Shown piece by piece: positions 1-64,000 of a DNA stretch of 64,000 bases. A program made the position numbers and the translations under genes. Position 1 is the stretch's first letter. Each line of letters starts with the position of its first letter. This DNA comes from Microvirga pudoricolor (GTDB lineage: Bacteria > Pseudomonadota > Alphaproteobacteria > Rhizobiales > Beijerinckiaceae). Under the pieces are notes generated by a model. It searched no databases. It saw nothing but the letters and a program-made list of their open reading frames with translations, and had not been told where the DNA came from. Location: NCBI RefSeq assembly GCF_016892705.1, contig NZ_JAFEMB010000001.1:868001-932000 (forward strand), in the 5' to 3' direction.

Positions 1-1427
1 GCGCTCGCGCAACCGGGCGTCCCGTGAAGATCGCGCTGCCCAGGCCGTTTCTCATGAATAACACGACCCACCGGCCGGCCACCATCCAACGGATCAGGAT
101 TGGTGCCGAACGGGGCGGCAAGATCACGGCCATTGCTCACGAGGGATGGTCAGGCAACCTGCCGGACGGCGAGCCCGAGAACGCGGTGGATCAGACGAAG
201 TTGCTCTATGCGGGCGCCCACCGCCTGACAGGCACCCGCTTGGCAACGCTCGACCTGCCTGAGGGGAATGCCATGCGGGCGCCGGGCGAAGCTCCCGGCT
301 TGATGGCGCTCGAGATCGCCATGGACGAGATGGCCGAGAGGCTCGGGCTCGATCCGATTGATTTTCGGGTCATCAACGACACGCAGGTCGATCCCGGCAA
401 TCCGAACCGGCCTTTCTCCCATCGTCAACTTGTGGAATGTCTGCGTATCGGCGCGGAGCGCTTCGGCTGGTCGGCCCGCAACGCCCGCCCTGCGACCGTA
501 CGGGAGGGACGCTGGCTCAAGGGCATCGGAGTTGCCGCCGGGTTTCGCAACAACCTGACCATGAAGTCAGGCGCCCGGGTCAGGCTCGACGGTCGCGGCG
601 TCGTGACGGTCGAGACCGACATGACCGATATCGGTACCGGCAGTTATACGATCATCGCCCAGACAGCGGCTGAGATGATGGGCCTTCCGATCGAGCGGGT
701 CGAGGTCAGACTTGGCGATTCGACGTTCCCGGCCGCGGCAGGCTCCGGCGGCCAGTGGGGTGCCAACAGCGCGACCGCCGGTGTGTATGCGGCTTGCGTG
801 AAGTTGCGTGAGACTGTGGCGCAGAGGCTCGGCTTTAACTCCAAGGACTGTGTCTTTGCCGACGGCGAAGTCCGGTCGGGAGACCGGCGGGCACCCTTGA
901 CCCAGGCCGCCAGCAACGGTGAGGTCGTCGTGGAGGATACGATCGAGTTCGGGGATCTGAGGAAGACGCATCAGCAGTCAACGTTCGCGGCCCACTTCGT
1001 GGAGGTGGGCGTCGATGCGGCAACGGCCGAAACGCGGGTGCGACGCATGCTATCGGTCTGCTCGGCGGGCCGCATCCTCAACCCGAAAACCGCCCGCAGC
1101 CAAGTGATCGGCGCGATGACCATGGGTGTGGGTGGCGCCCTGATGGAAGAGCTCGCCGTCGATACGCGGCGCGGTTTCTTCGTCAATCACGATCTCGCGG
1201 GCTACGAAGTGCCCGTGCATGCGGATATTCCCCACCAGGAGGTGATATTCCTCGACGAGGTCGACGTGATGTCCTCACCCATGAAGGCGAAGGGCGTTGG
1301 CGAACTTGGTCTGTGCGGGGTCGGCGCGGCGGTCGCGAATGCGGTCTACAACGCGACCGGCATCCGCGTGAGAAACTACCCGATCACTCTCGACAAGCTG
1401 ATCACCCAACTCCCCGGCGCAGCGTGA
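1..1427 (+). CDS. Xanthine dehydrogenase/aldehyde oxidase-family molybdopterin-binding subunit (5' truncated by the window edge)
   Basis: The reading frame is open from the left edge, so this is the C-terminal ~475 residues of a protein that normally has about 700-770. It resembles the molybdenum-cofactor domains of the xanthine dehydrogenase/CO dehydrogenase large-subunit family, which hydroxylate aldehydes or N-heterocycles. Seen directly: the cofactor-contact stretch MRAPGEAPGLMALE, a GGQWGANSATAG segment, and the motif KAKGVGELG about 40 residues from the end, whose Glu is the expected catalytic base. Small FeS and FAD subunits, if any, lie outside the window. The substrate cannot be told from sequence. 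It converges on the LigM-like gene with a hairpin between them. Confidence 0.85.
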   Translation, partial: ARATGRPVKIALPRPFLMNNTTHRPATIQRIRIGAERGGKITAIAHEGWSGNLPDGEPENAVDQTKLLYAGAHRLTGTRLATLDLPEGNAMRAPGEAPGLMALEIAMDEMAERLGLDPIDFRVINDTQVDPGNPNRPFSHRQLVECLRIGAERFGWSARNARPATVREGRWLKGIGVAAGFRNNLTMKSGARVRLDGRGVVTVETDMTDIGTGSYTIIAQTAAEMMGLPIERVEVRLGDSTFPAAAGSGGQWGANSATAGVYAACVKLRETVAQRLGFNSKDCVFADGEVRSGDRRAPLTQAASNGEVVVEDTIEFGDLRKTHQQSTFAAHFVEVGVDAATAETRVRRMLSVCSAGRILNPKTARSQVIGAMTMGVGGALMEELAVDTRRGFFVNHDLAGYEVPVHADIPHQEVIFLDEVDVMSSPMKAKGVGELGLCGVGAAVANAVYNATGIRVRNYPITLDKLITQLPGAA

Positions 1428-1474
1428 GAGGGGCTTCAGGCAGCGCTTTGCAGAGCAGGCGCGCCGGACGACGG

Positions 1475-1502
1475 GCAAGCGGGGCATAGCAGTCCCGCTT
1501 GC
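1475..1502. terminator. Hairpin between convergent genes
   Basis: Nine-base arms GCAAGCGGG (1475-1483) and CCCGCTTGC (1494-1502) enclose a 10-nt loop between two converging genes. There is no clear U-tract on either strand, so it is a terminator-like or mRNA-end-protecting structure rather than a textbook intrinsic terminator. Confidence 0.45.
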
Positions 1503-1532
1503 GACGGTTGGCGTAAGTTAGGCGATGGGCAA

Positions 1533-2807
1533 TCAGAACTTGGCCAAGTCGACGCGGCGGTGATCCTCCTTGTATGGTGCCGGCGCCACCGTCGCCCTGA
1601 CGGTCTTCTGTGGTTCACCGGGGTTGCCCCACACGACGTCCACCTGAGTACCGGGCTCGCTCTTCTCGACCGAGATCGTGCACAGGGAGAGCATCTCGCG
1701 GAAGTAATAGCTGTAACCGCGCGAGGTCGACACCCCGACTTCCACCCCGTTCTGCACCACCTTGTCGGCGTACATGAAGCCACGCTGATCCCGCGGCATC
1801 TCCATGAAGTGGTAGGGCCGATCCTTGCGAAACAGGGATGCGTAGACGTCCACGACGTCGTCCGGGTTCCAGACCAGCGTTCGCATGACCCTCTTCGGGT
1901 TGGCCACTTCATGTTCGAGGGCTTCCCGGCCGATGAAGTCGTGGTCGAATTTGATGTTCTTGGCCCAGCCGAGTTCGACGGGAGACCGGTACCACGCCGA
2001 GACGTCGTCGGCTTCGAAGCTGCCCGCGATGTTGAAGGTCGAGGCAAAGCCGGGCATCGCCGCCTTGAACTCGGCCAGATATTCCTTCATCTCGTCATGG
2101 AAGATCGCCGGGAGGTAGTCTGTGACAATGGTGGGAAAGCAGGCCTCGAGGTGGTTGATGAATGCCGCACGGCCACCGAGGCGGCGGATGCCGAATTCCT
2201 CTCCGGCCTTCAGGATGGCGTCATAGATCTCGGCCGCGTATTCCGTCGGTCCCTGGAGCTCGAAGCCCGGTTCTCCCGCCATGCCCTGACGCAAGGCCAG
2301 GACGTCGCGACCGTTGATCGTGATGTTACCGTTGCGCATGAACTTGATGTCGCGCAGATTCTGGCCCGATGCCTTTTCGACGACCGCCAGAGCTTTGGGA
2401 CCCGAGACCTGGAAGTTGAACCAGTCATCCACCTGGGACGTCGCGTTGTAGGTGCCGTGACGCAGCTTGTAATCGACCCAGAACGTGCCCCGGCCGAAGA
2501 GCATGAACTCATCGTCGCCCAGCCGCGTCAGGATTCCCTCGGCGATGACCTTGCCCTGTTCCGTCGTATGGATGACGTGCTTGGACTGATTGATGTCGAA
2601 CTTGGCAAATGAGTTGACCGACGTGTCGGAGAACAGTTTGAGAGCATCCGGCCCGCGAAAGCGCCGCTCCCACAGGAAGGACCAGTCGCCGATATAGCAA
2701 TTTTCCTTCCAGGACATGCTCTCGTCGATCCAGTCGGTGTATTCGGGCAGGCCCCACCGCGTGGTGAAGTAACCGGCCGGCGTCCTGCGCATTTCCTGAA
2801 TGTTCAT
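1533..2807 (-). CDS. GcvT-family aminomethyltransferase, LigM/DesA-like tetrahydrofolate-dependent demethylase
   Basis: A 424-residue protein of the GcvT/aminomethyltransferase fold, the family that passes methyl or methylene groups to tetrahydrofolate. The N-terminal segment WIDESMSWKENCYIGDWSFL (about residues 26-45) and the overall length place it nearer to the aromatic O-demethylases (LigM, DesA) than to glycine-cleavage T protein. It lies 90 bp downstream of a GntR gene on the same strand and close to a purU gene, which fits a role in releasing a C1 unit from an O- or N-methyl substrate. The substrate is inferred only; DmdA-like or N-demethylating activities remain possible. Confidence 0.72.
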   Translation of the reverse strand: MNIQEMRRTPAGYFTTRWGLPEYTDWIDESMSWKENCYIGDWSFLWERRFRGPDALKLFSDTSVNSFAKFDINQSKHVIHTTEQGKVIAEGILTRLGDDEFMLFGRGTFWVDYKLRHGTYNATSQVDDWFNFQVSGPKALAVVEKASGQNLRDIKFMRNGNITINGRDVLALRQGMAGEPGFELQGPTEYAAEIYDAILKAGEEFGIRRLGGRAAFINHLEACFPTIVTDYLPAIFHDEMKEYLAEFKAAMPGFASTFNIAGSFEADDVSAWYRSPVELGWAKNIKFDHDFIGREALEHEVANPKRVMRTLVWNPDDVVDVYASLFRKDRPYHFMEMPRDQRGFMYADKVVQNGVEVGVSTSRGYSYYFREMLSLCTISVEKSEPGTQVDVVWGNPGEPQKTVRATVAPAPYKEDHRRVDLAKF

Positions 2808-2897
2808 CGGTCTTCCCTGTCGTATGAGTTTGTCGGCTGCCGCGAATGCCGCAGGCTCTGGGTGCCCGGGCGTCGGACCGCTTCGGAAGGTCTGACG

Positions 2898-3641
2898 TCA
2901 GCCCACTGTCCGCAGCCGCAGAAGCCGCAGGATCGGGACATTCTCCAACGATCTTTCGCTCTCCAGAGCCAAGCGCAGATACTTCGTGGCCGAGAAGGAG
3001 TGCTCGATGGCCAGTGCCTGAGCGCGCGTTCCTTGGCGATTGCGGATCGCCTCCAGGATATAGCGGTGCTGGTCCTGCGCGACGGACAGGATGGTCTTGA
3101 CCTGGGGGCTGTCCGAACCCGACGACTTCACGAAGGCGTTGGGAGCCGCGAACGGGAGGCTTTTGATCCTGTCCAGGGAACGCGTGACCATCGCGCTTCC
3201 GGAGGCTTCGAGCAGGAGCTCGTGGAAGCGATCATTCAAAATCATGTAATCGTCGAGATCGAGGGTGTCATCGAGCTTCGATACCACTCGATCCAGGTCG
3301 GCCACGCAGCGCTCCATCTGGCCCAGGACCGAGGATGGCGCGCCCCGTTCGGCCGCGAAGCGGGCCGCCATGCCCTCCAGGGTTCCGCGAATCTCGATAG
3401 CGTCCAGGAGTTCGCCCTCCGTGAAGCTGCTGACGACGAAACCTCCACTGGGCAGCTGCTCAAGCAGCCCTTCATCCTTGACCCGAACCAGCGCCATGCG
3501 GGCTGGCGTGCGGGAGACTCCCAGCGCCTCCACCACCACGGTCTCCGAAACGCGGGAACCGGGAGGCAATTCGCCATCGATAATCATGCCGCGCAAGCCC
3601 AGGATGGCCCTGAGCGTCTGAGACTGCGAATCGTCGCTCAT
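2898..3641 (-). CDS. GntR-family transcriptional regulator, FCD (FadR/VanR-like) subfamily
   Basis: 247 residues. An N-terminal winged helix (about residues 8-75, with VSRTPARMALVRVKDEGLL as the recognition part and the wing LPSGGFVVS) is followed by an all-helical FCD effector domain. It is first in a leftward unit with the demethylase-like gene and divergent from the binding protein and purU, so it probably represses both units in the absence of substrate. The divergent region holds two GTATAC-centred sites. VanR, which controls vanillate demethylation, is in the same subfamily, but that does not prove the same ligand. Confidence 0.85.
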   Translation of the reverse strand: MSDDSQSQTLRAILGLRGMIIDGELPPGSRVSETVVVEALGVSRTPARMALVRVKDEGLLEQLPSGGFVVSSFTEGELLDAIEIRGTLEGMAARFAAERGAPSSVLGQMERCVADLDRVVSKLDDTLDLDDYMILNDRFHELLLEASGSAMVTRSLDRIKSLPFAAPNAFVKSSGSDSPQVKTILSVAQDQHRYILEAIRNRQGTRAQALAIEHSFSATKYLRLALESERSLENVPILRLLRLRTVG

Positions 3642-3716
3642 GCGGTTTTCTCCAGCTTCATTCGGTCCTTCGCCCTCTAAGCCATCAATGAGCTCATCGA
3701 GACCTTCAGCATTCGC

Positions 3717-3725
3717 TATGTATAC
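3717..3725. promoter_or_regulatory. Possible GntR half/complete operator (TATGTATAC)
   Basis: GTATAC palindrome at 3720-3725 within TATGTATAC, 76 bp upstream of the GntR start. The same GTATACG core recurs at 3806 in the same divergent region. FCD-type GntR proteins often bind short palindromes of this type. Confidence 0.35.
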
Positions 3726-3800
3726 GGTTTATCTCTTGGTGAACATCTCTGTAGGTTAAGATTGGCTCATACCAAGGGATATTGTTGACCGTTAAACAGC

Positions 3801-3811
3801 TATACGTATAC
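3801..3811. promoter_or_regulatory. Possible GntR operator (TATACGTATAC)
   Basis: A perfect 10-bp palindrome TATACGTATA (3801-3810) that also contains GTATAC (3806-3811). It sits 40 bp upstream of the chosen start of the binding-protein gene, where a repressor would block initiation. Confidence 0.4.
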
Positions 3812-3850
3812 GCTACGAACGCTAAAACCTCAAATGCACGGGAGCGAAAC

Positions 3851-5032
3851 ATGGGCATCAGGCGTTGCGTCTGGATCGGTAGCGCGCTTGCCGTACTGGC
3901 ATTGACCGGTACTGCATCGTCGGCCGAGACCGTGAAGGTCGGCGTGATCGGGCCCTTCTCAGGCCCCTTCGCAGGATCCTTCGGAACCCCCTTCCGCCAA
4001 GGGGTCGAAACCTATGTGGCCCAGCACGGCGAGCCCTCGCCGGACATCAAGATCGAATGGATCTTCAAGGATCTGCCCCAAACCGACCCCCAGAAGTCGC
4101 GGGCGATCGCCCAGGAGCTCATCGTCAAGGACAAGGTTCAGTACCTCGCGGGCTTCGTGTTCACCCCCAACGCCCTTGCGGTCGCTCCACTTGCCAGCCA
4201 GGCCAAGATCCCCACCGTGATCTTCAACGCCTCGGCCTCCGCCGTCGTGAGCAAGTCCGACTACTTCGTGCGCACCTCCAATACCCTGCCGCAGGTGACG
4301 ATCCCCGTGGCGAAGAATGCCCTCAAGAAGGGGATCAGACGGGTCGTTACGGCGGTCGCCGATTATGGGCCTGGCGTCGACTCGGAGGCGGCTTTCAAGA
4401 AGACCTTCGAGGCGGGGGGCGGCCAGGTCGTCGAGGCGATCCGCATGCCGCTCAACACTACCGATTTCACGCCGATCCTCCAGCGCATCCGGGCGCAGAA
4501 GCCGGACGGCCTGTTCGTCTTCCTGCCCTATGGCCCCCCTACCTACAGCTTCGTCAAAGCCTATTATGAAAACGGCCTCAAAAAGGAGGGAATCGCCTTT
4601 CTCGGCACCTCGGAGACCCAAGAGACCGACCTCCAGGAGCAAGGCCAAGCGGCTCTGGGACTGGAGACGGGCTATCACTATTCCGCCGTCCATCCCTCTG
4701 CCGAGAACAAGGCGTTCGTCGCAGCCCTCACGAAGACCCATCCGGGGGCGGTATCGAACCCGGCGGCTGTCGCAGCCTATGACGGGACGCACGTGCTCTA
4801 TGAGATGATCAAGGCCACCGGCGGCAAACCCGATCCCGATAAGGCCATCCAGGCCGTCAAGGGCCTGGCCTGGACAAGCCCACGCGGCCCGATCCGGATC
4901 GATCCCGCCACCCGGGACATCGTCCAGAACGTCTACATGCGAGTGGTCGAGAAGGACCCGGCCAGCGGCCTTCTGATCAACCGTGAGACCGAGACGTATG
5001 AGGCTCAGGCCGATCCTGGCGTGGCTCCCTAG
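3851..5032 (+). CDS. Branched-chain amino-acid-type ABC transporter substrate-binding protein (Peripla_BP_6)
   Basis: 393 residues from ATG 3851, preferred over an upstream TTG at 3782 because GGAG lies 6 nt before it and the protein then begins with a normal signal peptide (hydrophobic run WIGSALAVLALTGTASSAE, cleavage near residue 25). The mature part starts VKVGVIGPFSGPFAG, typical of LivJ/LivK-like proteins that also bind aromatic acids. No permease or ATPase genes are adjacent, so it must use a transporter encoded elsewhere. It forms a likely unit with purU downstream; a hairpin lies between them. Confidence 0.85.
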   Translation: MGIRRCVWIGSALAVLALTGTASSAETVKVGVIGPFSGPFAGSFGTPFRQGVETYVAQHGEPSPDIKIEWIFKDLPQTDPQKSRAIAQELIVKDKVQYLAGFVFTPNALAVAPLASQAKIPTVIFNASASAVVSKSDYFVRTSNTLPQVTIPVAKNALKKGIRRVVTAVADYGPGVDSEAAFKKTFEAGGGQVVEAIRMPLNTTDFTPILQRIRAQKPDGLFVFLPYGPPTYSFVKAYYENGLKKEGIAFLGTSETQETDLQEQGQAALGLETGYHYSAVHPSAENKAFVAALTKTHPGAVSNPAAVAAYDGTHVLYEMIKATGGKPDPDKAIQAVKGLAWTSPRGPIRIDPATRDIVQNVYMRVVEKDPASGLLINRETETYEAQADPGVAP

Positions 5033-5055
5033 AGGCCTGCCCCCGTCCATGTCGA

Positions 5056-5076
5056 CCCGCCTCCGCAAGAGGCGGG
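5056..5076 (+). terminator. Intercistronic stem-loop after binding-protein gene
   Basis: CCCGCCTC (5056-5063) pairs with GAGGCGGG (5069-5076) around a 5-nt loop, 23 bp after the stop codon. No U-tract follows, so it is more likely to protect the upstream mRNA or attenuate purU than to terminate fully. Confidence 0.5.
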
Positions 5077-5128
5077 CCGCCCTGTGCCATAACCGAGCGC
5101 CTGACCGCCTTTCCAAGGACCGCCGGAC

Positions 5129-5995
5129 ATGTCGACCCAGTCCTTCGTTCTGACCCTGTCGTGCCGGAACGTTCCGGGCATCGTCGCGGCGGTGTCGACC
5201 CACCTCTACGACAGCGGGTTCAACATCCTCGATGCCCAGCAATTCGACGATGAGGAGAGCGGCCACTTCTTCATGCGGGTCGTCTTCAACGCGACTGCCG
5301 ATAACGCGAGTACCGCCGGGGACTTGAGGGCGGCGTTCGAACCTGTATCGTCCCGCTTCGACATGGCATGGAAACTTCAGGACCAGAGCCGGCGACAACG
5401 GGTCATGCTCCTGGTATCGCGGTTCGACCACTGCCTGAATGACCTACTCTATCGCTGGCGGATCGGCGAGCTGCCCATGGACATCAGCGGCATCGTGTCG
5501 AATTACCCCCGCGAGAGCTATGCTCATGACGAGTTTGGTGCGATCCCGTTTCATCACCTGCCCGTGACGAAGACCACGAAGATGGAGCAGGAGGCGCAGC
5601 TTTGGGAGTTGGTGCGTGAGACCCGGACCGACCTCGTTGTGCTTGCGCGATACATGCAGATCCTCTCGGACGGATTGTCGGCCAAGCTGGCCGGACGCTG
5701 CATCAACATTCATCACTCGTTCTTGCCCGGCTTCAAGGGGGCCAAGCCTTATCACCAAGCTCACGAACGTGGCGTGAAGCTGATCGGAGCGACCTCCCAT
5801 TTCGTGACGTCCGACCTCGACGAGGGGCCGATCATCGATCAGGACGTCGAACGCATCAGCCATCGTGACACGCCCGACGACCTCATTCGCAAAGGCCGGG
5901 ATATTGAGCGCCGCGTCCTGGCGAGGGCCGTGCGCTATTACCTGGAAGACCGCGTCATCCTGAACGGACGCAAGACGGTGGTTTTTCCGGGATAG
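5129..5995 (+). CDS. purU: Formyltetrahydrofolate deformylase
   Basis: 288 residues, full length for the family. An N-terminal ACT domain (about residues 1-85) is followed by a formyltransferase-fold hydrolase domain containing [20 protein letters not shown] and, about 25 residues later, [10 protein letters not shown]; the Asn, His and Asp of these motifs are the catalytic set. It hydrolyses 10-formyl-THF to formate and THF in the cytosol. Placed beside a THF-dependent demethylase-like gene, it would drain the C1 units produced there and regenerate THF, rather than serve purine balance. Confidence 0.92.
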
Positions 5996-6252
5996 GTTTC
6001 GGCCCGGCATGAGATCAAGCTTCCTTACGGAATTTGCCCTGCGGTCTCCTTGGGAGAGTGCGCAGCATCTCGGGGGCCGCCCGTCCGGACATGGAGCCCA
6101 GCTCGTCACTCGTCCAGGCATGATCCTCCGAGATGGCGGCTGTCGAAACCCTACCGCTCTTGAGACGTCTCGAACGGAAGCAGGTTTGAAAGCCCTTGGC
6201 TTCCCGCTACATTGCGCCGCTCCGACACCCTGGCGGATGAGGTTGCAACAGG

Positions 6253-7140
6253 ATGGCCCGGCCTAGTCTCTCGCTTCAGATGACCGCTCGCATCATTGAG
6301 CACATCCGTGAGAACAATCTATCCGCCGGCCAGCACCTGCCGGCCCAGACCCTCGCCGACGCGCTGCGGGTGTCGCGCGCGCCGATCGCGGCGGCCTTGA
6401 AGCATCTCGAAGAGCTGGAGATCGTGCGGCTCGAGCCTTACCGCGGCTATTTTCTGGCCAAGGACGCACGGGACCTCGCGCCGGACAGCGGCGCGGGCCT
6501 TTTGGATCCAGAGCCCGAGGACGACCTGTATTTCCGGATCGCGGAGGATCGCCTCTCCGGAGGATTGCCGGATCGCGTGACCGAGAACGAGCTGATGCGG
6601 CTCTACGCCGTCGCTCGAAGCCGCCTCCTCAAGGTTCTGCACCGGATTTCCGAGGAGGGCTGGGTCGAGCGGCTCCCCGGGAACGGCTGGGCCTTTCGGG
6701 CCGGCCTGACGTCGCGGGAGGGCTACGAACAGGCCTACCAGTTCCGAGCCGCGATCGAGTCGCAGGCTCTTCTCCTGCAGACGTTCCGGATCGACGGAAG
6801 GGGCTTTCGCGCGGCCCGCGCGGAGCAGCAGGCCATCCTCGATGGCGGGTACGAACGCATGTCCCGCAATCACCTCTTTCAGGCCAACTCGCAATTTCAC
6901 GAAATGCTTATCGCCTGCGCACACAACGACTTCTTCCTGGACGCCGTCCGACGGGTCAACCGCCTGCGGCGGCTGATCGAGTACCGGGTGACCGTCGATC
7001 GCTCTCGTCTGCCCGTCCAATCCCGCGAGCACCTGCAGATCCTGGACTTGATCGAAGCGGGCCAGCGCCAGGAAGCATCCGATTTCCTGAGAACCCACAT
7101 TCTGGGGGCGAGCGCCATCAAGAGCCCACAGCTCGGCTAG
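6253..7140 (+). CDS. GntR-family regulator with two winged-helix domains and an FCD domain
   Basis: 295 residues, longer than usual FCD-GntR proteins. The first winged helix spans about residues 5-68 (LADALRVSRAPIAAALKHLE, wing LEPYRGYFLAK). A second, less canonical helix-turn-helix spans about 94-152 (VTENELMRLYAVARSRLLKV, wing RLPGNGWAF). The FCD effector domain follows (YQFRAAIESQALLLQ, then the helix NSQFHEMLIACAHNDFF). It lies upstream of an aconitase paralogue and a TctC-like binding protein in the same orientation, so a tricarboxylate or related ligand is plausible. A preceding GAGG lies 11 nt before the ATG. Confidence 0.82.
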   Translation: MARPSLSLQMTARIIEHIRENNLSAGQHLPAQTLADALRVSRAPIAAALKHLEELEIVRLEPYRGYFLAKDARDLAPDSGAGLLDPEPEDDLYFRIAEDRLSGGLPDRVTENELMRLYAVARSRLLKVLHRISEEGWVERLPGNGWAFRAGLTSREGYEQAYQFRAAIESQALLLQTFRIDGRGFRAARAEQQAILDGGYERMSRNHLFQANSQFHEMLIACAHNDFFLDAVRRVNRLRRLIEYRVTVDRSRLPVQSREHLQILDLIEAGQRQEASDFLRTHILGASAIKSPQLG

Positions 7141-7223
7141 CCGTCCGCCGAAACCGGTCCCCGGGCCGCCAGCTAATTCTTTATACGACCAATCGAGTTT
7201 TGCATTTCTTCTTCACATTATGC

Positions 7224-7251
7224 ATTGCATTTTATATATATTTAATGTAAT
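7224..7251. promoter_or_regulatory. AT-rich 28-bp imperfect palindrome, possible operator
   Basis: ATTGCATT (7224-7231) and AATGTAAT (7244-7251) are inverted repeats with one mismatch around a TA-rich core; 11 of 14 base pairs of the whole 28-bp element match. It is about 125 bp upstream of the aconitase start in the only AT-rich stretch between the GntR and aconitase genes, and is a candidate site for that regulator. Confidence 0.35.
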
Positions 7252-7377
7252 CGATAAGAAGTTAGTGTGATCGGCCGTCAAACCTCCGCGACGCCTAATG
7301 CATCTAGGATAGTCCGCGAGAGACGAAGCATCACAACGGGGACCCTTTGATCGCCGTAGGGAGAGCGCCGCTTGTCG

Positions 7378-10068
7378 ATGTTTCCAATCGCGAAGCTGAC
7401 GATTGCCGGGCAGTGCTATTCTGTTGTCAACCTCCCTGAGGCGGCGGGCGACGCGCTGCCGCGACTGCCCCACATCCTGCGCATCATGTTGGAGAACGTC
7501 CTGCGCAATGCGGGGTCGGATGCCTCTCGCGCGAAAGCTGCCATTCTCGGCTGGCTTCGGGAGGCATGCAGCCAGGACGAGATTCCATTCTTTCCAGGCC
7601 GGGTGCTCATGCACGACACGACCTGTGGGCCTGCTCTGGTCGACATCGCCGGAATGCGCGCCTCCCTGGCTGAGGCCGGCCACGACCCAAGGCGCCTGAA
7701 CCCGGTTCTTCCGGTCGATGTGTCGACCGACCACTCCCTGGCCGTGGACGTGTTCGGCTCAGCCGACGCCTTGCAGCGCAACATGGAGCGCGAATTCGCG
7801 CGCAACGCGGAACGCTACCGTTTCATGAAATGGGCGACGCGCACCCTATCGGGCGTTCGCGTTCATCCGCCGGGCACAGGCATCATGCACACTCTCAATC
7901 TTGAGCGGTTGGCGACCGTGGTGAGCAGTGTGGACCGGAACGGCGTGCGCTGGGCCATGCCCGACACTCTGATCGGCACGGACAGCCACACTCCCATGAT
8001 CAACGGCATCGGTGTGTTGGGTTGGGGCGTCGGAGGCCTTGAGGCCGAGAGCGTGTTTTTCGGGATGCCGGTGATGATCCGCGTCCCGGACGTGGTAGGC
8101 GTTCGCCTCGTGGGACAACTGAAGCAGGGTGTGCTGGCCACCGATCTCGCGCTGACTGTCACGGAGAGGCTGCGCCAGATCGATCTCGCTGACCGCTACG
8201 TGGAATTCTATGGCGCGGGCGTCACGAGCCTGTCCGCGGGCGATCGCGCGGTCATCGCCAATATGACGCCGGAGTTCGGCGCCAATTCCGGGTTCTTTCC
8301 CATCGATGCCCAGACACTGCGCTACCTCCGGGAGACCGGTCGTTCGGAACACCAGGTTCTCCTCGTCGAACATTACGCCAAGCACCAGGGCCTGTGGTTC
8401 GATCCCGATGCCGCTCCGCGCTACACCCGCACGATCGAGATCGACCTGAATGACGTCGAGGTCAGCCTCGCTGGCCCGAGCCGTCCACAGGATCGGATCC
8501 GTGCCGGCGCGACCGTGCAGGCTCTGGCGCCCTTGCTGGCGGGCCGTGGCGGCGACGCCCCGGCGCGAACGCCCGGCAACGGCGCGGTCGCCATCGCGGC
8601 CATCACGAGTTGCACCAACACATCCGATCCAAGGTTGTTGGTGGCGGCGGGCCTCCTCGCCCGCAAGGCTCGCCGCTTGGGCCTGACGCCGCCGCCTTGG
8701 GTGAAAACGTCGCTGGCACCCGGCTCCCCCACCGCCGAGCGCTATCTGCGCCGATCCGGTCTGCTGGAGGATTTGGAAGCGGTTGGTTTCGGCATCGTCG
8801 GCTACGGCTGCACCACATGCATCGGGAATTCGGGGCCCCTGCCCTCTCCGATCGAGCACGCCATCCAGGAACGCGGCATAGTTCCCGTGGCCGTGCTGTC
8901 CGGCAACCGCAACTTCCCCGGGCGGGTCCACCCCCAGCTTGAAGCCGGCTTCCTGGCCTCTCCTCCGCTCGTGATCGCTTTCGCGCTGGCAGGCGATGTG
9001 AACCGGGACATCCTCCTGGACCCGATCGGGCGCTCGTCGTGCGGGCAGAGCGTTCATCTGTCGGACCTGTGGCCGACGGGCGACGAAATCGACGCCGCCT
9101 TGGCCACGGCACGCGAGAGAAGCGACTACGACCTGTCCTACGAGGAGGCGGAAGCCAGCGAGACATGGCGCGTGCTCGACGCTCCCGCCACCGCGCTCTT
9201 CCCTTGGGATCCGCGATCCACCTACATCCGGCGCCCACCCTTCGCAAGCTTCGACAAAGGCACGCTGCTGGGCACGTACGCCGCCCACCCGCTTCTCGTC
9301 CTCGGGGACGATATCACGACCGATCATATCTCCCCGGCCGGACAGGTTCCGCAGGCCAGCGAGGCTGCCGATTACCTCGTCGAGCGAGGCGAGGATCGTC
9401 GCGACCTGAACGTGTTCGCGGCGCGGCGCGGCAACTGGGAGGCCATGGTCAGGGGTCTGTTCACGAACCGAAGCGTCCGCAATCTTCTCGTGCCTGGGAT
9501 CGCACCGGGCTTCACGGTTCACGCGACGACCGGAGAAAGACTGCCGCTCCATGAAGCCGCCGGGCGCTACGCCCGGGAAGGGGCCTCCCTCGTCGTGGTG
9601 GCGGGCGAGCGCTACGGGATGGGCTCGTCCCGCGACTGGGCCGCCAAAGGTGTCGCCCTTCTGGGCGCGCGGGCTGTTCTCGCGTCGAGTTTCGAACGCA
9701 TCCACCGATCGAACCTGATCGGCATGGGAGTTTTGCCTTTGCGCCTGCCGGCGGACCGGCACCCGAACACGCTCGGGCTGAAGCCCGGCGACCTCATCGA
9801 AGTCGATGCGGATCCGGAAAAGATTGGGCCGCGCCGCTCCGTGTCCGTTACGATCCGACGGGTTTCGGGCGAAAGCGAGACCTTCAACGCCATGGCGGCC
9901 ATCGAGACGCGGCTCGAGGTCGAGATCCTGCGTGGCGGCGGCATCATCCCCCTCATTCTGCATCGTGTCACCAACGCGGAGACGACAAGCCGCGAGCCAC
10001 ATGCACCGGAGATCACCGGCGACGGTGACTCCCTGCGGCGAACTGCAACGCCGTCCAAGGGAGGCTGA
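7378..10068 (+). CDS. acnA: Aconitate hydratase, AcnA/IRP type
   Basis: 896 residues, the usual length for AcnA. The substrate and [4Fe-4S] signatures are present: IGTDSHTPMINGIGVLGWGV, the cluster Cys in AAITSCTNTSDP, and the Cys pair in GYGCTTCIGNSGP, then the C-terminal swivel domain with GERYGMGSSRDWAAKG. It interconverts citrate and isocitrate or a related tricarboxylate. TTG at 7372 has the better spacing to AGGGAG (8 nt), but ATG at 7378 is also possible. The link to a dedicated GntR regulator and a Bug binding protein suggests an inducible paralogue rather than the housekeeping TCA enzyme; activity on a citrate analogue cannot be excluded. Confidence 0.9.
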   Translation: MFPIAKLTIAGQCYSVVNLPEAAGDALPRLPHILRIMLENVLRNAGSDASRAKAAILGWLREACSQDEIPFFPGRVLMHDTTCGPALVDIAGMRASLAEAGHDPRRLNPVLPVDVSTDHSLAVDVFGSADALQRNMEREFARNAERYRFMKWATRTLSGVRVHPPGTGIMHTLNLERLATVVSSVDRNGVRWAMPDTLIGTDSHTPMINGIGVLGWGVGGLEAESVFFGMPVMIRVPDVVGVRLVGQLKQGVLATDLALTVTERLRQIDLADRYVEFYGAGVTSLSAGDRAVIANMTPEFGANSGFFPIDAQTLRYLRETGRSEHQVLLVEHYAKHQGLWFDPDAAPRYTRTIEIDLNDVEVSLAGPSRPQDRIRAGATVQALAPLLAGRGGDAPARTPGNGAVAIAAITSCTNTSDPRLLVAAGLLARKARRLGLTPPPWVKTSLAPGSPTAERYLRRSGLLEDLEAVGFGIVGYGCTTCIGNSGPLPSPIEHAIQERGIVPVAVLSGNRNFPGRVHPQLEAGFLASPPLVIAFALAGDVNRDILLDPIGRSSCGQSVHLSDLWPTGDEIDAALATARERSDYDLSYEEAEASETWRVLDAPATALFPWDPRSTYIRRPPFASFDKGTLLGTYAAHPLLVLGDDITTDHISPAGQVPQASEAADYLVERGEDRRDLNVFAARRGNWEAMVRGLFTNRSVRNLLVPGIAPGFTVHATTGERLPLHEAAGRYAREGASLVVVAGERYGMGSSRDWAAKGVALLGARAVLASSFERIHRSNLIGMGVLPLRLPADRHPNTLGLKPGDLIEVDADPEKIGPRRSVSVTIRRVSGESETFNAMAAIETRLEVEILRGGGIIPLILHRVTNAETTSREPHAPEITGDGDSLRRTATPSKGG

Positions 10069-10119
10069 TCGAATCCTCGATCGGCTTTCATCATCTCACG
10101 CAACCCAAGGGAGGAACTC

Positions 10120-11085
10120 GTGAGCCATATGTCCAAGACGATCCGCGGCGCCGCCATCGCGGCATTCGCCCTTTTCGCATCCTCGGCGCTCGCGCAGCAG
10201 GACTTGAAGATCATGGCCCCGGCTGGCCCCGGGGGAGGCTGGGACGCCGCCGCGCGTTCGCTTCAGCAGGTCATCACGCAAACCGGCCTCTCCAAGAATG
10301 TGCAGGTCACCAATGTCACGGGCGCGGGCGGAACCATCGGACTGGCCCAGTTCGTCAATACGGCCAAGGGAGATCCGAACCAGCTCATGGTCAACGGCAT
10401 CACGATGCTGGGCGCGATCCTGTCGAACAAGTCACCCGTGAATCTCGATCAGGTCACTCCCATCGCAAGGCTGACGGGCGATCCGCTTGTCATCGTCGTA
10501 CCCGCCACTTCACCGATCAGGACCGTGAAGGATTTGGAAGCCGCCGTGAAGGCCGATCTGGCCAAGGTCACCTGGGCAGGCGGTTCCGCAGGCGGCGCGG
10601 ATCATATTCTCGCAGCCCTGTTCACGAAGGCGGCCGGCGCCGACCCGGCCAAGGTGAACTACATCGCGTTCTCGGGCGGCGGGGAGGCGCTGGCGGCCAT
10701 GCTGGGCGGCAAGGTGACGGCGGGCGTCTCGGGCTACGGTGAGTTCGAAAGCCAGATCAAGGCCGGCAAATTGCGGGCGCTCGCCCTCTCGTCCGGCAAG
10801 CGCATGGCCGGCGCCGATGTCCCTACTCTCAAGGAACAGGGCATGGACGTCGAGGTTGTGAACTGGCGCGCCGTGATGGCGGGCCCGGACATCACGGCGG
10901 ATCAACGCAAGGCTCTTGCGGAAACGATCGAGAAGGTCGTGAAGTCGAAGGAATGGGCCGAGATCCTCAAAGCTCGCGGTTGGGAGGACTACTATCTCGC
11001 CGGCGATCCCTTCAAGGCTTTCATCAAGGACGAGCAGAGCCGCGTCGGGGAGATCCTCAAGTCCGTCGGCCTCGTGAAGTCCTGA
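10120..11085 (+). CDS. Bug/TctC-family tripartite tricarboxylate transporter substrate-binding protein
   Basis: 321 residues with a signal peptide (AAIAAFALFASSALAQ). GTG 10120 is chosen because AGGGAGG ends 5 nt upstream; an in-frame ATG follows at 10129. The mature N terminus LKIMAPAGPGGGWDAAAR is the carboxylate-binding loop of Bug proteins. TctA and TctB membrane subunits are not in the window, as is common for these proteins. Directly downstream of the aconitase gene, it probably delivers or senses a di- or tricarboxylate. Confidence 0.88.
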   Translation: MSHMSKTIRGAAIAAFALFASSALAQQDLKIMAPAGPGGGWDAAARSLQQVITQTGLSKNVQVTNVTGAGGTIGLAQFVNTAKGDPNQLMVNGITMLGAILSNKSPVNLDQVTPIARLTGDPLVIVVPATSPIRTVKDLEAAVKADLAKVTWAGGSAGGADHILAALFTKAAGADPAKVNYIAFSGGGEALAAMLGGKVTAGVSGYGEFESQIKAGKLRALALSSGKRMAGADVPTLKEQGMDVEVVNWRAVMAGPDITADQRKALAETIEKVVKSKEWAEILKARGWEDYYLAGDPFKAFIKDEQSRVGEILKSVGLVKS

Positions 11086-11097
11086 ACGCACAAGGGG

Positions 11098-11121
11098 AGC
11101 CCAACAGGCGGCTCCCCTCTC
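11098..11121. terminator. Hairpin at convergent gene ends
   Basis: GGGGAGCC (11098-11105) and GGCTCCCC (11114-11121) form an 8-bp stem with an 8-nt loop, 13 nt after the Bug gene stop and 25 nt before the end of the leftward permease gene. It could serve both strands. Confidence 0.5.
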
Positions 11122-11145
11122 CCACGGGCCTGCGCCAGATCCGTT

Positions 11146-11880
11146 TCAAGCCTTGACGTCGAGCATGGCGGCCGGCAGGGTCTGGCCCTCGACTTGCTTG
11201 GCTTGGACACTCGGCTGCCTCTGATAAGGCCTTGCGAAGTAACGTTCGAGCCTGGCCCCCAGCACCGATATCGCCCAGCACAGCACGAAATAGACGATCA
11301 GGATCGTCCCATAGATCAGGTATGCCGGACTTCCACCGCGGGAGATGGTCGTCTGCTCGATCAGGATCTGAGCCGAGCGCAGGAGTTCGTTGACGCCGAT
11401 CACCGCGCCGAGAGAGCTTGCCTGAACCAGGCCCGTCACGAGGCTGACATAGGGCGGCAGGATGACGGGCATCGCTTGCGGGATGACAACGAGAAGAAGC
11501 CCCTTCCAGCCCCTCAACCCGAAAGCCAGAGCCGCTTCCCTCTGGCCGCTCGGAACCGATGCCAGTCCGGCGCGGATGATATGGGCGCCGTTCGCGCCAC
11601 CCCAGACCGAAACGCTGAGCGCACTCGACCAGAACGGGTTGAGCGAGATGCCCGCATTGGGGAGAACGAAGTAGACCAGCAGCACCGTCACCATCAGGGG
11701 AATGTCGCGCAAGCACTCGACCAGCATGTAGACCGGACGGCTGAGCCATTTCGACTTCAGGGACAGTCCACCGGCGAAGAGGATCGCGAAGAACGTTCCG
11801 CCGAGGATCATGACGAGGGACAGGAGGAGGGTGTGCGCCAGCCCATCGAGCAGGAATGACTTGAACTCGAGAAGAAGCAT
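11146..11880 (-). CDS. Polar amino-acid ABC transporter permease (HisM/GltK-like), last gene of operon
   Basis: 244 residues with about five membrane segments and the cytoplasmic coupling-loop (EAA) motif in REAALAFGLRGWKGLLLVVI followed by PQAMPVILPP. It is one of two permeases of a HAAT-family importer with the gene just upstream (3-bp gap), the binding protein at 12627-13481 and the ATPase at 13582-14355. It would sit in the inner membrane as a heterodimer. It closes the leftward operon and converges on the Bug gene. Confidence 0.88.
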   Translation of the reverse strand: MLLLEFKSFLLDGLAHTLLLSLVMILGGTFFAILFAGGLSLKSKWLSRPVYMLVECLRDIPLMVTVLLVYFVLPNAGISLNPFWSSALSVSVWGGANGAHIIRAGLASVPSGQREAALAFGLRGWKGLLLVVIPQAMPVILPPYVSLVTGLVQASSLGAVIGVNELLRSAQILIEQTTISRGGSPAYLIYGTILIVYFVLCWAISVLGARLERYFARPYQRQPSVQAKQVEGQTLPAAMLDVKA

Positions 11881-11883
11881 CGA

Positions 11884-12543
11884 CTATCTCCCGGCGAACG
11901 GTCGGTTGAGCCGCTGCTCGACGAGGTGTCCCAGCCCGGACAGGGCGAAGACGCAGAGCAGGTAGATCACGCAGATGGTGAAGAACATCTCGATGGCGCG
12001 GAAGTCATAGGCGATCCGGTCCACGGCCACGAAGGTGAGCTCGACGAGGCCGATGGCCTGCAGATAGGCGGAATTCTTCACGGTTGCCACGAGGGTGTTC
12101 ATGGACGACGGCAGGGCCGCTCGGGCGGCGAGCGGGAGGACCACGAACAAGGCATGGTGCCACCGGTGAAGTCCAAGGGACGCGGACGCGTCGTTCATGC
12201 CGCGGCCGACCGCAGCCAGGCCGGCCCGGAAGTTCTCGATCTGGAACGCGCTGGCCCAAACAGTCAGAGCAATGACGCCTGACCAGAAGACCGAGAACCG
12301 CAGCCCCAAGCTTGGAAGGCCGTAGAAGATGAAGAAGATCTGGACCAGGTAGGGCGTGCCGCGAATGAACTCGACATAGCCCCTCACGGCATATTCCGCC
12401 GGCTTGAAGCCGCTCGTCCTCAGGGCAGCCCCCAGGGCGCCGATGAGGCACGACAGGATGATCGCAAGACCGCTGACCATCAAGGTCATCTTCAGGCCGG
12501 ACATGAGATCCGGCAGGGCATCGAGAATGTACGTGAAGTCCAT
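11884..12543 (-). CDS. Polar amino-acid ABC transporter permease
   Basis: 219 residues from ATG 12543, preferred to the upstream TTG at 12561 because GGGAAGG lies 9 nt before it. Hydrophobic segments alternate with short loops; the EAA-type loop is DASASLGLHRWHHALFVVLP. The N terminus MDFTYILDALPDLMSGLKMT is typical of HisQ/GlnP permeases. It pairs with the downstream permease. Confidence 0.88.
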   Translation of the reverse strand: MDFTYILDALPDLMSGLKMTLMVSGLAIILSCLIGALGAALRTSGFKPAEYAVRGYVEFIRGTPYLVQIFFIFYGLPSLGLRFSVFWSGVIALTVWASAFQIENFRAGLAAVGRGMNDASASLGLHRWHHALFVVLPLAARAALPSSMNTLVATVKNSAYLQAIGLVELTFVAVDRIAYDFRAIEMFFTICVIYLLCVFALSGLGHLVEQRLNRPFAGR

Positions 12544-12590
12544 CGTCGTCCGCCTTCCCAAGGTGAAGCCGTAAGCGAGACAGCATCATG

Positions 12591-12612
12591 CCCCGGCGGC
12601 GAGCCGCCGGGG
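12591..12612 (-). terminator. Strong intercistronic hairpin between binding-protein and permease genes
   Basis: A perfect inverted repeat, CCCCGGCGGC (12591-12600) and GCCGCCGGGG (12603-12612), in the 83-bp gap between the binding-protein stop and the permease start. Such elements usually raise the level of the upstream binding-protein mRNA relative to the membrane subunits. Confidence 0.6.
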
Positions 12613-12626
12613 ACAAGACGCGTGGC

Positions 12627-13481
12627 TCAGTTCGTTGCCGGAGGATTGGTCTCGAAGGACTTGATCATTTCCTTGGCCACGACAGGGTCTGTCACGAAGG
12701 TCGGGACGGTTTTCGAGAAGTACTTCTCGTCCTTCAGCTTCTTCAGAACGGCGTTGACGAAGGCTTTCAGCTCGGGCTCGTTCTTGCGGATGCCGACGCC
12801 GTTGAAGCCGAGATCCACCTCTTCATTGAGGACGCGCAGGTTCGGGTAGTTGCTGGCGAGGGTCGCGATCGTGATCGCGTCTCCCACATACCCGTCGCCA
12901 CGGCCCTGCTGGAGGGCCTGGATGTTGTCCGCATTGGTGTTGAGCTGCACGAACTGGATCCCTGGGATGCGATCCTTCAGCCACTTGAGCTGGGACCCGC
13001 CCTTCACGATCAGCATCGACTTGCCGTCGAGGTCGGCGAGCTTCTGCACCGCGCTGTCCTTCGGCACGATCACGCGGCTGCTGCCCCAATAGTAGATGTC
13101 GGAGTAATCGATGACCTGCTCACGCGGCGGCGTCTTGCCAAGGGTCGCGATGATCAGATCGATCTTGCCGCCGGTCAGGGACGGAATTCGCGCGTCGGTG
13201 GCCACGCAGCTCAGTTCGGCCTTGTCGGGCGATCCGAGGGCGTAGGTGCCGATCTGCTTGGCCATCTCCACTTCAATGCCCAGCGGCTTTCCGTCCGGGC
13301 CTGACGAGCCGAAGGGGGGCGAGTCGCACTTGACGCCGATCTTGATGACGCCCGCGTCCTTGATGGCCTTCGGCACCGGCGGAAGGGATTGAGCGGAGGC
13401 GGACGCGGCGAAGCTTGCGACAGCAGCCGCGAAGCCAAGCGACGCGACCGTGCCTCTGAGGATCTTGGAAAGGTTTGTCAT
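12627..13481 (-). CDS. Polar amino-acid ABC transporter substrate-binding protein
   Basis: 284 residues from ATG 13481, where AAGGGAA lies about 7-10 nt upstream; the open frame extends further upstream but without signal-peptide character. The signal peptide runs to ASASA near residue 31. The mature domain starts IKIGVKCDSPPFGSSGPDG, typical of family-3 (HisJ/GlnH) binding proteins. It feeds the two permeases and the ATPase of the same operon. Ligand unknown; see the operon context with DAO and Gfo/Idh enzymes. Confidence 0.9.
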   Translation of the reverse strand: MTNLSKILRGTVASLGFAAAVASFAASASAQSLPPVPKAIKDAGVIKIGVKCDSPPFGSSGPDGKPLGIEVEMAKQIGTYALGSPDKAELSCVATDARIPSLTGGKIDLIIATLGKTPPREQVIDYSDIYYWGSSRVIVPKDSAVQKLADLDGKSMLIVKGGSQLKWLKDRIPGIQFVQLNTNADNIQALQQGRGDGYVGDAITIATLASNYPNLRVLNEEVDLGFNGVGIRKNEPELKAFVNAVLKKLKDEKYFSKTVPTFVTDPVVAKEMIKSFETNPPATN

Positions 13482-13581
13482 AGTCACTGTTCCCTTGGGT
13501 TTTCGGTTTCTCGATGGTGGACGTTCTTCGCCCGTTGGTTGTTGCCGCGGCTTCCTGGGGGGCCGCGGAGGATCGACGGCC

Positions 13582-14355
13582 CTAATGCAGGATCTGCTTG
13601 AGGAACGTCCGTGTCCGGCTCTCGCGTGGATTGCCGAAGAACTCTTCCGGCGCAGCCGTCTCCACGATGCGCCCTGCATCCATGAAGATCACGCGGTCGG
13701 CTACCTGCCGGGCGAAGCCCATCTCGTGGGTGACGCAGACCATCGTCATCCCGTCGCGCGCAAGCTGAACCATCGTGTCCAGGACCTCGCGCACCAGTTC
13801 GGGATCGAGCGCCGATGTCGGCTCATCGAAGAGCATGATCTTCGGGTTCATGCACAGCGAGCGAGCGATGGCGGCGCGCTGCTGCTGCCCTCCGGAGAGC
13901 TGGCTGGGATAGAAGTGAGCCTTGTCGGGAATCCTCACGCGCTCGAGATAGCCGAGCGCCAAGGCCTCGGCGTCCTTCCTGGCGACACCCTTCACCCAGC
14001 GAGGCGCAAGGGTGCAGTTCTCCAGAACGGTGAGATGCGGGTAGAGATTGAAGTTCTGAAATACCATGCCGACATCGCGGCGAACCCGGTCGATGTCCCG
14101 GTTGTGATCGGTCAACTCCGTCCCGTTGACGACGATGCGGCCCTTCTGATGCTTCTCGAGATGGTTGATGCATCGGATCATCGTCGACTTGCCCGATCCC
14201 GAGGGACCGCAGACGACGACCTTCTCACCCTTGCGCACTTCAAGGTTGATATCGTGGAGCACTTGGACGGCGCCGAACCACTTGTCCACGCCCGTGAGCG
14301 CGACGCAAACCTCCGGCCTTTTCGTCCATCCGTCGCGGCGATCGTTATCCTTCAT
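13582..14355 (-). CDS. Polar amino-acid ABC transporter ATP-binding protein (GlnQ/HisP-like)
   Basis: 257 residues. Walker [11 protein letters not shown]-loop region [19 protein letters not shown], signature [15 protein letters not shown], Walker [15 protein letters not shown] and switch His in VTHEMGFAR are all intact, so it should be an active ATPase of the HAAT-type importer encoded downstream. It starts 25 bp after the flavoenzyme gene, indicating co-transcription. Confidence 0.92.
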
Positions 14356-14380
14356 GGATTTCTCCCTTGAGGTCCCGGCC

Positions 14381-15526
14381 TCAGGAGGCCAAGGCCTGTG
14401 TCTCCTGCGGGAAGCGGCTCGGACGGAACCTGGCCAGGAGCGGGCTCACTTCGCCTGTCACGATCTCCCGGGACACCAGTTCGCCGGCGATCAGGCCCAT
14501 CGTGGCGCCACTGTGGCTGAACGCCACGTAGTAGCCGGGAATGCCTTCGACCGCTCCAAGAACCGGTTCGCCGTCGAGCGGAACGGGCTTCGGTCCGACA
14601 CCGTAGGATTCGACCTCGATCTTGGGATTGCCCTCGAGCACGGCTGACGCCTCGGCGGCGAGGCGCTCGATGACGGAGCCCGGCACTTCGCGCACGTCCC
14701 TGGGCCCTTTGCTCACCTCTTCTTCGGACCACGCGGAGTCGAAGACGACCGACCCGTCGGGCGTCGGACGGAGCGCGACGTTCGGCGTGTTGAGCACGGC
14801 CCGCAGCGCGACCTTGAGGGGCTTCGACTTCACGAGCAGGGAGATCGGAGTCGCGTCCGGAATTCGGTATCCCGCCTGGGCTGCAACCTCCGGAACGGCG
14901 GCGCCCGTGGCGACGAGTACGGCGTCCGCTTCGACGCGGGTGCCGTTAGCGGTCGAAACTCCCACGGCGCGGCCGGCCTTGAACTCCACCGAGGCCCGAC
15001 CGGCTTGCGCGATGGCCTTGCCGCCTCGTGCGGCGAACTCTTCCAGCAGGACGCCGATCAGCGAGGGCAGATCGACCCATCCCTCGCCGGGGTTGAAGAT
15101 CGCACCCTGCCGGGTGATCGCCTTCGGGTCCACGCCAGGGGTCACGGCGGCCACCTCGTCGGGCGCCAGGAGTTGGGCATCGTAGCCGATGCTCTGCTCA
15201 TGTGCGAAAGCGTCGGCGATCTTGTTGGAAGCGTCGTCCGCATCCCATGTCAGGCCGCCGTCGAAGCGCAGCCAGTTCACGCCCGGATTTTTCGCCGCCA
15301 AGGTGCGGTACCGATCAATGCCGATAAGGCGCAGCTGGTGGTACTCGGCCGACCGGAAACGCGCCGAGTTCAGCCATGCCAATGAACGCCCGGATGCCTG
15401 GCTGGCGAACCCAGCTTCCGTGACGAGCGTCACCTGCGCTCCGAGGCGTGCAAGTTGAACGGCCGAGGAGACGCCGAAGATGCCGCCGCCGATGACGGCG
15501 ACCCGCAAGGATGAGGACGGTGTCAA
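14381..15526 (-). CDS. FAD-dependent oxidoreductase of the DAO family
   Basis: 381 residues from a TTG at 15526: GAAGGGAA lies 7 nt upstream and no ATG fits the N terminus. The FAD-binding Rossmann motif [20 protein letters not shown] is at residues about 8-27, and the C-terminal FAD contact is [20 protein letters not shown]. The family includes glycine oxidase, D-amino-acid dehydrogenases, sarcosine oxidase and amadoriases, which oxidise a secondary or primary amine C-N bond. Its place in an amino-acid ABC operon under a LacI regulator suggests the imported compound is an amino acid carrying a sugar-like or N-alkyl group. Exact substrate unknown. Confidence 0.85.
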
Positions 15527-15588
15527 GTGATGTTCCCTTCTTGGCTTTTCGTCGTGTTCGAATGAATCCGAAATGTCCGCGATGCACC

Positions 15589-16599
15589 TCAGCCGGCGCG
15601 CTCCCATTGGCCCGATTGCGCCGAACGGAAGAGGGCGTCGAGCACCTGCATATTCAGCACGGCATCGGCGAGGCCCCATGGCAGCGGCTCCTCTCCCAGC
15701 ACGGCCCGCGAGAAGGCGTCGCCCTGGAGCGTGTATTGGTCGCTCGCCGGGATCGTGATGGTTTCGCGTCCGCCGCCGTTCAGGTCTCTTCCGTCGTCGA
15801 AGGCGATCGTCGTCTCGGCTCCGGCCGGGGCGTTGAACGGGATGGCGATCTCGAGACGGCCCTTGGTGCCGAGAATCGTCACGCTCTGGGTTGGGACGAG
15901 TTGCGTCGCGCAGGTGAAGGCCAGGTGCCGACGTCCCGGAAACTCCGCAAGACCACTCGTCATCCGGTCCGTTCCGAGATCCGGATCGAGATCGAACAGC
16001 CCGATCACCCGCTCGGCTTCGGAGCCGAAGACGTAGCGGGCGGTGTTGATGGCGTAGCAACCCACGTCGTAGAGCCCTCCGCCACCGATATCGGGCTGGT
16101 TGCGAATATTCTCGGGGTCGGTGAGGTAATAGGAGAAGATCGTCTGGATGGCGCGAACCTCTCCCACTCGGCCGCTCTCGACGATCTCACGGACCTTTCG
16201 CCATTGCGGATGGAAACGCACCATGAAGGCTTCCGCCACCAGGAGGCCGGTGCGCGTCTGCGCCGCCTCGATGGCGCGCGCCTCACTGGCGTCGAGAGCG
16301 ATGGGCTTCTCGCACAGCACGTGCTTTCCGGCCTCAAGGGCCCAGATCGTCAGGTCGGCGTGAAGGTGGTTCGGGAGCGGATTGTAAATGGCGTCGATCT
16401 CGGGATCGGCCAGCAGAGCTTCATAGGACCCGTAAGCTTTTGAAATGCCGAGCTCCGTCGCCGCCTGCCGGGCTCGCGCCTCATCCCGCGACGCGATGGC
16501 CACGATCTCGGTCGCTTCACCCGCCTGCATGGCCGGGATCACATGATTACGTCCAATCTGAGCGGTGCTCAGCACACCCCACCGAACTTTCTTCGACAC
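15589..16599 (-). CDS. Gfo/Idh/MocA-family NAD(P)-dependent oxidoreductase
   Basis: 336 residues with a GTG start. The N-terminal Rossmann fold (WGVLSTAQIGRNHVIPAMQ) is followed by the family motif GKHVLCEKPIALDASEA, whose EKP Lys is catalytic, and the GGGGLYDVGCYAINTAR-type active-site segment (here IGGGGLYDVGCYAI). These enzymes oxidise or reduce a sugar or polyol hydroxyl. It is the first gene of the leftward operon and would act on the sugar-like part of the substrate handled by the downstream DAO enzyme. Confidence 0.88.
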   Translation of the reverse strand: MSKKVRWGVLSTAQIGRNHVIPAMQAGEATEIVAIASRDEARARQAATELGISKAYGSYEALLADPEIDAIYNPLPNHLHADLTIWALEAGKHVLCEKPIALDASEARAIEAAQTRTGLLVAEAFMVRFHPQWRKVREIVESGRVGEVRAIQTIFSYYLTDPENIRNQPDIGGGGLYDVGCYAINTARYVFGSEAERVIGLFDLDPDLGTDRMTSGLAEFPGRRHLAFTCATQLVPTQSVTILGTKGRLEIAIPFNAPAGAETTIAFDDGRDLNGGGRETITIPASDQYTLQGDAFSRAVLGEEPLPWGLADAVLNMQVLDALFRSAQSGQWERAG

Positions 16600-16861
16600 G
16601 GACCAGAGACCTTTACGGATTGCGGGATGGGGTGGATCGCGTCCCGATCCGGATCGGAAGCGGCAAGGGTCGAGACGGAACGGGATCGCACAAGCGCTCG
16701 ATCACGACCGACATCCACGCGGCCCATCCGTCGCGGAGGATCCGCAACCGGTGACCCAAGGTCCGGACCGACCGGATGGGTGATGACCCGCGGATGACAC
16801 TACAGGATAGGCGAACCGTCCGCATCGAAGCTTCCCCGAAGACAAAGCAAGAAATGCTGGC

Positions 16862-16877
16862 TTGAGACCGGTTTCAA
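16862..16877. promoter_or_regulatory. LacI-type operator 1
   Basis: TTGAGACCGGTTTCAA is a 16-bp palindrome with one mismatched pair and a central CCGG, like the CG-centred operators of LacI-family regulators. Its centre is 22 bp from that of operator 2, two helical turns, so dimers could bind on the same face. Confidence 0.7.
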
Positions 16878-16884
16878 GGCTATT

Positions 16885-16898
16885 TGAGACCGGTCTCA
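16885..16898. promoter_or_regulatory. LacI-type operator 2
   Basis: TGAGACCGGTCTCA is a perfect 14-bp palindrome sharing the core of operator 1. It ends 58 bp before the regulator's chosen start, fitting autoregulation and control of the divergent catabolic operon. Confidence 0.75.
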
Positions 16899-16956
16899 CT
16901 TGTCAATAGCGCGATTTGCTTGACGGTTTTCCTAAATGTCCCTTAGGTCTCGGCCC

Positions 16957-18081
16957 ATGAATTCATCCATCCTCCCCAAGCGGCTGGTTACCGTCCAGGA
17001 CGTGGCCCGCGCCGCCGGCGTCTCCAAAGCCACGGCCGCTCGGGTGCTGGGCAATTACGGCACCGCGAGCCCGGCCGTGAAGGAGAAGGTTTTGGCGGCC
17101 GCCCGCGGGTTGGGTTACCGGGCCAACGAGTTGGCCCGCAGCATGACCACGGGCCGCTCCCAGACGATCGGCGTCGTCGTAGGCGACATCGAGAACCCCT
17201 ATTTCGGCCAAGCCGTACGGGGGATCAGCGACGCCGCCCTCGCGGCCGGATTCAACGTGCTTCTGGCCAATTCCGGAGAAGACGCCGCGAAGGAGAGATC
17301 GGCCGTGCAGGTTCTGCTCGGCAAGCGCGTCGACGGCCTCATCGTCACCCCGGCATCCATGTCGGACACGCAGCATCTGCGGGACGTGCAGCGCTCGGGG
17401 CGCCCTCTCGTCCTGCTCGACCGCTCCCTGCCCGACGTCACGGTGGATGCCGTCGTGACCGACGATCGCGCCGCCGCGGCGGCTGCGACGCGCGTTTTGC
17501 TCGCCGCAGGTCATAGCCGCATTGCCTACATCTCCGCCACGGCGTCGGACGACCCGGTCTATCGCGGACCCCACCAGATCAGCCTGAGCACGGTCCTGGA
17601 GCGCATCGAAGGTTTTCTGGCCGCCAGCCGGGATGCAGGCATCGACCAGCCCGAACGCTACATCCGTCTCGGAGCGGCCCGGCGGGGCATGGCAAGCCGC
17701 ATCATCGCCGATCTCCTGACGGGGCCCGAACGCCCGACCGCGATCCTGGCCTCGGACAATGTCGTGGCCTTCGAGGTCTTCAAGACGATCCGCTCCCTGG
17801 CCATGACGATTCCGCAGGATCTTTCTCTGATCGCCTTCCACGATGCGGATTGGACAAGCGTGACGAGCCCGCCGATCTCCGTCATCTCACAGCCCGTCTA
17901 CGATCTGGGAGCGAGCAGTGCGGCGGTTCTCATCGATCGCATTACCGGACAGTCGGAGACTCCGGCGCGGCGAGTTCTGCCGACGACCTTCATTGCACGC
18001 CAATCCGTCGGCGCTCCGCCCACCTTGCGTGGCACTGCTAGATCGGCCGAACCCGCCGGTTCACAGCCGAAACGTGGCTAG
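16957..18081 (+). CDS. LacI-family transcriptional regulator
   Basis: 374 residues from ATG 16957; an in-frame ATG at 16936 lacks a ribosome-binding site and would lie nearer the operators. The N-terminal HTH TVQDVARAAGVSKATAARVL and hinge helix are followed by a periplasmic-binding-like effector domain (TIGVVVGDIENPYFGQAVRG). Effectors of the family are mostly sugars. The gene is divergent from the Gfo/Idh-DAO-ABC operon and two matching operators lie between them, so it very probably represses that operon. Confidence 0.9.
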   Translation: MNSSILPKRLVTVQDVARAAGVSKATAARVLGNYGTASPAVKEKVLAAARGLGYRANELARSMTTGRSQTIGVVVGDIENPYFGQAVRGISDAALAAGFNVLLANSGEDAAKERSAVQVLLGKRVDGLIVTPASMSDTQHLRDVQRSGRPLVLLDRSLPDVTVDAVVTDDRAAAAAATRVLLAAGHSRIAYISATASDDPVYRGPHQISLSTVLERIEGFLAASRDAGIDQPERYIRLGAARRGMASRIIADLLTGPERPTAILASDNVVAFEVFKTIRSLAMTIPQDLSLIAFHDADWTSVTSPPISVISQPVYDLGASSAAVLIDRITGQSETPARRVLPTTFIARQSVGAPPTLRGTARSAEPAGSQPKRG

Positions 18082-18120
18082 CACATCCGGCTGCGGCGAT
18101 CATCCCAAGGAAGCTCCCTC

Positions 18121-18504
18121 ATGCTGAAGGCCATTCACCATGTCGCGGTGATCTGTTCGAACTACGCGGCTTCCAAGCATTTCTACGCGAATGTTCTGGG
18201 TCTTCCGATCATTCGGGAGGTGTGGCGGGCGGAGCGGCAATCGTGGAAGTGCGATCTCCGGCTCGGCGCCGCCCAAATCGAGCTGTTCTCATTCCCGTGC
18301 CCGCCGGAACGGCCCAGTCGCCCGGAAGCCTGCGGCCTCCGCCATCTGGCCTTCGCAGTGGATGCGATCGAGCCTGTCGCGGCGCATCTTGCGAGTCATG
18401 GGATTGCCGTGGAGACAATCCGCATCGACGAGCACACGGGCAGACGCTTCACGTTCTTCTCGGATCCCGACGGGCTTCCATTGGAATTGTACGAGGAACG
18501 TTGA
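18121..18504 (+). CDS. gloA2: VOC-family glyoxalase-like protein, GloA2/YaeR type
   Basis: 127 residues, one glyoxalase fold. The segments FPCPPERPSRPEACGLRHLA and RFTFFSDPDGLPLELYE match E. coli YaeR closely as I recall it; probable metal ligands are a His in IHHVAV, the His in LRHLAF and the Glu in LELYE. It starts 39 bp after the lacI-type gene in the same direction. The physiological substrate of this subgroup is not settled. Confidence 0.85.
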   Translation: MLKAIHHVAVICSNYAASKHFYANVLGLPIIREVWRAERQSWKCDLRLGAAQIELFSFPCPPERPSRPEACGLRHLAFAVDAIEPVAAHLASHGIAVETIRIDEHTGRRFTFFSDPDGLPLELYEER

Positions 18505-18514
18505 GGCGCGTCCC

Positions 18515-19093
18515 CTAGGGGACGGCGATCAAGCCGGTCACGTCACGCCCCTCGACCAGGATGCCGAGGCGATCGCTCGATTCGCTGGTGATCGGCTTAT
18601 AGGTCAGGTTGATGAGCCGCTGCTCCGGCGGGCGTCCGCGCCGTGCTTGGACCAGGAAAGGCAGCCGGATTCCCGTGAAGGCGTCCCCCGTTTCGTAAAC
18701 TCGGTCGAGCAATTCGAAGAAGCCCTGCCCTTCGACCTCCGGGAAGGCCTCCCGGACGGGGCGCCCCGTGAGGGCGCGCCGGCCGACGAGATGGCGATAG
18801 GGATGATTGGCCATGTGGAAGACATGCCGGGGCCCCGTCAGCACGGCAATGAATTTGGCGGGTGCCAGACGGAGCCTTTCGGCCAGCTTGTCCGCCGGAC
18901 TGCGCTCCTCGCCGTTCTCAAGGTTCTGCCGAACAGGGAGGGGCGGCCGAAAATCCTCGATGGCCGTGACGGCGGCCTTAGCTTTCTCCAGAAAGCTTAG
19001 CTTGAGCCGTTCCGGCTCCAGATGCCACCCTCGGGCGTTTTCATTGGTATAATAGAACGCTCGAGCAACCGCCTCCACTTCGTCCTGATGCAT
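18515..19093 (-). CDS. PAS-domain protein of unknown function
   Basis: 192 residues. A short N-terminal helical region (about 1-60) precedes a PAS-like domain (about 70-190) with FIAVLTGPRHVFHMANHPYR near its start and RLINLTYKPI near its end. There is no kinase, GGDEF or HTH output domain, so it may be a small sensor acting through a partner. It converges on gloA2, and its promoter region is shared with the divergent Crp/Fnr gene. Confidence 0.7.
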   Translation of the reverse strand: MHQDEVEAVARAFYYTNENARGWHLEPERLKLSFLEKAKAAVTAIEDFRPPLPVRQNLENGEERSPADKLAERLRLAPAKFIAVLTGPRHVFHMANHPYRHLVGRRALTGRPVREAFPEVEGQGFFELLDRVYETGDAFTGIRLPFLVQARRGRPPEQRLINLTYKPITSESSDRLGILVEGRDVTGLIAVP

Positions 19094-19290
19094 AAGGCAA
19101 CCCTTAAGAATTGATGTTGGGCTATGCTGGGCGACCCTTTAAGGTCCCTTGCAGGACCCTGATTTTGTCGACCACAGATTGAAGATTGTCCAAAGTACGG
19201 CCTATCAGTCTGTCTGGAAGCGTACCGTTTTTGGCCCTTTTTTCATCAAAAGACGTTAGAACTTAGTCTTACCAGGCGGAATGGAACGAA

Positions 19291-20004
19291 ATGGCCGCGA
19301 CAATCCAGGATTTACAGCAAAACCGGCTGCTGAACCTCCTGCCGCGAGAGGACCAGAGGCGGATCGCGCGAGATCTGGTTCCCGTCGATCTCAGGCGAGG
19401 AGACGAATTGCTCGATGTCAGCATTCCCGTGAACGATGTTCATTTCGTTCTGGAGGGCTCCATCTCGGTGATCATGATCATGTCGGACGGAAGTGCGTTC
19501 GAAGGCAGGGCCGTCGGGTTCGAGGGCGCTCTCGGTCTGGTCGCCGGAGCCGGTGGCACCCGGCGTCCCTTTCGGCGCGGCATCGTCCAATTCGGAGGGA
19601 AGGCCCTGAAAATCAGCGCCATCCGCCTGAAGCAGCTGGTGGAGGAGAGCGCCGGGATCCGGGACATGGCCATGCGCAACGCCGAAATCGTGGTGTTCAC
19701 CATGCTCCAGACCGCGGCCTGCAACGCCCTTCACCCCCTGGAATCCCGTCTGGGACGCTGGCTCCTCATGGCACGCGACCGGATCAGGAAGTCCGAGCTG
19801 CGCGTCACCCACGAGTATCTCGCGGAGGCGCTGGGGGTCCATCGGCCCGCCGTGACGCTGGCGCTCAAATCTCTCAGGAAATATGGGCTCGCCTCGGGGA
19901 GAGGATATGTTCGAATTGACGACGCAGCGTCCCTGGAAGAGGCTACCTGCGAGTGTTACCGGACGATCAAGTATCAATTGGACGAGATGCTCGCCGCAGG
20001 GTGA
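19291..20004 (+). CDS. Crp/Fnr-family transcriptional regulator
   Basis: 237 residues. A cyclic-nucleotide-binding-like beta-roll (about 10-125) with RRGDELLDVSIPVNDVHFVL is followed by a winged HTH (about 150-225) with VTHEYLAEALGVHRPAVTLA. The FNR Cys cluster is absent and the phosphate-binding cassette looks degenerate, so oxygen or cAMP sensing is not supported. The divergent PAS gene may be a target or partner. Confidence 0.82.
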   Translation: MAATIQDLQQNRLLNLLPREDQRRIARDLVPVDLRRGDELLDVSIPVNDVHFVLEGSISVIMIMSDGSAFEGRAVGFEGALGLVAGAGGTRRPFRRGIVQFGGKALKISAIRLKQLVEESAGIRDMAMRNAEIVVFTMLQTAACNALHPLESRLGRWLLMARDRIRKSELRVTHEYLAEALGVHRPAVTLALKSLRKYGLASGRGYVRIDDAASLEEATCECYRTIKYQLDEMLAAG

Positions 20005-20103
20005 ACGGTGTTCTTACGCTTGGTCCACGCGAGCCGCATGAGGGTGTCGCGGATCGGCCCCCGGGCCGGAAAACTCAACCCATCCCGCTGCCTGAAAGGG
20101 CAT

Positions 20104-21837
20104 TCACGGTCCGGACAGTCCGGTCGTGTCCGTAACCGAGCGGGGGTTGTCCGGAACGGATGACAGAGGATCAGGGATCAGCCAGCTCGGCTGCCGCTCG
20201 ATCATGCGATGCACCCTCGGCCGTCCCGAGCCCTGATGCATCGCCCACAGCTTCTCCCCGATGGCCGCATCGGCCTGCGTGATCCGCTGGTTATGGCGCA
20301 CATATTCGACCCAGGTCGGCAAGTGGTAGCGCTCGATCCAAAGCTCCGGATTCTCCAGGTCGCGCAGGAGCGTCCAATGACGGGCGCCGTCGCGGCGCCG
20401 CACCCTGCGCCGCTCTGCCATCACGCTGAGGAATGTCACGACATCCTGCTCCCTGATCAGAAACTCGATCGTCACCACGACCGGTCCGCTGCGCGGTCTG
20501 ATGTCCAGCGCGATGTTCGGCTGGGTCCAGCGGCGCAGCGGATCGAGATTGAGGGATTGCAGTTCCGGCAGCCGGTAAAGCAGCCCCAATGCGCCTCCGG
20601 CAAGAAGAACGGCGCCCGCGATGAGAAGGGCGGACCCGACGCCATAGCGCTCAGCGAGCGACCCCCAGATCCAACTGCCGCAGGCCATCCCGCCGAAGGT
20701 CGCCATCTGGTAGAGCGCGAGGGCGCGGCCAACCACCCAGCGGGGCGCCGACAACTGCACGGTGACGTTGAAACTGGACAGCGTCAGAACCCAGCTGGCC
20801 CCTCCGATCACCAGTGCCCCCATGGTGAGGGGTGTGGATCGGCTCAGGCCGGCGGCGATCACACAGGCCGCAAAACCTGCAAAGCCGAGCCGCACGATGG
20901 CCTCGATGGACATCGACTGGCGCAACCGGGCGCTTCCCAAGGCGCCGCAGACCGCGCCGACACCGAACGCGCCCAGCAGAAGCCCGAATGTCAGAGGTCC
21001 TCCGCCCACCAGATCGCGGGCGATCAGCGGCATCAGGGCCTGGATGGCGATGGCCGCGAGTCCGAACGCCGCGCCGCGGATCAGGACGGCGCCGATATTC
21101 GGAGACATGGCAACATAACGGACGCCCGCCGACATGGCCGTGGTCAGCGACTCCGGAGGGAGAAGCCTTGGCGGGGCCTCGGGGCGCCAGCGCGCCAGCA
21201 CGACGATGAGACCGACGTAGCTGACGGCATTCACCGCAAAGGCCCCGAAGGCGCCGGCCGCCGCCACGATCGCGCCGCCGATCGCCGGTCCGACGCTTCG
21301 GGCGATGTTGAACCCCATGCTGTTGAGGGCGACCGCGCCGGGCAGATCGGAACGGGGCACCATCTCGCCGACGAGAGACTGCCAGGCCGGTCCGTTGAAG
21401 GCGATGCCGCATCCCACGAGAAACGTGAACGTGAGAAGGAGCCAAGGCGTCATGAGGCCGAAATAGGTGAACGCCGTCAGGCCCACGGAGACGACCAGCA
21501 TGAAGATCTGAGCCGTCAGCATCAGCTTGCGCCGGTCGAAATTGTCCGCGATCGCCCCCGCCGCCAGGGAGAACAGCATGATCGGCAGCGTGGTCGAGGC
21601 CTGTACCAGGGCGACCATGCCGGCCGAAGTGCCGAGAGACGTCATCAGCCAGGCGGCTCCCACCGACTCGATCAGACCTCCGAAATTCGACGCGAGGCTC
21701 GCGAACCAGACGTCCCGGAAAATCCGATGCCGGAAAGGGGACAACGCTGAGGGTGGACGTTCCAACGCTCGGTGACCTCCCAGGATCGGCTCGCGCCATG
21801 CCGCGGCCAGCATCCTGCTTACCAAAATCACGGACAT
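20104..21837 (-). CDS. MFS transporter with C-terminal soluble domain (MFS_3, EntS-like)
   Basis: 577 residues. The first ~425 form a 12-segment MFS exporter (start of TM1 around FRDVWFASLASNFGGLIESV). The last ~130 residues form a soluble ferredoxin-like domain (VVVTIEFLIREQDVVTFLSV and RYHLPTWVEYVRHNQRITQA) resembling antibiotic-biosynthesis monooxygenase folds; this fusion is known in the MFS_3 family. No strong ribosome-binding site marks the start, so ATG 21813 is an alternative. Substrate unknown; siderophore or drug export is the family precedent. Confidence 0.85.
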   Translation of the reverse strand: MSVILVSRMLAAAWREPILGGHRALERPPSALSPFRHRIFRDVWFASLASNFGGLIESVGAAWLMTSLGTSAGMVALVQASTTLPIMLFSLAAGAIADNFDRRKLMLTAQIFMLVVSVGLTAFTYFGLMTPWLLLTFTFLVGCGIAFNGPAWQSLVGEMVPRSDLPGAVALNSMGFNIARSVGPAIGGAIVAAAGAFGAFAVNAVSYVGLIVVLARWRPEAPPRLLPPESLTTAMSAGVRYVAMSPNIGAVLIRGAAFGLAAIAIQALMPLIARDLVGGGPLTFGLLLGAFGVGAVCGALGSARLRQSMSIEAIVRLGFAGFAACVIAAGLSRSTPLTMGALVIGGASWVLTLSSFNVTVQLSAPRWVVGRALALYQMATFGGMACGSWIWGSLAERYGVGSALLIAGAVLLAGGALGLLYRLPELQSLNLDPLRRWTQPNIALDIRPRSGPVVVTIEFLIREQDVVTFLSVMAERRRVRRRDGARHWTLLRDLENPELWIERYHLPTWVEYVRHNQRITQADAAIGEKLWAMHQGSGRPRVHRMIERQPSWLIPDPLSSVPDNPRSVTDTTGLSGP

Positions 21838-22220
21838 AGCGTTTCAGACGGTGCTTTACAGCCGCCATCTTCGGATTTCGAGGAAAAGTCTGGCCTCGCC
21901 CCCAGTTCGGAGAGGAATCCCCCCGGGCGCGGCCGTGACGGCCGGGTGCCAAGGCGACAGACCAACGGCCTAACCACTCCCAGGCCCTGGAGTACGCCCA
22001 ATGAATTCTCATATCATATGTAATTAATGCAGAAGATAATTTTTCACACTTGTTAGTAAATTGACCATTCGAGCCGGAAATATAATTTAAACGCCGTCAG
22101 ACATAGCTGCAAATGACAGTGTTATGATCGGTACCTATCGTCAATAACTGACCTTAGGATGAACATATACTCACTTTGCGATATGGGCTGAAAGTAACTT
22201 GTTAAACGGATAGGTGTCCC
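21838..22220. other. Intergenic region between divergent MFS and RTX genes
   Basis: 383 bp. The part next to the MFS gene (to about 21990) is GC-rich; 22001-22210 is much richer in A and T and probably holds the RTX promoter. No gene, RNA or clear operator was identified. Confidence 0.5.
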
Positions 22221-23546
22221 TTGGCCATTTTTTCTCTAGGCAGCACGGCAGGGTACGGCATCGACATGTCGATGCTGATGGAGAGCGACTTCGGCTTCGC
22301 CAAGGACAGGCTGGGCCTTTCGTTCCAGAAATGGGCTGACGGCCCGGCGAGCACATCGGGAGACGTTTCGCTCAGCGTCAGCCGCTGGAACATCCACAAC
22401 GGCGCGGCCGACACGATGAGCGCGACCTACTCCGTGGACGCCCAAGGCGGGCGCCCGACGATCAAGTCCGTGGAATTCGGCGGCCTGCCGCTCACCGTGA
22501 CGGGCCTCGATCTGGCTCTCACGGCGACGGAGTACCAACTCGGCAACTGGGTGCACCGGCTCAACGAAGGGGACGACACCTTCTACGGCACGAACTACGA
22601 CGACGTGATCCAAGCGGGGGACGGCCACGACATCGTTTACGGGTATGCCGGGAACGACATCATCCTTGGCAATGACGGGAACGACTGGCTCTACGGCGGC
22701 TCCGGCGACGATCGGCTGTTCGGCGGCGTCGGCAACGACATGCTGGCCGGAGGCGCAGGGCGCAACTACCTCGACGGCGGCTCCGGCTTCGACACCGCCA
22801 TCCTCGACGGCGGCCGAGACGACTACGCCTTCACGTATCAGACCGATGGGTCCGTTCTCGTTCGCAACGGCGCCGGCGAGATCCTCGACACCCTGATCGG
22901 GATTGAGGCCATCCGGTTCCAGGACGGGACCGCCAACATCACGGAACTCGTTCCGAACGTCCAGCAGCCCCCGAACAACGGCAACGATCCGGGGGTCACC
23001 CTTCCGCCGGTCTCGGAGGCCCCCGCGCCTGGCGGTCCCTCGGGCGCCGTGCCCGAACAGCCCGCCGCAACGGATGCCTGGATCTATGGGCTGTGGTGGC
23101 CGGACCGCCTGCGCGGGTCCGACCTGAACGACCATATCTTCGGTCGCGGCGGGGACGATTGGCTCTACGGCAGCGGCGGCAACGACTGGCTGCACGGCGG
23201 ACGCGGCCACGACAACCTGTTCGGCGGAAGCGGCCGGGACGCTTTCGTGTTCGACACGAAGCCCAGCAAGCACAATGTCGACCGCATTGCCGACTTCAAC
23301 GTTCGCGACGACTCGATCTACCTCGAGAACGCGTTCTTCAAGAAGGTCGGCAAGGCCGGCGAACTCATGAAGTCCGCTTTTCATAAGGGCGAACAGGCGC
23401 ACGACGCGAGCGACCGGATCATCTACGACAAGAAGACCGGAGCGCTCTACTACGACCCGGATGGAACGGGTTCGGCCGAGCAGATCAAGTTCGCCCAGGT
23501 TTCAAAGGATCTGAAGATGACCTACAAGGATTTCTTCGTCATCTAG
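22221..23546 (+). CDS. Small RTX (hemolysin-type calcium-binding repeat) protein, probable type I secretion substrate
   Basis: 441 residues. The start is the only in-frame initiation codon after a stop at 22203 (TTG 22221, with AGG 6 nt upstream); ATG 22266 is the alternative. Two blocks of GGxGxDxLx nonapeptides occur at about residues 135-195 and 305-345 (e.g. GNDWLYGGSGDDRLFGG, GGNDWLHGGRGHDNLFGG), separated by a Pro-rich linker. There is no N-terminal signal peptide; the C terminus KDFFVI matches the RTX secretion-signal style. A second protein with nearly the same C-terminal region enters at the right edge. No type I secretion genes are nearby. The N-terminal ~110 residues match no enzyme I recognise. 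Confidence 0.82.
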   Translation: MAIFSLGSTAGYGIDMSMLMESDFGFAKDRLGLSFQKWADGPASTSGDVSLSVSRWNIHNGAADTMSATYSVDAQGGRPTIKSVEFGGLPLTVTGLDLALTATEYQLGNWVHRLNEGDDTFYGTNYDDVIQAGDGHDIVYGYAGNDIILGNDGNDWLYGGSGDDRLFGGVGNDMLAGGAGRNYLDGGSGFDTAILDGGRDDYAFTYQTDGSVLVRNGAGEILDTLIGIEAIRFQDGTANITELVPNVQQPPNNGNDPGVTLPPVSEAPAPGGPSGAVPEQPAATDAWIYGLWWPDRLRGSDLNDHIFGRGGDDWLYGSGGNDWLHGGRGHDNLFGGSGRDAFVFDTKPSKHNVDRIADFNVRDDSIYLENAFFKKVGKAGELMKSAFHKGEQAHDASDRIIYDKKTGALYYDPDGTGSAEQIKFAQVSKDLKMTYKDFFVI

Positions 23547-23554
23547 CGAAACAG

Positions 23555-24715
23555 TCACTCGGCAGGCACGGCCGCCTTGAGGCCTGCCGGGGACGGTTGC
23601 GGCATCTCCTGGAGATACCGAACCCTCATGCGCAGGAACGGGCGCTCGATCAGGCGGAAGGTGACCCAGGAGACGGCGATCGTTCCTGGCAGGACAAGAA
23701 AAAGCCCGTTGACCAAGGACGCGCCGAAGGGCTGAAGTCCGAAGTCGAGCGGGCCGAGCTGAAGCACCGCCGCAATGACGCAGACGTGGAGCAGGTACAT
23801 CGAGAAGCTGATCTCGCCGATCGACGCGAGGAAGGCGGACAAGCGCGTCGGCAGGCCCGGCGCGAGCGTCAGATACCCGATGATGAAGGCTGCCCATCCC
23901 ACCGCCTCGACCGGCGGCCAGGCAATCTTCCACATCTGCGCGTTGGGCAGTCCGCCCGCCTGATTGTACAGGTAAAGCAGGGTGAGCATGGCGCCCACCG
24001 CGACCGGGCAAAGCAGCCCGACCCATGCCCCGGACCACGCCCGATAGGCCAGGGCGGCGCCCATGCCGATGAGGAACTGGTCGATCCTGCCGAAGATCGT
24101 CCAGTACGATATGTCATGGGCATCCGCACCGTCGAGGACGAGAAGCCCGCGCAGGAGAAGCGCTCCGCCGATCATCACGGCCAGAACGACCGGGCCGTTT
24201 CGGTACACCAGCGCCAGGAGCAGGGGAAACAGCAGGTAGAACTGAAATTCCGGTGCGATCGTCCAGAACAGGGTCGTGAAGGGATAGAGATCGGGCACGA
24301 ACCAGAGATCGACGGGATCCAGGATCTGGAACGGAATGGCCAGCACCGCCAAGACGCCGAGCGGCTCGACCTCCGAGAAGCGAACGATGCAACCGACTAC
24401 GAAGATCGCCAGCATCAGGGGATAGATACGCAGAATCCGGTTCACCAGAAAGCGCCCGTAGAGGATGCGTTTCCCGTAGGCAATGTGCGTGAAGATGAAA
24501 CCGCTCAGCACCATGAAGAGCGCAACGCCCGTATGCCCCTCCATCATGAGCGACTGGAGCGGGTTCTGCGCCGGCGTCCCGATGAGTTCACCGCCGTAGC
24601 CCTCCGCGAGCCGTCCGCCGATCCGCGTGTAGCAATGCTGAAACAGCACCAGAACGGCCGCGAAGGCCCGGATGTGATCGACAGCCGGAATATAGGATGA
24701 GTTGAGGCTCTTCAT
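23555..24715 (-). CDS. Acyltransferase 3 family membrane protein (OafA/YrhL-like)
   Basis: 386 residues with about ten membrane segments. The N-terminal motif YIPAVDHIRAFAAVLVLFQH includes the conserved Arg and His of the family (R and H near residues 16 and 27). These enzymes add O-acyl groups to surface polysaccharides, lipids or antibiotics. The stop lies 8 bp from that of the convergent RTX gene. A short distal part, LRMRVRYLQEMPQ, is typical of the cytoplasmic tail. Confidence 0.88.
   Translation of the reverse strand: MKSLNSSYIPAVDHIRAFAAVLVLFQHCYTRIGGRLAEGYGGELIGTPAQNPLQSLMMEGHTGVALFMVLSGFIFTHIAYGKRILYGRFLVNRILRIYPLMLAIFVVGCIVRFSEVEPLGVLAVLAIPFQILDPVDLWFVPDLYPFTTLFWTIAPEFQFYLLFPLLLALVYRNGPVVLAVMIGGALLLRGLLVLDGADAHDISYWTIFGRIDQFLIGMGAALAYRAWSGAWVGLLCPVAVGAMLTLLYLYNQAGGLPNAQMWKIAWPPVEAVGWAAFIIGYLTLAPGLPTRLSAFLASIGEISFSMYLLHVCVIAAVLQLGPLDFGLQPFGASLVNGLFLVLPGTIAVSWVTFRLIERPFLRMRVRYLQEMPQPSPAGLKAAVPAE
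23560..23589. terminator. Possible shared terminator inside the acyltransferase 3' end
   Basis: CGGCAGGC (23560-23567) and GCCTGCCG (23582-23589) form an 8-bp stem just after the RTX stop codon. It overlaps acyltransferase coding sequence and lacks a U-tract. Confidence 0.35.
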
Positions 24716-25129
24716 GAATCATGGCCCGTTGCAGAACGCTGCTTGGTTCTTGGGAATTGAGGATGCGGCACCTGGGCTCGGGCATCCATGGACGTGCGAT
24801 CTCGTTCCTCGAAGTGAGGTCTGATCGACAGGCTGCAGCGTCAGCTATGGCGGCGTGAGACAATCCATTCGACGAGGATAGAAGGAACGAGTCCGACTGC
24901 AAGAACGAACGACCGGCTCATAGGCGGTACACCGCCCGAGGGATCTGAGGGCGCGTTCGGCATGGAACTTGACTCCATGGCCTCGGGACTGGCCCGAGTT
25001 CCGCCCAATTTCTCACCCTCAGCGCCCCTTGCGGCTCGGACGAGGCAAGCGGGAACGCCCGCCTGCCGCTCAGAGGCCGAGTGCCGTGGCGCGATCACGA
25101 AACCGCTTCAACAAACCGTGAAGCGGCGG
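24716..25129. other. Intergenic region without a supported gene
   Basis: 414 bp between the acyltransferase and RidA genes, both leftward. A leftward frame of 85 codons (24841-25098, GTG start) ends in a hydrophobic stretch and basic tail (SFVLAVGLVPSILVEWIVSR), but has no ribosome-binding site or recognisable domain, so I do not call it. Confidence 0.5.
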
Positions 25130-25564
25130 TCAAGCCGACCGAGGCACGACCGCCGTCGCCTCGATCTCGACCAGGGCCTGCGTCTCGACGAGTCTCACGA
25201 CCTGGACGAGAGCCATGGCGGGATAGTGCCGGCCGAGGACCTCCTTGTAGGCTTGGCCGAGGTCCCGAAGGTGCGCAAGATATTCGTCGATGCTCACGAC
25301 GTACCAGGTCAGGCGCACGAGGTGCCTCGGCTCCGCCCCTCCTTCCGCCAGGATGGCCTTGATGTTCTCCAACGTCTTGCGGGCCTGCGCCACGAACCCG
25401 TCGGGGAAGCGGCCCGTCTCGTCCCAGCCGATGATCCCGCCCGTGACCAGGAGCTTCCCGTCCGCCAGGATGCCGTTGGCGTAACCCTTGGGAACCGGCC
25501 AGTTCTTCGGATTCAGGGTCTCGTGCCCGTCGGCAGGGGCCGGTTCCGCTCTCGTGTCCATCAC
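25130..25564 (-). CDS. RidA/YjgF-family enamine/imine deaminase
   Basis: 144 residues, slightly longer than RidA (~130). The trimer-core segments NPKNWPVPKGYANGILADGK, LVTGGIIGWDETGRFPDGFV and LVETQALVEIEATAV are present; the Arg usual in IAR-type RidA catalytic motifs appears replaced in this diverged member. It is the last gene of the aminobenzoyl-CoA operon (25 bp after the acyl-CoA dehydrogenase). By pathway logic it may hydrolyse an enamine or imine CoA intermediate and release the amino group as ammonia. Confidence 0.85.
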   Translation of the reverse strand: MMDTRAEPAPADGHETLNPKNWPVPKGYANGILADGKLLVTGGIIGWDETGRFPDGFVAQARKTLENIKAILAEGGAEPRHLVRLTWYVVSIDEYLAHLRDLGQAYKEVLGRHYPAMALVQVVRLVETQALVEIEATAVVPRSA

Positions 25565-25589
25565 GGCATTTCTCCTCGCACGTTCCCTG

Positions 25590-26813
25590 TTACGCCTTGG
25601 ACGTGGCAGGGGTATTATCGGTCGTGTTGGTGCGCGAAGCGGACGTAACGGCCATCTTCAGCATCTCACGGGCAATGACGATCTTCTGGACCTCGGTCGC
25701 TCCCTCGTAGATCCGCAAGGCGCGAACGTCGCGGTACAGCTCTTCGGCCTTCACGCCTCTCGTGACACCGAGGCCGCCCATCATCTGAACGGCTTTGTCC
25801 ACGATCTCCTGGGCGGTCTCTGTCGCGTACATCTTGGCCATGGCGGCCTCTCGCGTCACACGAGCCGCGCCCCCGTCCTTCGTCCAGGCGGACCGGTAGA
25901 CGAGGAGGGCCGCGCTGTCGATCCCGGTCGCCATGTCGGCAAGCGCCGCCTGGGTCAATTGCAGGTCGCTCAGAGGTGCACCGAAGAGCCGGCGGGTGGA
26001 GGAATGGCGCAGGGCATCGTCCATGGCCCGGCGGGCGAACCCGAGGGCCGCGGCTCCCACGGTCGAACGGAACACGTCCAGGGTCGCCATGGCGATCTTG
26101 AAGCCCTCGCCCCCGCCTCCGATCCGCCGGGAGAGCGGGATCCTGCACCCCGAAAACCGCAGCGTCGCCAGCGGATGGGGGGCGATCACCTCGATGCGCG
26201 CCTCGACCGACAGCCCCGCGGTGTCGGCATCCACGATGAAGGCGGATAGCCCGCGCGCACCCGGCGCCTCGCCGGTCCGGGCGAACACCACGTAATGGTC
26301 CGCGATGCCGCCGTTCGAGATCCAGGTCTTCACGCCGTCGAGACGGACGTGATCCGGGCCGTCCGGCGTCGCGGTGGTGCTCAGGGCGGCCACGTCGGAC
26401 CCAGCCTCCGGTTCGGACAGCGCGAAGGCCGCGATGGCCTCCCCGCCCGCCACACGCGGCAGATAGCGCCGCTTCTGCTCCTCCGAGCCGAACAGCGTGA
26501 TAGGTCCGGTGCCAAGCCCCTGCATGGCGAAGGCGAAATCGGCCAGGCCTTCCTGGTAGGCGAGGATCTCCCGGGTCAGGCACAGGGTCCGCACGTCGAA
26601 CGCCGGGAACAGTCCGCCATAGGCTTCGGGCACGACGGCCTTCAGCCATCCGTCCAGGCCCAGCAGCCGCACGAGCCCCCGGCACGTGCCGTCCACATCG
26701 TGATGGTCGACGGCGCCCTGCAGGGCCGTCTCGGCCCATGGACCGAGGCGGGCGGCGTATTCGCGATGGCGGTCCTCGAAGAAGGGCCAAGCCAGGAAGC
26801 TGGCGTCGATCAC
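25590..26813 (-). CDS. Acyl-CoA dehydrogenase
   Basis: 407 residues with the N-, middle and C-terminal ACAD domains. FAD contacts are [16 protein letters not shown] and the C-terminal [19 protein letters not shown], followed by [19 protein letters not shown]. It would introduce a double bond into an alicyclic or linear CoA ester after reduction of the aromatic ring. It is preceded by the enoyl-CoA hydratase-like gene with a 1-bp gap, so the two are translationally close. Confidence 0.9.
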
Positions 26814-26814
26814 G

Positions 26815-27651
26815 TCAGTCTCCCTTGAAAACGGGCTTTTCCTTCGCCGCGAAGGCCCGGTAGGCCCGCGCGAAGTCCTCGGTCGTCATGCACAGGGCCT
26901 GGGCGACGGCTTCCGCCTCGATGGCCTCCTCGACGGACATCGCCCATTCCATGGCGAGCATGCGCTTGGTCATGGTGTTGGCGTAGGTCGGGCCGGTGCC
27001 GATGGCTTTGGCGAGATCCTGCGCCTCGCCCAGCAAGGAGGCGGACTCGACGAGCCGGCTGAAGAAGCCCCACCGCTCGCCCTCCTCGGCGCTCATGAAA
27101 CGGCCCGTATAAAGAAGCTCCGAAGCCCGTCCCTGGCCGATGATGCGAGGCAGGATCGCGCAAGCGCCCATATCGCAGCCCGCGAGGCCCACCTTGTTGA
27201 AGAGGAACGCCACCTTGGCGCCCGGCGCGGCGATGCGCAGATCGGACGCCATGGCGACGATGGCCCCGGCCCCGGCGCAGATGCCTTCGACGGCCGCCAC
27301 GATGGGCTGCGGCGCGGCCCGCATGGCCTTGACCAGTTCGCCGGTCATGCGCGTGAAGGCCGTGAGCCCTTTCGTGTCCATGTCGACCAAGGGTCCGATG
27401 ATCTCGAAGACGTCGCCTCCGGACGAGAAATTGCCCCCGGCCCCCGCCATGACCACGGCCTTGACCTCGTCGTCATGGGCACAGGCATGGAAGAAGTCGG
27501 TCAGCTCCCGGTAGCTTTCGAAGGTCAGGGGGTTCTTCTTCTCGGGACGATCCAAGGTCACGGTCGCCACCGGTCCGTTCACCGCGAGACGGAAATGCCG
27601 CGGCGTGAAGGCCGAGAGAGGCAAGGTGACGGAATTGGCATAGCGGGTCAT
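26815..27651 (-). CDS. Enoyl-CoA hydratase/isomerase-family protein
   Basis: 278 residues, crotonase fold. The oxyanion-hole segments are [16 protein letters not shown] and [17 protein letters not shown]. Around the usual second catalytic Glu the sequence reads [17 protein letters not shown] rather than the common PEvxLGl motif, so the chemistry may be ring hydrolysis or another crotonase reaction rather than simple hydration. Its start overlaps the marR stop by 4 bp. It belongs to the aminobenzoyl-CoA operon. Confidence 0.87.
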
Positions 27652-28157
27652 ACGGTCTCACCGGTCATGGCGTTGCGGGCGGAAAACTTGGTGCGGGCGA
27701 GGAGCCGCATGAGATCCTTCTGCTCCTTCGCGCTCAGGTCGCCGAACAACTCGGCAATCCAGGTCTCGTGCGCGGCCGCCATGGCGCGAAACTCCGCCCG
27801 GCCGGCCTCCGTCAGGCTGATGATCTGCGCCCGGCGATCCGTCGCTGACACCCGGCGGTCGAGGTGCCCCGACACGGCGAGCCGCTCCACGAGACCGGTC
27901 AGGTTTCCGTTCGACACCATCATGCGCCGCGACAGGTCCGACAGGGTCATTCCGTCCGGCGCCTTGTCGAGCTGGGCCATCAGGTCGAAACGGGGCAGCG
28001 TCACGTCGAACCGCTCGCGCAGGCGGCGGCGGATTTCTCCCTCGATCATGGTCGAGCAGGTGAGAAGGCGCAGCCACAAGCGCAATTCCTCACGGTGGTG
28101 CTCCGGGCTCTCGGCCGCCTTCGTCTCCGCATCGAGAGGCAGGACTTGCGAGCTCAT
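27648..28157 (-). CDS. MarR-family transcriptional regulator of the aminobenzoyl-CoA operon
   Basis: 169 residues. The winged HTH spans about 45-125 ([20 protein letters not shown], then [15 protein letters not shown], wing [13 protein letters not shown]). It lies inside the operon, 1 bp after the SDR gene and overlapping the hydratase-like gene by 4 bp. Regulators of this kind commonly sense the CoA thioester made by the pathway. Two matching AT-rich palindromes upstream of the operon's two transcription units are the likely targets. Confidence 0.88.
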
Positions 28158-28158
28158 C

Positions 28159-28923
28159 TTAAATCTCCCCTCCGGCGACGGCGATGGCCTGCCCGGTCAC
28201 GGAGGCGGCCGCATCACCGCACAGCCACAGGACCGTGCCGGCGACCTCGTCGGGCCGGATCAACCGGCCTTGCGGGTTGTGCCTGACCAGCTCGCTCAAG
28301 GCCTCCTCCCGGGAGCGTCCGGTCTTGCTCACGATGCGGTCGAGGCTCTCTTCCACGAGATCGGTCTCGGCGAAGCCCGGACAGACCGCGTTGACCGTGA
28401 CGCCGGTCCTGGCCGTCTCCAAGGCGAGGGACCGGACGAAGCCCACGACGGCATGCTTGGAGGCGCAGTAGGCGCTCACATACGGATAGCCCTTGAGGCC
28501 GGCCGTGGACGCGATGGCGACGATGCGGCCGAAACCCCGCTTCGTCATGGGCTCCAGCGCCGCTTGGGCGGCATGGACGGATCCCATGAAGTTGACGTCG
28601 ATCATCCGGCGGAACACGTCCTCGCCGGATCTTGAGAAAGGCGCCGAGACGGCGGCGCCCGCATTGGCGATCAGGAAGTCGATCGGTCCATCCGATGCAG
28701 CGGCCTCGGACATGGCGGCGCGCACGCTGGCGGCATCGGTCACGTCGGCCGTGAGGCCTCGATGAGCGCCCCCTTCGGAGACGGCGCGATCCAGGGCGGC
28801 CCGGTCCCGGCCGAGGATCGTGACCCTGGCGCCGGCGTCCTTGAGGCTCGACGCGATCGCGCGCCCGATGCCGCGCCCGCCTCCGGTCACCAGCGCGTGG
28901 CGGCCCTGAAAATCGCTTCTCAT
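28159..28923 (-). CDS. SDR-family NAD(P)-dependent dehydrogenase/reductase
   Basis: 254 residues, classical SDR. Cofactor motif VTGGGRGIGRAIA near residue 12, NAG in LIANAGAAVS, catalytic Ser in IVAIASTAGL and the active-site YCASK. It would act as a 3-hydroxyacyl-CoA-type dehydrogenase or oxo reductase on the dearomatised intermediate. It has a 1-bp gap to the upstream monooxygenase/reductase gene. Confidence 0.88.
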   Translation of the reverse strand: MRSDFQGRHALVTGGGRGIGRAIASSLKDAGARVTILGRDRAALDRAVSEGGAHRGLTADVTDAASVRAAMSEAAASDGPIDFLIANAGAAVSAPFSRSGEDVFRRMIDVNFMGSVHAAQAALEPMTKRGFGRIVAIASTAGLKGYPYVSAYCASKHAVVGFVRSLALETARTGVTVNAVCPGFAETDLVEESLDRIVSKTGRSREEALSELVRHNPQGRLIRPDEVAGTVLWLCGDAAASVTGQAIAVAGGEI

Positions 28924-28924
28924 G

Positions 28925-31279
28925 TCATTCCGCCGCCAGGGGCTTCTCGCGCCCTTCCATCTTGAGTTCGGCCCGGGTCTTCGGCTTGCCCCGAATCTTG
29001 AGGTCCTCGAGATCCTGCCGGTCGCGGACGCTGTTGCGGAAGATCTGGTCGCGGCCCGGCAGGTATTGCGGCGGGCAATGGATCGAGGTTGCGCCGTACC
29101 AGGCCGCCGCCTTCAGGGTGAAGGACGGGTCGACCAGATGCGTGCGCCCAAGCGCCACGAGGTCGGCGCGACCGGCCGCCAGGATCGTGTTGACCTGGTC
29201 GGCGGTCGTGATGTTGCCGACGCACATGGTCGCCACGTGGGCTTCGTTGCGGATCTGGTCCGAGAAGGGCGTCTGGAACATGCGGCCGTAGATCGGGCGC
29301 GCCTCGCGCACGGTCTGCCCCGTGGACACGTCCACCAGATCGGCGCCGCGCTCGGCGAAGGCGCGGGCGAACTCCACCGAATCGTCCCCCGTCACGCCGC
29401 CCTCGGCCCAGTCGGTCGCGGAAATGCGCACCGACATGGGCTTATGCGCCGGCCAGACCGCCCGCATTGCCTCGAACACCTCCAGCGGAAAGCGCAGCCT
29501 GTTCTCGAGCGTCCCGCCATACGCGTCTGTGCGCCGGTTGGTGAGCGGCGACAGGAAGCTCGCCAGCAGATAGCCGTGGGCGCAGTGAAGCTCGATCATA
29601 TCGAAGCCTGCGCGCTCGGCGCGGCGGGCCGCCTCGACGAATTGCTCCGTGATCACCTCCATGTCGGCGCGGGACAGCTCGCGCGGGACCTGGCTGTCGG
29701 GAAAATAAGGGATGGCCGACGCGGATGCGATGTCCCACGCCCCCTCGTCCAGGGGCCGATCCATCCCGTCCCACATGAGCTTCGTCGCCCCCTTCCGGCC
29801 GGCATGGCCGAGCTGGAGGCAGAATTTCGCGGCCGAATGAGCATGGACGAAGTCGACGATGCGCTTCCAGGCCGCTTCCTGCTCGTCGTTCCAGAGGCCC
29901 GCGCAGCCCAGGGTGATCCTCGCTTCCGGGGACACGCAGGCCATCTCGGTGAAGACGAGGCCTGCACCGCCGGCCGCGCGGGCGCCGTAATGCATGAGGT
30001 GCCAGTCTCCCGGCACGCCGTCCCGGGCCGAATACATGTCCATGGGCGAGACCACGACCCTGTTCTCCAGAACCATGTCCCGCAGGCGGAAAGGCTGGAA
30101 CATCGGAACGACGGGCTTGTCGACCGAGACGTCGAAGCCGTTGCGTCTGACGCGTTCCGCGAAGGAACGGTCGACGGCCGCGACGAAGTCCGGCGCTCTC
30201 AGGCGCAGATTGTCGTAAGTGATGGCCTTGGCGCGGGTCATGACCCCGAACGCGAATTGGACGGGGTCGAACCCCCAGAAGCGCGCCACGTGCTCGAACC
30301 ACACCAGGGACACGTCGGCGGCATGCTGGGTCTTCTCGACCTCCTCCCGCCGGCCCGTCTCGTAGAGGGCGAGCGCGTCCGCCACGCTCCGTTCCCGCAG
30401 GAGGGCCTCATAGAGCGCGATGGCATCCTCCATGGCGAGCTTGGTGCCCGAACCAATGGAAAAGTGCGCCGTCGCCTTCGCGTCGCCCAGCAGGACCCTG
30501 TTCCCCATCACCCAGCGCTTGTTGCGGATCATGGGGAAATTGCGCCAGATCGACCGGTTGGTCAGGATGCGGTGCCCGTCCAGGAACCAGCCGAAGATGC
30601 TCTCCATGAGAGCGGCCGCCTCGGCCTCCGTCTTACCCTCGAGCCCGGCGCGCTCGAAGGTCTCCGGATCGGTCTCGAACACCCAGGTCGAGCGGTTTGC
30701 CTCGTACTGATAGGCGTGGGCGATGAACGGTCCCCACTCCGTCTCTTGGAAGATGAACGTGAAGGCGTCCAGGGGCTTGGTCGACCCCATCCAGGTGAAC
30801 TTGTTGGGCCGCAGGTCCACCTCGGGCTGGAAATGCTCCGCGAACCGGTCCCGGAAGCGGCTGTTGATGCCGTCGGACACCACCACGAGATCCGCGTCGG
30901 CGACCAGGGCTTCGTCGTCCACGTCGGTCTCGTAGTGGAGCCTGACCCCCAGTTCAACCGCCCGGTCCTGCAGGATCAGGAGCAACGTGCGGCGCGAGCA
31001 GCCGCAGAAGCCGTTGCCGCCGATGCGGTGCTCCGTTCCCTGGAAATGGATGGCGATGTCGTCCCAATAGGCGAATTCGCGGGTGATCCGGTCGTAGCTC
31101 GGGCGGTCGTACCTCTCGAAATTGTCGAGGGTCGCGTCCGAGAACACGACGCCGAACCCGAAGGTGTCGTCGGCCCGGTTGCGCTCATAGACGGCCACAT
31201 CCCATTGCGGCCACTGTTTCTTCAGAAGGATCGCGCAATAGAGCCCAGCCGGGCCGCCGCCGATGATCGCCGTTTTCAT
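28925..31279 (-). CDS. abmA: 2-aminobenzoyl-CoA monooxygenase/reductase-like fusion (FAD monooxygenase + Old Yellow Enzyme domain)
   Basis: 784 residues. The N-terminal ~385 are a PHBH-type flavin monooxygenase: [18 protein letters not shown] near residue 8 and the second FAD motif [20 protein letters not shown] near 265. The C-terminal ~390 form an Old Yellow Enzyme/2,4-dienoyl reductase domain: [29 protein letters not shown] and [20 protein letters not shown]. This domain order and size match the Azoarcus 2-aminobenzoyl-CoA enzyme, which hydroxylates and then reduces the ring; databases also use the name salicylyl-CoA 5-hydroxylase for homologues. The ligase, RidA and divergent kynurenine genes favour the aminobenzoyl assignment. 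Confidence 0.85.
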
Positions 31280-31310
31280 GAGAGCTCCAACCCCGAGCGC
31301 GTGTCTGATT

Positions 31311-31328
31311 TATTTTAAGCTTAAAACA
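31311..31328. promoter_or_regulatory. Probable MarR operator A
   Basis: The perfect 14-bp palindrome TTTTAAGCTTAAAA (31313-31326) lies 34-47 bp upstream of the monooxygenase/reductase start. A close relative lies at 33164-33181, upstream of the ligase. Both are centred on AGCT in an otherwise GC-rich neighbourhood. Confidence 0.6.
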
Positions 31329-31377
31329 TTTTCGCATCAACCCTCCCCGCCTGATGCGAGGCGGGGCGTCCGCTGCC

Positions 31378-33024
31378 TCAGCCCGCCAGCGCGTCCTCCG
31401 GGCTGGGCTCGGCCGCGATCCTGCGCAGTTCGAAGCGCTGCAGCTTGCCCGTCTGCGTACGTGGCAGGGCGTCCACGAATTCGATGGCCCGCGGATACTT
31501 GTAGGGGGCGATCTCGGCTTTGACGTGATCCTGCAGCGCCCGCGTCAGCTCGGCGCAGGCCTGCGTGCCGGGACGGAGGACCACGTAGGCCTTGACGACC
31601 ATGCCCCGCCCGTCATCGGGCGCCCCGACGACGCCGCACTCGGCCACGGCCGGATGGGACAGAAGCGCCGCCTCCACCTCGGGGCCCGCGATGTTGTAGC
31701 CGGAGGACACGATCATGTCGTCGGAGCGGGCCTGGTACCAGAAGTACCCATCCTCATCCATGAGGTAGCTGTCCCCGCTGACGTTCCAACCGTTCTGGAC
31801 GTATTTGCGCTGCCGATCGTCCGCGAGATAGCGGCAACCGGTCGGTCCGCGCATGGCGAGGCGGCCGACGGTTCCAGGCGGGACGTCCTGGCCGTTCTCG
31901 TCGATGATCTTGGCCTCATAGCCCGGCACGGGCTTGCCCGTGGCACCGGGGCGGATGTCGTCCTCGGCGGCCGCGATGAAGATGTGCAGCATCTCGGTCG
32001 CGCCGATGCCGTCCATGAGCTTGAGGCCCGTGGCGGATTTCCAGGCTTCGAACGTGTCCTTCGGCAACGCCTCCCCTGCCGACACGCATTTGCGCAGGGT
32101 CGAGATGTCATGCTCCGCGAGTTTCGGCAGCATCGCCCGATAGGCCGTGGGCGCCGTGAAGCAGATTGTGGCGCCGTATTGTCCGATAGCGGGCAGCAGG
32201 TCGTCGGGCCCGGCCCTTTCCAACAGGATCGTGGACGCACCGATGCGCATTGGGAAGAGAACGATTCCGCCGAGCCCGAACGTGAAGGCGAGCGGCGGCG
32301 AGCCGATGAAGCGGTCGCTGGGCTCGGCCTTCAGCACGTTGCCGGCGTAAGCGTCGCAGATCGCCAGCATGTCCCGATGGAAATGCATGGTGCCCTTCGG
32401 CTCGCCCGTCGTGCCGGATGTGAAGCCGATGAGGCAGACATCGTCAGCCGCCGTGTCGACCGCCTCGAAGATCGGGGACGCGGCCGCGATCCGCGCTTCC
32501 AGGCCGTCGGGGGCGCCGCTTCCGAAAGTCACGACCTGTCCCAGGCCCGGCGAGAGCGCCTTGGCCCGCTCCATCTCGTCGATCAGGCGATGATCGCAGA
32601 ACGCGATGGAGATCTTCGCCTTGGCGATCGGGTAGGCGATTTCCTTGGCGCGAAGGAGCGGCATGGTGGCCACGACCACGCCCCCGGCCTTCAGTACAGC
32701 CAGGTAGAGCGCCACCATCATGGGGTTGTTGCCGGAACGCAGGAGTACCCGGTTGCCCGGAACGAGCCCCAGATCGTCCACCAGCACATTGCAGATGCGA
32801 TTCACGCGATCCTGCAACGCCCGATAGGTCAGCGTCTCCGTCGGGCTGATCAGGCAAGGCGCTTCCCCCCTGCCCTCGTCCACCCACCGGTCGAGAAAGG
32901 CCGTCGCGCAGTTCAGGCGCTCGGGATACTGAAGCTCCGGGCGGGCGAAGAGGAATTCCGGCCACTGATCTTGGGGCGGCAGGTTGTCTCTCGCGAAGGT
33001 GTCCACATGAGCCGTATGCGCCAT
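31378..33024 (-). CDS. abmG: 2-aminobenzoate-CoA ligase (benzoate-CoA ligase family, AMP-forming)
   Basis: 548 residues from ATG 33024, where GGGGAG lies 7 nt upstream; the frame extends 14 codons further without better support. ANL-superfamily motifs: P-loop IGFTSGTTGEPKGTMHFH, A8 region YFWYQARSDDMIVSSGYNIA, and the C-terminal catalytic Lys in RTQTGKLQRF. It activates an aromatic acid with ATP and CoA. Anthranilate is the expected substrate because kynureninase output and the downstream aminobenzoyl-CoA enzyme flank it; benzoate or salicylate cannot be excluded from sequence alone. Confidence 0.83.
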   Translation of the reverse strand: MAHTAHVDTFARDNLPPQDQWPEFLFARPELQYPERLNCATAFLDRWVDEGRGEAPCLISPTETLTYRALQDRVNRICNVLVDDLGLVPGNRVLLRSGNNPMMVALYLAVLKAGGVVVATMPLLRAKEIAYPIAKAKISIAFCDHRLIDEMERAKALSPGLGQVVTFGSGAPDGLEARIAAASPIFEAVDTAADDVCLIGFTSGTTGEPKGTMHFHRDMLAICDAYAGNVLKAEPSDRFIGSPPLAFTFGLGGIVLFPMRIGASTILLERAGPDDLLPAIGQYGATICFTAPTAYRAMLPKLAEHDISTLRKCVSAGEALPKDTFEAWKSATGLKLMDGIGATEMLHIFIAAAEDDIRPGATGKPVPGYEAKIIDENGQDVPPGTVGRLAMRGPTGCRYLADDRQRKYVQNGWNVSGDSYLMDEDGYFWYQARSDDMIVSSGYNIAGPEVEAALLSHPAVAECGVVGAPDDGRGMVVKAYVVLRPGTQACAELTRALQDHVKAEIAPYKYPRAIEFVDALPRTQTGKLQRFELRRIAAEPSPEDALAG

Positions 33025-33070
33025 CACCCGCTCCCCTCGCCATGATCCCTCGCACCAGCCGGGCACGCTC

Positions 33071-33094
33071 CCGGCTGCCGCTGACGGCAGCCGG
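33071..33094 (-). promoter_or_regulatory. Stem-loop in the ligase mRNA leader
   Basis: CCGGCTGCCG (33071-33080) and CGGCAGCCGG (33085-33094) form a perfect 10-bp stem with a 4-nt loop, about 47 bp upstream of the ligase ATG and downstream of the putative operator. It may stabilise or attenuate the leader transcript. Confidence 0.5.
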
Positions 33095-33163
33095 CAAGGT
33101 CACGCAACCGTTAGCGGACGCGCTTGAATTCACGCGGAAATCCGCTTGCCGAAGCTCTCAAAA

Positions 33164-33181
33164 TATTTAAAGCTTAAAATA
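33164..33181. promoter_or_regulatory. Probable MarR operator B
   Basis: TATTTAAAGCTTAAAATA is an 18-bp palindrome with one mismatched pair, sharing the AGCT-centred core of operator A. It sits between the divergent ligase and livK-like genes, so one site could control both directions. Confidence 0.6.
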
Positions 33182-33390
33182 ATACTTGGCAATCCTGAAC
33201 ATCAGAACGATCATGGACCAGTGGCCGAAACGCGCATGGAAACCATAGGACGGGAGCCCGAGTAGCAACGGCCGGGGAATTGCGGCAGATTACCGCCGGA
33301 GACCGGCAAGGCGACTCACAACGCCCAGCCGGAGAGCAATCGCAGCACGGCAAACCGTGCGCGGGGAACAGCCACTTTCGGGAGTGCATG

Positions 33391-34566
33391 ATGAATCCTA
33401 CGATGAAGTCCCTCGGCCTGACGGCAGCCCTCAGCCTGGCCGCCGTCCCGGCTCTGGCGCAGGAAAAGTTGAAGGTCGGCCTGCTGCTGACCCTGTCGGG
33501 CCCTTCCGCCGTGCTCGGGCAGCAGGCGCGCGACGGGTTCCAGCTCGCCGTCAAGGAAATGGGCGGCAAGCTCGGCGGACGCGACGTCGAGGTCATCGTG
33601 GTGGATGACGAGCTGAAGCCCGATGTGGCGGTGACCAAGGTCAAGGGCCTCATCGAGCGCGACAAGGTCGACTTCGTCGTCGGCCCCATCTTCTCGAACG
33701 TCGCGGTGGCGGTCCACAAGCCCATCGTGGACGCGCAGACCTTCTACATCAGCGTGAATGCGGGCCCGTCCAATCTCGCGGGCAAGAGCTGCAACCCGTA
33801 CTTCTTCGCGACGTCCTATCAGAACGACCAGAACCACGAGGTTCTGGGCAAGGTAGCTCAGGACCGCGGCTACAAGAAGGTTTACCTGCTTGCCCCCAAC
33901 TACCAGGCCGGCAAGGACGCGCTCGCAGGATTCAAGCGCCACTACAAGGGCGAGATCGTCGAGGAATCCTATGTGCCGCTGAACAACCTGGACTTCCAGT
34001 CGGAGCTCGCCAAGATCGCCTCCATGAAGCCCGACGCGATCTTCACCTTCATGCCGGGCGGCATGGGTGTGAACCTCGTGAAGCAGTATCGCGCGGCCGG
34101 ACTTGCGGATCGGATCCCGTTCCTGTCCGCTTTCACGGTCGACGAATCCACCCTTCCGGCCCAACAGGATGCCGCCATCGGAATGCTCGGCGGCTCCAAC
34201 TGGGCCCCCAATCTCGACACGCCCCAGAACAAGAAGTTCGTGACGGCCTACGAGGCCGCCTACAACTCGGTGCCGGGGTCTTATTCCATGCATGCCTACG
34301 ACGCGGCGCAGATGATCGACACCGCCCTCAAGGCGACGGGCGGCAAGATGGACAACAAGGACGCGGTGCGGGCCGCCCTCAAGAAAGCCGACTTCAAGTC
34401 CCTGCGCGGTGACTTCAAGATCGGTGCCAACGGCTTCCCGGTCCAGGACTTCTACCTCGTGAAAGCCGCCAAGCGCCCTGACGGCAAGTTCCAGACTGAA
34501 ATCGTCGAGAAGGTCTTCGACGACTACGTGGACGCCTATGCGAAGGAATGCGCCGCGACGAACTGA
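33391..34566 (+). CDS. Branched-chain amino-acid-type ABC transporter substrate-binding protein
   Basis: 391 residues. ATG 33391 is preferred over the adjacent ATG 33388 because GGAG lies 6 nt before it. The signal peptide (SLGLTAALSLAAVPALAQ) is cleaved near residue 22; the mature domain starts LKVGLLLTLSGPSAVLGQQ. LivK-like proteins in aromatic catabolic clusters often bind aromatic acids. This gene heads an operon for a full importer and three kynurenine-pathway enzymes, so tryptophan, kynurenine or anthranilate is a likely ligand. Confidence 0.9.
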   Translation: MNPTMKSLGLTAALSLAAVPALAQEKLKVGLLLTLSGPSAVLGQQARDGFQLAVKEMGGKLGGRDVEVIVVDDELKPDVAVTKVKGLIERDKVDFVVGPIFSNVAVAVHKPIVDAQTFYISVNAGPSNLAGKSCNPYFFATSYQNDQNHEVLGKVAQDRGYKKVYLLAPNYQAGKDALAGFKRHYKGEIVEESYVPLNNLDFQSELAKIASMKPDAIFTFMPGGMGVNLVKQYRAAGLADRIPFLSAFTVDESTLPAQQDAAIGMLGGSNWAPNLDTPQNKKFVTAYEAAYNSVPGSYSMHAYDAAQMIDTALKATGGKMDNKDAVRAALKKADFKSLRGDFKIGANGFPVQDFYLVKAAKRPDGKFQTEIVEKVFDDYVDAYAKECAATN

Positions 34567-34586
34567 GCGGTCTCTCTCGTGCCCGT

Positions 34587-34603
34587 CCCGGCCCTTGGCC
34601 GGG
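34587..34603 (+). terminator. Intercistronic hairpin after the binding-protein gene
   Basis: CCCGGCC (34587-34593) and GGCCGGG (34597-34603) with a 3-nt loop, in the 138-bp gap before the LivH-type gene. Expected to favour binding-protein expression over the membrane subunits. Confidence 0.5.
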
Positions 34604-34704
34604 GCGGGGCCTGTGCTCCCCCGGCGCCACCGGAACGGCGGGTCCGCTCCTTCCCTCCGCCCGCTCCCTCCGCGCCCTGGAGATCGCTTGCCCATGAAAA
34701 GCCG

Positions 34705-35625
34705 ATGACAGCGACCCTCTTTCTCGTTCAGGCCCTCAACGGCCTCCAGTTCGGCCTGATTCTGTTCCTCATCGCGGCCGGACTGACGCTGGTTTTCGGC
34801 GTCATGGATTTCATCAATCTGGCGCACGGGGTCCAGTACATGGTCGGCGCCTACCTGGCCGCCGCCTTCACGGCCTGGACCGGGAATTTCGGCCTCGCCC
34901 TCCTCCTGGCGCTCCCGTCCGCGCTAGCCTTCGGCCTTCTTCTCGAAGTGCTGATCTTCCGCCATCTCTACGACCGCGACCACCTGGATCAGGTTCTCGC
35001 CACGTTCGGCGTGATCCTGTTCCTGAACCAGGGCGTCAAGTTCGTCTGGGGAGCGGCCCCGTTGAACGTTCCCGTGCCCGAGATCCTCTCGGGCTCCATC
35101 GAAATCGCCGACGGCCTGCTCTATCCGGTCTATCGCCTTGCGATCATCGCGGCTGGCCTCGCGGTGGCGGCGCTGCTCTACGGTCTCGTGAGCCACACGC
35201 GGGTCGGGATGCTGGTGCGCGCCGGCGCCTCCAATGCCCCGATGGTGGCGGCCCTCGGCGTCAACATCAAGCGGCTGTTCATGATCGTCTTCGGGTTCGG
35301 AGCCATGCTGGCGGGCTTCGCCGGCGCGATGGTGGCCCCCATTCTGTCCGTCGAGCCCGGCATGGGCGACAACATCCTGATCCTGGCCTTCGTGGTCATC
35401 GTCATCGGCGGCATCGGGTCGATCCGCGGGGCTTTCCTCGCCGCCATCCTGGTCGGCCTCGTCGACACCGTGGGACGCTCCTTCGCGCCCAACCTTCTTC
35501 GCCTGGTTCTCGATCCGGCGAATGCCAGCCAGACCGGCCGGGCCATCGCGCCGATGTTGATCTACATCTTCATGGCGGCGATCCTGTTCTTCCGGCCGGC
35601 CGGCCTCTTTCCCGCGAAACGCTAA
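34705..35625 (+). CDS. Branched-chain amino-acid-type ABC transporter permease, LivH-like
   Basis: 306 residues from ATG 34705; the longer frame upstream is Pro/Arg-rich and non-membrane. The segment GLTLVFGVMDFINLAHGVQY is the hallmark of LivH permeases, and the coupling region is VVIVIGGIGSIRGAFLAAIL. About eight membrane segments. It pairs with the LivM-like protein encoded 9 bp downstream. Confidence 0.92.
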   Translation: MTATLFLVQALNGLQFGLILFLIAAGLTLVFGVMDFINLAHGVQYMVGAYLAAAFTAWTGNFGLALLLALPSALAFGLLLEVLIFRHLYDRDHLDQVLATFGVILFLNQGVKFVWGAAPLNVPVPEILSGSIEIADGLLYPVYRLAIIAAGLAVAALLYGLVSHTRVGMLVRAGASNAPMVAALGVNIKRLFMIVFGFGAMLAGFAGAMVAPILSVEPGMGDNILILAFVVIVIGGIGSIRGAFLAAILVGLVDTVGRSFAPNLLRLVLDPANASQTGRAIAPMLIYIFMAAILFFRPAGLFPAKR

Positions 35626-35634
35626 GGCCGTCGC

Positions 35635-36663
35635 ATGTCCCCAATCGCCGAAACGCGTCCCGTTGCGATCACAGGCCAGCGACGGCGTGTCGAATGGCTT
35701 CCCGTCATCTTGTTCGGAGCCTTCGTGCTGGCGCCCGTCTTCGCCGCGTTCTCGGGCGCCGAAGGCTATGTGCTGTCGCTCCTGACGCGGGTGATGATCT
35801 TCGGCATCGCGGCCATGTCCCTCGATCTCATCCTCGGCTACGGGGCGCTCGTGAGCTTCGGCCACGCGGCCTTCCTGGGCATCGGCGGCTATGCGGTCGG
35901 CATCCTGGCGGCCCACGGCGTCGAGGACGCGCTGGTCCAGGTGCCGGTGGCTCTGGCGGCCTCGGCGCTGTTCGGTCTCGTTACCGGCGCCATCTCGCTG
36001 CGCACGAAGGGCGTCTATTTCATCATGATCACCCTGGCCTTCGGCCAGATGCTCTATTTCCTCGCCACCTCGCTCGCGTCCTATGGCGGCGATGACGGCA
36101 TGACCCTCGCAGCCCGCAGCCTCGTGGCGGGCCTGCCGCTCCTGAAGGGCGATTTCGCCCTGTACTGGGTCTGCTTCGTCTGCCTGCTCGGCACCTATGT
36201 GCTGGCCCGGTCGATCGTGGCGTCCCGCTTCGGGCGCGTCCTGCGCGGCTCCCGCGAGAATGCGACCAGGATGGAAGCCATCGGCTTTCATCCGTTTCGC
36301 TACCAGCTCGTCGCCTACATGATCAGTGGCATGATGGCGGGCCTGGCCGGCTGCCTTCTGGCCAATCAGGCCGAGTTCATCAGCCCCGCCTTCATGACGT
36401 GGCAACGATCCGGCGAGCTGATCTTCATGGTGGTGCTCGGCGGCCTCGGATCGCTTCACGGCGCGGTCCTCGGCGCCGCCGCCTTTCTCCTTCTCGAAGA
36501 ATTCCTGCCGGAGATCCTTCACATGCTCGGCTTCATGTTGAGCACCGACATGCAGGCCAGGCTGGTCGAGAACTGGAAGATGGTCTTCGGTCCTCTCCTC
36601 ATCCTCATCGTGCTGTTTGCCCGCGGCGGCATCATGGGAATGCTGGGAGGCCGCCATGAATGA
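35635..36663 (+). CDS. Branched-chain amino-acid-type ABC transporter permease, LivM-like
   Basis: 342 residues. LivM signatures: MSLDLILGYGALVSFGHAAF, RTKGVYFIMITLAFGQMLYF and VVLGGLGSLHGAVLGA. It completes the membrane channel with the LivH-like subunit. Its last 8 bp overlap the start of the next gene, showing tight coupling. Confidence 0.92.
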   Translation: MSPIAETRPVAITGQRRRVEWLPVILFGAFVLAPVFAAFSGAEGYVLSLLTRVMIFGIAAMSLDLILGYGALVSFGHAAFLGIGGYAVGILAAHGVEDALVQVPVALAASALFGLVTGAISLRTKGVYFIMITLAFGQMLYFLATSLASYGGDDGMTLAARSLVAGLPLLKGDFALYWVCFVCLLGTYVLARSIVASRFGRVLRGSRENATRMEAIGFHPFRYQLVAYMISGMMAGLAGCLLANQAEFISPAFMTWQRSGELIFMVVLGGLGSLHGAVLGAAAFLLLEEFLPEILHMLGFMLSTDMQARLVENWKMVFGPLLILIVLFARGGIMGMLGGRHE

Positions 36664-37408
36664 GCCTCAGCTCGCGCTTCGCAACCTGCGCAAGGCCTAC
36701 GGAGCCCTCGTGGTCACGGACGGCGTGGACCTGACGGTGCAGGCGGGCGAGCTCCATGCGATCATCGGCCCCAACGGGGCCGGCAAGACCACGCTCATCC
36801 ACCAGATCTCGGGGCTTGCATCCTCGGATTCCGGTCAGGTGCTCTTCGATGGACGGGACGTGACCGGCCTGCCGATGCACAAGCGGGTTCGTCATGGCCT
36901 GGCCCGCTCGTTCCAGATCACCTCGATCCTGCCGAAGTTCTCGGCCCTGGACAACGTCGCCCTCGCGGTGCAGGCCCGCTCCGGCTCGAGCTTTCGGTTC
37001 CTTGGAGATGCCTCGCTCGAGGCGGACCTCAACGAGCCTGCGATGGAGTGCCTGAATCTCGTCGGCCTTGGAGCCCGCGCCGCGATCCCGGCCGGGCTTT
37101 TGTCCCACGGCGAGAAAAGACAGCTCGAACTCGCGATCGGGCTGGCGACGCAGCCTAAGGTCCTGCTTCTCGACGAGCCCTTGGCCGGAACGGGCCATGA
37201 GGACGCTCAACGGGTCGTCGAGACCCTCAGACGCCTCAAAGGGCGCATCACCATCGTGTTGATCGAGCATGACATGGACGCCGTCTTCTCTCTTGCGGAC
37301 CGCGTCAGCGTGCTGGTGTATGGCCGTCTGATCGCAACGGATTCGCCCGAAGCCATCCGGGCCAATGCGGAGGTGCGCAGCGCCTATCTCGGAGAGGAGG
37401 CGGCCTGA
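36656..37408 (+). CDS. ABC transporter ATP-binding protein, LivG-like
   Basis: 250 residues from ATG 36656, overlapping the LivM stop. Walker A GPNGAGKTTLIHQISG, signature LSHGEKRQLELAIGLAT (the canonical SGG is SHG here, a frequent LivG variant), Walker B VLLLDEPLAGTGHED and switch His in IEHDMDAVFSLADRV. One of two ATPases of the importer. Confidence 0.92.
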   Translation: MNEPQLALRNLRKAYGALVVTDGVDLTVQAGELHAIIGPNGAGKTTLIHQISGLASSDSGQVLFDGRDVTGLPMHKRVRHGLARSFQITSILPKFSALDNVALAVQARSGSSFRFLGDASLEADLNEPAMECLNLVGLGARAAIPAGLLSHGEKRQLELAIGLATQPKVLLLDEPLAGTGHEDAQRVVETLRRLKGRITIVLIEHDMDAVFSLADRVSVLVYGRLIATDSPEAIRANAEVRSAYLGEEAA

Positions 37409-38106
37409 TGCTGTCCGTGCGCAATCTGCAGGCCTCCTATGGGGCTGCGCAGGTCCTGTTCGACATTTCCTTCGAGGTCGGAACCGGCCAAGTCGTGACA
37501 CTCCTGGGTCGTAACGGGATGGGCAAGACCACCACCATACGAACCCTCATGGGTCTTCTCCCGGCGAGGAGCGGCGACATCCGCTTCGAGGGCGCCCCGA
37601 TGGCGGGCCTCGCCCCCTACCGCATCGCGAAGGCGGGGATCGGCCTCGTTCCGGAAGGGCGGCAGATCTTTCCGACGCTGACGGTCGAGGAGAATCTCGT
37701 TGCGACGGCGGCGGCGCGCAGCGGCGTACGCCGCTGGACCCTCGACGCGATCTACGACCTGTTCCCGCGCTTGAAGGAACGCCGCGCCAATCTCGGCACG
37801 CAGCTCTCGGGCGGCGAACAGCAGATGCTGGCGATCGGCCGGGCTCTCATGACCAACCCGAAACTCATGATCCTGGACGAGGCCACGGAAGGCCTGGCGC
37901 CTCTCATCCGGGCCGAGATTTGGGCCTGCCTCAAGCGCCTGCGATCGGAGAACCAGTCCATCCTCGTCATCGACAAGAACGTGGATGTGCTGGCGGGATT
38001 CGCGGACCGCCATGTGATCGTCGAGAAAGGCCGCTCCGTGTGGTCCGGCACGAGCGCCGAACTGATGTCCGATTCCACCCTCAAGGATCGTTACCTCCAC
38101 GTATGA
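37408..38106 (+). CDS. ABC transporter ATP-binding protein, LivF-like
   Basis: 232 residues, starting on the last base of the LivG stop (TGATG). Walker A GRNGMGKTTTIRTLMG, signature LSGGEQQMLAIGRALM, Walker B LMILDEATEGLAPLI. The expected switch His position reads VIDKNVDVLAG, i.e. Asp-Lys instead of a typical E/QQ or H motif, as often seen in LivF. Its stop overlaps the start of the formamidase gene by 4 bp. Confidence 0.9.
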   Translation: MLSVRNLQASYGAAQVLFDISFEVGTGQVVTLLGRNGMGKTTTIRTLMGLLPARSGDIRFEGAPMAGLAPYRIAKAGIGLVPEGRQIFPTLTVEENLVATAAARSGVRRWTLDAIYDLFPRLKERRANLGTQLSGGEQQMLAIGRALMTNPKLMILDEATEGLAPLIRAEIWACLKRLRSENQSILVIDKNVDVLAGFADRHVIVEKGRSVWSGTSAELMSDSTLKDRYLHV

Positions 38107-38942
38107 ACGGAACCCGCGCCCCCATGTCCGAAGCGGTCGACCTCGAAGCCGAATACAACAACCGTGCGCGGGTCCCGGGGCACGGAGAGAACATCGCCGG
38201 CTGGCACCGCGACGCGGCCGCCTACAGGGAGGTTGCCGCCTGCGAACTCGACCTGTCCTATGGACCGGAGAAACGGCATCGGCTGGATCTCTTCTTCGCC
38301 TCGAACGGAGACCGGAACGGCCCCATCGTGTTCTTCATTCACGGCGGGTACTGGCAGGCTTTGGACAAGTCCTCCGCGAGCCATCTGGCGCGCGGCGCGA
38401 ACGAGCGCGGGTTGACGGTCGCCATCCCAAGCTACCGCCTGGCTCCGGCGGTGACCCTTGCCGAGATCGTAGCGGATATCGAGAGGGCGGCCGATTTCGT
38501 CATGGAACGGACAGGGTGCCCGATCGTGGCGACGGGACATTCGGCGGGTGGCCATCTCGCGGCTTGCCTGATGGCGCGAACGGACGCTCCCCGGCGCCCC
38601 GTGAAATCCGCGATGCCGATCTCCGGCCTGTTCGATCTCAGCCCCCTCGTGCCGACCTCGATCAACAAGGCTCTCGGCCTGAGCGTGGACGACGCCCGCA
38701 GGCTCAGCCCGATCCTTTGGCCGCCTCCGGCATCCGGGCATCTGGAGGCCATCGTCGGAGGGGCCGAGAGCAGCGAGTTCCACCGCCAGTCCCGCGACAT
38801 CGTCGAGCGCTGGAGCGAGGCGGGGGTCGCGGCTCGGTTCCATGAGGTGGCCGGAGCTCATCACTTCGACGTTCTCGACGGTCTCGTCGATCCCGGCGAT
38901 AATCTGGTCGACCACCTTGTGCGGCTGGCGGAACGCGCCTGA
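38103..38942 (+). CDS. Alpha/beta hydrolase, probable AFMID-type kynurenine formamidase
   Basis: 279 residues from ATG 38103 (ATGA overlap with livF-like gene; ATG 38124 is an alternative). The oxyanion motif HGGYW (80-84), nucleophile elbow GHSAGG with Ser147, and a C-terminal GAHHFDVLDG with the probable catalytic His match the animal-type arylformamidase (AFMID) group rather than the metal-dependent cyclase-family KynB common in bacteria. Followed by tryptophan dioxygenase and a kynureninase-like gene, it should hydrolyse N-formylkynurenine to kynurenine and formate. A generic esterase role is possible but less likely here. Confidence 0.78.
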   Translation: MNGTRAPMSEAVDLEAEYNNRARVPGHGENIAGWHRDAAAYREVAACELDLSYGPEKRHRLDLFFASNGDRNGPIVFFIHGGYWQALDKSSASHLARGANERGLTVAIPSYRLAPAVTLAEIVADIERAADFVMERTGCPIVATGHSAGGHLAACLMARTDAPRRPVKSAMPISGLFDLSPLVPTSINKALGLSVDDARRLSPILWPPPASGHLEAIVGGAESSEFHRQSRDIVERWSEAGVAARFHEVAGAHHFDVLDGLVDPGDNLVDHLVRLAERA

Positions 38943-38978
38943 GGCCGTGGGCCGGCAAGCCAAGTCATGGAGAGTTGC

Positions 38979-39803
38979 ATGTCCCGGGAACAGGAAGGCA
39001 TTCAGACGGACTTTTCCAAGGATATGAGCTATGGCGACTATCTGCAGCTCGACACCCTTCTGTCCGCCCAGATCACACTGACGAACGAGCACGACGAACT
39101 GCTCTTCATCGTCATCCATCAGGTGATGGAGCTATGGCTGAAGCTCCTGAACCGCGAGCTGGACACGTCTCTCGACCACCTGCGGGCCGACGAGCTCCAG
39201 CCTGCCTTCAAGTGCTTTGCCCGCGTCAACCGCATCCAAGAACAGCTGATCCAAGCCTGGACGGTGCTCTCGACCATGACGCCCTCGGATTACCTGCGGT
39301 TCCGCGAGACCCTGGGACGCTCCTCGGGATTTCAGTCGTGGCAGTACCGGCTTGTCGAGTTCAAGCTCGGCGCTAAGGATCCCGGCAAGATCGGGCCTCA
39401 CCGGCACCGCGAGGATCTTCTGGCAAAGCTTGAGGCCGCCTTGCACGCACCGAGCCTCTATGACGAGACGATGCGGGTTCTGGCCCGCCGGGGCTATGCG
39501 ATCCCGGAGGATGTGCTGGGCCGCGACCTGTCGAAACCTCATGAGCCGAATGAGGCCGTCGAGCGGGTGTGGATCGAGATCTACAAGAACTCGGATGCGC
39601 ATTTCGACGTCTACGAGCTGGCCGAAGAGCTCGTGGACCTGGAGGACGCCTTCCAGCAATGGCGCTTCCGCCACATGAAAACCGTGGAACGGATCATCGG
39701 GATGCGGCGCGGCACGGGCGGTAGCGCCGGCGTCGGCTACCTGCGCCACGCGCTGGAGAAGTCGTTCTTTCCCGAACTCTGGTCGGTCCGCACCAAACTC
39801 TAG
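38979..39803 (+). CDS. kynA: Tryptophan 2,3-dioxygenase
   Basis: 274 residues from ATG 38979, with GGAG 6 nt upstream (an in-frame ATG at 38967 lacks one). Hallmarks of the heme enzyme: FIVIHQVMELWLKLLNRELD with the substrate-side His47, DYLRFRETLGRSSGFQS with the carboxylate-binding Arg, proximal heme His in WRFRHMKTVERIIG (His232) and the C-terminal loop GTGGSAGVGYL. It opens the indole ring of L-tryptophan to N-formylkynurenine. Operon position between formamidase and kynureninase confirms the pathway. Confidence 0.95.
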   Translation: MSREQEGIQTDFSKDMSYGDYLQLDTLLSAQITLTNEHDELLFIVIHQVMELWLKLLNRELDTSLDHLRADELQPAFKCFARVNRIQEQLIQAWTVLSTMTPSDYLRFRETLGRSSGFQSWQYRLVEFKLGAKDPGKIGPHRHREDLLAKLEAALHAPSLYDETMRVLARRGYAIPEDVLGRDLSKPHEPNEAVERVWIEIYKNSDAHFDVYELAEELVDLEDAFQQWRFRHMKTVERIIGMRRGTGGSAGVGYLRHALEKSFFPELWSVRTKL

Positions 39804-39817
39804 AGACGGCAAGATCC

Positions 39818-40963
39818 ATGCTCGACCTGCGCCCTGACTTCTCCCGCTTTCTCGGCTCCGATCCCGGCCGCCTGCATTTCGCGGCGCACAGTCATCACCC
39901 CTGGCCGGACGTGACGCGGGAGGCGCACCTGCAGGCCTGGGAGGACGCGGCCCGGCTGATGGACGACAAATGGGAGACGGTGCTGGGACCCGTGCTGGAG
40001 GAATTCCGCGCCCATGCGGCGGCGCATCTGTCCCTTCCGGATCCGGGCACGATCGCCATCGCGCCGAACACCCACGAGTTCGTCAAGCGGATCCTCTCCT
40101 GCTTTCCGGACGGACGTCCCACCCGCATCTTGACCACCGACAGCGAATTCCATTCCTTCAGCCGCCAGGTGGCGCGGCTGGAAGAAGACGGGCTCGTCTC
40201 TGTCACACGGGTGCCGGCGGAGCCCTTCGACACGTTCGAAGACCGCCTTCTGGCAAAGGCCGCCGGACAGGACCTGATCTTCGTGAGCCAGGTCTTTTTC
40301 AATTCCGGCTTCGCGGTGGACATCGATCGCCTCCTGGAGGCTCCGGAGGACGCCATGATCGTCGTCGACGGCTACCATGGCTTCATGGCCCGCCCGACCT
40401 CGGTGGCATCTCTGGCCAGCAGGATCTTCTACCTCGCCGGCGGGTACAAATACGCGATGGCAGGCGAAGGCGCGTGCTTCATGCATTGCCCGCCGGGATG
40501 GGGCCCGAGGCCGCGCGACACCGGCTGGTTTGCGGCCTTCGGGAACCTGACCGGCGCGCAATCCGGCTGGATTGGCTACAGCGAGGACGGGTGGCGGTTC
40601 ATGGGGTCGACCTTCGATCCGTCCGGCCTCTACCGCTTCAACGCCGTCATGCGCTGGCTGTCCGAGCGGCACATGACGCCCCAGATCATTCACGAGCACT
40701 CCCTCGACCTGCAGGAGCGCTTCCTCGTCTCCGGTGCCCGGGCGCTCGGGCTTGATGCTCAGGCGCATGCGGGGCTGCCCGCACGGGACCGCCGCGGGAA
40801 CTTCCTCTCTCTTGAGATGTCCGATGCCGGAAAGGTCTATGGGCTTCTGAAATCCCGCAACGTGGTGACGGATTACCGGAACGACCGCCTGCGCATCGGG
40901 TTCGGGATCTACCAGAACATGGACGACGTCGACGCGCTCGTGAGCCGGCTCGGTGAGCCCTAG
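39818..40963 (+). CDS. kynU: Kynureninase-like PLP enzyme (aminotransferase class V fold)
   Basis: 381 residues, shorter than typical kynureninases (about 415). The PLP Lys is probably Lys211 in YLAGGYKYAMAGEG, where kynureninases have GCGYKYLNGGPG, and the cofactor Asp is in IVVDGYHGF (Asp184). It would cleave kynurenine to anthranilate and alanine, supplying the divergent aminobenzoate operon. The sequence is clearly diverged from the well-studied enzymes, so the call leans on context. Its TAG stop overlaps the stop of the convergent Gfo/Idh gene within CTAG. Confidence 0.78.
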   Translation: MLDLRPDFSRFLGSDPGRLHFAAHSHHPWPDVTREAHLQAWEDAARLMDDKWETVLGPVLEEFRAHAAAHLSLPDPGTIAIAPNTHEFVKRILSCFPDGRPTRILTTDSEFHSFSRQVARLEEDGLVSVTRVPAEPFDTFEDRLLAKAAGQDLIFVSQVFFNSGFAVDIDRLLEAPEDAMIVVDGYHGFMARPTSVASLASRIFYLAGGYKYAMAGEGACFMHCPPGWGPRPRDTGWFAAFGNLTGAQSGWIGYSEDGWRFMGSTFDPSGLYRFNAVMRWLSERHMTPQIIHEHSLDLQERFLVSGARALGLDAQAHAGLPARDRRGNFLSLEMSDAGKVYGLLKSRNVVTDYRNDRLRIGFGIYQNMDDVDALVSRLGEP

Positions 40964-41964
40964 GGTGTTACGCCTTTTTGCAGGATGGCGTTGACAAGAC
41001 GCTGGCTCTCCAGGGCTTCGGCACCGGAGACCCGCGGCTGGCGCCGTTCTTGAACCGCATCGAGGAAATCAGCGATCACGGCCCGATGGGCATCGTGCGG
41101 GAAATCCATGATGCTGGCGCCGCTGCCTGTCTTCCCCTCGGCCTCGACGGTTTCACTTCGACCGTCCAGGAAGGAGATTTGGAGCGTTCCGCCGATCAGG
41201 GACGCGTAGCCCTGGGTGCCGATGATCTCGATGCGCTCGGGATGTCCCGGATAGGCAGCCGTCGTCGTCATCAGGGTTCCGGGAGCGCCGTTTCCCAGGC
41301 GCAGCAGCGCCGCCACGTAATCCTCGGTCTCCATGCGGTGGAGGCTCGTGGTCGTCACATCCGCCGCGACGACGTCCGAGACGCCGACGAGGGACCGGAA
41401 CAGGTCCAGCGAATGGATGGCCTGCGTCAGCAGGACACCGCCGCCGTCGCGCGCCAAGGTGCCGCGTCCCGGCTCGTCGTAATAGCTCTGCGGACGCCAC
41501 CAGGGGACGGCCAGGAAGCCTGCCTGGACGGATCCGAGTTCTCCCGAGGCCAGGGCCTCTCGCAATCTCACGCTGCCGGGCCGGAAGCGATGCTGGAGAA
41601 CGACGCCGAAACACGCATTCGCGGCGTGCGCCGCGGCCACGAGGCGCTCCGCCCTTTGCAGGGTCAGCTCCAGCGGCTTCTCGACCAGAACATGCTTGCC
41701 CGCCGCAAAGCATCGCTCCGCGACGTCGAGATGCGTGCTCGGAGGCGTCAGCACCAGAACTGCCTGGACGGCCGGGTCGTTGATGGCGGCCTCGATGTCG
41801 GTGGTCGTTCGGAACGGGAACTGCCTCGCATAGGCCTCGGCCCGCTCCTGCGAGCGGCTGGCCGCCCAGATCACCTCGGCGCGATCGGCGAGGTCCAAAA
41901 GGCTCTTGGAATGGGGCTGCGCGGCAGGCCCCAGGCCGATGACGGCCAGACCGATTTTTGTCAT
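40960..41964 (-). CDS. Gfo/Idh/MocA-family oxidoreductase
   Basis: 334 residues from ATG 41964 (the frame continues upstream as a shadow of the next gene). Rossmann motif IGLAVIGLGPAAQPHSKSL, catalytic motif GKHVLVEKPLELTLQRA, and a substrate-domain His in LLTQAIHSLDLFRSL. Its start overlaps the stop of the upstream Gfo/Idh gene by 4 bp, so both are made from one message with the family-1 binding protein. Probably a sugar or inositol dehydrogenase. Confidence 0.87.
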   Translation of the reverse strand: MTKIGLAVIGLGPAAQPHSKSLLDLADRAEVIWAASRSQERAEAYARQFPFRTTTDIEAAINDPAVQAVLVLTPPSTHLDVAERCFAAGKHVLVEKPLELTLQRAERLVAAAHAANACFGVVLQHRFRPGSVRLREALASGELGSVQAGFLAVPWWRPQSYYDEPGRGTLARDGGGVLLTQAIHSLDLFRSLVGVSDVVAADVTTTSLHRMETEDYVAALLRLGNGAPGTLMTTTAAYPGHPERIEIIGTQGYASLIGGTLQISFLDGRSETVEAEGKTGSGASIMDFPHDAHRAVIADFLDAVQERRQPRVSGAEALESQRLVNAILQKGVTP

Positions 41965-43004
41965 GGCGAGGCGTTGTCCTGAAGGGCGTTGGCGGGGGGA
42001 AGGCGGAGCCGCGCCGCCTGGGCCTGCGCTTCGAGGGCGAGACGGCACACGGCGAAGACGTGGTCCTGGCGCATGGCGGTCTGGCTGCGGTCCCGGACAT
42101 CGGCGACGAAATTGTGGAAGTAGGTCAGGGGCTCTGAGCTGGCGTCGATGTGGCGGGTGCCATTCCGATCCACGAGGATCACATGGTCCGTTCCCGAGCG
42201 TCCGGCCGGATCGACATATTTGCGCAGCTCGATCGAGCCCTCCGTCCCCAGGATGAAAAGACGCCCGTCCCCCCAGGTCGGCAGACCGTCGGCCGTGAAC
42301 CAATCGACCCGGACGTACCCGTTGGCCTCGGGACTGCGGAGAAGGATCTCGCCGAAATCCTCGAAGTCCGGCAGGTCCTGGGATCCGAAATGCCCGACGG
42401 ACGACGTGACGACGCTGGCGTCCGTCGAACCGGTAAAATGCAGGAATTGGTCGATCTGGTGAGAGGCGATGTCGCACAGGATGCCGCCATAGGCCCGCGC
42501 GTCGAAGAACCAGGACGGCCGTATGGCCCGGTTGAGGCGATGAGGGCCCATGCCCAGGGTTTGAACGACACGACCGATCGTGCCGTCCCGAATGATCTTC
42601 TCCGCCACGAGAGTGGCCGGAACGATGAACCGCTCGGAAAAGCAGATCGAGAAGATCCGCCGCGTCTCCGCAACCGCTCGTTCGACCGCGGCGAGCTGAT
42701 CGAGCGATGTGACGCCGGGCTTGTCCACCATCACGTCCTTGCCGTGCCCCATGGCCTCCACGGCGATGCCCGCGCGATCGCACGGAACGGCAGCGGACAG
42801 GATCACGTCGACGGACGGATCCTCCATCAGGCGTCGGCGGTCGCTGACAGGTAACAGAGTCGGGTATCGTTCCCGGAACCCCTCCAGGACCCGCGGATCG
42901 CTGGAGGCCGGATCGTAGCCGGCGCAGGTTGCGCCGGCTTCCAGGAGACCACCGACCATATGATAGATATGGCGGTGGTCGAGTCCGATGACGGCAAAGC
43001 GCAT
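41961..43004 (-). CDS. Gfo/Idh/MocA-family oxidoreductase, second copy
   Basis: 347 residues. The N-terminal Rossmann motif is reduced (FAVIGLDHRHIYHMVGGLLE) and the catalytic motif reads GKDVMVDKPGVTSLDQLAAV, i.e. DKP in place of EKP; the His motif is CDIASHQIDQFLHF. It is only distantly related to the neighbouring paralogue and may act on a different step of the same sugar-derived substrate. It starts 4 bp after the binding-protein gene. Confidence 0.85.
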   Translation of the reverse strand: MRFAVIGLDHRHIYHMVGGLLEAGATCAGYDPASSDPRVLEGFRERYPTLLPVSDRRRLMEDPSVDVILSAAVPCDRAGIAVEAMGHGKDVMVDKPGVTSLDQLAAVERAVAETRRIFSICFSERFIVPATLVAEKIIRDGTIGRVVQTLGMGPHRLNRAIRPSWFFDARAYGGILCDIASHQIDQFLHFTGSTDASVVTSSVGHFGSQDLPDFEDFGEILLRSPEANGYVRVDWFTADGLPTWGDGRLFILGTEGSIELRKYVDPAGRSGTDHVILVDRNGTRHIDASSEPLTYFHNFVADVRDRSQTAMRQDHVFAVCRLALEAQAQAARLRLPPANALQDNASP

Positions 43005-43008
43005 GGAT

Positions 43009-44190
43009 TTACTTCACTGCGCTGCCGATTTCCTGATCCCATCGCCGGAAGGCCGCGACCAGGCGCTCGGGCGTGAGAGGCGTCTCGGTCGGCAGCTTGG
43101 TGATGAGTTCGTCGTAGGATGGCCGGCCGTATTCCTGGAGAACCGCACGGCTTTCCTCCGGCGCCATGGCGAGGGTAACGCCCTTGACGGCGGGGCCCGG
43201 ATAGAAATAGCCCTTATCGTATGTCACGGCCTGCTGCTCGGGCTTGAGCATGAACGACATCAGGCTCAAGAGAACGGCGATCTTCTCGTCCGGCACGCCT
43301 TTCGGGATGCACATGAACTGGGTGTCGGGAATCCAGCGGGTTCCGTCGAGCGCGAACACGTTCGCCTCTTTCGGCACGATGCCGAGAGCGCGAGGGTTGA
43401 TGTCCCAGCCGCAGGTCGTCACGATCATGTCGCGGGTCCCCTCCCCCAGCTCCTTCATCGTGGCGCCCGTTCCGGCCGGATAGTAGTCGATGCCGGTCCC
43501 GAGTTCCTTGAGGTAGCTCCAAGTCTTGTCCCATCCGTTCATGGGATCCTTCGGGTCCTTGTCGCCGAGGATGTAGGGCATACCCATCAGGAACGTCCAG
43601 CCCGGACCGGAATTGACGGGCCGCGCATAGGTGAAGCGCTTGGGGTTGGCCTTGACCCAGGCGAGCAGATCGGCGGCCGTCTTCGGGACGGACTTGACCT
43701 TGTCGGGCATGTACTCGAACAACGGACCCGACGGGGAATAGACCACGGCCACGCCCTGATCCTGCCCGAAGTTCCGCTGCATCATGAGGGCTTGCTCGTG
43801 ATAAGTATCCTCGGGCTTGGGCAAGCTGGCCGCGTGGGACTTCCACACGTCAACCCACAGGCCCTGCTGGATGCCGTCGGACATCGCGCCAGGCCCCGTG
43901 AGCACCAGATCGATATCGACCTTGTTCGCGTCCTGCTGGGCCTTGAGCTTGCCCGGCAACTCGGGCGACGGCGCGCGGCTGAAGGTCAGGCGCGACACGA
44001 GCTTCGGGTTTTCGCGGGCGAAGCGCTCGATCGCAACCTGCGTCAGCTGCAGGTTTCCGGCCACATCGATGATGTTGAGCGTCACGGGATTGGCGGGGAG
44101 CTTGGCGGTCTGGGCGCGAGCTCCTGCTCCGTAAAGGATGGCGGCGCCAGACAGGCCGCCCAGCACGCCACGGCGTGTAAGATGGGACAT
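43009..44190 (-). CDS. Extracellular family-1 ABC transporter substrate-binding protein with Tat-like signal
   Basis: 393 residues. The N terminus SHLTRRGVLGGLSGAAILYG has a twin-arginine followed by a hydrophobic run, suggesting Tat export; cleavage near GARAQ. The mature part resembles PotD/sugar-type binding proteins (NIIDVAGNLQLTQVAIERFA). It heads a three-gene leftward operon with two Gfo/Idh dehydrogenases but no permease or ATPase, so it depends on subunits elsewhere. Ligand unknown; a sugar, polyol or related compound fits the enzymes. Confidence 0.82.
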   Translation of the reverse strand: MSHLTRRGVLGGLSGAAILYGAGARAQTAKLPANPVTLNIIDVAGNLQLTQVAIERFARENPKLVSRLTFSRAPSPELPGKLKAQQDANKVDIDLVLTGPGAMSDGIQQGLWVDVWKSHAASLPKPEDTYHEQALMMQRNFGQDQGVAVVYSPSGPLFEYMPDKVKSVPKTAADLLAWVKANPKRFTYARPVNSGPGWTFLMGMPYILGDKDPKDPMNGWDKTWSYLKELGTGIDYYPAGTGATMKELGEGTRDMIVTTCGWDINPRALGIVPKEANVFALDGTRWIPDTQFMCIPKGVPDEKIAVLLSLMSFMLKPEQQAVTYDKGYFYPGPAVKGVTLAMAPEESRAVLQEYGRPSYDELITKLPTETPLTPERLVAAFRRWDQEIGSAVK

Positions 44191-44520
44191 CGTATCCTCC
44201 TGATGTGGAACCTTCTTTGAACGGAGGAGCGAGACGCCCGCCGGTCGTCGTGTTCTCAGCTGCCATGGTAGTCGGTCAGTCAGCGATGGCGTACATCTCT
44301 TTCGTATAAGATCTGGTCGGTCCGACGCACGAAAAGCTTTCTCTCACGTGGCAGCGGGTCTGTCGCGCAAGAAACCGTGATGGGAAGTGCAGGCGACGGC
44401 TTGAGAAGTCTTTCTGCTTGCGAGACACAAACTAAACTTCCTTCGACGAAGTGTGACCGCCTTCACATCCAGTCCAACCTGTTTGGGAATACATATCCGG
44501 CACCAGAAGAGGATCGCCGG
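44191..44520. other. Divergent intergenic region
   Basis: 330 bp between the binding-protein and LysE-type genes, presumably holding both promoters. I see no convincing operator, RNA or small gene. A rightward frame from 44377 merely extends the LysE frame upstream. Confidence 0.5.
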
Positions 44521-45153
44521 ATGTCAGGGTTTGCAACGACGCTCATGTCCGGAATCATCGTTGGCTTGATGGTGGCCGTTCCGATCGGTCCGATGGGACT
44601 GCTCTGCATCCAGCGAACGCTCGGCTACGGCCTATCGGCGGGACTGGCGACCGGATTTGGCGCCGCGACGGTTCATGTCGTGTTCGGGGCCGCCGTCGCT
44701 CTGGGCCTCGACGCCCTTCTCGAAACCTGGTCCAGAGGCAGCGCCCCATGGCTCTCCGTCATCTCGGCAGGAATCCTCATATGGTTCTCCACCCGAATGC
44801 TTCGCCGGAGCGTCGCGGTGGAGACGCCGAAGGCGCAGAAGGGCGAATGGGTTCGCCACTACGTCAGCGCGCTTGCCTACAGCCTGACTAACCCCCTCAT
44901 GATCCTGCTGTTCGCAGCGGCACTCCCGGCCGTGACGTTGCCGGGCCATCACCTGATGCCCTTGCCCCTTACCATCGGGGTCTTCATCGGATCCGCCACT
45001 TGGTGGATCGTCCTGAGCTCGGGCGTCGCCGCTGCACGAAACTATGTGTCGAACCGGTTTCTCAACCTGACGAACAAGACCGCCGGTCTCATCTTCGCCG
45101 TTCTGGGAGCCACGATGCTCGCGAGCACGGTCCAGCGACTCATGTGGTCCTAG
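44521..45153 (+). CDS. LysE-family amino-acid/metabolite exporter
   Basis: 210 residues from ATG 44521 (the membrane topology starts here; GAGG lies about 10 nt upstream). Six membrane segments are expected; the LysE signature is MVAVPIGPMGLLCIQRTLGYG near residue 15-36 and a second repeat-like SLTNPLMILLFAAAL. It exports small amino acids or related compounds across the inner membrane. No LysR-type partner adjoins it; the next gene is a Crp/Fnr regulator. Confidence 0.85.
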   Translation: MSGFATTLMSGIIVGLMVAVPIGPMGLLCIQRTLGYGLSAGLATGFGAATVHVVFGAAVALGLDALLETWSRGSAPWLSVISAGILIWFSTRMLRRSVAVETPKAQKGEWVRHYVSALAYSLTNPLMILLFAAALPAVTLPGHHLMPLPLTIGVFIGSATWWIVLSSGVAAARNYVSNRFLNLTNKTAGLIFAVLGATMLASTVQRLMWS

Positions 45154-45305
45154 TTTGCGAATGAGCCGCCGGTATGATTTCGACGCAACAGACAAAGCAT
45201 ACGCTTCAAGAGCGGCGTCCGGTTCTCGACATTGGAAGCCTAACTTTCAAAAGATCGATAATAGTTTTATGTTGACATGAACAAGCCTCGCGCGGGAGTT
45301 CCTCG

Positions 45306-46025
45306 GTGGATCTTAGGGTTGCGGCGTCCGATAGGCGGCTCTTGCTGAAGCAGCTTGCGCTCTTCCGCGATATCCCGCCGGATTTGATGGAACGGCTCGC
45401 CAGCCATGTTCGCATGAGTCACTGCACGCCGGGTCAACGAATCTTCGAGAAGGGCGATACGGCACTGGGGCTCTTTGGGGTCCTGTCGGGTCTGGTTCAG
45501 ATCCGTGCCTTATCGCCTGCCGGTTCCGGTATCGTCTTGAACCTGATCGGACCCGGCGAGGTCTTCGGGGAGATCGCCCTGCTCGACGGGAACACCCGAA
45601 CGGCCGATGCGGTTGCCTTTACCGAATGCCATCTTCTGACCGTCGACGGTCGGGACTTCAATGCCACCCTGTCCGGCAACCCCTCCATGGCCCTCAAGGT
45701 GTTGTCGCTCGTGAGCAGCCGCCTGCGCCGGACAAGCGAGCAGGTCGAGGAGATCGCCTTCGCCGACCTGCCGACGAGACTTGCCAAGGCGCTCCTCTGG
45801 CTCTCGGATCAGCAGAGGGAGAGCCCTGGCGGCATCCGCCCGAACCGCATCACGATCACTCAGAAGGAACTGGGCAGGACCGTCGGCTTTTCCCGCGAGA
45901 GCACCAACAAGTGTCTCCGGGAATGGGAGGATGCCGGTCATCTCAGGCTTGAAAAAGGCGGCTGCACCATCCTGAATTATGGGTTCCTGCACAAGGTGAC
46001 GGCGTTTTCCGATCTGACCGCCTAG
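45306..46025 (+). CDS. Crp/Fnr-family transcriptional regulator
   Basis: 239 residues from GTG 45306, with GGGAG 7 nt upstream. The cyclic-nucleotide-like domain includes QRIFEKGDTALGLFGVLSG and GEVFGEIALLDGNTRTADAV, close to the canonical phosphate-binding cassette (GEIALLDG...RTA), so cyclic-nucleotide binding is plausible. The winged HTH is TQKELGRTVGFSRESTNKCL. FNR-type N-terminal cysteines are absent. It converges on the LysR-type gene with a 6-bp gap. Confidence 0.87.
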   Translation: MDLRVAASDRRLLLKQLALFRDIPPDLMERLASHVRMSHCTPGQRIFEKGDTALGLFGVLSGLVQIRALSPAGSGIVLNLIGPGEVFGEIALLDGNTRTADAVAFTECHLLTVDGRDFNATLSGNPSMALKVLSLVSSRLRRTSEQVEEIAFADLPTRLAKALLWLSDQQRESPGGIRPNRITITQKELGRTVGFSRESTNKCLREWEDAGHLRLEKGGCTILNYGFLHKVTAFSDLTA

Positions 46026-46031
46026 ATGCGT

Positions 46032-46967
46032 TTACCCATCTGCCGGGGGCGCGATCGGGTGAGCTCCCTCGATGAAGGACTTGCGGTGAGCGATCTCAGC
46101 CGCCAGGAAGTCGAGCAACGCACGGATCCGGGCCGAGTGCCTCAGGTCGGGATGGGTCAGCAGCCACAGGTCCGCCGAGAACTCCTGCCGGATCGGCCCG
46201 AGGCGAACGAGGTCCTGTCTCGCGTCGCCGATGAAGCATGGCAGGTGGCCGATCCCCAGACCTCCCTGGATTGCCTCGGCCAAGCCGAGCACCGTATTGA
46301 CCCTGTATCCGATGCGCGTCTGCGCGACGTGATCCTGAACGTACTTCACCGCCTTGAGCCCGATGAGGCTCTCGCCCAACGACACCCAGTCATGGTCGAA
46401 CAGACGATCTGGGTCGATGGACTCCGGTGACCTGAATTCGCTTCTGCGCCCATAGAGTGCCCATGCGATGGTAGCGACGCGTCGGCCGACGAGGTTTTCA
46501 GGCGGGTGATCGGTGGCGCGAATGGCGACGTCCGCGTCGCGTTTGGACAGATTGAGAGCCTGATTGGCCAGAACCACGTCGAGCCGCAGGGTTGGCATCT
46601 GTCGCCTGAAGGCGACGAAGAGCGGCGTGAGAAGATGAATCAGAAGGGAATCGTTGGTCGTGACGCGGATCTCCCCGGCGGGCGTGATCTCGCGGCCTGC
46701 GATCCTGCGAGTGAAGGCCGTGATGTCCTGGTCGACCCTTTGCGCCAACGCGATCATTTCCTCGCCAGCCGCGGTCGGGGCATAGCCCGCGCGGTGACGC
46801 TCGAACAGCGTCACGCCCAGCGCCGCCTCGATCTGGCCGAGGCGGCGAAAGACGGTCGAGTGGTTGACGCCGAGTTGTGCCGCCGCTGCGGGCAGGCTTC
46901 GCATATCGGCAACGGCCTTGATGAGGCGAAAATCGTCCCAGGCCAAGTTCTTGAAGGGCTCGCCCAT
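46032..46967 (-). CDS. LysR-family transcriptional regulator of the mhq-like module
   Basis: 311 residues from ATG 46967 (AGGAG 5-6 nt upstream; the frame extends 11 codons more). N-terminal HTH DDFRLIKAVADMRSLPAAAA and LGVNHSTVFRRLGQIEAALG, then the LysR effector domain. It lies downstream of doxX and the pair is divergent from a ring-cleaving dioxygenase and an esterase, all families of the quinone/electrophile response. A T-N11-A palindrome in the divergent region fits its operator. Confidence 0.88.
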   Translation of the reverse strand: MGEPFKNLAWDDFRLIKAVADMRSLPAAAAQLGVNHSTVFRRLGQIEAALGVTLFERHRAGYAPTAAGEEMIALAQRVDQDITAFTRRIAGREITPAGEIRVTTNDSLLIHLLTPLFVAFRRQMPTLRLDVVLANQALNLSKRDADVAIRATDHPPENLVGRRVATIAWALYGRRSEFRSPESIDPDRLFDHDWVSLGESLIGLKAVKYVQDHVAQTRIGYRVNTVLGLAEAIQGGLGIGHLPCFIGDARQDLVRLGPIRQEFSADLWLLTHPDLRHSARIRALLDFLAAEIAHRKSFIEGAHPIAPPADG

Positions 46968-47031
46968 CGCGTCTCCTGTCTCGTCCGGATCCGGCGGCAC
47001 GCCCGTGCTGCCGGATCCGGGGGTTGGGACC

Positions 47032-47469
47032 TTACGCCACCCGATGCAAAGGTGCTTCGCGGCTCGGCGAACCCGAAATCATGGTCTTGATCGCGAATGC
47101 GCCGTCACCCACCAGAATATGGGCGAGAGCGGCAAAGGCCAGGAACGCAGGATATTCCCAGCCTCCGTTGGGGGCATTGAACACCCATCCGTTCGGCGCG
47201 TGCACCACGAGGGCGCCGAGCAGCACGGGCAGCAGGACGGCCGACGCGATCCGGGAATGAAAGCCGATCAGGATCGCCACCCCGCCGACGAGTTCGGCCA
47301 GGATGATGGGCCATGCCAGGAAGGCCGGAAAGCCGACCTGAGTCAGGAAACCGGCGAAGCCTGGAACGGTGAAGACGGCAATCTTCAGGTAGGCATGGGC
47401 GATGAACATGATGCCGAGGGCGGCACGGAGAATGAACGCACCGAAAGGAGCGAGGCGATTGTCGATCAT
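47032..47469 (-). CDS. DoxX-family membrane protein (MhqP-like)
   Basis: 145 residues from ATG 47469, with GGAG 8 nt upstream; the longer frame begins with a non-membrane segment. Four membrane segments: AALGIMFIAHAYLKI, FLAWPIILAELVGGVAILIG, ASAVLLPVLLGALVV and YPAFLAFAALAHILVG. DoxX proteins are linked to redox and thiol stress. It is co-directional with the LysR gene and divergent from mhqO/mhqD-like genes. Confidence 0.85.
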   Translation of the reverse strand: MIDNRLAPFGAFILRAALGIMFIAHAYLKIAVFTVPGFAGFLTQVGFPAFLAWPIILAELVGGVAILIGFHSRIASAVLLPVLLGALVVHAPNGWVFNAPNGGWEYPAFLAFAALAHILVGDGAFAIKTMISGSPSREAPLHRVA

Positions 47470-47559
47470 GGTTGTGTCTCCTGGACCGGGCTGGTCCGCA
47501 GTGGCAAGACAATGCTCGCGGCAACAGTGCAATTCAATCTTCAGACATGCACTTCTAAC

Positions 47560-47575
47560 ATTGCGCCGACGCAAT
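47560..47575. promoter_or_regulatory. Putative LysR box
   Basis: ATTGCG (47560-47565) and CGCAAT (47570-47575) form a perfect inverted repeat with a 4-bp spacer; within it T47562 and A47574 give the T-N11-A spacing typical of LysR-type sites. It lies between doxX and the ring-cleaving dioxygenase gene. Confidence 0.5.
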
Positions 47576-47657
47576 CGAGTTTCCATGGCGCCGGGCCGAA
47601 ATTGGCATATCTCTGGATCAACGGGGCGCAGCGCCCCTCTGTCACGAGGACATTCCC

Positions 47658-48590
47658 ATGCGTCAGAACGGCATCCACCACGTCACCGCCATGGCTGGCC
47701 CGGCCCGTCGCAATCTCGACTTCTACACCCGGACGCTCGGGCTGCGCTTGGTGAAGAAAACGGTCAATTTCGACGATCCCAGCACCTACCACTTCTACTA
47801 TGGCGACGAGGCAGGCCATCCCGGCACGATCCTGACCTTCTTTCCCTGGGAACACGCCGCTGCCGGCCGGATCGGCATCGGCGAAACGCAGGAAACGGTC
47901 TTCCGCGTCCCCGAGAACTCGCTGGGCTACTGGGCTCACCGCTTGGTCGAAAAGGGCGTTTCGCACGAGGTCCCGCAGAAGCGTTTTGGCGAGACCGTGC
48001 TGTCTTTCCGGGATCCCGACGGCATGAGGCTCGCCCTCGTGGCGGTTCCGGGCATCGACGGCGAGCCCGCCTGGGACGGGTCCGACATCCCAGCCGAGCA
48101 TGCGATCCGGGGCTTTCACAGCGTCAGCCTCCTCCTCGAGAAGACAGCCCCCACGGGAGCCATCCTGAGCGACGTCTTCGGCTTCACGGAAGTCGGACGG
48201 GAGGGCACCGTGACCCGCTACAAGGTCTCGGACGCGTCTGCGGGAGGCATCGTGGATCTGCGCGAAGCGGGTGGCTTCCTCCCGGGACGCCCGGGCGCCG
48301 GGACGGTCCATCACATCGCCTTCCGGGCCGCCAGCGACGCGGTCCAGGCCGAGATGGTGGACAAGCTTGCCCGCAATCATGGGATCCGCACTACGGAAAA
48401 GAAGGATCGGGATTACTTCCGGGCCGTCTATTTCCGGGAGCCGGGCGGTCTGCTGTTCGAGATCGCCACCGACGATCCGGGCTTCGCGGTCGACGAAGCG
48501 GCAGACGCGCTGGGTCAGTCGCTGAAGCTTCCCGGTTTTCTGGAAAGCCGGAGAGAGGCCATCGAGTCCGTCCTGCCCGTCGTCGCCTGA
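47658..48590 (+). CDS. Ring-cleaving dioxygenase, VOC superfamily (MhqO-like)
   Basis: 310 residues with two VOC modules: the first starts GIHHVTAMAGPARRNLDFYT (metal His in IHHVT), the second HAIRGFHSVSLLLEK, and further ligands are the His in VHHIAFRAA and the Glu in GLLFEIATDDPGF. MhqO and relatives open hydroquinone-type rings in quinone detoxification. It is the first gene of a rightward pair with an esterase. A catabolic hydroquinone role is an alternative. Confidence 0.87.
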   Translation: MRQNGIHHVTAMAGPARRNLDFYTRTLGLRLVKKTVNFDDPSTYHFYYGDEAGHPGTILTFFPWEHAAAGRIGIGETQETVFRVPENSLGYWAHRLVEKGVSHEVPQKRFGETVLSFRDPDGMRLALVAVPGIDGEPAWDGSDIPAEHAIRGFHSVSLLLEKTAPTGAILSDVFGFTEVGREGTVTRYKVSDASAGGIVDLREAGGFLPGRPGAGTVHHIAFRAASDAVQAEMVDKLARNHGIRTTEKKDRDYFRAVYFREPGGLLFEIATDDPGFAVDEAADALGQSLKLPGFLESRREAIESVLPVVA

Positions 48591-48604
48591 ACGCGACGCT
48601 CCTT

Positions 48605-48627
48605 GCGCCGCCCGGTCCGGGCGGCGC
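48605..48627 (+). terminator. Intercistronic hairpin
   Basis: GCGCCGCCCGG (48605-48615) and CCGGGCGGCGC (48617-48627) are perfect 11-base inverted repeats around one base, in the 70-bp gap between the dioxygenase and esterase genes. No U-tract; probable mRNA stabiliser or partial terminator. Confidence 0.5.
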
Positions 48628-48660
48628 AGCCACCCAGCCGTGTTATTCAAGAGGTCCGTC

Positions 48661-49281
48661 ATGACCCCCACAACCGACCTGTCCTTCATCCATCGCTTCG
48701 TCCCTGCGACAGAGGAGAGTGCGCCCCCGTTGCTTCTTCTGCACGGCACGGGCGGGAACGAGGATGACCTTCTCCCCCTCGGGCGAATGATCTCTCCGGG
48801 ATCGGCCCTGCTGTCGCCGCGCGGAAAGGTCCTGGAGGGCGGCATGCCGCGCTTCTTCCGCCGGCTCGCCGAGGGCGTGTTCGACGAGGAGGACGTGAGA
48901 CGCCGAGCGCTGGAACTGGCGGACTTCGTGGCGGAGGCCCAGGAAGCCTACGGGCTGCCCGCTCCCATCGCGCTCGGGTTTTCCAACGGCGCCAACATCG
49001 CGGCCGCGATGCTCCAGCTCCGTCCGCAATCCCTTGCAGGTGCGATTCTCTTGCGCGCGATGGTCCCGCTCCAGGATGCACCGGCGAGCAACCTGGAAGG
49101 CCTTCCGGTTCTGATCGTCTCGGGCGCCGTCGATCCAATCATTCCGGCCGAGAATGCGGAACGTCTTGCGGCCTCCCTGGCGGCCAACGGCGCTCTGGTG
49201 CAGCACCGGATTCTCCCCGTGGGACACGGCCTATCGCAGGCCGATATCACCTTGGCGCAGACTTGGATCAAGCAACTCTAG
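48661..49281 (+). CDS. Alpha/beta hydrolase, phospholipase/carboxylesterase family (MhqD-like)
   Basis: 206 residues from ATG 48661, with GAGG 6 nt upstream. Oxyanion region LLLLHGTGGNEDDLLPLG, nucleophile elbow GFSNGAN with the catalytic Ser, Asp in SGAVDPIIP and His in PVGHGLSQAD. MhqD is the corresponding esterase of the Bacillus quinone-stress operon. Cytoplasmic, no signal peptide. Confidence 0.87.
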   Translation: MTPTTDLSFIHRFVPATEESAPPLLLLHGTGGNEDDLLPLGRMISPGSALLSPRGKVLEGGMPRFFRRLAEGVFDEEDVRRRALELADFVAEAQEAYGLPAPIALGFSNGANIAAAMLQLRPQSLAGAILLRAMVPLQDAPASNLEGLPVLIVSGAVDPIIPAENAERLAASLAANGALVQHRILPVGHGLSQADITLAQTWIKQL

Positions 49282-49300
49282 GGCCGGGGCACTAAGCCTC

Positions 49301-52300
49301 TTACCCGACGGGAGCTTTCGGCAGGCTCCCGTCGTCCTCCCGGGCCGGGACGGCCGGAGAGGCTCCCTCATCCGGAATGCCGAAGGCCTTATCTCCCATC
49401 CATTGGAACAGCACATACAGGCCTGGGATGACGAGGATGCCGAAGATCGTGGCCGCCACCATGCCGCCCAGGACCGTAAAGCCGAGATGGATACGGCTGG
49501 CGGCACCTGCACCTGACGCGATCACAAGCGGGATTAGGCCGATGATGAAGGCGATCGCCGTCATCAGCACCGCCCGAAAGCGCATGCGCGCGCCTGCCAG
49601 AGACGCCTCATAGCGGGATTTTCCGGCTGCGCGCTGCTCAAGGGCGAACTCGACGATCAGGATGGCGTTCTTGGCCGCAAGCCCGATGAGCAACACCAGA
49701 CCGATCTGGGTATACAGATCGTTCCCGAGTCCGAGCACCGAGACCGTCAGCACCGATCCCAGCACGGCGATCACGATGGAGCTGACGACGGCGAGCGGCA
49801 CCATCCAGCTCTCATAGAGCGCGACGAGGAACAGGTAGCCGAACGTCATGGCGAGAGCGAAGACGAACGCGATGCCGCCCGCCGTCTGGCTCGCCTCCTG
49901 GAAGGAAAGGCCGGACCACTCGAACGTGTAGCCGGTCGGCAAGGTCTTGTTGAAGGCGTCAGTCAGGGCCGTCATGGCGTCGCCTGAGCTGTATCCAGGA
50001 GCGGCGTTGCCGGAAATCTGCGCCGAGGGGTTCTGATTATACCGGTAGACGAGATCGGGCCCCAGCCGCATCTTCACCTCTGCAAGAGTGCGGATCGGCA
50101 CCATCTGGCCCTGGTTGTTGCGGACATAGAGACGCGAGATATCCGCGACGCTCGAGCGGAACGGCGTATCGGCCTGGATGTTCACTTGGAACGTCCGCCC
50201 GAGATAGTTAAACTGATTGATGTACAGCGACCCCAGCATGGCCTGCATGGTTCCAAAGACGTCGCTGACAGCGACACCGAGGCTTTCCGCCTTGGTGCGG
50301 TTCAAGTCGATGAAGAGGCGCGGGACCGACGCCGAATAAGTGGAATAGGCCCGCGAGACGCGTGGATCCTGGTTGGCGGCGGCAACGACTGAGCGCAGGG
50401 CTATGGCGAGTTCCTCCGGAGGCTGCCCCCCAAGAGCCTCCAACCGGAAGTCGAAACCTCCCGAGGCGCCAAGCCCCGGAATGGCCGGTGGCGGAAACGG
50501 CGTGACGTTCGCGCCCGGCAGGGCCGCGTATTCCGCACCGAGCCGCTCGTATATGGCCCTCAACCCCGTCTCGGCCGTCGTGCGCTCGGACCAGGGTTTC
50601 AGCACCACGATGCCGAGGCCGCTACTGGAAGATGGCGACCCGGTCAGAAGGCTGTACCCCGAAACGGTAATGACGTTGGCGACGCCCGGCACCGTTTTGG
50701 CGATCGCTTCCACCTCGCTCAAGACGGCGTTGGTGCGCGGCAAGGCTGCGGCATCGGGCAATTGGACATCGACGAAGAGGACGCCCTGATCCTCATTGGG
50801 CAGGAAGGATGTCGGGAGCTTCAGGAACGTGTAACCAGCCGCCGCACCCGCGATGACGATGATGAGACCGGCGATCAGGGAGCGGCGGGCGATGAAGCCC
50901 GCCGACGATACGTACCGTCCTCGCGTCCAGTCCAGCCCCTTGTTGAACAGGGCAAAGGGGCCGCGCTTGTGGGGTTTGGGCGGCTTGAGCACGAGGGCGC
51001 AAAGGGCGGGCGACAGGGTCAAGGCATTGATGGCCGAAATCGCAACGGCGGCCGAGATGGTGACGGCGAACTGACGATAGAGTTCGCCCGTGATGCCGGG
51101 CAGGAACGCGACAGGGCCGAAGACGGCGAACAGGACGAGGGTCGTCGAGATGATGGGGCCCGTCACCTGCTCCATCGCCTTCCGGGTGGCTTCGGCCGGC
51201 GGGAGACCATCCTCCTCCATCACGCGCTGGACATTCTCCACAACGACGATGGCGTCGTCGACCACGAGGCCGATGGCGAGAACGATCGCGAAGAGACTGA
51301 TCGTATTGGCGGAGAAGCCCACGATCTGGAAGATCACGAAGACACCGATCAGGGAGACCGGGATCGTGACGGCCGGCACGATCGTGGCCTTGAGATCCTG
51401 GAGGAAGATGAAGACGACGAGCAGAACCACCACGGCCGTGATCGCGAGCGTCTCGACGATTTCTTCGATGGATGCCGAGACGAACAGCGTCGAGTCGTAA
51501 ACGATCTCGGCTTTCAGGCCGGTCGGAAACCGCTTTTGGAGTTCCGCGAGCTCGACGCGGACGGCTTTGGCGACGGCCAAGGCGTTGGCATTGGGCAGCT
51601 GATACAGGGCCAGCGCCGTCGCGGGCTCGCCGTTGAGCTGGGAGCTCTGCCCGTAGGACTGGGCTCCGAGCTCGACCCGCCCGACGTCCCTGATGCGGAC
51701 GACCGCTCCTCCGCTGCCCGTGCGGAGCACGATGTTCTCGAACTCAGAGGGCTCGAGCAGCCGCCCCTTGGCCTCGATGGTATATTGCATGACTTGGTCA
51801 GGCGGCGCGGGAGACCCGCCGATCTGACCGAGCGAGGCCTGCAGATTCTGGCTCTGGATCGCGGCCGAGACATCGCCCGGCGTGATGGCCAGCGCCGTCA
51901 TCTTGTCCGCATCGAGCCAGATGCGCATGGAATAGTTGAGAGCTCCGAACAGGGTGGTCGAGCCGACCCCAGGAACGCGGGCCAGGACGGGCTGCACGTT
52001 GATGCTGGTGTAATTGGAGATCGAGATCGGGTCCTGGGATCCGTCCTCGGAATAGACGTTGATGACGCCCAGCATGCTGGTGGATTGCTGCTGGACGCTC
52101 ACGCCGAGACTGTTGACGATGGCGGGCAGCTGCGAAACGGCCAGAGCCACGCGGTTCTGCGTGTTGACCTGAGCGATGTCCGGGTCGGTGCCGACCTCGA
52201 AGGTGACCTGAAGGCTGTAGGTTCCCGAGGACGAGCTGGTCGAAGACATGTACATCATGCCTTCGACGCCGTTGACCTGCTGCTCGATGGGAGCGCCGAC

Positions 52301-52483
52301 TGTGGCGGCGATCGTGGAGGCGTCAGCGCCCGGGTAAGTGGCCGAGACCTGTACGACCGGTGGCGTAATGGTCGGATACTGGGCGACAGGAATGTTGATG
52401 AGGCTCAACAGGCCCGCGATCGTGATCACGATGGAGATGACGAGGGCGAGGCGCGGCCTCGAGATGAAGATTCCGGACAGCAT
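49301..52483 (-). CDS. RND-family multidrug efflux permease (HAE1; AcrB/MexF-like)
   Basis: 1060 residues, full length. N-terminal [20 protein letters not shown] is TM1; the proton-relay region is [20 protein letters not shown] (Asp-Asp in TM4). Two large periplasmic loops follow TM1 and TM7 ([20 protein letters not shown] in the first). It forms a trimer that pumps hydrophobic compounds with the adaptor encoded upstream, 2 bp away. No outer-membrane TolC-type gene is in the window. Confidence 0.95.
49307..49333. terminator. Hairpin at the convergent ends of the esterase and RND genes
   Basis: GACGGGAGC (49307-49315) and GCTCCCGTC (49325-49333), 9-bp stem, 9-nt loop. It overlaps the last codons of the RND gene and lies 25 bp after the esterase stop, serving the rightward transcript. 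Confidence 0.5.
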
Positions 52484-52485
52484 GG

Positions 52486-53724
52486 CTATCGGCCCGCCGG
52501 CGGCGCGGGAGTCGCCTGAACGACGACGCCCGGACGCACTTTCTGGGTGCCGTTGACGATGACGTTCTCACCCTGCTGCAGGCCGCTGGTGACGGCGTAA
52601 CCGGTTTCGGTGGTGATGCCCGTTTGAATCTGGCGGATCTGGGCCCGGTTGTCCTTGTCGACGACGAATACGTAGGGACCCTGCTGGTTGCGCAGGACGG
52701 CCGCCTGCGGGACGACCGGGAGCGACTTCGCCTGCCCGACTTGGACCGTGACGGAAACGTATTGCCCCGGCAGGAGCAGGTTTTCGGGGTTCTCGAAGAC
52801 GGCCCGGACCGACACGGTTCCCGTCGTGACATCGACCTGGTTGTTGATGAACTCGATCCGTCCCGGCTGGGGAAAGGGTGAGCCGTCCGGCAGGACCAGC
52901 TGCGGCTTGAACAGATCGTCCGACCCCTGCGCGGCCTTGCCTTCGGGACTGGCCAGGAACCGCGTGATGGTCACGTAATCCCGCTCGGCGATGGGGAACG
53001 ACACCCGGATCGGCGACATCTGCACGATCGTGGCCAGCACTCCGCTGCTGGGCGACACAAGATTGCCGACCGTGAAGGCGGTCTTGCCGATCCGCCCTGC
53101 GATGGGAGCCTTCACGGTGGTGTAGGACAGATTGAGGTTTGCGGTTTCGATCTGCGCCTTGGCCGATTGGATCTGAGCGTTGGCCTGCTGCACGGCCGCC
53201 GCGGCCTGATCGCGCTCGGCGGTCGCCTGGTCGAGAACCGCCTGGGAGGCGAATTGCTGCCGTGCCAGGGTCTGCTGCCGCTCGAGCGCGACCTGCTTTT
53301 CCTTCAAGGTCGCATTGGCCGAGGCTAATTGCGCCTCGGCAGCCGCCTCGCTGGCCTGCGCCTGATCGAGGGCGGCCGTATAGGGAGCGCGCTCGATCTG
53401 GTAGAGAAGGGCGTCCTTTTGGACGAAGGCGCCCTCAGAGAAGGCAACGGTCTCCAGAAATCCTTCGACGCGCGCTCGCAAATCGACCTGTTGCATCGCC
53501 TCGATGTTGCCGACGAAATTCACCCGATCCGTGACGTCCTGAAGTGCGACGGGAGCAACGACGACCGACGGTGCGGGAGGTTGCTGAGAGGCTGCGGACC
53601 CAGCTTGCGCTACGGCGAGGACGAAGAACGCCGAGAATGCAGCAATGCGATGCCCACGAGGGCTCGAGATTGCAGGGCGATTCCGTGAAAGGTCTCTGCT
53701 GGCGCCTTCCTGCGATGCCGTCAC
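52486..53724 (-). CDS. RND efflux periplasmic adaptor (membrane-fusion protein, MexE/AcrA-like)
   Basis: 412 residues from GTG 53724, chosen because a G-rich GGGGGG lies 7 nt upstream; a TTG at 53739 is also open. After an N-terminal membrane anchor/signal ([20 protein letters not shown]) come the lipoyl half-motif [20 protein letters not shown], a coiled-coil hairpin (about 100-170, rich in Ala, Gln and Lys: [20 protein letters not shown]) and beta-barrel domains ([20 protein letters not shown]). It links the RND trimer to an outer-membrane channel. Confidence 0.93.
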
Positions 53725-53999
53725 AACAACGCCCCCCAATAGTCAATGTGTTTCAAAGCAGAAATTTGCAATCATATAGCGTTATAGCAATATGGTGCGG
53801 CGTTGCGCCTGCAAAGACCTGCACAGCCCTTGAAGCGAAAGCATGCGACAAAATGCACACCAAGAAAAGAGCGGATTCGGCCCCGCTCAGGCATCGGCGA
53901 GGTTTTTTGGTTCCGATGAGAATGTGTCGCTGCCCTGAAGCACCGGACTGCATTTGCTGGTAAGCTGCCGCTGCCGAAAGATGTCGCCGAGAGCCAGCC

Positions 54000-54599
54000 A
54001 TGTATTTGCAAACCATCTCAGAGCCCGAGGCCACCGACCGGGTCGCCGAGATCTACGCAGCGCAGAGATCTCAGCTGGGATTCGTAATGGAGACAGCCAA
54101 GAGCTTCACGCCTCGTCCCGACTTGCTGCCGATCTACACGGATTTCTTGGATCGGATCCGTGCGGGCTTCTCGCTGGGCCTCAGGGAATGGCGGCTGATC
54201 ACCCTGATCGCCGCAAAGCAGGTTCCATCCACCTATTGCTCTTACGTCTACGCGAAGCAGTTGGTGTCGGACCTGGGATCCATGGACGACGTTCTGGCGG
54301 TGCAGAAGAACTTCCGCACGGCCGGGCTGCCCGACAAGGACGTCGCCATGCTGTCCTACGCGGAGCAGATCGCCACGGACGCATCGAAAATCACCCAGGA
54401 CGACATCGACCGCCTCCGATCGACCGGCTTCACGGATCGGCAGATCTGCGACATCGCCCTGTGCGCATCGTTCCGCTGCTTCGTGAGCCGCTACTTCGAC
54501 GCGGTCGGGGCCGAGCCGGAATCCGTCTTCATCGATGACGATGCGGGGGTCCGGGAGGCCCTGACGGTCGGCAAAGCTTACGCGACGCCTGAGCGATAG
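54000..54599 (+). CDS. AhpD-like/carboxymuconolactone decarboxylase-fold protein with degenerate active site
   Basis: 199 residues, all-helical. The alignment to peroxidase-related AhpD proteins is through EWRLITLIAAKQVPSTYC and the C-terminal DRQICDIALCASFRCFVSR. The AhpD redox motif CxxCxxxH reads CSYVYAKQ here, keeping only the first Cys and losing the second Cys and the His, so a standard peroxidase cycle is unlikely. It stands alone between the adaptor gene and a convergent SAF oxidoreductase. Confidence 0.72.
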   Translation: MYLQTISEPEATDRVAEIYAAQRSQLGFVMETAKSFTPRPDLLPIYTDFLDRIRAGFSLGLREWRLITLIAAKQVPSTYCSYVYAKQLVSDLGSMDDVLAVQKNFRTAGLPDKDVAMLSYAEQIATDASKITQDDIDRLRSTGFTDRQICDIALCASFRCFVSRYFDAVGAEPESVFIDDDAGVREALTVGKAYATPER

Positions 54600-54611
54600 C
54601 GGTCAGGGCCC

Positions 54612-55964
54612 TCAGGCCATGACCGGCGACTTTGCGGGAAGCGTCTCACTCGCGGCGTTTCGACCACCAAAAAAGTAATCGGCCTGTTCGCGCCGGAGGT
54701 CATCGCAGAGACGTCCCTCCGGAAGCTCGACATCCGCATAGGACAAGGCTTGGTCCTTCGGGATGTCGCGCTTGAGACGGCAGCCCGGCGCAACGCCGAT
54801 GGGCAAGAGATCCTCGCGGATCGAGGCCTCGGCGTTCTCCGCAACGCCATAGACCATGTAGCCACCCAGCTCGTCGATGGTCTCGCCGGCCTTGAGGTCG
54901 CGCTTGGCCACCGTGATCACCTCGACTAGCGGAGCTCCCAGCGGCGCGATGGCCGCATCGCCGAAGAGGACAGCACGCGCGATGGTGTTGGGGACCTCGA
55001 AATGGCAGAGATGGTAGGGCGTGTAGAAGCAGTAGAGGGGACCTTCGCCCAGTTTATAGAGATTGAGATAGTGGCGCTGCCTCGGGTCCTCGATGGTCCC
55101 CAGGACGAAGACGCCGGGGCCCGGGGAGGCCCCCACCACGTAATCGACGATGCCAGGGCCCTCCAGCAACTCGTCGGCGGAGTAGAGCTGAGCGGCGTCC
55201 TGGATGGGGGTGTTGGCTGGAACCGTGAAGCCGTGCATGCCTCGCTTGGCCACCCGCATCCCCGTGGCATTGGCCACGATGGCCTGCTCGAAGGAAATCT
55301 TGGTGCCGTCCGCGAAGGATGTCACCATGCTGGGCTTCTGGCCCCAGCGACGGGCGAACTCGGCTTGGGTCGTCGGCGTCCGATAAGGATCCTGCAGGCC
55401 TTTGATGTTGCCGCACAGGACGGGACGGACGCCGATTCCCCGAACGAACCGATAGAGATTCATGATGACGCCGGGCTGATCGCCGTCGACATTGGTGTAG
55501 ACGACGCCTGCCTTGTCGGCCTTCACCTTCAGGATCGGTCCCACGGTCCCGTCGAGTTCGGCGTTCATCAGGACCACGTGCTTGCGCGCCTCGATGGCTG
55601 CGAGAACGGCCGGCAGGGCCTCTTCGATGGCGCCCGTCACCTCGAGAAGGACATCGAAGCCGGCAGCCTCGGCCAGCAACATGGGATCGGTGGTGATGAT
55701 GCCCCGGTCCGCCGCAAGCGCCGCCTGGACGTCCGCCCCTGTCGAACAGACCGCGACGTCTTGCTCACCGGCCTCGGCATAGGCCTGCCGTGCCTTGTCC
55801 AGGGTCCGGTTGGCGATGGCGGAGAGCCGGATGCTGCCTTTGAACGCGGTGGCAAGCTGCAGCGCGACACCCCTTGCCATGAAGCCCGCCCCGATCATCG
55901 CGACCCGGATCGGCTTATGCCCTTCTGCGATCCGCCTCGTGAGGGCCGTATCGACGATCATCAT
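54612..55964 (-). CDS. NAD(P)-dependent oxidoreductase with C-terminal SAF domain
   Basis: 450 residues. N-terminal Rossmann motif RVAMIGAGFMARGVALQLAT (about 20-39) resembles homoserine dehydrogenase; the middle contains VVLMNAELDGTVGPILK and GDQPGVIMNLYRF; the C terminus (about 345-420) is a SAF-like module (VITVAKRDLKAGETIDELGG). Such proteins are found next to nucleotide-sugar genes in bacterial polysaccharide loci. The substrate is not established. It is divergent from the RmlC-like gene. Confidence 0.8.
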   Translation of the reverse strand: MMIVDTALTRRIAEGHKPIRVAMIGAGFMARGVALQLATAFKGSIRLSAIANRTLDKARQAYAEAGEQDVAVCSTGADVQAALAADRGIITTDPMLLAEAAGFDVLLEVTGAIEEALPAVLAAIEARKHVVLMNAELDGTVGPILKVKADKAGVVYTNVDGDQPGVIMNLYRFVRGIGVRPVLCGNIKGLQDPYRTPTTQAEFARRWGQKPSMVTSFADGTKISFEQAIVANATGMRVAKRGMHGFTVPANTPIQDAAQLYSADELLEGPGIVDYVVGASPGPGVFVLGTIEDPRQRHYLNLYKLGEGPLYCFYTPYHLCHFEVPNTIARAVLFGDAAIAPLGAPLVEVITVAKRDLKAGETIDELGGYMVYGVAENAEASIREDLLPIGVAPGCRLKRDIPKDQALSYADVELPEGRLCDDLRREQADYFFGGRNAASETLPAKSPVMA

Positions 55965-56084
55965 GGGTCAACTCCATCTCTTTGAACGACTGTGCTGGTT
56001 TGTCTCTTAGGGATTACGTCCTTGCCAAGGCTCGTACCCTGCTGAACATTGGGGGCCTCAGCTCTTCTTCCTCCGAGGGATCCC

Positions 56085-56609
56085 ATGCAGTTCTCGCCGA
56101 CCACCTTGAAAGACGCGATGTTGATCGACATCGAGAAGAGAGGTGACGACAGGGGCTACTTCGCCCGAACCATGTGCAGGGACGAGTTCGCCGCCCATGG
56201 GCTCGTGAGCGAGTTCGTCCAGGCCAACCATTCCTACAACCGGGCGCGGGGCACGCTGCGCGGCATGCACTTCCAGAAGGCCCCTCATGAGGAGGTCAAG
56301 CTGGTGCGCTGCATCCGCGGCGCGATCCTGGACGTGATCATCGACCTGCGGCCCGAGTCTCCGACCTACAGGCAGTGGGAGGGCTTCGAGCTGACGGCCG
56401 AGAACGGCCGCCTGCTCTATGTGCCTGGCGGCTTCGCCCACGGGTTCCAGACGCTGGTCGACGACGTCGATGTCATCTATCAGGTATCGCATCCCTATAC
56501 ACCGGCTGCGGAAGGTGGCGTGCGCTACGACGATCCGGCATTCGGCATCGCTTGGCCCGAGCCCGTGACGGTCATTTCACCGAAGGACGCCGCCTGGGCC
56601 GCCGTTTAG
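56085..56609 (+). CDS. Nucleotide-sugar 3,5-epimerase, RmlC/RfbC family
   Basis: 174 residues from ATG 56085 (GAGGGA 5 nt upstream). RmlC motifs: DDRGYFARTMCRDEFAAHGL, RGTLRGMHFQKAPHEEVKLV with the catalytic His, LLYVPGGFAHGFQTL and YQVSHPYTP with the Tyr. Classical RmlC acts on dTDP-4-keto sugars; here the neighbouring cytidylyltransferase suggests a CDP-4-keto sugar. Its stop overlaps that of the convergent epimerase gene by 4 bp. Confidence 0.88.
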   Translation: MQFSPTTLKDAMLIDIEKRGDDRGYFARTMCRDEFAAHGLVSEFVQANHSYNRARGTLRGMHFQKAPHEEVKLVRCIRGAILDVIIDLRPESPTYRQWEGFELTAENGRLLYVPGGFAHGFQTLVDDVDVIYQVSHPYTPAAEGGVRYDDPAFGIAWPEPVTVISPKDAAWAAV

Positions 56610-57664
56610 GCGGCCACCGAGGCTGGGATCTTGGCGCCCATGGCGGTCCAGAAGAGACGCTGGTCCACCTGGGCTGTCTCCTGGAGATACTTCAGCTCCA
56701 GCAGACGCGTGAACGGCGAGGCCGTGAACATCTCCTTGGTCAAGCCGATATGCTCGAAGACCGTACGCAGCTGGTCGGCGCCTCGTTCGGCGTTCCAGCG
56801 GCAACGGAAGTTCGGCATATGCTCCCGGATCTTGGCGAACGAGACCCGATAGCTCCGGGTATCACCCCCGTCGGTGCCGAGGGACAGTTCGCATCCCGGA
56901 AACGTGGAGGCCACGATCTCGGCGATTTCCTTCACGCGGTAGTTTTGCGCGTCGTCGCCAACGTTGAAGGCCTGCCCGGCAACCGCTTCACGCGGTGCTT
57001 CCAGAGCGCAAAGGATGGCCTCGCAGATGTCCTCGATGTGAACGATCGGCCGCCAGGGCGATCCGTCGCTCGTCATCCGGATTTCCTTGTAAGCCCAGGC
57101 CCATCCGGCCAGATTGTTGAGGACCAGGTCGAAGCGCTGACGCGGGCTTGCTCCGAACGCGGTCGCATTGCGCAGGAAGACCGGAGCGAAGTGCTCATCC
57201 GTCATCGCGCCGACGTCCCGCTCGACCAGGACCTTGCACCGCGCGTAGGCGGTTTGCGGATTGACCTGTGAGGTCTCCGTCCGGACATCGTCGCCTCCAG
57301 CGCCATAGATGCTGCAGGACGACGCATAGATGAAGCGCGGGATGCCGGCGCGGCGGGCCGCTTCGGCCAGCCTCACGGACCCGAGATGATTGATCATCGA
57401 CGTCAGCTCAGGGTCGTTCTCCCCGAGCGGATCGTTCGACAATTCCGCCAGATGCACGAAGGCGTCGAAGCCTTCGAGGTCCTCCGCCGTCACCTGACGA
57501 ATGTCCTTGGTCATCACCATGGGCCGGGTGCGGTGATCGTTGAACAGCCAGCCGCGACGATAAAAGCCGGTATCAAGGCCGACTGCCTCATGCCCGCGCT
57601 CGAGCAGCTTCGGGCCCAAGATGGCACCAATGTATCCGTCGGCTCCGGTGAATAGAACCTTCAT
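56606..57664 (-). CDS. NAD-dependent epimerase/dehydratase (extended SDR), nucleotide-sugar
   Basis: 352 residues. Cofactor motif VLFTGADGYIGAILGPKLLE at the N terminus; catalytic Ser in IYASSCSIYGAGG and the YxxxK in TAYARCKVLVER. A substrate-side segment is RFDLVLNNLAGWAWAYKE. The family includes 4-epimerases, 4-reductases and 4,6-dehydratases. Transcribed just downstream of the glucose-1-phosphate cytidylyltransferase gene (27-bp gap), so it likely acts on a CDP-sugar. Confidence 0.87.
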   Translation of the reverse strand: MKVLFTGADGYIGAILGPKLLERGHEAVGLDTGFYRRGWLFNDHRTRPMVMTKDIRQVTAEDLEGFDAFVHLAELSNDPLGENDPELTSMINHLGSVRLAEAARRAGIPRFIYASSCSIYGAGGDDVRTETSQVNPQTAYARCKVLVERDVGAMTDEHFAPVFLRNATAFGASPRQRFDLVLNNLAGWAWAYKEIRMTSDGSPWRPIVHIEDICEAILCALEAPREAVAGQAFNVGDDAQNYRVKEIAEIVASTFPGCELSLGTDGGDTRSYRVSFAKIREHMPNFRCRWNAERGADQLRTVFEHIGLTKEMFTASPFTRLLELKYLQETAQVDQRLFWTAMGAKIPASVAA

Positions 57665-57691
57665 GTCATCCTCAGCTTTCGTTCGGGGTTT

Positions 57692-58513
57692 TCAGCGCGA
57701 GGCCGTCGTCTCATGGGCGGGCGCAGGCATTTTGGCATCGCGCCACACGTACCAGGGAGCCTTTCCGCTGTCCCACAGCTCCTGCAAAAGATGCTTGTCG
57801 CGCAGCGTATCCATGTTCTGCCAGTACCCCTGGTGGCGATACACGGCCAACTGATCCTCGGAAACGAGGCGACGCATGGGCTCCTGCTCCCAAACCGTGT
57901 CGTCTCCGTCGATCAGGTCGAACACGGCCGGCTCCAGCACGAAGAACCCGCCATTGATGATGTGGCCGTCCATGCCGGACTTCTCACGAAATCCCGTTAC
58001 GCGGGGGCGATCGGAGGACAGGTCGAGAGCGCCGAAACGACCCGGCTGAGCGACGGCCGTCACCGTCGCTAGGGCAGCCTGCTGCCTGTGGAACTGGATA
58101 AGGGAACTGATGTCGATGTCGCTGACGCCATCGCCGTATGTCAGACAGAACGGCTCGTCACCGACGTAGTCGCGCATCCGTTTGATGCGACCGCCCGTCA
58201 TCGTGTTCAGGCCGGTGTCCACGAGGGTCACGCGCCATGGCTCGGCAGCCGCCCGGTGAACGTCGACCGTGTTGTTGCGAAGGTCGACCGTTACATCTGA
58301 ATTGCGTTCGAAGTACTCTAGAAAGTATTTCTTGATCAGGTGACCTTTGTAGCCGCAGCAGATCATGAAGTCGGTCAACCCGTGATGGGCGTAAAGCTTC
58401 ATGATGTGCCAGAGGATTGGCCTGCCGCCGATTTCGACGAGGGGCTTCGGCAGGGTAACCGTTTCTTCGCTGATCCGCGTTCCGAACCCGCCCGCCAGAA
58501 TGACGACCTTCAT
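57692..58513 (-). CDS. rfbF: Glucose-1-phosphate cytidylyltransferase
   Basis: 273 residues from ATG 58513 (GAGGAGAG 3-4 nt upstream; upstream in-frame ATG less likely). The nucleotidyltransferase motif MKVVILAGGFGTRISEET with PKPLVEIGGRPILWHIMK, then GYKGHLIKKYFLEY, TYGDGVSDIDI with the metal Asp, and INGGFFVLEP are characteristic of RfbF. It makes CDP-glucose from CTP and glucose-1-phosphate, the entry to CDP-dideoxy and C-methyl sugars. The usual partner RfbG is not in the window. Confidence 0.93.
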   Translation of the reverse strand: MKVVILAGGFGTRISEETVTLPKPLVEIGGRPILWHIMKLYAHHGLTDFMICCGYKGHLIKKYFLEYFERNSDVTVDLRNNTVDVHRAAAEPWRVTLVDTGLNTMTGGRIKRMRDYVGDEPFCLTYGDGVSDIDISSLIQFHRQQAALATVTAVAQPGRFGALDLSSDRPRVTGFREKSGMDGHIINGGFFVLEPAVFDLIDGDDTVWEQEPMRRLVSEDQLAVYRHQGYWQNMDTLRDKHLLQELWDSGKAPWYVWRDAKMPAPAHETTASR

Positions 58514-59025
58514 GATCTCTCCTCGGTCAAGCAAATTCATGCTTGTCTAGTCACAGCCCCGCCGATAGGTTCTCGTAGAAAGTATTGTTCTTGATTTCGA
58601 GCAATCCGTGTGAATTTAAACTGCACTTTTGAAAATTCGCATTATCAAATGTTTGATCGTTCCCAGTCTTACAGGTGGAGCAGCGCCTCATTCGTGGTAA
58701 TCACAGCCCCTCCAGCAAACGAGGTTGCCAGAGCACAAATTCCGATACCGATGGTGTCGCTGGCATACTCAGCGAGGAAACCGCTTCCTTCATGGTCATT
58801 CGGCAAAGCGGAATGGGACCTTACGATCATGTGAACGGGGAGCCTTGGGCGCAAGCGCGCGGAAGGGCCACCAAGCTGCGGGAGTCGCCAGAACCGCAGC
58901 GATCGCAGAGCTGCCCGGGTTTGCGCGATCAATTCGGAGTAGTCCCGGATACTCTCGACCTACCTCTTACGGTAGATTCGGGTTTGTGATAAGCAACGAA
59001 GCTCTCATTTCAGGCTTGGAGCTCT
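58514..59025. other. Intergenic region between divergent rfbF and glycosyltransferase genes
   Basis: 512 bp. 58560-58680 is distinctly AT-richer than its surroundings and may hold promoters. Short frames exist on both strands (for example leftward 58669-58932) but none has a ribosome-binding site or recognisable product; a decayed gene is possible. Confidence 0.5.
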
Positions 59026-60204
59026 ATGGTCATGTCAGCCCCGAGGATCCTGCTGGCTTCCAACTTCAACGCTTGGCGCGAACCCTTCAACAGTCAGAGC
59101 TTCGAATTCTTCGACGTCATCTCGTCGGTCGAGGCCGTCGATGTCATCGCTCCGTTCGGCAGACCCTATACGGATGGCTGGAAAACGAGGCCAAGTCCGC
59201 ACTTCCTGGCCAGCGACCTTGCCTATCGACTAGCATCAGCAGCCAAGACGTTTTTAGGCCTCCCACGCGTTCCGAGCTTCAGCCCGGTCTCGGTCGAGAA
59301 GGACTATGACCTGTTCTTCTACATGTGCCAGTTCCCGAACGATCTCGCGAACCTGCAAAACATCAAGGGCTGGCGCAAGCGATCGAAGAAGGCGGCGGCC
59401 TTCGTTCTGGAGAGCTGGTCGAGCCTGTTTCATACCACGCGTGGCGAACTTAAGCTTCTCGACGACTTCGATCATGTCTTTGTCCTCAACAAATCGAGCA
59501 TTGAGGCTCTGGGATCCTACACGAAGGCGCCCTGCTCGTTCCTGGCGACGGCTGCCGATTGCCTGAAGGCAAGTCCCTTCCCAAATCCGCCTCGTCGCGA
59601 CGTGGACGTTTACAGCATGGGACGGCGCTCCCCGGTCATTCATGACCAGCTCCTGCGCATGATGCAGGACGATGGCCGCTTCTACGTTTATGACGTTTGG
59701 AAGCACGGTGTGGTGCCCGACTGGCGGTCGAGCCGCGCGCTGACGATGAACTTGATCAAGCGCAGCAAGTTCTTCATCGCCTATGACCACACGGTCTCCA
59801 GCGGCTTGAAGATCAAGAAGGCCGGCGAAGAGCGCTCGTTGTCGACCCGGTACTTCGAGGGAGCGGCCGGCGGAGCCGTCATGCTGGGATCGAGGCCCGA
59901 CTGCCCGGAGTTCGACGAGTATTTCGACTGGACCGATGCGGTGATCGACCTCCCGCTCGACGTCGATGACGTGCCCGCGTTTCTTCGGAAGCTGGAACGC
60001 GATCCCGATCGGCTCTACCAGGCGAGCCACTCCAATGCGGTTCAGTCCCTGTTGCGCCACGACTGGTCTCATCGCTGGGCACAGGTTCTGGCCACATTCG
60101 ACATGCCCGCCGCGAAGGCGCACGAGGCACGCCTCGAATCCTTATCGAGGACGGCCGAGGCAGCACAGCAGAGACGGCCTATGACCTTTGCGGCTTCGGC
60201 CTAG
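59026..60204 (+). CDS. Glycosyltransferase-like protein (CgeB/group-1 type)
   Basis: 392 residues from ATG 59026 (GGAG 4 nt upstream) or ATG 59032. A GT-B-like fold is suggested: N-terminal half with EKDYDLFFYMCQFPNDLANL, C-terminal half with SMGRRSPVIHDQLLRM, then LSTRYFEGAAGGAVMLGSRP, the CgeB-like motif ahead of the acidic donor-site region. It likely transfers a sugar to a surface polysaccharide, in line with the nucleotide-sugar genes beside it. Acceptor and donor unknown. Confidence 0.75.
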   Translation: MVMSAPRILLASNFNAWREPFNSQSFEFFDVISSVEAVDVIAPFGRPYTDGWKTRPSPHFLASDLAYRLASAAKTFLGLPRVPSFSPVSVEKDYDLFFYMCQFPNDLANLQNIKGWRKRSKKAAAFVLESWSSLFHTTRGELKLLDDFDHVFVLNKSSIEALGSYTKAPCSFLATAADCLKASPFPNPPRRDVDVYSMGRRSPVIHDQLLRMMQDDGRFYVYDVWKHGVVPDWRSSRALTMNLIKRSKFFIAYDHTVSSGLKIKKAGEERSLSTRYFEGAAGGAVMLGSRPDCPEFDEYFDWTDAVIDLPLDVDDVPAFLRKLERDPDRLYQASHSNAVQSLLRHDWSHRWAQVLATFDMPAAKAHEARLESLSRTAEAAQQRRPMTFAASA

Positions 60205-60230
60205 AAATCTTCGAGCGGAGCCTCCTCCAG

Positions 60231-61586
60231 TCAGGGCCGGGTGGGGTCGAAATGCGTATGCAGCTTGTGGCCGTAGCCGCCATAATGCCTCTGCAGCGTC
60301 TCCGAGCCGGCCGCGAAGGCGGTCACCCGCTGAGGAAACCGCGTTTCGAACATGAAGGCCATCGTGCCTTCAAGCTTATGAGGCTTCAGCTCCACATTGC
60401 CGGCCTTCTCGAAAGCTTCCACATCCGGCCCGTGGGGCAGCATCGTGTTGTGAAGCGAGATGCCGCCTGGGACGAAACCTTGGGGCTTGGCATCGTATTG
60501 TCCGTAAACCAGGCCCATGAACTCGCTCATGACGTTCATGTGATACCAGGGCGGCCGAAACGTATTCTCGGCCACCAGCCAGCGGTCGGAGAAGATGACG
60601 AAATCCACGTTCGCCGTCCCGGGTGTTTCCGATGGCGATGTCAGAACCGTGAAGATCGACGGATCCGCATGGTCGTAGAGAACGGGCCCCACGGGAGAGT
60701 ACCGCCGCAGGTCGTATTTGTAGGGCGCATAGTTGCCGTGCCATGCGACCACGTCGAGGGGCGAGCGATCGATCTCGCAAGCCCAAATTGACCCACACCA
60801 TTTGACATACATGCGAGAGGGCGCTTTACGGTCCTCGAAAGCGGCGACGGGAGTCAGGAAATCGCGGGGATTGGCCAGGCAGTTGGCTCCGATCGGACCG
60901 CGCTCGGGCAACGTGAACGCTCCACCGTAATTCTCGCAGATGTAGCCACGCGCAGGCCCGTCGATCAGTTCGACCCGCATTTTCACACCGCGCGGAATGA
61001 CGGCGATTTCGCCAGGTTCGATCTCGATGATGCCGAACTCGGTCCAGAGGCGGAGACTGCCCTGCTGCGGCACGAACAGCAATTCGCCATCGGCATTGTA
61101 GAAGTATTCGTCCTCCATCGAGCGCGTGACGAGGTAGACATGAGCGCCCATGCCGGCCTGGCTGCCCGCATCTCCGGCCGTGGTGATCGAGTGCACGCCT
61201 TCGACGAAGCTGACCGGCTCGGCGGGAAGCGGCAGAGGATCCCACCGCATCGGGGCAATCGGAACATCGACCTCGGGCGCCGGCGCCGTCCGCCAGAACC
61301 CTGCATCCACTTTCTCAAAGTGCCCCCAATGCGAAACCGTCGGGCGGATCCGATAGAGCCATGACCTTTCATTCGTCGTGCGCGGCGCGGTGAAGGGCGA
61401 GCCGCTCAGTTGCTCGGCATAGAGGCCATACGCGCATTTCTGGGGAGAATTCCGGCCAATGGGCAGCGCCCCCGGCAGGGCCTCCGTTTCGAACCCGTTT
61501 CCGAAGCCGGACATGTAATCCCGCCGGATCGCGCTCTCGACCCGCTCCGCGCCGGATGCCCGCTGCGCCATATCCTGCATATTCAT
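60231..61586 (-). CDS. hmgA: Homogentisate 1,2-dioxygenase
   Basis: 451 residues, full length. N-terminal [19 protein letters not shown] is the family start signature. Iron ligands are the His and Glu of [14 protein letters not shown] and the His of [12 protein letters not shown]. It cleaves homogentisate to maleylacetoacetate in phenylalanine/tyrosine degradation. The next enzymes (isomerase, fumarylacetoacetase) are not in the window. It is divergent from a MarR regulator, with a palindrome in between. Confidence 0.96.
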
Positions 61587-61608
61587 GGTGCCGACCTCGC
61601 TGAAATCC

Positions 61609-61622
61609 GTTACATGTGTAAC
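61609..61622. promoter_or_regulatory. Putative MarR operator between hmgA and its regulator
   Basis: GTTACA and TGTAAC are perfect inverted arms around TG (61609-61622), 23 bp upstream of hmgA and 26 bp upstream of the regulator. A further half-site TTGTAAC follows at about 61631. Confidence 0.6.
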
Positions 61623-61647
61623 CGTCTATTTTGTAACTAACAACGCG

Positions 61648-62067
61648 ATGATCAAGCTCGACCTCGAGGACTTCCTTCCATACCGGCTCAACCGGGCGAG
61701 CACTGCTGTCTCCCAGGCTTTCCGGACCGTCTATGGCCCACACCATGACCTGACCATCCCCGAATGGCGCGTTCTGGCGACCCTGGGGCAGTTCGACGAG
61801 ATGGGAGCGAAGGCCATCGGGGCCCACTCGTCCATGCACAAGACGAAAGTCAGCCGGGCCGTCAGGGCCCTGGAGGAGCGCCGCTGGCTGCGACGGCGGG
61901 AGAGCCAGGAGGATCGCCGAGAGGAGATCTTGTCCCTGTCGCCGCTTGGTCGACAGGCCTATGACGATATCGTCCCTCGAGCCCTGGCCTTCGAGGCCCG
62001 CTTGATGTCCTCCCTTGGCCCCGACGCCAGCGCCTTGATTAGGGCCCTCGACAAGCTGTCCCGCTGA
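61648..62067 (+). CDS. hmgR: MarR-family transcriptional regulator, probable homogentisate-pathway repressor
   Basis: 139 residues from ATG 61648; the frame opens upstream across the operator, so the later start is preferred. Winged HTH with LTIPEWRVLATLGQFDEMGA, SMHKTKVSRAVRALEERRWL and wing RRESQEDRREEIL. Divergence from hmgA with a shared palindrome argues that it represses hmgA; the symbol is by analogy only. Confidence 0.83.
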   Translation: MIKLDLEDFLPYRLNRASTAVSQAFRTVYGPHHDLTIPEWRVLATLGQFDEMGAKAIGAHSSMHKTKVSRAVRALEERRWLRRRESQEDRREEILSLSPLGRQAYDDIVPRALAFEARLMSSLGPDASALIRALDKLSR

Positions 62068-62070
62068 TCG

Positions 62071-62109
62071 GGCTGCCGAGGGAGGACATCAAGGGCTCCC
62101 TCGGCAGCC
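62071..62109. terminator. Bidirectional terminator between convergent genes
   Basis: GGCTGCCGAGGGA (62071-62083) and TCCCTCGGCAGCC (62097-62109) form a perfect 13-bp stem with a 13-nt loop, followed on the + strand by TTTT at 62117-62120. It lies exactly between the marR and sigma-factor stops. Confidence 0.75.
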
Positions 62110-62119
62110 TGCGCCCTTT

Positions 62120-63388
62120 TCAAGCGAGCCCTGCGCCGAAGCCCTGGGCGTCCGTCATCAGCCTGTCGAGATGCATCCGGATGTGGTCGGCTTCCGCGGC
62201 CGTGCGGGCGAGCCCGATGGCCCGGTCGAAGGCGGTTTTCGCTTCCCCATGACGGCCGGTCTGAAGCAGGAGCGCGCCTTGGACTCCGAAGAAATGGAAA
62301 TAATCGGACAGTTGCGCCTCCAGCGGCCCGATCAGGGACAGCGCCGCATCGGGGCCGTGAACCTTGGCGTGGGCCACCGCCCGGTTGAGCGTGACGACGG
62401 GAGAGGGCTGAAGGCGCTCCAGGCTGGCGTAGAGCCGGTCGATCTGCGCCCAGTCCGTTTCCTCGGGCCGCGCGGCCCGCGCATGGAGCGCCGCGATGGC
62501 GGCCTGGACCTGGTAGGGTCCGGGCTTTCGATGCCGCATCGCCTTGTCGACCAATGCCAGCCCCTCGCCGATGAGCTTCCGGTCCCACGATGCCCTGTCC
62601 TGGTCCTCCAAAAGCACCACGGAGCCGTTCGCGGCATATCGGGCTGGAGCGCGAGAATGCTGGAGCAGGAGCAGAGCCAAGAGGCCCATGACCTCGGGCT
62701 CGGTTTGGAAGAGGCGCAAGAGGAGCCGCGCCAGCCGGATGGCCTCGTCGCAGAGCTGAGCCCGCATCGGTACGGCATCGTCCGCAGCGGAATAACCGTC
62801 GTTGAACAGGAGGTAGACCATGGCCATGACGGCGGCGAGCCGTTCGGAGCGCTCCACGGCTCCGGGCGGCTCGAACGGTACGCCGGCCCGTGCCACGCGC
62901 CCTTTCGCGCGGGTGATGCGCTGCTCCATGGCACTCTCGCTGACCAGGAAGGCCCGCGCGATCTGCCTCACGGAAAAACCCGACACGACCCGCAACGCCA
63001 TCGCGATCTGCTGGGTCGCGGGCAGCTCGGGATGACAGCAGATGAACAGGAGGCGCAGGACGTCGTCCCGGTAGTGAGCGCCGTCGAGGCGTTCGGCGAG
63101 CGCGTCCTCGGCATTGCCAAGGTCGGAGATCCGCTCCTCCTCCGGCAGTGCTTCGAGCCGGCTGCGCTTGCGCGCATGGTCGAGGGCGGCGTTGCGTCCG
63201 ACCAGGATGAGCCAGGCCGCAGGATCGCGGGGCGGCCCGTTCACGGGCCAATTCTTGAGCGCACGAAGGCAAGCCTCCTGGAACGCTTCCTCGGCCGTGT
63301 CGAGATCCCGAAAATAGCGAAGGAGGGCGCCCAGGGCCTGGGGACGGGCCGACGTCAGCGCTGCGTCGATCCAGGCCAGTTCCGTCAC
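62120..63388 (-). CDS. ECF sigma factor, ECF42-like, with C-terminal TPR-like extension
   Basis: 422 residues, more than twice an ordinary ECF sigma. Sigma-2 region includes LLRYFRDLDTAEEAFQEACL (about 23-42); sigma-4 is QIAMALRVVSGFSVRQIARA with the HTH continuing FLVSESAMEQRITRAKGRV. The remaining ~230 residues are helical and repeat-like. This size and its overlap (4 bp) with a DGPF/YciI gene are the known hallmarks of group ECF42, in which the C-terminal extension is required for activity and no anti-sigma factor is encoded. Confidence 0.9.
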   Translation of the reverse strand: MTELAWIDAALTSARPQALGALLRYFRDLDTAEEAFQEACLRALKNWPVNGPPRDPAAWLILVGRNAALDHARKRSRLEALPEEERISDLGNAEDALAERLDGAHYRDDVLRLLFICCHPELPATQQIAMALRVVSGFSVRQIARAFLVSESAMEQRITRAKGRVARAGVPFEPPGAVERSERLAAVMAMVYLLFNDGYSAADDAVPMRAQLCDEAIRLARLLLRLFQTEPEVMGLLALLLLQHSRAPARYAANGSVVLLEDQDRASWDRKLIGEGLALVDKAMRHRKPGPYQVQAAIAALHARAARPEETDWAQIDRLYASLERLQPSPVVTLNRAVAHAKVHGPDAALSLIGPLEAQLSDYFHFFGVQGALLLQTGRHGEAKTAFDRAIGLARTAAEADHIRMHLDRLMTDAQGFGAGLA

Positions 63389-63756
63389 GCCGCTTCGCCT
63401 CCCGGATTGAAGGAGCTGATCGGCCTCAACTCGAAGGCTCCGGCGGAGCCACTGGCCTTCGCCAGATCCTGGGCGACCGCGATGGCATCATCGAGGGTCT
63501 CGCAATCCACCACGTAGAAGCCCAGGAGCTGCTCCTTGGTCTCGGCAAAGGGCCCGTCGATGACCAGGGCCTCCCGGCCTTTCCGGATCGTCGTGGCTGC
63601 CGTGGTCGGAAGGAGACGCGCTACGGGACCGAGGCGTCCCTTCTCGGCCAGCTTGTCCTGAACCGCTCCAAGCCGGGCCATCACCGCCGCGTCCTCGTCC
63701 TTGGTCCAGGAGCCGACGACGTCTTCCGAATCGTAACAGAGAATGGCGTAACGCAT
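63385..63756 (-). CDS. DGPF/YciI-family protein, partner of the ECF42-like sigma factor
   Basis: 123 residues from ATG 63756, matching the usual family start (RYAILCYDSED); ATG 63771 is open but poorly spaced. The namesake motif IDGPFAETKEQLLGF is present, with the C-terminal helix TLDDAIAVAQDLAK. Ferredoxin-like fold of the YciI group; function in ECF42 systems is unknown. It precedes and overlaps the sigma gene, so the two are co-expressed. Confidence 0.88.
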   Translation of the reverse strand: MRYAILCYDSEDVVGSWTKDEDAAVMARLGAVQDKLAEKGRLGPVARLLPTTAATTIRKGREALVIDGPFAETKEQLLGFYVVDCETLDDAIAVAQDLAKASGSAGAFELRPISSFNPGGEAA

Positions 63757-63867
63757 GGAAAATGATCTCATCACCCTGAAAGACGGGTGACAATGTCCTG
63801 ATCCGACAGGACCCGCAAATAAATTTGCGGCCAGGGCCCGCAGGCGAGGGCTCAGATGACCGAGGGG

Positions 63868-64000
63868 TCAGATGACGAAGAAGTCCGTAGCCTTGATTTT
63901 GAGGTTCTTGCTCAGCTGGGCGATCTTCACGGCGGCGGCGGAGCCGGTTCCGTCCTTGTCGTACCACAACACGCCCGTCTTCTTGTCGTAGAGGATGCGG
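63868..64000 (-). CDS. C terminus of a second small RTX-type protein (cut by the right edge)
   Basis: Reading leftward from the edge, 43 codons end at a TGA stop at 63868-63870. The peptide runs from RILYDKKTGVLWYDKDGTG to KATDFFVI and agrees with the C terminus of the RTX protein at 22221-23546 in 29 of 43 positions, including the terminal DFFVI. It is therefore most likely another type I secreted repeat protein. A 9-base direct repeat, TCAGATGAC, at 63852 and 63868 lies at the stop. Confidence 0.75.
   Translation of the reverse strand, partial: RILYDKKTGVLWYDKDGTGSAAAVKIAQLSKNLKIKATDFFVI

Follow-up and report, generated by a model that had tools for sequence, protein, structure and literature searches.

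The aerobic 2-aminobenzoyl-CoA (abm) pathway, as known from Azoarcus evansii, Cupriavidus and Arthrobacter sp. Rue61a, combines a ligase and an FAD monooxygenase/old-yellow-enzyme (OYE) fusion with subsequent genes of the β-oxidation type. On the Rue61a plasmid the abm genes are flanked by PaaX-type regulators. For Rue61a, anthranilate-CoA ligase activity is reported for ARUE_113p00220, and the strain, whose fusion is of the type found here, is reported to use anthranilate but not salicylate for growth (PMC3534580). C. metallidurans CH34, in which kyn and abm genes are annotated, is reported to have failed to grow on anthranilate (PMC8879955), which speaks against the reading proposed below. 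In Paracoccus denitrificans PD1222, the genes for fusion, SDR, MarR, ECH, acyl-CoA dehydrogenase (ACAD), thioesterase, RidA, ligase and Liv importer are arranged in series.

The locus analysed here lies in a window, i.e. the whole stretch of DNA studied, of 64,000 nucleotides from the soil bacterium Microvirga pudoricolor (4.77-Mb genome). It encodes the same ligase and fusion types, its ligase being 56% identical to the Rue61a plasmid ligase and its fusion 54% identical to the Rue61a pAL1 fusion (we equate ARUE_113p00220 with L221:7333-8988 by its position beside the fusion gene). It differs from the described abm systems in that the abm operon is placed head-to-head with an importer operon also bearing kynurenine genes. 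With the bacterial KynABU pathway it shares a tryptophan 2,3-dioxygenase above the family cut-off, a formamidase-like hydrolase and a kynureninase-like enzyme in series, whereas the formamidase candidate is of the α/β-hydrolase (animal AFMID-like) type and the kynureninase, here termed KynU', belongs to a divergent family beyond TIGR01814. We found no description of a joint kyn and abm regulon or of the KynU' family among the listed titles and abstract openings of the openly accessible literature; subscription work on Azoarcus could describe neighbouring genes. We consider the locus to be a tryptophan/anthranilate catabolic regulon under one MarR-type repressor, merged here into one locus, and assign this reading a probability of about 0.8. 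What the computations show is which genes are present and to which families they belong, how they co-occur and are linked, and where the putative operator sites lie.

All genes named in the preliminary description are open frames at the positions given here and match the expected families in profile searches, confirming a rightward operon from LivK to the kynureninase-like gene that diverges from a leftward operon running from ligase to RidA. The start codons of ligase, LivK, LivH, LivG and the AFMID-like hydrolase were chosen inside longer open frames. The leftward abm operon (minus strand) starts with the anthranilate-CoA ligase type enzyme (31378..33024), for which 4wv3, an anthranilate-CoA ligase, is the best PDB match (358.7 bits; runner-up benzoate-CoA ligase, 280.2 bits). 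It is followed by the flavin monooxygenase/OYE fusion of the 2-aminobenzoyl-CoA monooxygenase/reductase type (28925..31279; NF006101, 1135.6 bits, cut-off 1078), an SDR dehydrogenase (28159..28923; PF00106/PF13561), a MarR-family regulator (27648..28157; PF12802/PF01047) holding the same position in Microvirga abm loci, an enoyl-CoA hydratase family protein (crotonase) as candidate ring hydrolase (26815..27651; NF006107, 460.7 bits, cut-off 330), an ACAD (25590..26813; PF00441/PF02770/PF02771) and, as last gene, a RidA-like protein (25130..25564; PF01042, 6.5e-19). Active RidA has an Arg at the position where the window protein reads PAMALV. Because of this and of a score below the RidA subfamily cut-off (53.7 bits versus 106.25 for TIGR00004), we do not claim a role as enamine deaminase acting on the fusion product.

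The rightward operon (plus strand) encodes a LivK-type periplasmic binding protein (33391..34566; PF13458, 1.4e-84), the permeases LivH (34705..35625; PF02653) and LivM (35635..36663; PF02653), the ATPases LivG (36656..37408; PF00005, PF12399) and LivF (37408..38106; PF00005), the AFMID-like α/β-hydrolase as candidate kynurenine formamidase (38103..38942; PF07859), KynA (38967..39803) and KynU' (39818..40963). KynA passes the tryptophan 2,3-dioxygenase family cut-off (TIGR03036, 400.6 bits, cut-off 390.7; 2nox, 2.3e-102) and is the sole PF03301 match in the whole genome. Neighbouring genes in each operon overlap or lie at most 25 bp apart, except for ligase and fusion (98 bp) and LivK and LivH (138 bp), and the genes within each operon would be co-transcribed.

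Both operons share a divergent control region of 366 bp (33025..33390), for which a palindrome search supports the common control proposed in the preliminary description, since the region contains a palindrome that is repeated ahead of the fusion gene. At up to two mismatches, the sequence TATTTTAAGCTTAAAATA has exactly two sites in the 4.77-Mb genome, both at this locus: putative operator copy 2 (33164..33181) inside the control region, the same site being found in Microvirga ligase/LivK regions, and copy 1 (31311..31328) in the 98 bp separating the ligase gene from the fusion gene, 31 bp ahead of the fusion start. The control region additionally shows one promoter-like site (33186-33214, plus strand). 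The palindrome and its repeat had been missed in the first reading.

Sites at up to two mismatches are present in 40/48 genus genomes, with exactly two sites in 36 of those 40, and a reversed-pattern control yields 0 or 1 sites. Scored with a consensus derived partly from the same loci, the palindrome is present within 250 bp ahead of the fusion gene in 45/51 loci (up to four mismatches), the other six lacking a site at this threshold and one of them, L115, having sites barely beyond 250 bp; it is found between divergent kynA and kynU' genes in 22/30 loci and is absent from eight at up to three mismatches. None of the 13 co-oriented non-Microvirga kyn loci scored has a site at up to three mismatches. 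Upstream regions of ACAD, ECH and LivM/G/F, serving as controls, contain no site with fewer than eight mismatches (0/88), and random 270-base pieces, unsorted and drawn from loci that themselves contain palindrome sites, reach four or fewer mismatches in 38/2000 cases. Where both places were compared (26 genomes), the kyn site (up to three mismatches) is present in 21, the fusion site (up to four) in 25 and both in 20. The palindrome is common to fusion and kynA-kynU' even in genomes in which the fusion is not near the kyn pair. It marks both window operons and unlinked kyn genes of relatives, but not the unlinked kyn loci of Microvirga: other Microvirga that were examined carry kynA-kynU' elsewhere, with no clear copy, one of 32 kynA upstreams having a site at four mismatches and all others showing at least six.

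Conservation of both operons together, which the preliminary description had put forward for comparison, holds in part. The divergent unit of abm genes, importer and candidate formamidase is common across Microvirga, whereas kynA-kynU' is attached to it in only one of the 40 genus genomes having both halves, i.e. the window genome. The earlier proposal of a single unit leading from tryptophan via anthranilate to CoA esters is favoured by the palindrome repeat, the co-occurrence of kynA and fusion and the kinship of the ligase to that of Rue61a, but the unit with attached kynA-kynU' is not the genus norm. Phylogenetic trees group the window fusion and KynU' with Microvirga rows, the exact place of KynU' being unsure because of a long branch (0.43); import of either half from outside was considered and is unsupported by both trees. 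Across 199 genomes of the order, the fusion is present in 43/47 genomes with kynA versus 17/152 without (Fisher p 5e-25, ignoring relatedness), these 60 fusions being called at no less than 982 bits, with 54 above the curated cut-off and a few truncated by contig ends. The 17 genomes with fusion but without kynA show that abm must therefore serve other sources too. Fusion and kynA lie within 15 kb of each other in 11 of the 43 genomes having both, and further families of the order also have clusters of kyn and abm genes, a canonical kynureninase being part of several of them. Among these, L116, L118, L119, L120 and L122 combine kynA and fusion within 15 kb with an AFMID-like hydrolase, differing from the window in gene order and in having a canonical kynureninase in place of KynU'. 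Bosea, Belnapia, Falsiroseomonas and Chelatococcus resemble the window in a KynU' family member adjoining KynA and, in most, in the same palindrome; they differ in kynA and kynU' being divergent and in the fusion being encoded elsewhere in the genome, with no full fusion in the stretch examined.

The kynureninase-like assignment of the first reading, in which the divergence from the canonical family had gone unnoticed, stands as regards domain and residues but not as regards canonical membership. KynU' scores 16 bits on TIGR01814, far from the equivalog cut-off of 246.4, and therefore its function is argued from domain, residues and context. This failure, together with fold and profile scores akin to SufS/CsdA-like enzymes, would fit a different class V PLP enzyme of the desulfurase or lyase type acting on another kynurenine-pathway compound. 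The best profile match is the kynureninase 1qz9 (1.9e-15), while in a direct comparison five generic class V enzymes, picked by similarity to KynU', rank above five canonical kynureninases (1.4e-15 versus 3.1e-9). With the AlphaFold model (pLDDT 88.7), Foldseek places kynureninase on top and C-DES, SufS and CsdA narrowly behind, and because kynureninase and desulfurases score alike, structure cannot decide the function. We nevertheless judge such an activity to be improbable. The KYNU_C domain (1.7e-7 in KynU') is present in 34/35 family members and in 0/5 generic class V enzymes, two of these being partial; it was not matched in a Persicobacter relative (40% identity). D184, H187, Y210-K211, W237 and R359, which we take to be the catalytic positions, are invariant in an alignment of 15 sequences including five canonical kynureninases. 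KynU' adjoins KynA (at most 1.5 kb) in 77/80 named loci (best 80 of 88), and 26/27 KynU' genomes drawn from these 80 loci contain the fusion gene. KynU' moreover occurs in place of the canonical enzyme: among the 199 genomes it occurs in seven and canonical TIGR01814 in 42 (taken at 1e-30, 41 exceeding the cut-off), with zero overlap, and the 47 kynA genomes comprise 38 with canonical kynureninase, seven with KynU' and two with neither. A TIGR01814 search of the window genome gave no match, i.e. no canonical kynureninase.

That the leftward operon breaks down salicylate or benzoate and lies beside kynurenine genes by chance could be suggested by the name of NF006101 (salicylyl-CoA 5-hydroxylase/oxidoreductase) and the score reached on it, and by the ligase also exceeding the cut-off of the benzoate-CoA ligase family TIGR02262. 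We regard this as very improbable and discarded both the alternative substrates and chance adjacency, as the fusion tracks kynA over the 199 genomes, the ligase is nearest to anthranilate-CoA ligases, the palindrome is common to kynA-kynU' and fusion where they are not neighbours, and Rue61a is reported to use anthranilate rather than salicylate for growth (PMC3534580). More weight is due to the possibility, still unlikely, that a different precursor of anthranilate, e.g. N-formylanthranilate or an anthranilate ester, and not kynurenine, is what importer and AFMID-like hydrolase handle, kynA-kynU' being a later addition that supplies the same pool of anthranilate. The AFMID-like gene ends the importer operon with kynA-kynU' elsewhere in 10/12 Microvirga abm loci examined (G357 apart), a search at 1e-8 found none in the 80 KynU' loci (best 80 of 88), and two Falsiroseomonas (L210, L213) have it near the importer with no kynA close by. 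For a role in the kynurenine pathway speak the AFMID-like genes of 34-40% identity within the clusters L116, L118, L119, L120 and L122, the single case of G263, which lacks KynU' and also an AFMID-like gene behind the importer, and the window hydrolase itself: it contains HGGYWQ, an HGGYW-type motif that we take as the mark of AFMID-type formamidases, and matches 4e11, a kynurenine formamidase presumably from Drosophila, in third place (2.8e-22) behind the putative esterase 2pbl (1.5e-42) and a lipase. A second importer by kynA in L031 was dropped because of its distance of 6-8 kb and its identity of just 31-42%.

Our data are consistent with a model according to which KynA would open the tryptophan ring, the AFMID-like hydrolase would strip the formyl group and KynU' would free anthranilate and alanine. 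The ligase probably converts anthranilate to 2-aminobenzoyl-CoA, which the fusion enzyme would hydroxylate and reduce to a non-aromatic CoA ester; ring opening is predicted downstream of the fusion, and SDR, crotonase and ACAD may carry on via a β-oxidation-like route. LivKHMGF may take up some pathway substrate. The MarR-family regulator of the abm operon is the candidate owner of the palindrome operator; it would repress both operons via the palindrome pair until an intermediate of the pathway releases it, 2-aminobenzoyl-CoA or anthranilate being the likeliest. With kynA-kynU' placed behind the candidate formamidase in the window lineage, these genes would therefore fall under the same switch. 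In a broader sense, we think it likely that many Alphaproteobacteria have, instead of the canonical kynureninase, one of a family that the NCBIfam kynureninase model fails to recognize, and that a single MarR-type operator, TATTTTAAGCTTAAAATA, joins tryptophan opening with 2-aminobenzoyl-CoA breakdown even when both are unlinked, the window presenting the same regulon in physically merged form.

KynU' offers a candidate, open to enzyme assay, for a second family of kynureninases overlooked by the NCBIfam model, and the palindrome provides a specific DNA motif predicting tryptophan/anthranilate degradation genes genome-wide. The presence of the fusion in 43 of the 47 kynA genomes suggests the CoA route being the usual fate of kynurenine-derived anthranilate in the order sampled, and this co-occurrence bears on how tryptophan and anthranilate are turned over in soil.

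All genes named in the preliminary description were found in place, Pfam and NCBIfam matches supporting their families. They form two divergent runs separated by a 366-bp region, i.e. a leftward 2-aminobenzoyl-CoA (abm) operon (25130-33024) and a rightward run encoding LivK, LivHMGF, an AFMID-like hydrolase, KynA and the divergent kynureninase-like protein KynU' (33391-40963); from the spacing we infer co-transcription within each run. RidA-like genes are repeatedly found in abm clusters, and the RidA-like protein of the window (25130-25564) reads PAMALV at the position where active RidA enzymes carry an arginine. A related abm operon (locus L127, genome G334) has a gene that is thioesterase-like by eye (5970-6467) between ACAD and RidA, and Paracoccus has an annotated acyl-CoA thioesterase at the same place; in the window no gene lies between ACAD and the RidA-like gene.

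The monooxygenase/OYE fusion exceeds the NF006101 cut-off and is 54% identical to the fusion of the Rue61a plasmid, and the closest PDB match of the ligase is an anthranilate-CoA ligase. The Rue61a ligase is 56% identical to that of the window, and anthranilate-CoA ligase activity is reported for ARUE_113p00220 (PMC3534580), which we equate with this Rue61a gene by its position beside the fusion. The NCBIfam name of the fusion family includes salicylate, in contrast to Rue61a, for which growth on anthranilate and none on salicylate is reported (PMC3534580). KynA scores above its family cut-off and is the sole match in the window's genome; the AFMID-like hydrolase is similar to the solved kynurenine formamidase 4e11, which ranks below a lipase and a putative esterase.

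KynU' (39818-40963) has no NCBIfam match at 0.001 and no PDB match in pairwise search, and TIGR01814, defining the canonical kynureninase, has no match across the window's genome. A profile built from 35 KynU' relatives places the solved kynureninase 1qz9 on top (1.9e-15), followed by cysteine desulfurases (2.3e-6), and KYNU_C matches 34 of these 35 members and none of five generic enzymes of class V, two of which are partial sequences. D184, H187, Y210, K211, W237 and R359, which we take to be the kynureninase catalytic positions, are among the invariant columns of a 15-sequence alignment including five canonical kynureninases. Three results count against kynureninase identity: a profile comparison ranking a generic class V set above the canonical set, both sets being small and the former picked by similarity to KynU'; the absence of a KYNU_C match in a 40% identical Persicobacter relative; and a fold search not telling kynureninase and desulfurases apart.

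Within the order, KynU' reaches at least 420 bits in 7/199 genomes, with 27 bits for the next-ranking match; canonical kynureninase occurs in 42/199, and no genome carries both; the 47 kynA genomes have the canonical enzyme (38), KynU' (7) or neither (2). KynU' is present in 18/149 family and 43/48 genus genomes, and KynA lies within 1.5 kb in 77 of the 80 named loci (best 80 of 88 found). We read this non-overlap and the KynA neighbourhood as one enzyme apparently replacing the other. On a Methylocystis iwaonis plasmid (L219, NZ_CP143315.1, 5072-7158) a tryptophan dioxygenase gene is directly followed by that of a class V PLP protein with 30% identity to KynU' and a TIGR01814 score of 93 bits, a possible intermediate between both families. 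On a Streptomyces goshikiensis plasmid (L218, NZ_CP140776.1, 3479-7179) a tryptophan dioxygenase gene is grouped with one of the benzoate-CoA ligase family and with that of a KynU'-like protein (36% identity), which carries the annotation kynureninase; the neighbouring enediyne chromoprotein gene suggests recruitment of this trio for making an anthraniloyl-type building block.

An 18-bp palindrome, a candidate MarR-family operator, lies in the divergent ligase/LivK region (33164-33181) and again 31 bp upstream of the fusion gene (31311-31328). These are the only places in the window at up to three mismatches (0.00 expected from shuffles) and the only sites in the genome at up to two. At the latter threshold, 40 of the 48 genus genomes have sites, i.e. 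two in 36, one in 2 and three in 2, the reversed pattern giving 0 or 1 per genome; among the sites listed, pairs on the same contig are about 1.7-2.1 kb apart. Six of the seven genus genomes without the fusion are site-free, G371 having two sites, and G366 and G381 have the fusion and no site at this threshold. Third operator-like sites lie outside the abm locus in two Microvirga genomes (G263:C110:563908-563925 and G367:C1:2881023-2881040).

Of the loci fetched, 45/51 have a best site with up to four mismatches in the 250 bp upstream of the fusion, and divergent kynA/kynU' intergenic regions have one at up to three in 22/30, none of these 22 showing a full fusion match in the fetched stretch. 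No control upstream (ACAD/ECH/LivM/G/F) fell below eight mismatches (0/88), 1 Mb of random Markov sequence had no site, and of 2000 segments of 270 bases drawn at random from the fetched loci, some of which may hold real sites, 38 reached four or fewer. Among 26 genomes compared at both places, the kyn site is present in 21 (up to three mismatches), the fusion site in 25 (up to four) and both in 20; by this the putative operator apparently ties kyn to abm even where the genes are not adjacent. This link does not hold everywhere: upstream of kynA in other Microvirga (32 loci) there is one site at four mismatches and none closer, and 13/13 co-oriented loci from other groups have none. A Pseudorhodoplanes MAG (L097) has a mismatch-free operator copy at position 11240, some 110 bp past the end of the KynU' match.

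Both pathways are individually already known: the 2-aminobenzoyl-CoA route is described in two reviews (PMC4539516, PMC6221969) and kyn and abm genes are both listed for one Cupriavidus genome (PMC8879955). Our limited literature search found neither a joint regulon nor a KynU'-type kynureninase family among the papers listed.

Counting the fusion at 982 bits or more (60 order genomes, 54 above the curated cut-off), it is present in 43/47 kynA genomes versus 17/152 others (Fisher p 5e-25, related genomes counted as independent), and lies within 15 kb of kynA in 11 of these 43. In the genus, 41/48 genomes have the fusion and 40/48 both fusion and KynU', lying within 15 kb of each other in the window's genome only (1/40). 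Of the other 39, 9 have both on one contig, about 66 kb apart or more, and 30 on separate contigs of draft assemblies, so that a few links could be hidden. The divergent ligase/LivK arrangement is kept in 12 of 13 fetched genus abm loci (G357 is rearranged), with the AFMID-like gene clear in 10 (63-70%), weak in G351 (33%) and absent from G263, which also lacks KynU'; none of the 13 shows kynA, the view past the AFMID-like gene being about 0.15-1.4 kb in the 10. In the set of 80 named KynU' loci, the best of the 88 found, just 2 have the fusion close by, and these belong to Acidimicrobiia MAGs (L090, L101); G101 of the order sample is a further case.

In both the fusion and the KynU' tree the window groups with Microvirga. 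Possibly kyn-abm linkage is ancestral and was lost elsewhere; most simply, the two halves were each inherited and then joined in the window's lineage. Through this joining the operator in front of the importer operon would have come to govern kynA-kynU' as well.
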